Shown: one piece after another, positions 1 to 30,372 of the stretch
Layout: the number at the start of each line of letters is the position of its first letter
How positions within the stretch are numbered: the first letter of the stretch is position 1
Source of the DNA: a virus
DNA: 30,372 bases
Reading direction: 5' to 3' (one strand)
IMG/VR virus record: IMGVR_UViG_3300030382_003518
Location: 1-30,372 of that record
The notes under the pieces: model-generated
Seen by the model: only the letters and a program-made list of their open reading frames with translations
Database searches by the model: none
Told to the model about the DNA's origin: nothing
Program-made: the position numbers and the translations under genes

Positions 1-3000
1 TTAGCAAATTCTTCAGCACTTAGTCTACCTTTTATATATCCTTTTGTATAAGCGTCTAACTTGTTAATTAGTTTAAGCGGCATTGCGTCCCCTATTTTGA
101 AGTTGTCTGTTTTAACTTCTGCAAAATTATCACCAAATAGTTCCCTAAAACCTTCTTTATTATTTTGTACCGACTCATGAGTTCTTTTTACAATACCGTC
201 TCTTAACGAACGTTCTTTTCTAACACGATTTCTTTCCAATGCTGTTTCTAGAGACGTTTCAACAAACACCATTTGAACATCATAACCCTTATCTTTAAAT
301 TCTTGAACTTGTTTTTTCATTACGTTTAGCGACGCTCCAGTTCCATCAACAATAATTCCATCACCCTTACCTTGGAATTTCGATTGTTTACGCTTAGCTA
401 TTTTTCTCGCCTCCCATCCAAGCGAACTAAATTTACTATGCTGCTTTGGAGTAAAATCCTTCATATCTGTAGGTAAACCATGATTTTTCATTAACCATTC
501 TAACGATATATCTTGATTAACAATTTTAAATCCTTGATTTTCTAAATCTAAACCTTTAATTACAGTTGATTTACCTGAACCAGGACCACCAGCCATAAAT
601 ATAACTTTTCTACCAGGTTGAGGTGTGCCCTCTGGATTTGGCATAGTATACATAACACCTGATTTAGTTCTAGCAACTGTATCATCAAAATCCCAAGCGC
701 TCATACCTTGTGTTTTGTTTTTAGATGAACGAGAGAAATTAACAGCACTACTAATCGTTTTTCTTTTATGTATATTTTTACTTAAAGGTGATTTAGTTGC
801 GTTTGTTTTGCTATATCGTACCTTTCCCTCTTCAAACTGATTTATTATATCTTGTCTAGCTTCGCTAGGACTTAAATGACTAACACTAAATTCTTCAGCT
901 ATATTGTTTCCGGATTCATAAAGTTCAATAGTAAATGGATCAACGCCATGCTTCATTAATCTATATATACCAGCATGACTATCTTTTAATTTTAAAATAC
1001 CGTTAACTATTTTAGGTAGTACTTTTTCGTAAAAATCAACACCTAAAGAACCTTGTAAGTTACCATTAGGATCATTTGTTTTTAATATAGATGCTTGTCC
1101 TAGTAACGTTTTCAGCACAAGTTCAACTTCTTTAACGTTACCTCTTATAGCAGCGTCCATAATTATTTTAACTATTTCATTGATAGGCGTATGCTCTTCA
1201 ACTACTGCTTGGTCCATTATAGGTTTTCTATCTTCATAAATTTGATAAGCATATGGAGTAGCTGCCTTTCTAAAGAAATTACTTTGATCTACAGACGAGT
1301 GAATTACCAACTCCTCCATTATCCAAGTGTGAACTTTATTCTGATCTGTATTTAACCAAACACTTAAATCTTTAAAAAATTGGACAAAGTTTTTAAATTT
1401 ATCTTTCTCATTTGTTTTTTCAAAATTCCATTTTTTTGGATTTAATAATCTTTTACCATCTTTCGTGCTTTTATGTATTTTAACTCTTTTATTAAGTACT
1501 TGATCAGTATTTTTTATTTTTTTAGTTTCAGGTACAAACTGCTCAAATCTATCTACATTCATAAAAACGGCTCTATCTCCTCCCGTTAACAATTCTCGTA
1601 ACAACCTGTAATATTGAGGATTTTTATCTAGAAAGTTATTTAAAGGTTTAGCCATACGCTCTCCCCATGTTATACCTAGTTTCTCATTCCAAAGACGCTC
1701 TAACATTCTAATCTCAACGTTTTTCCCTACTGTTTCTCCAGTTTTTGGATCGTATGTTTCCTTATAAGTTTCCTCTTTTGGGACTGACGCGCTCCACACT
1801 CTTTTTATAGCATTTGCAATTTGTTTTACTATCCCAGTATCAGTAGTTTCTTTAGCAAATTCAGTTTCTATTGATTTAGAGAATTGTGCTTTGCTCTTGT
1901 CAATAACCTCCTTAGCCTTTTTAACCACGCTAGGATCAAGTTTGTATTTGTATATTATTTTCTTTGCAGTGTCACTGTTAATACTATCACCTACACCTTC
2001 ATGTATCAACAAGCCCATGCCTTTTTTGACTTTACTACGAGAGTACTTAACAGTATCAAAAGTTCTATTTTCCCCCTTTTGTTTTTCCATTGTATCTAAG
2101 AAACTATCTATTTCAGCTTCAACAATTACATCTATATCATTAGAATTTTCTATCTTAAACTTATTAACAGCGTCTTTAGTGAGAGATGCGGCTATAAGTT
2201 GAGCTAATTTTTTTTGTCTATCTAATAAAGTTGTATAACCACCATCAATAAAATGCTTAGTAAATTTAGCTTTATTAGTTTTTATATCATATATACCTAT
2301 ACCAGGATAAGTAACTTTACCAGTTTTAGGATTTACTCTCTTATCACTCTCTCTATCTACCTTCTTTATATCGAATAAAGTATTGTAATTCTTTTTTATA
2401 GTTTTAACATCAAGAGCTTTTATATGGTTTTCGTAATTTAAAGCGTGATAAGCTTTATATTCTTTGCTAGCAAAACCCTCTACTGTTTTGGTAACCTTAC
2501 CCATTCCTTCTTTAATAACTTTCATAAACTCTTTTTCTATAAGAGCGTTTAATTGCTTAGTTAAATTTTTAGGATTTTGCTCCAGTATATTAACCACTTT
2601 ATTATAAATGGTTTGAGATATTACATCTTTATTGTCAAGATTAACATCACTTAAACTTTTTAGTTTTCTAGCTTTCTTACTTGGTTTTGGTTTTGTTGGC
2701 TCTGGCGCTTTAATATCTTTAGCTTCTGATATATCTACACCCATTTGCTCTATACCGCCAATGGCTTTAGCTCTAGCATATATTTCAGGTTGTCTAGGTT
2801 TTAAAGTGGCACTTAAAAATGTCGTTACTTCAGTTTCTTTATTATATGTATTAAACAGAGGTGTTTTACGACTTATTTTCGTTCCATCTTGTAATGTAAC
2901 CTGAGGAAATATACCTAATATCTGTTCGCTTATAGCTTCTTTTACTGCTTGCATGGGTATATTACCCGTTGGATTAAACTTTAACGCGTTACTAATTACA

Positions 3001-5567
3001 GGCCAATTTTTTTCTATTACAGCTTCAACAGCAGCAAATCTATCCTCTTGTGTTGATTGCGGGGAATTTATTATATCAACCAATGATTTATTATCTATTT
3101 CAGCATCTAAAAATTGTTGTGTCCTTGGACCAGTTTTAGAAAACTTTGTTTCTTCTACCTCACCTTCTTTTTTACCTGTATCTATACGTTTACCACCAGT
3201 AAGTTCATCTTCAGCTCCAGATGCAAACTCAAGCATTCTTTCACTAAGTTTACCTTCTTTAACGTTTTGACTATATTCTTTCATAAAGTTAAAAGCGTCT
3301 TCACCAGTTTCTATACTTAAATTTTTATAGGGTGTACTTTCATTAAAGAACCCAGCTACTTTATTTTTTATACCATCAAAAAACCCTTTACTATTTTTGT
3401 ATGTTATATTATTATCTTCGTCTTCTATAATGTCAGATAATGCAGTAAACCACTCGTCAGTAGTTGACATTTGTTCTTCTGACATTCTATAGCTTTTTTT
3501 AAGCCTTTGCTCTATTAATTTAACAATATTTTTTCCAAGATTTTTTTCTACACTTAATTTAAAATCAGAAATTAACTTTTTAACTCTAGTTCCACCATCT
3601 TTATTATCTTGTAACTTTAGATTAGTTAAAGCACCTCTCATTACAGCATGTAATACTTCGTGTGAACCAGCATTTAACGCTCCATATTTAAAAGCAAACT
3701 CTTCATTGATCATTATGGTTTGTTTACCATTTTCATCCATAAAAATATTTGCATCAGCTCGATCCGCACTATCTGCTATTCTTTGCGCCTCTGCGTTAAT
3801 TTGTTCATCAGTCATCTTAGATAAATCAATCTCAACACCATCAAACGTGTATTTCCCTTGCTCCATCATCCTTTCAATCAAAGTATTTACATATTCACTA
3901 TTTTCTTTAAAACTTTGAAAAGGATTAAAACCCATTTGCTTACTAGCAATTTTAGCAAAAGATTTTGTTCTTTCTAACCAAACACTTCTAACTTCTTGCG
4001 CGGTTTTCTTTCTAGCTTGAACTTCCGTATCAGCAATATCAACACCTTTATACTTATTTATAACTCCAGCAATTTCAACTTCTATGCTCTTTAGAGTAAT
4101 GTCTGCATCGGCAACCTCAAATATACCTTTCTTTTTAGTATCAGCTTCAGCTTTCATTCTTCTCTTCTCTAATTCAACCAACTTCTTTCTATCAGTTTTA
4201 TCAACCCTTTCATCTATTTGAGTTTCAAAAACAGCTTCTTGTTGTTTTTGATCTACAAGGTTTTTAAGGTTTTTATCGCCTACTATATCGAATTGAACTT
4301 TAGCTAAGTTTTCAGGTTTCATATTGTTAACCTTATTTATAACTTCTTTCCTAGTTCTTTTCTCACCGTTTATTTTATATTCTTTTTTAGCAAGAATATC
4401 AGCGACATTTACAACACCTTTAGCCTCAGCAACGCCTTCCATTAAAACTTCAGCAATATCAAACTCTTGTCCAGCAGCAACTTGTCCTAAAGCCTCACCA
4501 CTGGCACCACCTGTCATTTCAACACCAGTTACTTGTCTAGCTATTTTACCTTTACCCGCTCCTTTTGCTAATAGTTTAGTACCAATACCTCTTGATAAAC
4601 CAACAGTTACACCTTCTACGGCTCCAATTGTAACTCCTCTAGCTAAAGCCCTATCTTTTATATCTTCAAAAAGTTCCTCGTTTTCTAATATAGCTCTAAT
4701 ATTTTCTTTATTAAAATCTTTACCACCTAGTTCAGTTTTTAACAACTCTGTTAATGTTAAAGCTGTTTCCATAGAACCTACTAAACCAGCTACAGCACCA
4801 CCAATAGCTCCAGTTGTTGCGCCAACAAATCCACCTATAGCCGCTCCTACCGGTCCACCAATCGCGGTAGCGCCAGCACCAGCTAAAGCACCAGCACCAG
4901 CACCAGCTCCAGTTGTAGCAATTGTAATACCAGCGGCTTCTTCAGAATCAAAAAACGTCCTAGCCATTGCGGCGGCAGAACTAACTATAACTTGAGGTAT
5001 AACTTGACCTCTTGTCATAACCATACCTTTCATAAAGCCCCAAACACCACCACCAGCTTCGTTTTTTATTTCTTCATATTCACGCATTTCATCTGAAGCA
5101 CCAGTTTTATCCAAAGCATCACTAACTTCGATGTATCTTCTTAGTTCTTCGTCTGATATGTTTTTACCCTTCTTATAAACATCAAAAGCTTCATCTACAG
5201 TTGCTCCTTGGGCTATACCTTGTTCACCCGCTCTCCATAAATCTCCTAAATAATCTGTTGCTATATTCTTACCTAAAGTTCTTTCGATCCAAGTATCTTC
5301 TTCTTTAGAACCTTCTACATCAACTTGTGGTAATTCTATTGGACCCACATCTACTTCGTCATCTGTTGTTTTTCCTAAATTAAATTCAGGAAACTTATTG
5401 TTTACAATGTTGTAATCATAGTTACGACTCTCAGCAGTAGCTACGTAATCTTTTAAAAGCTGCGTATCATATTGATCTAGTTCTGGAAATTTAGATGATA
5501 TAATATCCCAGTCATAGTTATAATGCTGTGCAGTTGCAACTAAATCTTTTAGTAACTGTTCGTTCAT
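1..5567 (-). CDS. Giant polyvalent internal virion/ejection protein (partial, C-terminus beyond left edge)
   Basis: The frame is open from ATG 5567 through the left edge, giving at least 1855 codons. Visible in order are: an imperfect 32-residue tandem repeat (residues 4-62); a glycine-zipper hydrophobic stretch (about 212-270) that could enter a membrane; an HEVLH zinc-protease-type motif (H636, E637, H640) with a possible third ligand at E705 in DEWFTAL; a long helical middle; a HAD-like DFDDT motif (D1626, D1628); and a Walker A GGPGSGKST (about 1660-1668) with VDGTGAS near 1740 and an Arg-rich segment near 1770-1795, as in zeta-toxin/AAA_33-type kinases. Five [FY]-S-[KR]-[ST] tags occur from residue 809 on. 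It follows two probable internal virion genes, 11 nt after the last one, so I infer a T7 gp16-like protein carried in the capsid and delivered into the host. The enzyme activities are inferred from motifs. The substrates are unknown. Confidence 0.8.
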   Translation of the reverse strand, partial: MNEQLLKDLVATAQHYNYDWDIISSKFPELDQYDTQLLKDYVATAESRNYDYNIVNNKFPEFNLGKTTDDEVDVGPIELPQVDVEGSKEEDTWIERTLGKNIATDYLGDLWRAGEQGIAQGATVDEAFDVYKKGKNISDEELRRYIEVSDALDKTGASDEMREYEEIKNEAGGGVWGFMKGMVMTRGQVIPQVIVSSAAAMARTFFDSEEAAGITIATTGAGAGAGALAGAGATAIGGPVGAAIGGFVGATTGAIGGAVAGLVGSMETALTLTELLKTELGGKDFNKENIRAILENEELFEDIKDRALARGVTIGAVEGVTVGLSRGIGTKLLAKGAGKGKIARQVTGVEMTGGASGEALGQVAAGQEFDIAEVLMEGVAEAKGVVNVADILAKKEYKINGEKRTRKEVINKVNNMKPENLAKVQFDIVGDKNLKNLVDQKQQEAVFETQIDERVDKTDRKKLVELEKRRMKAEADTKKKGIFEVADADITLKSIEVEIAGVINKYKGVDIADTEVQARKKTAQEVRSVWLERTKSFAKIASKQMGFNPFQSFKENSEYVNTLIERMMEQGKYTFDGVEIDLSKMTDEQINAEAQRIADSADRADANIFMDENGKQTIMINEEFAFKYGALNAGSHEVLHAVMRGALTNLKLQDNKDGGTRVKKLISDFKLSVEKNLGKNIVKLIEQRLKKSYRMSEEQMSTTDEWFTALSDIIEDEDNNITYKNSKGFFDGIKNKVAGFFNESTPYKNLSIETGEDAFNFMKEYSQNVKEGKLSERMLEFASGAEDELTGGKRIDTGKKEGEVEETKFSKTGPRTQQFLDAEIDNKSLVDIINSPQSTQEDRFAAVEAVIEKNWPVISNALKFNPTGNIPMQAVKEAISEQILGIFPQVTLQDGTKISRKTPLFNTYNKETEVTTFLSATLKPRQPEIYARAKAIGGIEQMGVDISEAKDIKAPEPTKPKPSKKARKLKSLSDVNLDNKDVISQTIYNKVVNILEQNPKNLTKQLNALIEKEFMKVIKEGMGKVTKTVEGFASKEYKAYHALNYENHIKALDVKTIKKNYNTLFDIKKVDRESDKRVNPKTGKVTYPGIGIYDIKTNKAKFTKHFIDGGYTTLLDRQKKLAQLIAASLTKDAVNKFKIENSNDIDVIVEAEIDSFLDTMEKQKGENRTFDTVKYSRSKVKKGMGLLIHEGVGDSINSDTAKKIIYKYKLDPSVVKKAKEVIDKSKAQFSKSIETEFAKETTDTGIVKQIANAIKRVWSASVPKEETYKETYDPKTGETVGKNVEIRMLERLWNEKLGITWGERMAKPLNNFLDKNPQYYRLLRELLTGGDRAVFMNVDRFEQFVPETKKIKNTDQVLNKRVKIHKSTKDGKRLLNPKKWNFEKTNEKDKFKNFVQFFKDLSVWLNTDQNKVHTWIMEELVIHSSVDQSNFFRKAATPYAYQIYEDRKPIMDQAVVEEHTPINEIVKIIMDAAIRGNVKEVELVLKTLLGQASILKTNDPNGNLQGSLGVDFYEKVLPKIVNGILKLKDSHAGIYRLMKHGVDPFTIELYESGNNIAEEFSVSHLSPSEARQDIINQFEEGKVRYSKTNATKSPLSKNIHKRKTISSAVNFSRSSKNKTQGMSAWDFDDTVARTKSGVMYTMPNPEGTPQPGRKVIFMAGGPGSGKSTVIKGLDLENQGFKIVNQDISLEWLMKNHGLPTDMKDFTPKQHSKFSSLGWEARKIAKRKQSKFQGKGDGIIVDGTGASLNVMKKQVQEFKDKGYDVQMVFVETSLETALERNRVRKERSLRDGIVKRTHESVQNNKEGFRELFGDNFAEVKTDNFKIGDAMPLKLINKLDAYTKGYIKGRLSAEEFA
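4758..4934 (-). other. Glycine-zipper hydrophobic segment in giant protein
   Basis: Residues about 212-270 alternate Gly/Ala with Ile/Val/Leu (for example GGPVGAAIGGFVGATTGAIG), the pattern of glycine-zipper membrane helices. There are at least two potential helical hairpins. In an ejected protein this could insert into the host envelope. That role is inferred. Confidence 0.6.
5382..5558 (-). repeat. Two-copy 32-residue tandem repeat at N-terminus of giant protein
   Basis: Residues 4-30 and 36-62 of the giant protein align without gaps at a 32-residue (96 nt) offset. They share LLKD.VATA near the front, NYD in the middle and KFPE at the end. The unit looks like a small helical module. Its position at the extreme N-terminus suggests a docking or packaging tag, which is an inference. 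Confidence 0.8.
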
Positions 5568-5578
5568 ATTAAATTAAT

Positions 5579-7651
5579 TTAGTCTCTAACATTACCACCG
5601 CTATCGCTTGTAGCGGTATTTTCACCACTAGTAACGGTATTTTCACCACTAGTAACGGTACTTGAAAAGTTTTCATATAACCAATCCCATATTTCTTGAG
5701 CCCCTTCTGTATCATCTGAAAAACTAGGATCAGTTACAAATAATTTAGTTTTACCATTAATAGTAAGTATAACATCATCATACGCGCTAATTGGCTCAAC
5801 TAGTTTTCTATTATCATTATCTGGATAATTAAGCTTGCCCGCGCCTTGATAAGCACCCACCACAAGTCCAGGAACGTTCATATCTCTTAAGTATCTAACA
5901 ACAGCGTTATCACTTTGAAAATCTTTTTTAAATGCATCAACAAACTTAGTTGGAGCTATTCTAGCTTTACTTTTTCCTTCTACTACCGCTTGTTTGTCCG
6001 CAAATGGGTTATCACTTGGCAATAGACCAGTTTCATCATCAGGTACTTCCGTCTCTCTCTCTGTTACTATACTTGTGAAAATAGGATCGTCAACATGAAA
6101 TACCTTTTCCGCCATATCTTTAGCAGTGCCAATTGGCACTCCAACTCCTACGCCTTCAACATCTGGATCGTCATAGCTTTCGCCTTTTCCATAGTTTTTC
6201 CACCATTGTGTCGTTCCATCTACTTCTCTGTAGGTATATACACCTCCTTGAAAACTAATTTGAGTACCACTTTTTAAGTTATCAATTTTATTAGTTACAT
6301 ACCCAACGTCATATTGTGGAACATAACTGGTGCCTTTAGAAGGAAGTCCTAATCCGTATTTACCTTTTTTACTTAATGAAAGACCGTAGGGGTTTGTTTT
6401 AATGTTAGTTTTAACATTATTTTTATCAACTTTTTCCTTATATGTATTATACCCCGTTTTAAACGCATTATCCACTGTATAATCTAAATACATTCCTTTA
6501 GTATCTAAACTTTTATTTTTACCATTCTCTTGATATATAGCTTTTCCACTAAGTATATTATTAACTACAGTTTCATAACTCTCTGCCGTTGCAAAATCAC
6601 TTTCTGTTAATATATCATCACCGTCACTTTTTGTAGCACCTAACTCTTTAATGATTTCGTTAGTTAAACCTAAAGCTTTACCATTACGTAAAGCTTCTGC
6701 AAAAGATAATTTTTCTCCACCAATTTTCTTATGCATCATATACTTTAACGTATTTGGATTATTCAGCATATCAGTATCAAGAAGTTCTTCTAAAGCATTT
6801 CTATCTTCATTTCTAAAACCACTATAATTATCTGATCTGCCTTTCGAAGTTTTAAGACGGTTTTGATATAACGCTTGTGCTTTAACAAGAGTATCATCTG
6901 CCCTTGCATCCTTATTAACATAATCTAATAATTCTGAAGATTTTTGTAATTCAAATAGAGGTTCGTTATTTTTAGGATCTTCTCCTACTTTTGAAACATA
7001 TGTATATTCACCCGTTACAGGATCTTTAAATTTCACAACTACACCTTCTTTTACAATACCTAACTTTTTCCATAGTTGCGCTGGCGTTGCGTTAGGATGA
7101 TCTTTCATATATTTTGTAGCGTCTGCGTTATGTATTCCTGATTGTTTATCTTGATTAGCTTGATATTTAGCTAGATCCGTTAAATATTTTTTCTTACCAA
7201 TCTCCATATTTTCTATATCATAGAGATTACCTTCAATTCCAGCTTGGAGAGTACCAAGATTAGCATTATCTTGTTCGTGTCTACCTATTATTTGTTGATT
7301 TCTACGATCCCAATCTTGACGACCTTCTGGATCGTTTTTAAATCCTTTATTTGCTTTCCACTCCTCACGTTGAGCCGTAATATCAGCTTGCATTTCCGTA
7401 TAATCAGAATCAATCATTTGAAGATTTAAAGGATCTTCAAAAATTTTCATGGCTTTTTTAAACTCCAAGGTAGCAAGATCATTTTCTAATTTAATACCTG
7501 CAGCTATTTCTTCAATTCCACCCATCAATTCTTTATGGGCATCTACAGTGCTTTGATAATGTTCACTATAGTCACCTGGTACATTTGCCATGCCCGCGGC
7601 GTACGCCATTCTCGCTAATGTTGGATCTGCTTTTCCTGCTAAACTTGCCAT
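5579..7651 (-). CDS. Probable internal virion protein (T7 gp15-like position)
   Basis: This 690-aa, mostly polar protein has no domain I can name. The first 200 residues look helical and charged. The middle contains a short beta-rich stretch (VVKFKDPVTGEYTYVSKVG), and residues about 410-490 are Gly/Tyr/Lys rich. The C-terminus ends in two TVTSGEN units plus a degenerate third, encoded by a 21-bp tandem repeat. It sits between the 260-aa Ala/Gln-rich helical protein and the giant polyvalent protein, matching the place and approximate size of T7 gp15 in the gp14-gp15-gp16 ejection set. The assignment rests on position, size and composition, not on a sequence match I can demonstrate. The ATG at 7651 follows an A/T leader without Shine-Dalgarno. 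Confidence 0.6.
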   Translation of the reverse strand: MASLAGKADPTLARMAYAAGMANVPGDYSEHYQSTVDAHKELMGGIEEIAAGIKLENDLATLEFKKAMKIFEDPLNLQMIDSDYTEMQADITAQREEWKANKGFKNDPEGRQDWDRRNQQIIGRHEQDNANLGTLQAGIEGNLYDIENMEIGKKKYLTDLAKYQANQDKQSGIHNADATKYMKDHPNATPAQLWKKLGIVKEGVVVKFKDPVTGEYTYVSKVGEDPKNNEPLFELQKSSELLDYVNKDARADDTLVKAQALYQNRLKTSKGRSDNYSGFRNEDRNALEELLDTDMLNNPNTLKYMMHKKIGGEKLSFAEALRNGKALGLTNEIIKELGATKSDGDDILTESDFATAESYETVVNNILSGKAIYQENGKNKSLDTKGMYLDYTVDNAFKTGYNTYKEKVDKNNVKTNIKTNPYGLSLSKKGKYGLGLPSKGTSYVPQYDVGYVTNKIDNLKSGTQISFQGGVYTYREVDGTTQWWKNYGKGESYDDPDVEGVGVGVPIGTAKDMAEKVFHVDDPIFTSIVTERETEVPDDETGLLPSDNPFADKQAVVEGKSKARIAPTKFVDAFKKDFQSDNAVVRYLRDMNVPGLVVGAYQGAGKLNYPDNDNRKLVEPISAYDDVILTINGKTKLFVTDPSFSDDTEGAQEIWDWLYENFSSTVTSGENTVTSGENTATSDSGGNVRD
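5614..5660 (-). repeat. 21-bp tandem direct repeat (two copies plus start of a third)
   Basis: The unit cggtattttcaccactagtaa (plus strand, first 20 bases exact) occurs at 5614-5634 and 5635-5655, and its first five bases recur at 5656. It is in frame and encodes the TVTSGEN repeats at the C-terminus of the 690-aa protein. It keeps the frame if copy number changes. Confidence 0.9.
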
Positions 7652-7693
7652 ATTTTATATTTGTTTAAAATTAACACCTTTACTCTTTTACGA

Positions 7694-8476
7694 TCACTCA
7701 CCACCGGTTGGTTTGTTTAACATATCCTCCCATGGTAACTTCGACGCGATATCAGTGAAACTCTGCATATTTTGCATTTGCATTTGCATAGCTGCTGAAT
7801 TTGCCGCCATTTGATTTGAATATGCTGATTGTACGCCTGCATTAGCGCCAGCTAAACTACCATATTGAATACCTAATAAAGTTGATTGTCTACTCATTTC
7901 AGCCTCTTGAACCATTGCATCTCCACCTCGTATAGCCATATCAGCTGCGGAAGCACCTTTTGCTATCAATTCCTCTCTAGCCGCTTCAAACTGTTGTACT
8001 GACATAGCTCCTTTTGCTGTTAATTGTTGGTTTATCGCTTCTTGTTTTGCTAGATCAACTGAAACTTGTCTAGCTTGTAGTTGGCCTTGACTAGCTAATG
8101 CTTGTGCTAAACCAGCAATACCACTACCACCAGCAGCACCTCGCATTTCTTGCATTATGTTAGCTCTTTGCTGTGCTCCTTGCTCCATTTGGAAATCAGC
8201 AGCACCAGTACTAACTTTTAAATCTTCATATACATTTTCAAAATCAGTTTGTAATCCTTCATACGCATTTTCCACACCCGCGTAAGGATTTTCAAATTTA
8301 AATTGTCTATAAATATCTTTTTGCTTATCAAGTTTTGCTTGTTGTTCTTTTTGAAAATCTAATTGCTTTTGCAACATAGCATTACTTGCTCTCTGACTTT
8401 TCTTTGCGTTTTTACTTCCTACCCACCCCGAAACTAATGTTGCTCCTGCCATTATTACTGCCGCTGTTGCGCTCAT
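7694..8476 (-). CDS. Small internal virion protein (T7 gp14-like)
   Basis: This 260-aa protein begins with a short hydrophobic segment (about residues 4-20, AAVIMAGATLVSGWVGS), followed by a Lys/Gln-rich coiled region (about 22-60), a NPYAGVENAYE stretch, an AAGGSGIAGLAQALA segment (about 113-128) and Ala/Gln/Met-rich helices to the end. Ala/Gln-rich helical proteins with an N-terminal hydrophobic segment at this locus are typical phage internal virion or DNA-ejection proteins, of which T7 gp14 is the model. The start ATG lies one base after the stop of the upstream GNAT-cupin gene (TAA-T-ATG), so translation is probably coupled. No enzymatic motif is visible. The role is inferred from family resemblance and gene order. 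Confidence 0.65.
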   Translation of the reverse strand: MSATAAVIMAGATLVSGWVGSKNAKKSQRASNAMLQKQLDFQKEQQAKLDKQKDIYRQFKFENPYAGVENAYEGLQTDFENVYEDLKVSTGAADFQMEQGAQQRANIMQEMRGAAGGSGIAGLAQALASQGQLQARQVSVDLAKQEAINQQLTAKGAMSVQQFEAAREELIAKGASAADMAIRGGDAMVQEAEMSRQSTLLGIQYGSLAGANAGVQSAYSNQMAANSAAMQMQMQNMQSFTDIASKLPWEDMLNKPTGGE

Positions 8477-8477
8477 A

Positions 8478-9584
8478 TTATTCCTGTTTTAAATTAATTT
8501 TTTTCAATATTCCCAAGGCATCACACCCAGGTGGTAAATCTTCATATTTAGTACATACAACCTCGTCTTCAGCGTCTTCTATTGTGGTGTTTTCAGTCGT
8601 ATGTACCGTTATAAATATACATTCTTCATGTGTATATATAGCTCTTTTTGTGCCTGGTTTTGTAATACCTTGATAAGGAGCTTTTATACGTTGTATACCT
8701 TCCTCTGACAATATTGACATCTCTCCTTTCATTAAAAAAAATGGATGTTCTTTTTTATGTATTTTAGTTACAATAAGTTCATTAGCTGGATTATATATTT
8801 CTCTGATATAACAACCTCCAGCAAAAGTATGTTTAACTGGATTTGTTTTCAGCATCATTTCACCAGTCATACCGCCACTCGAGTTTACGATATCTTCTTC
8901 TAAATCAATTATTTTTTCCCTAAATTTATTACGCCTGCGTATTTCTTCACCAATTTCCCAAGCTTCATCAAAGTTATAACTATGCTTTAGCCCAAGTTGT
9001 TCAGTTATAGCTACAAACTGTTCTTTACTCTGCTCCTTTGTCAAAGCTGAAGACTCTACTTGTTTATCTATTTTTTGTATCCCTTTATCTATTTCTTCTT
9101 TATCCATTGCCACATAATCTCCAGTACCTAGTTTTGATGAAACTATATTTGCAGCGCTTGTTTTGTTTACAAGATTAGGCGATGTACTAAATATACGTGC
9201 GAAATTTCTTTCTGAGGTGTTGTATCCAAGCGCTTTACATCTTTGTATAATTCCTTCGTTCTCAGTCATAGCCCAAATCTCTAAACAACCAACTTCGTTT
9301 GCCATTTGTTCACATGCTCGTATTAGCATTAATATAATATCAAACCTATCTTTTGAAACGTACTTTGGATCTGTTATTAGATTATCTATATAACCAACCT
9401 TTGAATTTGTTAAATATAAATAAGCTGCTGCTATAGGTTTATCTTTTTCAATAATAATTCCACCTAAACCATCCATAGGTAAAATATCCTTTTCTAAAGG
9501 CGCAAAACCCTGTTCATCCCACCATCTATCTATGTATTCGTAATCGCTTAATTCGATTTTACGAATATTTATTTTATTATCCAT
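8478..9584 (-). CDS. GNAT-like acetyltransferase / cupin fusion protein
   Basis: This 368-aa protein has two recognisable parts. Residues 1-135 resemble the GNAT fold: a beta-rich GGIIIEKDKPIAAAYLY, then YIDNLITDP, a long helix, and a C-terminal CKALGY motif. The acetyl-CoA loop (R/QxxGxG/A) is not evident, so catalysis is doubtful. A charged helical linker spans about 150-235. Residues about 250-350 look like a cupin barrel, with H276, H280, E288 and H319 or H328 as candidate metal ligands around EHPFFLMKGE and KPGTKRAIYTHEE. I recall such cupins as stand-alone or fused genes in phage structural operons, with unknown function. The gene sits between tail-type and ejection genes, so it may be a virion part or assembly factor. 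An alternative is an enzyme acting on host or virion surface groups. Confidence 0.7.
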   Translation of the reverse strand: MDNKINIRKIELSDYEYIDRWWDEQGFAPLEKDILPMDGLGGIIIEKDKPIAAAYLYLTNSKVGYIDNLITDPKYVSKDRFDIILMLIRACEQMANEVGCLEIWAMTENEGIIQRCKALGYNTSERNFARIFSTSPNLVNKTSAANIVSSKLGTGDYVAMDKEEIDKGIQKIDKQVESSALTKEQSKEQFVAITEQLGLKHSYNFDEAWEIGEEIRRRNKFREKIIDLEEDIVNSSGGMTGEMMLKTNPVKHTFAGGCYIREIYNPANELIVTKIHKKEHPFFLMKGEMSILSEEGIQRIKAPYQGITKPGTKRAIYTHEECIFITVHTTENTTIEDAEDEVVCTKYEDLPPGCDALGILKKINLKQE

Positions 9585-9640
9585 AATTTAATTTAATTTA
9601 ATTTTATATATATAGTTACAGTTTCAACTGTTTTTTTACA
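9585..9640 (-). promoter_or_regulatory. A/T-rich intergenic leader with a dyad
   Basis: This 56-bp gap precedes the GNAT-cupin gene. It contains a perfect 6+2+6 dyad (ACAGTT-GA-AACTGT on the minus strand, 9618-9631), then an alternating TA run and a leader of repeated TTAAA units ending at the ATG. It could be a promoter or operator, or only an untranslated leader. The stem is too short for a convincing terminator in the gene direction. Confidence 0.3.
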
Positions 9641-11503
9641 TTACGATGCAGTAAGAAACTTATTTACATCAAAGTGTAATGTAAAATCCGTGTCATCTAC
9701 GTTTACAAATTCTATATTACCTGTTATCGTTGCTGTTCTACTTGTGCCTCCAACTGTTAATACTGTATTTTGTGGTAATACTTGCGACGTACCAATAGTC
9801 CAATCACCAGCGCCAGTCGCGCCACCACCATCTATTATTATTGGTAATGCATATGGAGTAAAAGTTAATGTAACTTCATCAAGAATTGAAACTGCTTCTG
9901 AAACAGAAAATTCTTTCACATTATCCTTATTTGGATTTAATGCCGCAACTGTAACGGTACTACTAGTAGGTATACCATCACCTTCAACCCTGTCACCAAC
10001 AACCATTTTCGTAGCAACATTATTATCCATAACTATTTCAGTTACATTAGAAACTTCTCCATCTACAGTATCTGTACTACGCGCTAAAGTTGTATCTATA
10101 CCAATACCACTAATTGTAGATATATTATTAATAACACCTTCTCTATTTGCAACGGGTATTGTTGTGTCAGAAGAATCTGTTGTTACAGTTGTTGTAGGTG
10201 CAGTTAATTCTACTTTTAAATCTGTTAATTTTATTGTAGCATTATGTATTGTTTTTATTGTGTCTGGACCGTAAGCATAAAAATAAGTAGTTTGACCAGC
10301 TAAATCGTTTTCTACTTGCCCATTGAAAGTAATATAACCTAATTGTTGTGTTACTAAACCATTTGTAATTGTTGGTTTATAACCTAAAGGATCTAAAGCT
10401 GGAATACTAACATTAGTAACTATATTTGTTACTTCTTCAATACTACCATCTTCATTGTGAATTTCCGTTGTATATGTTGTTGTGTCTTTATATGGGCCAA
10501 TTGTAGATGGTGTAATAGCATTATCTGAATCCACCACCCCCATACCAGGTAATAATTTATGTATACTACTACCACCATTTATATCCCATCTATAGTAATA
10601 AGGTGGAGTAAAGGTTAACGTAACGCCGTCGCCAATAGTAACAGCTTCTGAAACAGAAAATTCTTTTACATTATCTCCATCTGGATCCAATGCCGCAACT
10701 GTAACAGTGGCACTACTAGAAACACCGGTACCAGTGATTCTATCACCTACTTTCATTTTATCTGCAACATTAGTATCCATTACTATTTTAGTTGCACTAG
10801 AAACTGCCCCATCTACAGTGTCTGTATTACGAGCTGTTCCAGCCCAAATATCTTCACCAGGTATTGTAACTCCACTACCCATTGTAACGGTGGCATATGC
10901 AGTTAAATCACTTATTGTTGGTTGCCTATTTATTTGTAGTACTTTTGTTGCTGCAACTGTAACTCCAACTGAAAATGCTGTTTTACCAACAGCGCTCCCT
11001 CTACCCACAGTGATAGTATCTGAAGAAACAGCCATACTAACAAAATTACCAGTACTATGGTGTGTTCCGCTTGGTGATATAGCACTCAATGTAATCGTAA
11101 CATCCGTATATTGGTATATTATTTTCTTTAATAAATTAGAATTAGAACCCGTAGATGAATTTATATCTATACTACCATCACTAAATCTAACCTCAGAATA
11201 TTCAGTGTGAACAGTATCATGCATAGATTCTGCAAAAACATAAATATTATAATGATCATCATCTGTAATCGTTGGAAAAGTAATAAATCCATTATAAACG
11301 CCATTATCTACTCTTCTATTTTTTAATCTTTTATGTGTTGCTGAAAAAGTCTTAGTTGAAAAATTATAATATTCGTTAAGTTCATTTGTAACTTCTAAAG
11401 AAAATATAGCACCATTATCTCCAATCACTTGAAAAGTTCTTATGTTGCTTTCCGCAGCCATGCTATTCAAATCTATATTAAAATTTCTAATTACTTTTGC
11501 CAT
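9641..11503 (-). CDS. Beta-rich tail or virion surface protein with internal duplication
   Basis: This 620-aa protein is rich in Thr, Val, Ser, Asp and Ile, with almost no Cys, as expected for beta-sandwich virion proteins. Residues 1-170 form a distinct N-terminal region that looks like a tail or baseplate-type structural domain (for example GAIFSLEV, FITFPTI, DGSIDINSSTGSNSNLLKK). A module at residues 224-300 is repeated at 474-550, exactly 250 residues apart. Each copy starts with TDTVDG and ends in EFSVSEAV...VTLTFTP. The gene follows the nozzle genes by 8 bases and shares their strand, so it is probably a tail-tip, fibre or adhesin-like component. I cannot name a precise family. Confidence 0.6.
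   Translation of the reverse strand: MAKVIRNFNIDLNSMAAESNIRTFQVIGDNGAIFSLEVTNELNEYYNFSTKTFSATHKRLKNRRVDNGVYNGFITFPTITDDDHYNIYVFAESMHDTVHTEYSEVRFSDGSIDINSSTGSNSNLLKKIIYQYTDVTITLSAISPSGTHHSTGNFVSMAVSSDTITVGRGSAVGKTAFSVGVTVAATKVLQINRQPTISDLTAYATVTMGSGVTIPGEDIWAGTARNTDTVDGAVSSATKIVMDTNVADKMKVGDRITGTGVSSSATVTVAALDPDGDNVKEFSVSEAVTIGDGVTLTFTPPYYYRWDINGGSSIHKLLPGMGVVDSDNAITPSTIGPYKDTTTYTTEIHNEDGSIEEVTNIVTNVSIPALDPLGYKPTITNGLVTQQLGYITFNGQVENDLAGQTTYFYAYGPDTIKTIHNATIKLTDLKVELTAPTTTVTTDSSDTTIPVANREGVINNISTISGIGIDTTLARSTDTVDGEVSNVTEIVMDNNVATKMVVGDRVEGDGIPTSSTVTVAALNPNKDNVKEFSVSEAVSILDEVTLTFTPYALPIIIDGGGATGAGDWTIGTSQVLPQNTVLTVGGTSRTATITGNIEFVNVDDTDFTLHFDVNKFLTAS
9854..10084 (-). repeat. Intragenic duplicated module, copy 2
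   Basis: This encodes residues 474-550 of the 620-aa protein. It is similar in both DNA and protein to 10604-10834, including a shared block around gcttctgaaacagaaaattc on the plus strand. The copies are offset by 750 bp. Confidence 0.9.
10604..10834 (-). repeat. Intragenic duplicated module, copy 1
   Basis: This encodes residues 224-300 of the 620-aa protein, the partner of 9854-10084. The copies differ mainly at third codon positions and in a few surface-type residues (for example VSSSATVTVAALDPDGDNV against IPTSSTVTVAALNPNKDNV), which suggests an older duplication under purifying selection. Confidence 0.9.
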
Positions 11504-11511
11504 ATTATAAT

Positions 11512-14500
11512 TTATTTACTACTTTCTGTTATCTCAGAACTAAGTGAGAATATTTCAGCTTTATATTTTGAGTTGTTTTCAAGTTTTACACCTGCATAGT
11601 ATCCTAATAAACTAGATGTGTTTATTGCTTGATTTTTAGAGAATAGAATGTAGTCGTTTGCGGATGGTGGGGTACCATTTGTGGTATCTATAGTTATAGT
11701 ATTATTAGTTAAACTCGTTACAACACCGGCTTTTTGTATATTATCGGATTCTAATCTTGTGAAACCAAAAACTTGTCCAGTCATAATTTCTGTGACACTG
11801 AGTTGTATTGTCCCATCATTTGAATCTGTACTAAATATGCTCAACTCATTACCATCAGAAATAAATTCTTCCGTATAAACACCGTTACCTGTTAATATTG
11901 CATTACTACTTACTCCACCGTTATTTGTAACACCTATTTCTCCACTTCCAAGGTAATTCGAGATTTCTAAAGAAAGTATATATTTTTTACCAGATATAAG
12001 ATTCTCACTGGGAATTATGTTAAATAGAGTTGCAACATTTCCTATAGTAAAAGGCACCGTAAAAATAACTCCTACTTCACCCCATGAATAGGTAGGTATT
12101 GCATTCCAAGGCCCATTAAAACTTACCGTATTTTCATCTATCATTGTAAATGGTCCTATACCAACAGTTCTAGGCCCTGGTGGAGATCCCGTATTCGGAT
12201 TTGATAATTGTATTTCAAGATTCCCACTCATATCTATTAGATCCAATCCTAACACTTCCGACGGTTTTTCAAAATATATAGTATCACCAATTTGTAATGA
12301 AGAATTTATATTGTCAGTGAAAGTTATTTGATGCTCTGATGGAGCTGGCGGAAGTGGTGTTAAAGTTGTTGCAAAAATAGTAAACGTTGTGTTTGGCGGT
12401 ATTTGTGTAGTTGTCGGATATGATAACGTTATCATAGCGGGCATTGCAAATGTAGCGGGAATAAAAGACGCTACAGTGGTATTAGTTGGAATAAGTCCAG
12501 CGCTGTCAATCACATTCATCCCTACGTGACTAGCATCAAAATTAATTGGGGGATTTAAAAAGACAGTATTACCCACTACTGGCTGATATCCAATAGTGGT
12601 AACAACTACTCCTGTAGGAATGGGTGCTACTGTTGGTGATAATATAATCGTGCTTTCAATAATACCAACTCCCTGTATATCAAATGATCCAAAATCTGTT
12701 GTTTCACTAATCTCAGAATCTATACCTTTAATATAATTAAACCATTTACCTTCTTTTTCTATGAACTCAGACAAGTTACCCTTTTGTTTATCTGTTTCAA
12801 TACCACTAACATACCAACCATCTTTAGGCATAGAATTAAAATGATTAACAGTTTTCTCTTGTTCTTCTGTAGTTATAACATCTCCAACTTCAAAATCACC
12901 TCCTACATATCCAGTTAATTTTCTACCATGAGAATAAGTTCCACTCCCAGGATTCCCTGGGTCATTCCACACTCGCACTAAACCTGTCCAGATTAAGATA
13001 TTATTTCTATATTGTTTTATGGGGATTGAAGAGTTACCTTTAACGCCAAGACCACCAGCTCCAGTTGGTTCAAGAGTAACTTTAGCTATATCTACTAAAG
13101 TGTCAAACTCTTCATCTTTCCAATAGAAAAACTTACCATCTGGGTGTGTGCTACCCGCCGGATTGCTGTAAACGATACCATTAACTGTTATATTTTTAAT
13201 ACCTTCAACTCTAGATTGACTACCTTCGTAATCTAATGTATGGAAAGATTTTATACTGCTAGGTATATCGTTTAATATAACATTTACACTAGAATTAGTT
13301 GCTGTATTATAAAAAGTATTTCTTTTACTACCTTGTATGTGGTGTTGCCAAAGTTTACCATTTTTTATAGTATAATAATCGTTAGCACAACTAATAGCAT
13401 TTTCAGGAAAAAACGATTTAAAACTAACCCAACCTTTTGTATCTTCTCTAAAAGAAATTGTTTTAGGTATGGCAGAATGAATAGTTAAATTATATTCATC
13501 TTGTCTATCGTCATAACTACCAATTATTTTTGGTTCAACTTTTACTTCCTCTAACACTATATTTGCAATAGATACAATACCACTATATAACCAACTGCTA
13601 TTAGAATAACCATTATTATCTGGTATACCATTACTATTAGTATCTGGCCAACCATCAGCTATTCTTTGTGCGTTAACATAGTTCTGTACTGTATCTTGAG
13701 TTCCACCAGGTGGAGTATAAAGACCAGCTGGAGTATTAACTTGATATTGTAATAGTTGAAAATCAGTTCTGTTTGCTACCCATGTAACATTGACATGTTC
13801 GCCATTAGTTTTTCCTACTGCTCCAAATCCTCCAGATATCCACCCACCACCAGGAATCGAGTTGACTACTGTTATACTACTATTACCTACTCCAGTCCCT
13901 TGATGCTGTAATCCACTATGCTCTATAACATCAAATTGTAATTGATATTTTTTACCAATCTCTAAAATATTTAACTTTCTAAGTCTCGCGACCTTACCAT
14001 ATCTACTATCGTGAATATCATTATTATAATATCCTAGAGTTGCTACGCCATTTGCTACATAAGAATTTCCACTAGCAGGGATATCCCAATTATCATTTGA
14101 AGAAAGAATATCTTCACCTAATAAATTTACTTTACTAGTAGAAAGATTATCCCTAAACCAATCTTTCATACCATGCATTGAAATAGGTGTTAACCCATCT
14201 TTTGATAACCTCATTACCGAACCTCTTTGTTTATCTGTAAAATAAGATCTATACGCTTCAGAAACAAATGATTCTGGATTTTTAGATATTCCGTATTCAC
14301 CTACAAATGGTACTGCTTGTCCTAACACACGGTTTGTTGATGTTAATTGTGGATTTCCATCTGCGTTGTATACAGCATCTTTACTTGCTAAAATCTTTAA
14401 AACCTTATCTTCACAAAGAGTGACTAAATCAGTATCTCTTGTATGTAGTTTTTGTATACTACCATACGTGGGATTTATATCTTTTGTTATTTTTTCAGCT

Positions 14501-14919
14501 GCAATAAATTGATTTAAATTATTTACACCGCTAGTACTATTGTATAATCCAGAATATATTAAACCATATTTTCTATGTTCTTCTTTGTAATCTTCAAATA
14601 TGGTTGATACTTTAACTCCTGGGGTTAGTTGTGTTGAGTTAAAAGTATCGGTAATTCTATTTGACTCCACGCCATTACCAAATGAATAACAGTTATGCCA
14701 ATTTAAAACTTTTTTTGTACTATAATTATTAAATATATCTAAACCAATAGTATCACTATAATGACTTGTAGAGGTATTGTCTGGATTTGTAGATACACCT
14801 GCGTTTGTTTCTCGTATTCTAACATAAACAACTTGACCATCTCCACCCTCTTCTATTGAGGGATGGGTGATTTTTAACCAATCACCAGCAAAAATTAATA
14901 TTTGATCAATATCTGGCAT
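11512..14919 (-). CDS. Tail stabilisation/nozzle protein, second (C-terminal) part
   Basis: This 1135-aa protein carries the C-terminal signature of a phage stabilisation/tail nozzle family: NCYSFGNGVESNRI (about 76-89), GLIYSGLYNS, ITKDINPTYGSIQKLH, VLGQAVPFVGEYGISKNPES (about 198-217), YFTDKQRG, then after an insertion IGSYDDRQDEYNLTIH (about 466-481), GWVSFKSFFPE, and KEGKWFNYIKG near 722-732. Residues about 264-462 interrupt this core with a jelly-roll-like segment that includes a calcium-loop-like DTNSNGIPD (426-434). Residues about 750-1110 form a variable beta-rich tail, and the protein closes with GYYAGVKLENNSKYKAEIFS. The start is one base after the stop of the 2208-aa gene, in another frame. 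The core is usually expected downstream of the N-terminal part found in that neighbour, so I infer one ancestral protein split into two genes. Confidence 0.7.
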   Translation of the reverse strand: MPDIDQILIFAGDWLKITHPSIEEGGDGQVVYVRIRETNAGVSTNPDNTSTSHYSDTIGLDIFNNYSTKKVLNWHNCYSFGNGVESNRITDTFNSTQLTPGVKVSTIFEDYKEEHRKYGLIYSGLYNSTSGVNNLNQFIAAEKITKDINPTYGSIQKLHTRDTDLVTLCEDKVLKILASKDAVYNADGNPQLTSTNRVLGQAVPFVGEYGISKNPESFVSEAYRSYFTDKQRGSVMRLSKDGLTPISMHGMKDWFRDNLSTSKVNLLGEDILSSNDNWDIPASGNSYVANGVATLGYYNNDIHDSRYGKVARLRKLNILEIGKKYQLQFDVIEHSGLQHQGTGVGNSSITVVNSIPGGGWISGGFGAVGKTNGEHVNVTWVANRTDFQLLQYQVNTPAGLYTPPGGTQDTVQNYVNAQRIADGWPDTNSNGIPDNNGYSNSSWLYSGIVSIANIVLEEVKVEPKIIGSYDDRQDEYNLTIHSAIPKTISFREDTKGWVSFKSFFPENAISCANDYYTIKNGKLWQHHIQGSKRNTFYNTATNSSVNVILNDIPSSIKSFHTLDYEGSQSRVEGIKNITVNGIVYSNPAGSTHPDGKFFYWKDEEFDTLVDIAKVTLEPTGAGGLGVKGNSSIPIKQYRNNILIWTGLVRVWNDPGNPGSGTYSHGRKLTGYVGGDFEVGDVITTEEQEKTVNHFNSMPKDGWYVSGIETDKQKGNLSEFIEKEGKWFNYIKGIDSEISETTDFGSFDIQGVGIIESTIILSPTVAPIPTGVVVTTIGYQPVVGNTVFLNPPINFDASHVGMNVIDSAGLIPTNTTVASFIPATFAMPAMITLSYPTTTQIPPNTTFTIFATTLTPLPPAPSEHQITFTDNINSSLQIGDTIYFEKPSEVLGLDLIDMSGNLEIQLSNPNTGSPPGPRTVGIGPFTMIDENTVSFNGPWNAIPTYSWGEVGVIFTVPFTIGNVATLFNIIPSENLISGKKYILSLEISNYLGSGEIGVTNNGGVSSNAILTGNGVYTEEFISDGNELSIFSTDSNDGTIQLSVTEIMTGQVFGFTRLESDNIQKAGVVTSLTNNTITIDTTNGTPPSANDYILFSKNQAINTSSLLGYYAGVKLENNSKYKAEIFSLSSEITESSK

Positions 14920-14920
14920 A

Positions 14921-17900
14921 TTATATGTTTATCTTATTTTTAATAATTTCTCTATTTCCTATATAACGACATATTGGAACGCCTATTGCCATTATTAATT
15001 TACCTAATATATTACCATTGTAATTATGTGGCTCTTCTCTATGTGCCATTTCATAAGCCCACGCCACTCCTATTGGTTTTACTAGATGAGTAATTATCTT
15101 AGATTTTCTCATTGCGTTAACAACATGTCCAGACCACTTCCAATAACCTATCTTAGTTGCTATATCCATGTTATTATCTGAATGTTGATAATCTAATTCT
15201 AGCACTTCTCTAGGTAAAAGCCCCTGTTCACATAATTCTGTACATATTATTTTACCACCACCACCAGTACCACCACCACCACCAGTACCACCAGTACCAC
15301 CACTACCACCACCACCAGTACCACCACTACCACCAGTACCACCACTACCACCAGTACCAGTACCACCAGTACCACCAGTGCCACCAGTACCACCAGTGCC
15401 ACCAGTTATAATGGTAGGTACCCATGGTGGCGCGTTACCTGGTGTCCATCCAAAAGACTGTAACCATGCTATATAAACTTCTGATGCTGTTTCTTCTTCT
15501 ACTTGTATATTTTTTGATAAAACAATTTCTTCAGTTTCAGGATTTACTTGTACTACTTTTGTTCCTTGTGGAATAGAATTACTTCCCTCATGTTCTACAA
15601 TAGAATTAATAGGAATTAGTTCGAGTATATTTTCTTTTGTTAACTCTGTATAAATAGGCATAGATCCTGTCGCTTCGTAATACACGTCTAAATCTGCATT
15701 TTCTTTTGGTTTAGTTTCCCAAACAGCTGGATTAGCTGGTAATATTTCTTCTTCTGAACGATTTGATTTTTCTTCCACCCAGTCCCAAGTATATCCTACA
15801 GCATCTGTACCAGTTTTTGTACCACTAATCCCTTTACCATCTCTAAAAAAGTTTAAATTTTTAGCAGAATTAGGACTTAATCCATTCATTGGATATTGAT
15901 AAAATCTTAGTACGTCACCGGTAGTTATATTGCTTGGGGTACCAGTACCAGTACCACTCCAATCATCAGAACCATCATATGTTTTAAAATATATAGTATA
16001 ATCAGAAGTATTTTTAGATATTTTTGATACAATAGCAGGTGGATTCATATCAGTAAAATTATCACCTCCAGCATTATCATATTTTTTTAATACCATACCT
16101 ACAGAAAGTTGGTCTGTACTAGAACTATTTGTTCCATTACCAGTTATAGAATCCACTGTTACATAATTAGTGTTTCCACCACCACTTGTAGCAACTGTTA
16201 ACTCTAAATATTTAGTACCAGTAATCGAGGTGGGTGTTCCAGTTTGTATTGGATTCCAATAATCATTAAAAGCCTTATCAACCCTTATTCTCCAATTTTT
16301 AGTATAATTACTAGGTCTTAAATAGCTACAAGTAGCAAACGTAATACTATCCTCCCCAGCATCTATTTCTGTTTCTAGATGAGATTTATCAACAACTGTT
16401 TCTCCTATAACATTAGATGAAAGACCTCTTGTATTATCATATAGACCACTTGGTTTACCCATAAGAGCTTTTGCGTGAAAAGGAAATATTTGATCAGGAT
16501 CTATTCCATTGCTTCCTATAGGTTTGTTAGCATCATAATAACTACTTCCCCAGCCACTAGCCTTACCAAAATATCCTTCCCTTAAACTTTCGTATCTAAC
16601 TCTTAAAAATATATCAACATCACGAACAGTATATATAGTTTCAGTTGGATCTTCTTTAAATCTAAATTGACTACCTATTGCAATTTGTTTTATGAAGTCC
16701 GCTTCTGATTCAGAGTAATTATAATTTTCTCCAGCTAAATCATAAAAACTTGGATCTGATGTAGCAAATTTTCTACCATCCCAATCCCCACTAATCACAT
16801 CACTTGGTGTAATCCATCTCACAGGTTGAATCCCACCAAAAGAAAGTTCGATTAACGAACTACCTTCTTCTCCACTTGCCCAAGATCTTAACCCCATAGA
16901 GGTCCAACTCGATCTTGAAGGCCAAGTATCCCAACCTACATCATTTCCTGAGATAGTGCTATGGTTAAAATTACCAACATTTATAGCTTCGTCAATAAAC
17001 CAAACATCTTGAAAACTTTGATCTTCAGCAGCGGTATCATCAACAATATCTAGTTTGTCAACTCTATTTTTAATAGCATCATTCCCTAAATATACGTTTA
17101 TGCCTCTAAAATAAGCATCATAATCTCTCCAAACATCTGGATCACGTAATAAATCGTAAACTATATCGTGGCGCTGCTGAGATCTTCTTTTTTTATTATT
17201 TAAGGTACCAAGATTTTGTGTAAATTCACTTGTTGCATCATAGTAAAAATTCCATTTATGTCTAGGGTCGTTTTTATCACTTGATATATTATCATTTAAT
17301 CCAACAGCATTTGACACACTTTGTATATCATAAAATGCTTGAGTAGGATTTGCTTGAGTTTCATCATAATGTTTTTCAATACGATTAGAATCACTATGTG
17401 TTCTCAAAGAATATATTTTACGAGATGCATTCGTACTTTTGTATTCTTTTTTAGTATTATCAACTTTATCTTTTAAAGCTCTTGAAAAAATATCATCATT
17501 ATATATTTTTACAAAAAACCTACCCTCAAATTTATGAGAGGCAGATTTATCTAAAGCAGTTCTATATATATTTAAATATGTGTTGGCTATTATTTTTGTA
17601 ACATTTACACCACTAGGATCGTCAGTAAAAGAATTTATTTCATTAGTAAATGGTTTTTCTAATGTGAATCTCCATCTATCATCATCTTCGGCAGAAGTTA
17701 GTTCATCCGCAAACAACCGTACAATTTTATATCTATCAGAAACTCTATTTGTAGTAGTGTTACTTAAAGATATATGGTATTCTACATCACTGTCTTTACC
17801 AAAATCTTCGTGTAAGTTTGCGTAGGAAGCGCTTTTTATTCGGTTAAAATTAATAGAAAAATCAATATCACCTTCAGTTGGAAGATCAGCGGTGGTAAAA

Positions 17901-20900
17901 AGTCTACTGCCACTATCAGTGGAGTGTTTTTTAGATGCTATTAAGGTTTCCTTTCGTTTTATAAAATCCGGAGCTTCATTTTTTATATCTATTATTTTAT
18001 ATTGAGCTTTTTCTTGTATTACATTACTAAGTTTACCTGTTTTTGGATCTTTAATAACGCTACCAACTCCTTTTTTTAATATCAAAAAATCATCTATATC
18101 TACTTTGTTTCTATCTGTCGATGGAAATGCTAACCAAATATTATCGTCTTCTGCGTCGTAATACCTATCCATAGCTAAATTATAATATTCCCCACCATTA
18201 TCTTTTATGAAAAATTTAAAATATTTCATATTCACCGGGTGTCCTTCGTTGATAATTCGAACTGATAATTGATTTATTCCAGCAGAATTACTTTTATTTA
18301 CTAATGTTGTTGCTGTTTTATTTGTTATAATAGGGGTTTCTCTACCATATTCATCTGAAAAAACAACTCCAACTTGATAATCTCTAAGCGATTTTATAGA
18401 TTTTTTACCAATTCTAGATTTATTTTCTATAGGAACAAGTTGGGGTTCTATTTCTATATCATAATCTTTACTATTTATATTATCTATTAAATTATAGTTT
18501 TGTAAATAATTACCATAAACAATTCTATTACCTACAACTTCTTGTCCTAATGCTTTTTTAGGTACATTATCCCATGGACGTAATAATTGATTAGATGGAA
18601 CAATACCGTTTTTAATTGTTTCATGTGTTATTTTATATGATGCCCACGCTTGATCAACATTTTTTATAGTATCAACAATGTAAATATTTGGGGAATTTTC
18701 TTCTTTATATAATATATCAACCCCTGATACATCTTGTGGTATATTTCGATTATAATCTTTTATTGTTAAAGATTTTATATTATTAGTCATACCTAAATTA
18801 TAACTTTTTTTAGGGTGGTAGTCAAATCCACCAGGTACAAATACTACTTCTGAAAATGGAGAAAAAGCAGAATACTCTCCATCTTCATATTTATATCGGT
18901 AAGCAAATCTAGGAAATTTATATTCAAATAATTTTTCTTCTTCATCTAATAAATCTATCGCATAATTTAAACTTACGTCAGTATCGAGAACACTTGGGGG
19001 AGTACCATCTATAGAATCTATTTTTATTTCAGTTCTCGCTACAGTTTCATCAATTTCTTCCACTGATACGTTACTTATTTTTCCATTAAAACCAGGAGTT
19101 ATCACTTCCCTAATTTCAACCTTTATATCTCCACTTGGGCCTCGTGTAGAACTTATATTATTCGCAGCCCAAGCATATAAATCTATCTGACCACTACCAG
19201 TTGCTGTAAACGTACAGGTTGTTTGTCCTCCAACTCCACTCCAATTATCACTACCCGTTGCTTGAACTGCTTTCACTCCGCTTGAAGTGGTGTAATTAGT
19301 AATGCGTGGTGCGGTCACCCCTGTGTAAGGAACTCCTTGACTTGAACTAACACCTATTCTTTGATTACCACTACCCATAAAACTCATGTTAGACACGGTA
19401 AATGTTAATTCATATTCAGTACCGCTAACCAAATTATAACCATCGTTTTGAACATCGTATAGATAAATAGTTGTTCCGGTGGTGTGAATGCTGTCATCAA
19501 TATGCTGGTTATGAAATATTACTCGTTCAGCGTTTACTACTTCCCATACATTCCACGTTATCACCTGACCCGAAGATGAATGTGCGGGTCCCATACCCGC
19601 GGGCGCGCCGGCATAGTTAGCGTGGATTGCTGTAGGATTCCAAAAATCATCAATACCAATAAAGTTTATTCCTCTGGTAGCACCTCCAGATGTAGATGCA
19701 AATAATATTGAGTTTAAATATAAAGCGTGATTCCAAGTTGACGGACCCTTTGGTATCGGGAGTGAACCAGTTGCATTATAAGTATCATCAAACACAAGTT
19801 CATGTTCAAAATTGCCTGGAGAATCATGCTGACCCAAGGTATAGTAATTACCACTTTGAGCAGGACTAGCCATGCTATTAGAATCGAATAATTGGACTAG
19901 AACTTCACCAGTCATACTATCGTTATCTGGTGGTTCAACACTATATCTTATTTTATAATGTCCTCCTACAACTATATCACGAAGATCATTATTATTAAAT
20001 ACTTTCTTATTAATACTAGCATTACTCCCATCACACGTTAATGTACCCGCAGTTTGATCCCAAGTCCAATTAGACTGAACACCCCAATGATCCGGCGCGC
20101 TACCACTTCCCTCTGACATGTCACCATTATCAGTCAAAAAGAAATTAGCATTTGTAAACCTATTACCTTGCCAATTTGTGATCGTCCCTTTTATTCTGTA
20201 ATTTGCAATCGGAATTGCAGGCGAGTTACCATCAAAATCAAATTCTTTTAATACTACTTTATCACCAGCTTTCCATTCTAAAGTAAAATTATTATTGTTG
20301 TTTATATCTGTTTCTATTATAGTACTAAAAGTATCTCCAACATCTATAAAATTAAAATCATGTATTCGTCCTATAGACGAATTTATAAAAGAATTTGGGT
20401 GATCAATATTATCACTGATTTTAATTATACCAGCATAAGTTTTTGTAACATCTCTAAATGTTTGGTATTGTATAGTTGGGGGATATTTAGGGGATTTTCT
20501 AATAACAGTAGTGTGCTCTTCTTTAACACCTTCCCTATCCGCAATAAGAATATTTTGCGCTTTATTAACTATGTAAGTATTTTGATTACCTTGTGGGTGT
20601 GTACCTTGTATGCTTCGTGGAATATTTATTTTTTTTGGTTCAGAGTTATTATCTGTCCAAAATAATAGATCATCAATTATATTGATTCCAGTAATTAAAT
20701 TATTAGGATCAAGTTTTAAAACAGAATTATTATTATCAACAAACACAGGGGTAACTGTATTTTTCTTTGTGTCATACTGAATAATACGACTACTATCAAC
20801 ACTTTTAACAGATATATTATCAATAGTACAGTTTAACTTGTTACTACTAGTAGTATCCATTCTGTTTTGGAAATAAATATGATTTGGAATATAAGGTGTT

Positions 20901-21547
20901 TTGGAAGCTGTAGAATAAGAAGTGGTAAAATCACTAGCATCTCCAAATTCTTCACCAACGCGAATTACCCATACCCATGGTTCACCACCGTTATCACCTG
21001 TGGCAGCGTAGGTTTGTTGTGGTCTAGTCCATCCACCGTTCTCATCAACAAGAACTGGACTTAAGTCACCAGTACCACTATAATTACTAATTTCAACACT
21101 AACAATATAAGTTCTACCAACACCTATAAACATATTTTGCTTTAACGAATCCCATTTCAATACGTCTGTAGCTGTAACATTATCAGTGCCGTAATTCCAA
21201 CCTCCAGTTCCATCTAATGGATTACCATCATGCGTCCAATCGTCTGCATTACCAGTAAATCCACCATTTGTTATATGTTCTTTATTATTGTTGCTTAAAA
21301 CAAACCAATATAATTTATCATTTTTTTCATCAGAAATACTACCAACACAAGTTGAATCATCACCAATAAATCCTTGCCCAGGAACTATAGAATTACCCAA
21401 TATATTTTGAACAGTACCAACATCAGCGCCTTCTGAGGTTGACACTTGTATATTCATCGCATCCCTATATTCTCCATTTGGAATAAGTCTCTCGTCGAGA
21501 TCCTTATTCATCTTACCACCGGTAAAATTATGCTTAATCTCTGGCAT
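14921..21547 (-). CDS. Giant tail stabilisation/nozzle protein, first (N-terminal) part
   Basis: This 2208-aa protein is the largest complete gene in the window. Its N-terminus (FTGGKMNKDLDERLIPNGEY, then DAMNIQV and VGTVQNILGN) matches the start of phage stabilisation / tail-tubular-B-like proteins that form the nozzle below the portal. The conserved core resumes at about 865-1000 (YKFPRFAYRYKYEDGEYSAF, VDILYKEE) and runs to about 1960 (NPAVWETKPKENADLDVYYE). At least three jelly-roll or carbohydrate-binding-like segments lie within it (about 90-250, 458-640, 690-840). Residues about 2048-2098 are a Gly/Thr/Ser tract. They are followed by a 110-residue C-terminal domain starting ICTELCEQGLLPREV, of a kind I recall at the ends of other phage structural proteins but cannot name. 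The stop is one base before the next gene. Confidence 0.7.
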   Translation of the reverse strand: MPEIKHNFTGGKMNKDLDERLIPNGEYRDAMNIQVSTSEGADVGTVQNILGNSIVPGQGFIGDDSTCVGSISDEKNDKLYWFVLSNNNKEHITNGGFTGNADDWTHDGNPLDGTGGWNYGTDNVTATDVLKWDSLKQNMFIGVGRTYIVSVEISNYSGTGDLSPVLVDENGGWTRPQQTYAATGDNGGEPWVWVIRVGEEFGDASDFTTSYSTASKTPYIPNHIYFQNRMDTTSSNKLNCTIDNISVKSVDSSRIIQYDTKKNTVTPVFVDNNNSVLKLDPNNLITGINIIDDLLFWTDNNSEPKKINIPRSIQGTHPQGNQNTYIVNKAQNILIADREGVKEEHTTVIRKSPKYPPTIQYQTFRDVTKTYAGIIKISDNIDHPNSFINSSIGRIHDFNFIDVGDTFSTIIETDINNNNNFTLEWKAGDKVVLKEFDFDGNSPAIPIANYRIKGTITNWQGNRFTNANFFLTDNGDMSEGSGSAPDHWGVQSNWTWDQTAGTLTCDGSNASINKKVFNNNDLRDIVVGGHYKIRYSVEPPDNDSMTGEVLVQLFDSNSMASPAQSGNYYTLGQHDSPGNFEHELVFDDTYNATGSLPIPKGPSTWNHALYLNSILFASTSGGATRGINFIGIDDFWNPTAIHANYAGAPAGMGPAHSSSGQVITWNVWEVVNAERVIFHNQHIDDSIHTTGTTIYLYDVQNDGYNLVSGTEYELTFTVSNMSFMGSGNQRIGVSSSQGVPYTGVTAPRITNYTTSSGVKAVQATGSDNWSGVGGQTTCTFTATGSGQIDLYAWAANNISSTRGPSGDIKVEIREVITPGFNGKISNVSVEEIDETVARTEIKIDSIDGTPPSVLDTDVSLNYAIDLLDEEEKLFEYKFPRFAYRYKYEDGEYSAFSPFSEVVFVPGGFDYHPKKSYNLGMTNNIKSLTIKDYNRNIPQDVSGVDILYKEENSPNIYIVDTIKNVDQAWASYKITHETIKNGIVPSNQLLRPWDNVPKKALGQEVVGNRIVYGNYLQNYNLIDNINSKDYDIEIEPQLVPIENKSRIGKKSIKSLRDYQVGVVFSDEYGRETPIITNKTATTLVNKSNSAGINQLSVRIINEGHPVNMKYFKFFIKDNGGEYYNLAMDRYYDAEDDNIWLAFPSTDRNKVDIDDFLILKKGVGSVIKDPKTGKLSNVIQEKAQYKIIDIKNEAPDFIKRKETLIASKKHSTDSGSRLFTTADLPTEGDIDFSINFNRIKSASYANLHEDFGKDSDVEYHISLSNTTTNRVSDRYKIVRLFADELTSAEDDDRWRFTLEKPFTNEINSFTDDPSGVNVTKIIANTYLNIYRTALDKSASHKFEGRFFVKIYNDDIFSRALKDKVDNTKKEYKSTNASRKIYSLRTHSDSNRIEKHYDETQANPTQAFYDIQSVSNAVGLNDNISSDKNDPRHKWNFYYDATSEFTQNLGTLNNKKRRSQQRHDIVYDLLRDPDVWRDYDAYFRGINVYLGNDAIKNRVDKLDIVDDTAAEDQSFQDVWFIDEAINVGNFNHSTISGNDVGWDTWPSRSSWTSMGLRSWASGEEGSSLIELSFGGIQPVRWITPSDVISGDWDGRKFATSDPSFYDLAGENYNYSESEADFIKQIAIGSQFRFKEDPTETIYTVRDVDIFLRVRYESLREGYFGKASGWGSSYYDANKPIGSNGIDPDQIFPFHAKALMGKPSGLYDNTRGLSSNVIGETVVDKSHLETEIDAGEDSITFATCSYLRPSNYTKNWRIRVDKAFNDYWNPIQTGTPTSITGTKYLELTVATSGGGNTNYVTVDSITGNGTNSSSTDQLSVGMVLKKYDNAGGDNFTDMNPPAIVSKISKNTSDYTIYFKTYDGSDDWSGTGTGTPSNITTGDVLRFYQYPMNGLSPNSAKNLNFFRDGKGISGTKTGTDAVGYTWDWVEEKSNRSEEEILPANPAVWETKPKENADLDVYYEATGSMPIYTELTKENILELIPINSIVEHEGSNSIPQGTKVVQVNPETEEIVLSKNIQVEEETASEVYIAWLQSFGWTPGNAPPWVPTIITGGTGGTGGTGGTGGTGTGGSGGTGGSGGTGGGGSGGTGGTGGGGGTGGGGKIICTELCEQGLLPREVLELDYQHSDNNMDIATKIGYWKWSGHVVNAMRKSKIITHLVKPIGVAWAYEMAHREEPHNYNGNILGKLIMAIGVPICRYIGNREIIKNKINI
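15255..15406 (-). repeat. Low-complexity Gly/Thr/Ser codon tract
   Basis: About 150 bp are built almost entirely from acc, agt and a few act/gcc units on the plus strand, which read as GGT, ACT and AGT codons on the coding strand (about 50 residues, mostly Gly). Imperfect 9-bp units (accaccagt) recur many times. All units are multiples of three, so copy-number changes stay in frame. The tract links the nozzle core to a C-terminal domain. Confidence 0.95.
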
Positions 21548-21550
21548 GTA

Positions 21551-22888
21551 CTAGTGTTTTATATGTTTAGATTTACCTCGTAATATTTGAGTTAATTCTT
21601 CTAATTTGATATTTGATAATCTTAATTTTGCTGTTCTTATAGCTGCAAACTTATCTTTTTTATAGTATGCTAATTGTCTCCCGCCAACGTTGGCTTTAGC
21701 AGACATGATAGCACAAAGTATAGATTTATACATAGCTTCTTCTGCAAATTTGTGTACTTGCATTTCCGCGTCTGTACCTAAACCATCGCTTATATATTTT
21801 AATATAACTGTTTTTCCAGATATATTAGAACTAAAATGTATTTTTCCAGTATTTTGATCCATATAAAACGAGCCATTAGCTTGAGCATGTTGAGGATCTA
21901 ATCCATATCTTTCGCCTCCAGCTGGCCAATAAGTATCATCTTGATAATCGTCTTGATTTTCAGATGGAGTGTTACCTTTATAAGCGCTCCAAGTATCAGA
22001 TTCAGCTTGCGTTGCATACTCAAGATCATAACAACTTACATTATCTATTGTACCTACAAAATTAGATGGTGGAGTTGTCCCACCACCTCTGCTATCAAAG
22101 GTAAAATTCTTATTAGCGCTCCACATGTTAATAGCCCAAGTTGAGGTTGTTGAAGTATTTACTGTAATATCTTGAGTATAACTACCACTAGTATCTTGCT
22201 TCGTTCCACCTTTATATACTGCTTCGGTAGCAGTACTATCATCAGCTATAAGTATAATTTGAACCGAGCCCTGTACAACGGTAAGATCATAAGAAACTCT
22301 ATAGGTATGTCCAGCTAATATGCTAGTTGATGTTTGATAGATTTTTTTATACAATCCGGCATCAGCATCAACATGTCCGCTATTATTCCAAGTGTATGGC
22401 GCCGCACTAGGATTAGTTAAATTACTTGATGGATTATCACTAGATACTGTCCAATCACTTAAATCAGTATCAAATTCATTATTCGTTAAAATTTCAGATA
22501 TAACATCTCCAGAAGGGTCTTGATTTACTGCTATTGGATTAGATGTTTTAGAGGTGGGATAGATAATGTGCTCGATACCAGCGGAATCACTCCATACTAA
22601 TTTAACATAGTTAACATAATCTTGTGGTAAAGTTATTGTTAATGAAGCTGGTACTTCTAATTCTTGCGATTTAATAGATTTAAAAGTATCAAACGATAAT
22701 TCTTGCATAGCTCTCTGCGCATGGAAAGCTATATCAGCTCTTTTTATTTTAGATATTATTTTATCTTCACCAACGTAAGCAATTTGAAATTGAGTTATAA
22801 TATCATCTAGTGATGTAAATTGATAATTCCCCCAACTACTACTGTCAAGATAATAGTCTGTTTGTGTTATATTATTCAATAATCCCAT
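21551..22888 (-). CDS. Head-tail connector/ring protein with inserted jelly-roll domain
   Basis: This 445-aa protein has conserved flanks and an insertion. Residues 1-118 (YQFTSLDDIITQF, GEDKIISKIKRADIAFHAQR, ELSFDTFKSIKSQELEVP, LPQDYVNYVKLVW) and about 320-445 (FYMDQNTGKIHFSS, VILKYISDGL, EEAMYKSILCAIMSAKANV) read as a continuous connector-type structural protein. Residues about 130-290 form an unrelated segment beginning NNEFDTDLSDWTV and ending FVGTIDNVSCYDL, the outline of a carbohydrate-binding-like jelly roll. The gene begins 4 bases after the 246-aa connector and ends 3 bases before the nozzle gene, the place expected for a ring protein between portal and nozzle. The exact ring position is inferred. 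Confidence 0.65.
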   Translation of the reverse strand: MGLLNNITQTDYYLDSSSWGNYQFTSLDDIITQFQIAYVGEDKIISKIKRADIAFHAQRAMQELSFDTFKSIKSQELEVPASLTITLPQDYVNYVKLVWSDSAGIEHIIYPTSKTSNPIAVNQDPSGDVISEILTNNEFDTDLSDWTVSSDNPSSNLTNPSAAPYTWNNSGHVDADAGLYKKIYQTSTSILAGHTYRVSYDLTVVQGSVQIILIADDSTATEAVYKGGTKQDTSGSYTQDITVNTSTTSTWAINMWSANKNFTFDSRGGGTTPPSNFVGTIDNVSCYDLEYATQAESDTWSAYKGNTPSENQDDYQDDTYWPAGGERYGLDPQHAQANGSFYMDQNTGKIHFSSNISGKTVILKYISDGLGTDAEMQVHKFAEEAMYKSILCAIMSAKANVGGRQLAYYKKDKFAAIRTAKLRLSNIKLEELTQILRGKSKHIKH

Positions 22889-22892
22889 TTAT

Positions 22893-23633
22893 TTATTGTT
22901 TTTCTTGTTGAATTTGAGCGCTTCCTAGACCACCCGCCATTTGTGCTAGTTGTGGTTTTTCAATTGCAATACCAGTAAACGTTAATATTCTGTATACCAA
23001 TTCAGATTCTTCAGCTGCATGTAATTCAAAATCAGTTGATGTATTTGAGTTATATAGTGGTTTGTCGTTTACAACTACATATCCCCAATTTGGTTTTGTT
23101 GGTTTTTTCGTATAAAATATCTGTACTTTATCTACACCATTTTCAGGATAAGGTCGTACTTTTAATATATTATGAATCCCAGCTTCCCCAATAAACCTGT
23201 TATACGTAGGTCTTTTTTTTGACCATTTTGTTAATGGTGATTTTCCATATAACATATTTTCTTCCCAATTGTAATATTCAGCTGTTGCTTCTTCGTATCC
23301 CACATATTTGACTTTTACTCTACCTAATCTATACAAATCAGGTATAACTGTGCTTAATATTATATCACCCCACTCATTATTAATATGTGCATCTGATATA
23401 TATTTTTGAAATAGATCAATTTTTTCTTGCAAATTACTAACCATATCAGAATAAGCATGATTATTACCTGGTACTCTCTTAAATTGATTTAAATCATAGA
23501 AATATTGCTCAAAAATTTCCATTTGAGCTTGATCAGCAAATAAATTAAACTCTTGAGGAGTTATATATCCTCTTTGTTCTTTATTAGCAAATGCTAAAAC
23601 TTTTTGATATACTGTATCTACACTTACTGCCAT
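22893..23633 (-). CDS. Head-tail connector (adaptor) protein
   Basis: This 246-aa protein begins VDTVYQKVLAFANKEQRGYI, followed by TPQEFNLFADQAQMEIFEQY. This helical N-terminus is seen in connector proteins next to capsid and nozzle genes of many marine podovirus-like phages. The middle has YKLG-type beta strands (LYRLGRVKVKYVGYEEATAE, KKRPTYNRF), and residues about 200-230 form a helix. By order it should sit at the portal exit, comparable to T7 gp11 or a crAss-like ring protein. I cannot tell which of these it matches best. It is the first gene after the second terminator, 21 bases downstream of the U-run, with an A-rich leader and no Shine-Dalgarno. Confidence 0.6.
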   Translation of the reverse strand: MAVSVDTVYQKVLAFANKEQRGYITPQEFNLFADQAQMEIFEQYFYDLNQFKRVPGNNHAYSDMVSNLQEKIDLFQKYISDAHINNEWGDIILSTVIPDLYRLGRVKVKYVGYEEATAEYYNWEENMLYGKSPLTKWSKKRPTYNRFIGEAGIHNILKVRPYPENGVDKVQIFYTKKPTKPNWGYVVVNDKPLYNSNTSTDFELHAAEESELVYRILTFTGIAIEKPQLAQMAGGLGSAQIQQEKQ

Positions 23634-23653
23634 AATTTTTTATTATTGTTTTT

Positions 23654-23689
23654 AAAAAAATAGCCACCCCTAAAAAGAGAGTGGCTATT
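23654..23689 (-). terminator. Rho-independent terminator after the 295-aa gene
   Basis: On the minus strand a 9-bp perfect stem AATAGCCAC / GTGGCTATT (plus 23659-23667 with 23681-23689) can extend inward through G-U pairs and is followed by seven U residues (plus 23654-23660). It starts 12 bases past the TAG stop of the 295-aa gene. Confidence 0.9.
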
Positions 23690-23700
23690 CTTTAGGGTTA

Positions 23701-24588
23701 CTACGAATTTAATCGTTTCTCTATATTGGAGTAAATCTCCATTCCTTCATCAGTTTTAAACCAAGCGGCTAAAGCTGAGTAAGGATGTTCGTCAAATGGG
23801 ACGTTCATCAACTTCCTGTCATTACTACCCCAACTGAACGTTCTTTGATCTGAAGATAGTTTTAATATTCCTAATTCTGTTGCTTTGATACCAAAGTTTC
23901 TAAGTTGTACGTTTTCATCTGTTACTAATTCTAAGAATAACTTAGGGTTCCTCTTAGCATATACTAATAAATCTCTTCTTAGCTCCTTAGAACTCATCGT
24001 AGACACCTCAGAGCCTTTTTCTACACGTAGAACCGCCTCCGCCATATCAATATCCAATGATTGAGCTGCTGTTAACGCTTTGATCTCTAATTCTATAACT
24101 TCTACTTCACTTTGAGCTTCAATTTGAGGGTTGTACTCTGTATACGTTTGTTTTCTACCGGGATGATATAAAGATAATAACTTTTGTAACGTTTGTTTTT
24201 CTCTAGTGACGTGTAATGTTCCTCTCCTAAAAATTATATGTGATAATCTTTGATCTCCCTGCATCTCATCAACAAAACAAGTTTGTTGGTTTTCACAATA
24301 CTTTAACTCTCTTTCATACCCCTTCTCTTCATCAAAATAGTAAATACCAGAACTTTTTATAGATCTTGATAACGATCTTTTAGCTTTACCTTTTATAAAA
24401 TAAGTTCTGTTTTTTATTTCCCAACCATCTTCTGGACTAGTTGATTTTGACTTAACTCTTTTTGGTTCTGGAGTTTCCATAACCGGTGTTTCAACTTTTG
24501 GTTGTTTTACAACTTGTGGTGTTTCTACCACTTTTTCTTGAACTTGAGGTTCTTCCACCTCAACTTTTGTTTTTGTTTTTTTTGCCAT
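23701..24588 (-). CDS. Conserved phage protein of unknown function, downstream of capsid gene
   Basis: This 295-aa protein has two parts. Residues 1-50 are a Lys/Glu/Val/Pro-rich low-complexity tail (VEEPQVQEKVVETPQ and similar). Residues about 55-295 form a compact domain with FDEEKGYERELKYCENQQTC, DEMQGDQRLSHIIFRRGTLH, SSKELRRDLLVYAKRNPKLF, a QRTFSWGSNDRKL segment and a PYSALAAWFKTDEGMEIYSN ending. I recall similar proteins next to capsid genes of marine phages, without known function. It is the only gene in the window flanked on both sides by rho-independent terminators, so its dosage is probably set separately from its neighbours. A head decoration, completion or regulatory role is possible but not shown. 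Confidence 0.75.
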   Translation of the reverse strand: MAKKTKTKVEVEEPQVQEKVVETPQVVKQPKVETPVMETPEPKRVKSKSTSPEDGWEIKNRTYFIKGKAKRSLSRSIKSSGIYYFDEEKGYERELKYCENQQTCFVDEMQGDQRLSHIIFRRGTLHVTREKQTLQKLLSLYHPGRKQTYTEYNPQIEAQSEVEVIELEIKALTAAQSLDIDMAEAVLRVEKGSEVSTMSSKELRRDLLVYAKRNPKLFLELVTDENVQLRNFGIKATELGILKLSSDQRTFSWGSNDRKLMNVPFDEHPYSALAAWFKTDEGMEIYSNIEKRLNS

Positions 24589-24618
24589 AATATAATATAT
24601 AATAAAATTAATAAAAAT
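24589..24618 (-). promoter_or_regulatory. A/T-only leader of the 295-aa gene
   Basis: Thirty bases separate the capsid terminator from this start codon, all A or T. The last fifteen bases up to the start (TATATTATATTATGG) are identical to those before the scaffold-like gene at 27384. There is no Shine-Dalgarno. The shared motif may act in initiation. It does not contain both halves of a Bacteroidota promoter. Confidence 0.4.
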
Positions 24619-24650
24619 AAAAGGACCGAGGCCGAAACCCCGGTTCTTTT
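24619..24650 (-). terminator. Rho-independent terminator after the capsid gene
   Basis: The minus-strand RNA folds as AAAAG-a-ACCG-g-GG, loop UUUCGG, CC-u-CGGU-c-CUUUU, with one A/C mismatch and one G-U pair, then a U-rich run (UUAUUUUUAUU). It begins 9 bases after the TAA of the capsid gene. Confidence 0.88.
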
Positions 24651-24659
24651 AAAAATTGC

Positions 24660-26165
24660 TTACTTCATTAACATGAAGTTGTTAGCACCTTGAGTAACTA
24701 AACATCTTTCAGATAAGAAATGCATTTGCATTGCATCTAAATCAGAAGTAGTAGCACCAACCGAACCAGTGGTCCAAGTTTTCATCTTTCTACTTTCTGT
24801 TGCAGAAGCTCTATAACGAACATGTAAGAAAGGACGTTTAAGATTCTTTCCTAAGGTTTGATCATAAACTGAAGATACACCTGCTGGAATAAACACTCCA
24901 CGAACCGCGTCAGAAGTAGCAGCGGTATTAATACCACCTCTAGTAGCATTATCGTTTAAGTATTTCCAGTCAGTTTTGTAGAAGTCATAAGACCCACGTC
25001 TGAAACCAGAGAAACCTAAATTAAGCGCCATGTTTTCTGAGTTGTTGAATACTCCGTAAGAAGTACCGCCAGCTCCGTAAGAATTCATTGAAGCTAACAT
25101 ATCATCAACGGCTAACGAAGTAGCTCTGTTTACGAACATCATGTTTTCTTCAATAGAACCTTGCGTATCAAATTCTGCTAAGATAGCGTCGAATTCTGCT
25201 AAATCAGTAGCTGCGTTAACACCAGTTACACCTGAAGTTACATTACCTCTACTTTCGATAGCTGCGAATAATCCTTCAGAACCACCAGGAGTACGACCAG
25301 ACGAGTAATAAGCAGTATCGTCAGTTGCACCTGCATCGATAATATGAGATTCAGCGTTCACGTTCTCAGCTTCAATACACATCATTTCCACGTAGTCGTT
25401 GAAACGTTGATTAACATCGCCAGCGGCTTTTAAATACCACAAGTAACCATTTTGTCCATCTTCACCTGTAATTTCAACCCAACCAATTTGAGAAGCATCA
25501 GATCCAGAGATCTCATAGTAATCTTTCATAATGATTGGTTTGTTTCGTTGAGAAGTGTGAGTTGGTTTTGAAGCTTTGCTATCACCAGTTCCTAACGTAA
25601 GACCACCTAATCCAGTTGAACCTTTTTCCCAGTCAGAACCAATAACTACAACTTGCGTATTTGCTAGAGTAGCACTTGATCCGTGAAATGGGGAATCAGC
25701 CCAAGTTTCTTCAGCGTAAGGTATAATAGTAACAGCCGCGCCGTTAACTAATACAACCTGACCAGTACCTGACCAACCTGCGTTAGCTACTAGACATACG
25801 TCATATAATCTCATACCATGATTAGCAATAGTATAACCATCACCTGATACATTTCCATCAGAATCACTAACTACTGTAAAAATATTTGTATTTGTTACTA
25901 ACGAACCTATACACGCGATGTGTAACCTACCTTGTTCTGACCAAATAACTTGGTCTGAGGACATAGCCTCTTCTGCACCGACTTGCTCTAAGAACCCTGA
26001 GACTGTTCTGTTTCCAAAAACCTCAGCTTCTTTTTCCATCAAATCAGGCAGATATTGTTGTTCCCATCCGGTTGAACCGTCACGGAAATCTATGTAATTT
26101 GTTTTTAACGTCTGCTTCTGTGAAGCTGGCGTGTTATTCAAATTAGTTCCTGCTGTAATTGCCAT
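24660..26165 (-). CDS. Major capsid protein
   Basis: This 501-aa protein begins with NNTPASQKQTLKTNYIDF, then QQYLPDLMEKEAEVFGNRTV and VGAEEAMSSDQVIWSEQGRL, a pattern I associate with major capsid proteins of marine podovirus-like phages. Length and position (portal, scaffold, then this) fit an HK97-fold shell protein. Residues about 90-190 form a beta-rich, Gly/Val-rich stretch that may be an insertion domain on the capsid surface. The C-terminal half holds helix-rich segments (FDAILAEFDTQGSIEENMMF) and the ending RCLVTQGANNFMLMK. A strong terminator sits directly downstream, consistent with a heavily transcribed gene. The codons are visibly less AU-biased than in the tail genes, with more GCT, GAA and GGT, also consistent with high expression. 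Confidence 0.8.
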   Translation of the reverse strand: MAITAGTNLNNTPASQKQTLKTNYIDFRDGSTGWEQQYLPDLMEKEAEVFGNRTVSGFLEQVGAEEAMSSDQVIWSEQGRLHIACIGSLVTNTNIFTVVSDSDGNVSGDGYTIANHGMRLYDVCLVANAGWSGTGQVVLVNGAAVTIIPYAEETWADSPFHGSSATLANTQVVVIGSDWEKGSTGLGGLTLGTGDSKASKPTHTSQRNKPIIMKDYYEISGSDASQIGWVEITGEDGQNGYLWYLKAAGDVNQRFNDYVEMMCIEAENVNAESHIIDAGATDDTAYYSSGRTPGGSEGLFAAIESRGNVTSGVTGVNAATDLAEFDAILAEFDTQGSIEENMMFVNRATSLAVDDMLASMNSYGAGGTSYGVFNNSENMALNLGFSGFRRGSYDFYKTDWKYLNDNATRGGINTAATSDAVRGVFIPAGVSSVYDQTLGKNLKRPFLHVRYRASATESRKMKTWTTGSVGATTSDLDAMQMHFLSERCLVTQGANNFMLMK

Positions 26166-26190
26166 TTTGTTTTAATTTTAAATTGTTAAT

Positions 26191-27384
26191 TTACTTTTTG
26201 TTTTTCATTCTTAGCTTATTGCCTTGAATTTTGTACTTAAAATCATTGGAATCTTCACCTAACACTCTTACTTTAACACCGCCTGCTTCAATAGTTCCAT
26301 GGGCTTGCCTTGGATCCATATTCACGTTTTTGGCTTTAGCAACACTATCTTTCATAGCATCTGCTTTTCCTTGTTCGTAAAAGTGACTAGCAACAGCGTC
26401 AGCGTTCATTGCTGTAAATAGAGATTTATGATAACCCTTAGCATCCTTTAAACCCATTTTTTTATCCAAAAACTTTTTGGTAAAATTGTTTAAATCACTT
26501 TGGGTGTTTTTAACCTCTTCAGCATTATTTACATTAAACCTGTATCTTTTATCACCGACGTTATATTCAAAACCTTTGAACTTGTCGTTAAAAACTTTAT
26601 TAGTTTTTTGCGTAAAAATATCAGAATTAGTTTTTGCTGCTTTTTTAGTTACCTCTGATTCCTTGTTGTATCTATTAAAGAAATCAACTGCTTTTTGTTG
26701 TTCTTGGGTCAACTTTGACCCAGCTTTGATATCTTCATAGTATTTGGACTTTTGCCCGTCCAGATGGGCTTTAGCGCTGGCAACTTGCTCTTTTAACGCT
26801 AATTTCTTTCTACGTATATCTCTTTCTTCGTCCATATCTTCGTCGTAAGAGAATGTGTCTTCCATAAGGAAGTTAATTTCTTCTGTGTTTAAATGAGGTT
26901 TTGTTTGTTTATAATATTCATATAGTAAATCGTTATCTTCTAACTTACTATAATCTTGATTAAGTTTAACATAATCATTTAAATCACCACCGGTTTCTTC
27001 CATAAAATCCATTAGTTTTTGGATATTTTCAGGAATTGGTTTTCCAGTGGCTTCAGCTTCAGCAACAGCTTCTTCAACTTGCTCTTCTAATTCTTCAACT
27101 GTTTCTTCTTCTGTAATTTCTTCTAAAACAGGTGTTTCAGTATCTTCTTCTGTAGATTCGTTAACAACCTCTTCTTTACTAGTCGTTTCTTCAATAACCT
27201 CTTCTTGAACATTCTCGGTTTCTGTGTCATCAACTGGTTGTTCATCTTCTTTTTCTTTTGGTGGTTTACTTAAATCTACTTTAGTTACGCTATCATCTCC
27301 AGCGCTTTCAAATTTGTTTTCATCAACTTGTTCAGTTGATTCTTGTGTAGTTTCTTCAACTACTTGTTCATCTTTTTCTTCCAT
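26191..27384 (-). CDS. Probable scaffolding protein
   Basis: This 397-aa acidic protein lies between portal and capsid genes, the usual site of a phage scaffold. Residues 1-110 are extremely Glu/Thr/Val rich (EEVIEETTSKEEVVNESTEE) and probably disordered. Residues about 110-330 are charged and helical (FMEETGGDLNDYVKLNQDYS, KLALKEQVASAKAHL, FFNRYNKESEVTKKAAK). The last 50 residues turn basic (GGVKVRVLGEDSNDFKYKIQ, then RMKNKK), suited to binding the capsid or portal as scaffold C-termini do. No protease motif is seen, so removal of the scaffold, if any, would depend on another gene. The assignment is by position and composition. Confidence 0.6.
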   Translation of the reverse strand: MEEKDEQVVEETTQESTEQVDENKFESAGDDSVTKVDLSKPPKEKEDEQPVDDTETENVQEEVIEETTSKEEVVNESTEEDTETPVLEEITEEETVEELEEQVEEAVAEAEATGKPIPENIQKLMDFMEETGGDLNDYVKLNQDYSKLEDNDLLYEYYKQTKPHLNTEEINFLMEDTFSYDEDMDEERDIRRKKLALKEQVASAKAHLDGQKSKYYEDIKAGSKLTQEQQKAVDFFNRYNKESEVTKKAAKTNSDIFTQKTNKVFNDKFKGFEYNVGDKRYRFNVNNAEEVKNTQSDLNNFTKKFLDKKMGLKDAKGYHKSLFTAMNADAVASHFYEQGKADAMKDSVAKAKNVNMDPRQAHGTIEAGGVKVRVLGEDSNDFKYKIQGNKLRMKNKK

Positions 27385-27414
27385 AATATAATATAATAAT
27401 AATTAATAAAAAGT
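27385..27414 (-). promoter_or_regulatory. A/T-only leader of the scaffold gene
   Basis: This 30-bp gap between portal and scaffold genes reads as A and T apart from the first residues after the portal stop. It ends in TATATTATATTATGG at the start codon, like the leader at 24589. There is no Shine-Dalgarno. Confidence 0.4.
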
Positions 27415-29835
27415 TTATCTAGGGTCAAATGCACCTAAATCAAATCCACCACCTAGTATATCATTACCTGCGGATTCAAAGTTTTTAGGTGGCTTGCCAC
27501 TATTTCTTTGTTCAATCATCTCTGATTGTTGTGTTGCTTGTATTTTTGTTCTTTCGTCTTTACGATCTTCTTTTTGTCTTTCTCTTTCCTTCACACCGTC
27601 AACCTCAATTCCTTTAAGTTGCATGTTGTATTGAAATTCTAAAGCCATTAAATCTTTTTTATGCATAACTTCTTGTTGCATTTTTTGAGAATCAATTTGT
27701 GCTTTCATTTGTTCTAACTGACCTTCAGCTTGAGTTTTGGCTTGATTTTTTTGCATTTCCACCTGAGCAGCAGCTTGAGCCGCTTGGGTATTAGATTCTG
27801 TTTGGGCTCTAATATTTTCGAGTTGTAATTGCCTATCAGTTTCTTCTTTTCTTTTTCTACGTATTTTTAAAAGTTGATTAGCAAGTTTAATATTCTTAAT
27901 TTCTCTAAGATCAATAGCGTCTTCAAGTTCTATATTTTGTTGCTGCAATGCCATTTGGATATTATTCTCTAACAATTGCTTTTCTTCTTCATCTGGTTGT
28001 AATTCTATAAATATACCAAAATCATATAAATGTAAATTTTTCATTTCATCTAATGTTGCTACATTATGTGCTCCAATAGCTTGGATAAAAGCATCTTTAG
28101 TGGGGGAATATTCTATAATATCAGATATTCTAAGTGATAAACATTCTGCGATTTCTGCAGTTAAAAATAATCCAGATTGTAATATATGTCTTGTAGCGGT
28201 GTTAGAATTTGCTGCGGCAAGTTTTTGAACACCAACTAAAGCGTTTTTATCTGGCATACTACCATCTCTAGCTTCGTTTAATCCAGTGACATCCCTAATC
28301 ATTTGTAAATAATAATTATAAGTACCTATTAAACTTTGCATTTTTTGTCCTCCAGATCCTGATTGTATTTCTTGAATAGGTACTTTGCCAGGATTTAAAT
28401 CACCGTCACTAGTAAACGATCTACCTATAACACTACCAGTTTGGAAGAACATGTTTAAAGCTTCTTGTGGATTATAGTTAGTTCCATTACCTAAATCTAT
28501 TTCAGCTAAACCGTCTGCATCTAAATAAACGCCATCTGGTGTTAATCTTGACATTACTTGTTGTAATTTCAAATGTGTTAACTGAATCATATCAGCAAAA
28601 CTAGTAATTCTACCAACTAACGATTCAATTTTACCATTATACATTCTAGGTGCAACAATAGCATAATTCATCTTAACTTTTGTAAAATCACTTTTAGGAC
28701 GCATCATATTTTTTGCCATCTCCCATCTAAGTAATGTATCTGTACCAAGAACTATAGCACCATCATATAAACATTCTATAGATTTTGACAATTTAGAATA
28801 TCCACCTTCCATATTTTTAGGTGGATTAAATTTATCATCTTTAGATATGATTTTGTCAGCTCCAGTTCCAGTTTCTTTCATCTTATAAACTTCATTCATG
28901 TAAGTTTTATAATTAAAGTATAAGACTTGGATCGTGTTGTTATCTTCTTTATCTATAGAATATCTTGTAGTATTATTATTCCTATTAAACGATTTGTTTT
29001 TCATTATATCTTCAAGTTCTCCTTGAGATAAATCAGGAAATTGTTTAATTAATTCATTTACTGGAATAGATTTTACTTCACCTACGTAATATATATCTTC
29101 AAAATAAGGAGAATCAGTATATGAATATACAAGATTTGCGGGATCAACATAATCGATAACAACTCCTTCTGATGTATTAAATGATGTTTTTGCTGCACCT
29201 ATACCTAGAACAGTTAAATCATAATAAAACTGTTTCTTTATAAGTTCATATTTATTACCTTCAAAAAGAGTATTTAAAGCTTGTTCTTCTGCTAATTCTA
29301 TGGATTGCTTGTAAGTTAACTGCATATGAAGTTGTAACTCTTCACTTGACTCTGGTAACTCCATATCTGTATTCTCCCTCGCATTAATACCAGTAGCTTC
29401 TGTAACTTGTTGATCAAATACTTGGAGTTGCATATCATTAAGTACAGATTCCATATACTTAGTTCTTTCTTTAACCCCAAAAGGATCTTGAGAATAAGCC
29501 TTTATATCATATGTTCTTTCCGCGATACCATTAACAACTATATCTACAAATTTAGAAATTATTGGAACTGGTGTCCAATCTAAATTAAGATAGGACAAAT
29601 CACCGTTAATTGATAACTCATCCTTATATTTTTGAATAGATTGCTCGCCTCTAGCGTACAATCTTAATTTATGAAAATTATTATGATTAGTTGTATACCT
29701 ATTAAGACTTCTATCATTATTAAACCATTCAGTCTCAATAGCTTTAGCCACTTTTAAACCGTATTCTTCACTAAGCTTTTCAGTATCGCTTACGGTTTGA
29801 CTTGGGAAATAACTTTTAATGCCAGACTCTGCCAT
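27415..29835 (-). CDS. Portal protein
   Basis: This 806-aa protein has the length of large podovirus portals and lies directly after the terminase. The N-terminal part includes LSYLNLDWTPVPIISKFVDI, then VVNGIAERTYDIKA (about 82-115). A helical region and VVIDYVDPANLVYSYTDSPY with EDIYYVGEVKSIPV follow (about 225-260), a typical portal wing pattern. Residues about 500-560 hold PIQEIQSGSGGQKMQSLIGT and VTGLNEARDGSMPDKNALVG, which likely belong to the stem and crown region. Residues about 640-770 are a Gln/Lys/Glu-rich coiled coil, expected for the barrel reaching into the capsid. The start ATG lies 5 bases after the terminase stop, behind TAATAAAT. The family match is from memory, but the context supports it well. 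Confidence 0.8.
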   Translation of the reverse strand: MAESGIKSYFPSQTVSDTEKLSEEYGLKVAKAIETEWFNNDRSLNRYTTNHNNFHKLRLYARGEQSIQKYKDELSINGDLSYLNLDWTPVPIISKFVDIVVNGIAERTYDIKAYSQDPFGVKERTKYMESVLNDMQLQVFDQQVTEATGINARENTDMELPESSEELQLHMQLTYKQSIELAEEQALNTLFEGNKYELIKKQFYYDLTVLGIGAAKTSFNTSEGVVIDYVDPANLVYSYTDSPYFEDIYYVGEVKSIPVNELIKQFPDLSQGELEDIMKNKSFNRNNNTTRYSIDKEDNNTIQVLYFNYKTYMNEVYKMKETGTGADKIISKDDKFNPPKNMEGGYSKLSKSIECLYDGAIVLGTDTLLRWEMAKNMMRPKSDFTKVKMNYAIVAPRMYNGKIESLVGRITSFADMIQLTHLKLQQVMSRLTPDGVYLDADGLAEIDLGNGTNYNPQEALNMFFQTGSVIGRSFTSDGDLNPGKVPIQEIQSGSGGQKMQSLIGTYNYYLQMIRDVTGLNEARDGSMPDKNALVGVQKLAAANSNTATRHILQSGLFLTAEIAECLSLRISDIIEYSPTKDAFIQAIGAHNVATLDEMKNLHLYDFGIFIELQPDEEEKQLLENNIQMALQQQNIELEDAIDLREIKNIKLANQLLKIRRKRKEETDRQLQLENIRAQTESNTQAAQAAAQVEMQKNQAKTQAEGQLEQMKAQIDSQKMQQEVMHKKDLMALEFQYNMQLKGIEVDGVKERERQKEDRKDERTKIQATQQSEMIEQRNSGKPPKNFESAGNDILGGGFDLGAFDPR

Positions 29836-29840
29836 ATTTA

Positions 29841-30372
29841 TTATTTGATTATTTGTGAATTACTCCCTGTATTTTTATACTTGGAAATATGTATGTTTAA
29901 TTTCGGTTTTTCTACTTTTGCATTTGGAGCATATAAATGCCTATTGTTTGCCATAATTGCTAAACCTGAACTAATAGACGCATCAAACTTTGTACGTTTA
30001 TTTATATCAAATCTAGACCAATCATTTAATAGATTGTTAAAGTATAAATCTCCAAATGTCCCATCTTGCTTCATACCCACGTGATCTTGAATATACATTT
30101 CAATAGCCGCTGCGTGGGCTTGTTTTATATCTTCGCTAGAGTTAGGGATTCCTCCAACTTCTTTTTCTGCTACAGACAATTTGTTCCATATTTTGTCTGG
30201 CCTGTTCATACTAAACCCTCTATAACCTCTTCTTCTAAGATAATATAGTAATCTAGGTTTGTTATTCTCTGCTAATATTGGCATACCATAAAATACTAAA
30301 GCCATTAAAACGTCTTCAAAGAATATTTCAGCCGTAGGTGGTCTTGATAAGTATTCTAAAAAAAAGCTATTA
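29841..30372 (-). CDS. terL: Terminase large subunit, C-terminal end (partial, N-terminus beyond right edge)
   Basis: The frame is open to the right edge, and the first ATG inside the window (30305) is internal, because 22 sense codons precede it (SRPPTAEIFFEDVLMALVFY). The visible 176 residues resemble the RNase H-like nuclease of large terminases. An E in ILAENNKPRLL (codon at 30269-30267) fits the second acidic ligand, GYRGFSMNRPDK follows, and the D in TKFDASISSGLAIMA (codon at 29984-29982) fits the third. The ATPase domain would lie beyond the window. The protein would cut and package the phage genome through the portal encoded next. Adjacent position to the portal supports the call, though the catalytic assignment is by analogy. 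Confidence 0.72.
   Translation of the reverse strand, partial: NSFFLEYLSRPPTAEIFFEDVLMALVFYGMPILAENNKPRLLYYLRRRGYRGFSMNRPDKIWNKLSVAEKEVGGIPNSSEDIKQAHAAAIEMYIQDHVGMKQDGTFGDLYFNNLLNDWSRFDINKRTKFDASISSGLAIMANNRHLYAPNAKVEKPKLNIHISKYKNTGSNSQIIK

Follow-up and report, generated by a model that had tools for sequence, protein, structure and literature searches.

The two long, adjacent open reading frames on the minus strand of the window (the whole stretch of viral DNA analysed here, 30,372 nucleotides) quite probably encode a muzzle of the crassvirus and T7-nozzle kind, from a gene that was split once and whose two products form a two-chain ring, with a mobile domain added later in the lineage of the window. 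The muzzle is thought to keep the tail closed until infection, and the structure of a crassvirus muzzle is known. ORF A (14921-21547, minus strand; 2208 aa; phrog_14478) is assigned as the N-terminal chain of the split protein and ORF B (11512-14919, minus strand; 1135 aa; phrog_14478 and phrog_18548) as the C-terminal chain. That A and B are the N-terminal and C-terminal halves of one family, as the original prediction had it, is borne out by the complementary stretches of phrog_14478 (profile length 1474) that they match, far beyond chance: A best at 186-356 (whole-protein E 1e-75) and B at positions 898-1096 (E 1.8e-53). The ORF coordinates, the glycine tract, the 110-residue domain and the TAA-T-ATG junction described there are likewise all present in the sequence, on the minus strand.

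All of the features that follow lie on the minus strand. Residues 1-80 of A (21308-21547) carry the family's N-terminal signature GGKMNKDLDERLIPNGEYRDAMNIQ, which by homology would begin the propeller and which is 43-90% identical in 63 of 65 relatives. The family's conserved core block, the best stretch in phrog_14478, occupies residues 869-1034 (18446-18943), and the conserved end of A, WETKPKEN..LDVYYEATGSMPI with the first strands of a beta insert (..PQGTKVVQVNPETEEIVLSKNI), lies at 15374-15682 and aligns with the part of one-chain relatives that precedes the break. A glycine-rich linker of GGT/ACT codon repeats (15254-15406; TRF periods 9, 42 and 51) leads into a C-terminal domain of 110 aa and five helices that begins KIICTELCEQGLL (14924-15253) and is called here the ICTEL domain. 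Beyond the junction (14917-14923), with B in the +1 frame, residues 1-70 of B (14710-14919) run from the second half of the beta insert (GDWLKITHP...) to the LNWHNCYSFGNGVESNRI block and align with the part of one-chain relatives that follows it. Next comes the most conserved block of the family, residues 72-262 (14134-14706), which is 64-85% identical in relatives and by homology would hold propeller blades; its later part maps to crAss001 gp44 from 1053-1055 onward. An extra insert, defined from the alignment and the B sequences, fills residues 265-480 (13480-14127); it is also begun in L002 and is absent from L003 and L161. The last conserved propeller element, which is like phrog_18548 and crAss_MUZ_C, follows at residues 485-576 (13192-13467).

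The link to the muzzle is made through crAss001 gp44 (PDB 7QOL/7QOK), a seven-bladed propeller in which IG and crass domains are inserted between the N-terminal and C-terminal blades (PMC10172136). The homology is collinear, being weak at the start of A and clearer in the core of B: the N-terminus of the family profile matches gp44 4-154 at 1.5-7.1 bits and its B part matches gp44 1053-1282 at 27.6 bits, while hhalign to gp44 1055-1277 gives a probability of 94 and E 1.2e-7. Foldseek of a partial model through the break (pLDDT 56.8) returned the crAss001 muzzle, 7qol_P, as its top PDB match (E 9e-4), and VIA-align placed the chain end onto gp44 1213-1371 (Z 6.0, rmsd 3.0 over 97 residues). B is homologous to the muzzles of phi13:2, Gundel_1 and the elemo phages, and the phi38:1 protein gp097 passes the Pfam PF25729 (crAss_MUZ_C) cut-off with 67.9 against 27 bits; the match of B itself to this entry falls below the cut-off. 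Searches of PDB sequences, by phmmer with A and B and also with the family profile, found no muzzle match, and the best matches of A fell on its low-complexity linker. The gene for gp44 follows genes for small tail proteins, as in the window. Its product is one chain of 1371 aa, whereas in the window the two chains have 2208 and 1135 aa and a beta-barrel insert lies at the break; the helical C-terminal domain on the first chain is a feature of the window and not of gp44. The flavophages phi38:1 (gp097), Gundel_1 (gene 60) and elemo have the same family across A and B but in a single chain of about 1324-1493 aa.

The surroundings of the two genes are in keeping with a virion role: the region is a podovirus-like virion block on the minus strand, with two smaller virion proteins (phrog_14543 and phrog_13977) directly upstream of A and B and the portal (phrog_6547) and a capsid-like protein (phrog_13704) further upstream. 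The layout of the block resembles that of phi38:1, with the muzzle gene adjoining genes for small tail proteins.

The family is one chain elsewhere. Among 65 relatives gathered by scanning viral contigs with the start of B, 56 have the A-type and B-type segments joined in a single open frame that runs through the site (reaching up to 3765 aa, with a few of these frames cut by a contig end). Two adjacent genes are found in eight (L002, L003, L006, L008, L012, L017, L018 and L048), and in the remaining one, L025, the frame is broken at another site. L161, from a later scan, is the ninth split relative. By megablast the region matched no cultured phage. Among cultured phages the one-chain form is present in Cellulophaga phi38:1 (1324 aa), Tenacibaculum Gundel_1 (1386 aa) and Flavobacterium elemo phages (1493 aa). 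A maximum-likelihood tree of 57 members over 598 conserved columns was rooted on the flavophages. In it, the window groups with the first eight split relatives in one clade with bootstrap 100, nested among one-chain members; L002 and L003 are the sisters of the window, and L006, L008 and L012 are among the other branches of the clade. The split clade is also monophyletic in separate trees of the A and B blocks (bootstrap 100 and 95); the two genes have thus moved as a pair. The break is thus a true and derived gene split, as had been supposed from the window alone, and it reflects a single fission in a small marine clade, not an assembly error.

The break site is identical in all ten split records. 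One-chain relatives have at this place a variable beta insert, between ..WETEPKE..LDIYYEAS..PI and ..LNWHNCYSFGNGVESNRI, which is absent from short members such as L051, L056 and the Pachyviridae and also from Gundel_1. In a model of the one-chain relative L007 through the break, the insert (about 173-280) is the confident part, mostly at pLDDT 78-92, and the break corresponds to the model loop 224-237 between the strands SLTLN and KIKIE. On this model, an accessory beta-barrel is inserted immediately ahead of the conserved LNWHNCYSFGNGVES block and the break falls within one of its loops, so that one small barrel in the split clade would be made of strands from both A and B. A relationship of the insert to PilZ-like barrels was considered and is not accepted as homology, VIA-align reaching only Z 7.

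At the junction itself, which reads ...AACATATAA-T-ATGCCAGAT, the stop codon of A (14921-14923) is separated by the single base 14920 from the start codon of B (14917-14919), and the frame of B is open for just three codons upstream of its ATG. This arrangement is ordinary for the genome: intergenic gaps in the window range from 1 to 71 nt, which includes the 1-nt gap, and a second TAA-T-ATG junction is present at 8476/8478. No obvious Shine-Dalgarno-like start was seen at any gene of the window, A/T-rich DNA preceding the starts. Termination-reinitiation at this ordinary A-B junction is plausible, and coupled translation, by which the original prediction would keep A and B at equal dosage, is a candidate mechanism. 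Across the split clade the A-B spacer varies, being 1, 10, 12, 21, 23 or 34 nt, with the 1-nt form in five records, the window included.

The simple GGT repeats near the junction and the +1 frame of B could be read as signs of an error in assembly or sequencing, or of a programmed frameshift that fuses A and B, and single-base frame breaks are known in the family, in Maribacter phage Panino and probably in L025. These last are frame shifts at other sites and have been set apart from the split described here. The same break, however, is present in nine other contigs, most of them from different metagenomes, and in these the frame of B relative to A differs, the spacers measure 1 to 34 nt, there are stops ahead of the start of B and the ATG of B is at the same place. 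A varying spacer and frame at a shared break exclude a conserved frameshift, and programmed frameshifting is rejected since the frames differ between relatives; an assembly error becomes very unlikely, and the explanation as a whole is the most improbable of those considered. Hardly more probable is the mechanism in the original prediction, in which a one-chain gene was split by the insertion of a cassette made up of glycine linker, ICTEL domain and stop codon. Cassette and split do occur together at the same spot in the window, but nine relatives are split at the same site and lack both the glycine tract and the ICTEL domain, among them the sisters L002 and L003 as well as L006, L008 and L012; their A chains have a short tail after the last shared strand and then end. 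Insertion as the cause of the split would need an ancestral cassette to have been cleanly lost, linker and domain together, in at least two branches. The split is thus older than the cassette, and insertion cannot be credited with it. The window, HMO-2011 and a Synechococcus phage were the only places where the domain turned up in an unfiltered HMM search that covered every frame of the initial 65 relatives and of the cultured loci, and no close relative of the window carrying the cassette was found. The composition of the cassette (GC 0.31 against 0.33 for A) gives no sign of recent import. The order of events most likely is that the ICTEL domain was added later, in the lineage of the window, to a C-terminus that was already free, since a one-chain muzzle offered no C-terminus at this site and the domain is always C-terminal.

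A different kind of alternative leaves the fission in place and gives the two products separate roles, with B for example as the nozzle and A as an adhesin, and no shared subunit. Two genes are free to diverge in dosage and function, and A has large extra insert domains. Yet A keeps the N-terminus of the family and B its C-terminus, and both are highly identical to one-chain relatives. In each of the ten split records the two genes also lie side by side, always in the same order, and B alone would be without the first blades; separate roles are therefore unlikely. The earlier proposal that two chains would build the nozzle is well supported by homology. By the same homology, the first propeller blades would lie in A together with the distal domains, and the last blades in B, and with the blades divided in this way neither chain alone should make a propeller. 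We infer that the two chains should fold together to give one subunit; as the overall model through the break is poor (mean pLDDT 56.8), the case for co-folding rests on homology.

With the fission preferred over these alternatives, the events can be put into a scheme. The analysis itself shows that A and B share a family, that the split is monophyletic and where it lies, that the cassette came later, and that its domain is mobile, with a predicted fold; the co-folding of A and B, their stoichiometry and the role of the cassette domain are the parts that we infer. On this scheme, one fission in the marine clade cut the muzzle gene between two strands of the accessory beta-barrel, leaving the first propeller blades and large distal domains in A and the last blades in B. 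The products of the adjacent genes would then meet and close one propeller per subunit, giving a two-chain muzzle ring at the tail tip, of six subunits if it is like that of crAss001. In the window lineage alone, the five-helix domain on its glycine linker would have joined the C-terminus freed by the fission.

Aquatic phages carry the ICTEL domain as a mobile module at the C-terminus. Scanning viral contigs with the single sequence gave no confirmed match, and a three-sequence profile found 169 homologous loci there; a scan of genome contigs found only two, both in metagenome-assembled genomes. In all 84 ORFs examined the domain lies 0-48 residues from the stop, usually behind a stretch rich in Gly, Ser, Pro or Asp, and in A 10 residues separate the end of the match from the stop. 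The carriers group into 11 clusters between which no similarity was detected beyond the domain; among these carriers are HMO-2011 gp49, a protein of a pelagiphage, one of a Synechococcus myovirus and DUF4815 proteins (phrog_358). HMO-2011 gp49 and the DUF4815 carriers share with A the same five-helix C-terminal domain of 110 aa, often behind a flexible linker, but the remainder of these proteins is unrelated to the muzzle. AlphaFold predicts five helices with a mean pLDDT of 96.8, and the domain is seen in phage proteins in BFVD. The copy in A has the residues that are invariant columns in the family alignment (C4, G11, D21, G36, Y37, W40, A66, A70 and G84). Pfam and PHROGs hold no name for the domain, and its fold found no convincing match in the PDB by profile search, Foldseek or VIA-align, a result that does not by itself prove the fold novel. 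The constant C-terminal place, the flexible tether and the virion-region carriers suggest that it is probably a docking or surface-contact module. A widespread, well-defined and apparently unnamed helical domain is present on 11 unrelated kinds of phage protein, and its function can now be asked about directly.

It is possible, and put forward more tentatively, that the split muzzle is a gatekeeper of two polypeptides sharing one propeller, in which the free C-terminus became a docking point that carries, in the window lineage, the undescribed five-helix module. As many unrelated aquatic phages have this module at the extreme end of different proteins from the virion region, a common partner for it would be implied, such as a shared host surface structure or a component of the virion. 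A muzzle in two pieces, with the break inside a nested insert, also shows the modularity of the protein, and the split clade provides a natural two-chain system for testing muzzle assembly.

None of the papers searched reported a split muzzle. A parallel break is present in Cellulophaga phages. For phi13:2, its close relatives and MW202828, a gene of its own (gp121 in phi13:2) encodes the last conserved part (phrog_18548), with a small gene between the two muzzle genes in MW202828, whereas in Gundel_1 and the elemo phages this part is within the single chain. As in the window, the muzzle of the phi13:2 group is spread over two adjacent genes, gp120 and gp121 in phi13:2, and the first chain ends in extra sequence before the break, which in gp120 is Ig/cadherin-like by eye. 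It differs in that the break is further downstream and cuts off the last conserved part alone (241 aa). The annotation of both gp120 and gp121 as structural comes from their similarity to proteins of phi8:3. Within the family, the muzzle has thus undergone a break at a second site, which suggests that the fold tolerates a break.

The domain at the C-terminal end of ORF A (the N-terminal chain of the split muzzle protein), 110 residues encoded at 14924-15253 and here called the ICTEL domain, also occurs at related loci L072, L073, L074 and L075-L154. Using two patterns, 169 loci with the domain were obtained, and its Cys, Gly-Tyr and Trp positions are invariant. No match to it was found in Pfam, PHROG or the PDB. 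The domain is apparently a C-terminal module that is widespread among aquatic phage proteins and has no existing name, and it merits separate study.

The muzzle is broken at a second, different site in MW202828 as well as in cultured Cellulophaga phages. This break lies at L067 11139-11143 in phi13:2, between gp120 and gp121. In MW202828 the two muzzle parts are separated by a small gene that carries the annotation putative glycosidase (L071 9707-10269). The annotated muzzle gene of Maribacter phage Panino is interrupted by a frame shift at about 8260 of L069, which falls midway through the conserved KDTDL motif; CDS0075 and CDS0074 may thus be one gene, interrupted through sequence error or mutation.

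ORF A, ORF B (the C-terminal muzzle chain) and a 445-aa neighbour contain inserts that resemble one another (about 20800-21280, 13480-14127 and 22030-22460, respectively), with sequences including ..NGGFTGNADDW.., ..NWDIPASGNSYVANGVATLGYYN.. and ..NNEFDTDLSDWTV.. These look carbohydrate-binding-like by eye, as if one type of module had been inserted repeatedly into the virion block of the window.

In the 368-aa protein at 8478-9584, the N-terminal part is GNAT-like, at a score below the Pfam threshold; its C-terminal part matches the short tail fibre/adhesin PHROGs phrog_12032 and phrog_24280. GNAT-like genes are likewise present directly after the muzzle gene in the Flavobacterium elemo phages and close to it in MW202828. 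Downstream of ORF B, a 620-aa protein (9641-11503) carries a repeat twice, VGDRITGTGVSSSATVTVAALDPDGDNVKEFSVSEAV.. and VGDRVEGDGIPTSSTVTVAALNPNKDNVKEFSVSEAV.. The giant, open-ended ORF at 3-5567 (1855 aa) probably encodes a large virion protein, and its residues 1651-1808 form a Zeta_toxin/AAA_33 P-loop kinase domain.

Follow-up and report, generated by a model that had tools for sequence, protein, structure and literature searches.

A conserved post-capsid hairpin, an A/T box and a phage sigma gene in a marine clade related to the gut crAss phages

The major capsid gene of this virus, a marine relative of the gut crAss phages, is followed directly by a terminator-like hairpin, and the explanation favoured here is that a capsid unit with its own transcription ends at this locus. 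Throughout the clade of the virus the hairpin is conserved, the host promoter box TAnnTTTG is lost around the capsid operon, and a conserved A/T box, nearly unique to two sites, abuts the start codons of g397 and g295. Across records the type of promoter before g397 is linked to the presence of a phage sigma gene.

The capsid locus and its hairpins

The window, i.e. the whole stretch of DNA analysed, is a virus record of 30,372 bases. The genes of interest all lie on its minus strand, in the order terminase C terminus, portal, g397, capsid protein, g295, g246, g445 and large virion genes (Table 1).

Table 1. Features of the capsid locus in the window
Feature	Position	Strand	Evidence or remark
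Site D, A/T box abutting g397 start codon	27385-27414	-	Fills almost the whole portal/g397 gap
g397	26191-27384	-	First gene of the capsid unit; crAss001 gp31 position by synteny
Major capsid protein gene	24660-26165	-	phrog_13704, 4e-93; Cellulophaga phage Calle_1 relative annotated major capsid protein
T1 hairpin after capsid gene	24618-24651	-	G+C core 24625-24644
Site A	24589-24622	-	T1 T tract continuing into the A/T box (24589-24614); box adjoins the g295 start codon
g295 (295 aa)	23701-24588	-	crAss001 gp33-family protein; directly 3' of capsid gene
T2 hairpin and T tract after g295	23655-23693	-	Fold
Site B, short A-rich stretch before g246	23634-23654	-	Without TAnnTTTG and without TGTRACTAT
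g246, opens downstream virion-protein run	22893-23633	-	phrog_14543, 6e-33, virion structural protein

Relatives were collected by tblastn with the capsid and g295 proteins, each of which matched 85 annotated phage records (68 Flavobacterium, 15 Cellulophaga, one Maribacter and one unclassified), and by scans of IMG/VR, which gave 80 loci of the window's clade and 80, 79 and 5 loci around ctfjg026, elemo and phi38:1, respectively. Based on the best g295 reference, 253 loci were binned into the groups w (the window's clade, 84), ct (its freshwater sister clade, 137), el (25) and ph (7), and duplicates were collapsed before counting. One contig bearing a window-type capsid gene (L274) comes from a record titled Maricaulis sp. 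MAG; its filing under an alphaproteobacterial MAG is perhaps a binning error, since the other host links are Bacteroidota.

The hairpin-g295-hairpin arrangement described in an earlier note on this DNA, and its coordinates, were borne out by folding and gene calls. T1, in the 71-nt gap between the capsid gene and g295, has a folding energy of -17.1 kcal/mol (z -3.8), and T2, in the 67-nt gap between g295 and g246, one of -20.6 kcal/mol (z -4.9); in neither case was any of 200 shuffles equally stable. Eight of the nine bases directly 3' of the G+C stem are T in both, and both have the form of an intrinsic (rho-independent) terminator, a G+C-rich hairpin followed directly by a T tract. Four other gaps of at least 20 nt are present in the window (7652-7693, 9585-9640, 26166-26190 and 27385-27414); the last three were folded and no strong hairpin was seen in them, in keeping with the claim that g295 is the only gene lying between two terminators. 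The A/T-only run that had been noted between T1 and the g295 start is present, with a length, T tract included, of 34 bases rather than 30. A simple terminator scan of positions 12000-30372 found T1 and missed T2, the stem of which is bulged, and a search of Rfam returned two matches with E values up to 1, both far under the gathering scores.

For the comparison among relatives, a terminator was counted where a hairpin of -8 kcal/mol or better was accompanied by a T tract. The T1 hairpin was found in 70 of the 71 unique w sequences and, together with a T tract, in 63 of them, against 4.2 expected from shuffles; the corresponding counts were 88/91 in ct, 15/15 in el and 3/3 in ph (4.4, 0.8 and 0 in shuffles). 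Since the cores differ widely, with 33 kinds among the 70 w hairpins, it is the structure that has been kept and not the sequence. The regions 3' of g397 and g246, which served as controls, held a hairpin with T tract in 0/78 and 0/60 cases. What is conserved at T1 is a boundary of the capsid operon, and it is not peculiar to g295.

The second hairpin was tabulated for gaps of 45 to 450 nt. It was present in all 72 unique w sequences, frequently with a TACG or TTCG cap and followed by A-rich sequence, and a T tract accompanied it in 20 (2.2 expected from shuffles), the window being among this minority; in ct, 77 of 99 T2 sequences were terminator-like. Because only 20 of the 72 w hairpins keep the T tract, T2 is no conserved insulator, and the insulation of g295 by two strong terminators that had been proposed from the window is not general. 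Between T2 and g246 many clade loci (L003, L013 and L020 among them) carry a small Cys-containing ORF, which starts KSKGLGDTIEK and ends CGCNKRK...FPYK and which the window lacks. In two freshwater loci (L158, L160) a small Lys-rich gene with a terminator-like hairpin on either side lies between the capsid gene and g295.

The crAss-like phages provided a second test. In crAss001, gp31 precedes the capsid gene gp32, and the 71 nt between gp32 and gp33 contain a hairpin and a T-rich run; a hairpin also lies 3' of the capsid gene in phi14:2. A g295 homologue follows the capsid gene directly in these two phages and in 8 of 10 further crAss-like records, and 8 of those 10 have a strong hairpin in the gap between the two genes, with a poor T tract in several Suoliviridae. 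In FpV4 and cr113_1 an endonuclease gene lies between the capsid gene and the g295 homologue (L415 3980-4762 and L424 3881-4480, annotated as HNH and GIY-YIG endonuclease genes), and the strong T1 hairpin is missing from the gap in both. The crAss001 gp31-gp32-gp33 segment and the capsid neighbourhoods of other Crassvirales thus resemble the window in gene order, in the g295 homologue (gp33) and in the post-capsid hairpin, and they have a promoter box before gp31. Unlike the window's clade, crAss001 carries the host box TATCTTTG before gp31, at site D, and has no sigma gene; it also lacks T2, gp33 and gp34 being 4 nt apart.

Host promoter box, A/T box and phage sigma gene

In F. psychrophilum the box TAnnTTTG is located at -12 to -5, with a median 5' UTR of 24 bp, as reported in PMC9723704, and the same box is described for F. 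johnsoniae in PMC6847099. The box, which forms the -7 element of the Bacteroidota primary sigma promoter (-33 TTTG / -7 TAnnTTTG), was counted in the final 60 nt 5' of each start codon over unique gaps, site B gaps longer than 400 nt being excluded. At site D it was present in 63/64 ct, 11/11 el and 4/4 ph sequences, as opposed to 8/76 in w, where 7.4 are expected by chance. The counts at site A were 13/80 in ct, 8/9 in el, 0/3 in ph and 0/71 in w, and those at site B 86/92, 12/13, 3/4 and 0/70. The relatives thus have this promoter at D and B, and some groups at A; in the w clade the box is above chance at none of the three sites, and in the window none was found 10-50 nt upstream of g397, g295 or g246. 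In elemo phages it starts 7-8 nt after the terminator T tract, and terminator and next promoter therefore form one compact unit. The earlier note had held that the connector and ejection genes depend on readthrough or on another start; such a start is present after T2 in the relatives, as the site B counts show, and the window is without it. A sigma-70 promoter scan of the window gave 88 sites against 88.7 expected, i.e. no signal.

What the w clade has at sites D and A is an A/T box. Conservation within the capsid/g295 gap, compared over 80 related loci, is highest in the 26 nt before the g295 start codon, and in w this stretch amounts to 43.0 bits (48 unique sequences). The final 26 nt 5' of g397 amount to 39.7 bits (72 unique sequences), the conserved block at site D being confined to about this length, and those of the capsid gene and g246 to 30.8 and 20.9 bits. 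A general start-codon element was considered and rejected, as the box marks two genes and the capsid and g246 leaders differ. The g295 matrix was run over seven sequences (six contigs and the window), and in all seven its two top-scoring separate sites were A and D. The pattern TTAATT-N(0-8)-TATATTATATTATG gave 21 matches in 13 of 20 records, with at most two per record and none for the reversed control; it was derived from w, so its absence from the five annotated phages of the set is descriptive. When the g397 matrix was used, site A scored below an intragenic site on the plus strand in two sequences, the window and contig G001; the uniqueness of the box therefore rests on the g295 matrix and the fixed pattern. 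No conserved -35 element was seen at the box. Within genomes, the likeness of the D and A boxes over 17 pairs showed no difference (7.0 vs 7.3 mismatches). A block-1 likeness between TTAACTAT and TGTAACTAT was also noticed.

In one 68.7-kb w contig a 252-aa protein matched sigma-70 regions 2 and 4 (Pfam, 1e-5 and 3e-5; NCBIfam sigma70-ECF, 2e-16; phrog_351, 2e-20). The gene was found in 5 of 12 w contigs, the seven without a match all being fragments of 42-55 kb; none of the 14 contigs from ct, el and ph had it, nor did any of six annotated phage records. It is also present on a 63,395-base contig of a Sphingobacteriales MAG that bears the same capsid gene. A sigma scan gave 37 loci; 28 of 35 further contigs had g295, and the other seven were 5.6-45 kb long. 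In these 28 contigs TAnnTTTG was present at D in 1/27, at A in 0/28 and after g295 in 0/28. The window is a 30-kb fragment with the early region outside it, and no sigma gene is in view. On one 79,494-base contig (L292 and L294) the sigma gene lies near both ends, a sign that the assembly may overlap itself or be terminally redundant. A crAss-type phage RNA polymerase was looked for in six clade contigs and the window and rejected, by the weak test that neither DFDGD nor NADFDG occurred in long ATG ORFs; loose D-x-D-G-D matches were in unrelated proteins.

The Crassvirales extend the link between sigma gene and promoter type. Absence of the host box was seen first in six Suoliviridae, and the sigma search carried out afterwards was positive in all six. 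Five Suoliviridae have an A/T-rich stretch that abuts the g397 start codon, with no host box nearby, and cr130_1 has neither the host box nor that exact A/T motif. The sigma search was negative for FpV4, DAC17, Dulem virus 41, phi14:2, crAss001 and ProJPt-Bp1. In a joint tabulation, TAnnTTTG within 50 nt of g397 was found in 1 of 39 sigma-bearing records vs 22 of 23 records without sigma, ProJPt-Bp1 being the single one that lacks both. This tabulation leaves out one sigma-bearing and three sigma-less records whose D site was unreadable, the seven w contigs without a sigma match and the seven sigma contigs without g295. The link draws on two lineages or more; the Fisher p of 1.5e-14 overstates the support and is not a fair probability, because the records within each lineage are related.

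Proposed transcription of the locus and alternatives

According to reviews of crAss-like phages, the host RNA polymerase probably transcribes the late genes, and a term search of their main text found no mention of sigma factors or promoters (PMC7886860, PMC10136315). We propose that late in infection polymerase with a phage sigma would start at site D and yield a g397-capsid message, most of which would be ended by T1, and that g295 would open a new unit from site A, 3' of the T tract of T1. In the w clade one box replaces the host promoter box at both D and A, and it would most likely be read by host RNA polymerase carrying the phage-encoded sigma-70 factor; capsid and g295 would then start together late, with their levels set separately. 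T2 would be a weak or decayed block, and transcription reading through it from site A would supply the connector and ejection genes. Three points of this account are inferred from the sequence comparisons: termination at T1 in vivo, promoter activity of the box and its recognition by the phage sigma. That the A/T box starts g295 through a phage sigma-70 factor is, in our estimate, an evenly balanced proposition.

Of the two readings offered earlier for g295, a leaking T1 or a compact promoter, the latter has gained support, as the box is conserved and recurs only before g397, at site D, where almost every relative that is not of the w clade has a canonical host promoter. Against a promoter, the box abuts the ATG and so requires a nearly leaderless message; if TATATT (-11 to -6 from the ATG) is the -10 element, an almost leaderless message is indeed predicted, and leaderless messages make up 5.5% in F. 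psychrophilum in the account of PMC9723704. The existence of other candidate promoter motifs in the clade also counts against it. One of these, TGTRACTAT, showed a modest excess in clade records and none in controls, and after T2 it was present at 5 of 20 loci with a T tract vs 0 of 50 without, the five being close relatives. The longer form TGTRACTATA is placed 28-36 nt upstream of one late gene in each contig, and in some clade members it also follows T2. In the window it is found at 9611-9620 (-), before the gene of a 368-aa protein (8478-9584, -) with a GNAT acetyltransferase-like N terminus and a tail-fibre adhesin-like C terminus, and elsewhere, for example, at G001 36273, G004 31563 and G007 20536. 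The other motif, ACAAACTAAATACGA-N9-GATAATAT, has a strict 9-nt spacer and occurs on one strand, mostly 23-67 nt before short genes, with 7, 7, 6 and 2 matches in four contigs (L089, G002, G003 and G007 being those concerned), a few of them intragenic; it is a candidate early promoter or operator.

The most serious alternative, though a rather doubtful one, is that the A/T box is a message leader that aids translation of g397 and g295, with g295 itself promoterless and transcribed by readthrough of T1. The box adjoins the ATG without spacing, and in ct, where no sigma gene was found in the contigs searched, D and A likewise have a common, pentamer-like A/T leader (mean alignment score 18.2 vs 13.7 for shuffled A, and 13.9 for site D vs the capsid leader), so that the w box could be a modified leader acting in translation. 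TAnnTTTG is missing from 67 of the 80 unique ct site A gaps, which makes readthrough the simplest source of g295 there and to that extent favours a leaking T1. Initiation in F. johnsoniae is favoured by A at -3, -6, -12 and -13 according to PMC6847099, however, and the box is T-rich and without A at -6. It also marks only two genes, and a leader would leave the w clade without a capsid promoter at D, where nearly all other groups have one. The promoter and leader readings may both be true.

It is unlikely that the host sigma reads a degenerate promoter after T1 such as TAATTTTA while the phage sigma serves other genes. A string of this kind, resembling the -7 box with one mismatch from TAnnTTTG, does lie about 15-22 nt before the ATG in the site A box, and phi38:1 and Panino have TAACTTTA and TATTTTTA at the same place. 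One-mismatch strings are, however, common in A/T-rich DNA, the full box with its conserved G is found in none of the 71 site A gaps, and site D reads TAATTATT instead. It is highly improbable that the hairpins are 3'-end or processing structures of the mRNA and not terminators. The 52 of 72 w T2 hairpins without a T tract, often UNCG-capped, would suit such a role, but the T tract that accompanies T1 in 63 of 71 sequences would not, nor would the terminator-like T2 of ct (77/99), after which the host box follows in 86 of 92 unique gaps.

The preferred reading, a start at the A/T box read by a phage sigma, can be extended to two late regimes in crAss-like phages and their marine and freshwater relatives. 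In one the host sigma would act at TAnnTTTG; in the other the phage would use its own sigma, the host box having been dropped at the capsid operon, and the capsid and post-capsid messages would start almost at the AUG from the abutting A/T-only box. We put this forward tentatively, with the balance somewhat against it.

The g295 protein and comparison with known systems

Profile searches place g295 in the crAss001 gp33 family. The g295 profile matched crAss001 gp33 with 1.5e-9 (search of 9 proteins), phi14:2 gp101 with 2e-5, and all 10 of 10 further crAss-like post-capsid proteins searched, with values from 2e-9 to 4e-5. Matches in a viral model library were to proteins of phi14:2, crAss-like viruses and an Azobacteroides phage. 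The homologue was labelled RecA by the depositors of six crAss records and dsDNA-binding domain in crAss001; in phi38:1 and phi14:2 it is annotated hypothetical, and its neighbours are annotated as structural. In a structural model (mean pLDDT 87.3) the N terminus is charged and disordered, and the fold is confident from residue 61 onwards. Residues 226-295 were comparable to the RecA C-terminal domain (Z 7.4, 58 residues, 1.9 A), a middling score; Foldseek returned nothing below E 0.59 with the model, and the one match of the profile to sequences of solved structures (E 0.019) was judged to be chance. The term gp33 does not occur in the portion of the crAss001 virion atlas that was covered. 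The simplest guess is a non-virion role in assembly or DNA handling, with the protein made at a level differing from that of the capsid.

In phage T7, genes 11 and 12 come from readthrough of the terminator after gene 10. The T7 capsid unit closed by this terminator may be regarded as the nearest known analogue of the capsid unit described here: in the phi10 - gene 10 - Tphi arrangement the terminator likewise stands immediately after the major capsid gene, and the later morphogenesis genes are kept at a lower level, as described in PMC5592923. The systems differ in that T7 employs a single-subunit phage RNA polymerase and its gene 11 has no start of its own, whereas here a host-type polymerase is assumed and a conserved box lies between the terminator and the next gene. 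For the proposed start, the nearest known analogue would be the T4 late promoters with the sigma-like gp55, which have a -10-like element and no conserved -35 (as outlined in PMC7892883) and which, on the promoter reading, would share with it these traits and a phage factor of the sigma-70 family. The factor described here has regions 2 and 4 and showed no kinship to gp55 in the tests run, and the box, unlike the T4 late promoters, abuts the start codon.

Phage sigma factors are already known, as are terminators placed after capsid genes; the link between sigma gene and promoter type and the A/T box were not found in the limited open-licence literature searched. The link provides a concrete account, open to falsification, of how late genes are transcribed in phages that abound in the gut and the sea, and the 26-nt element is a defined target for testing it. 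The putative stop signal directly 3' of the capsid gene is a conserved design in the group.
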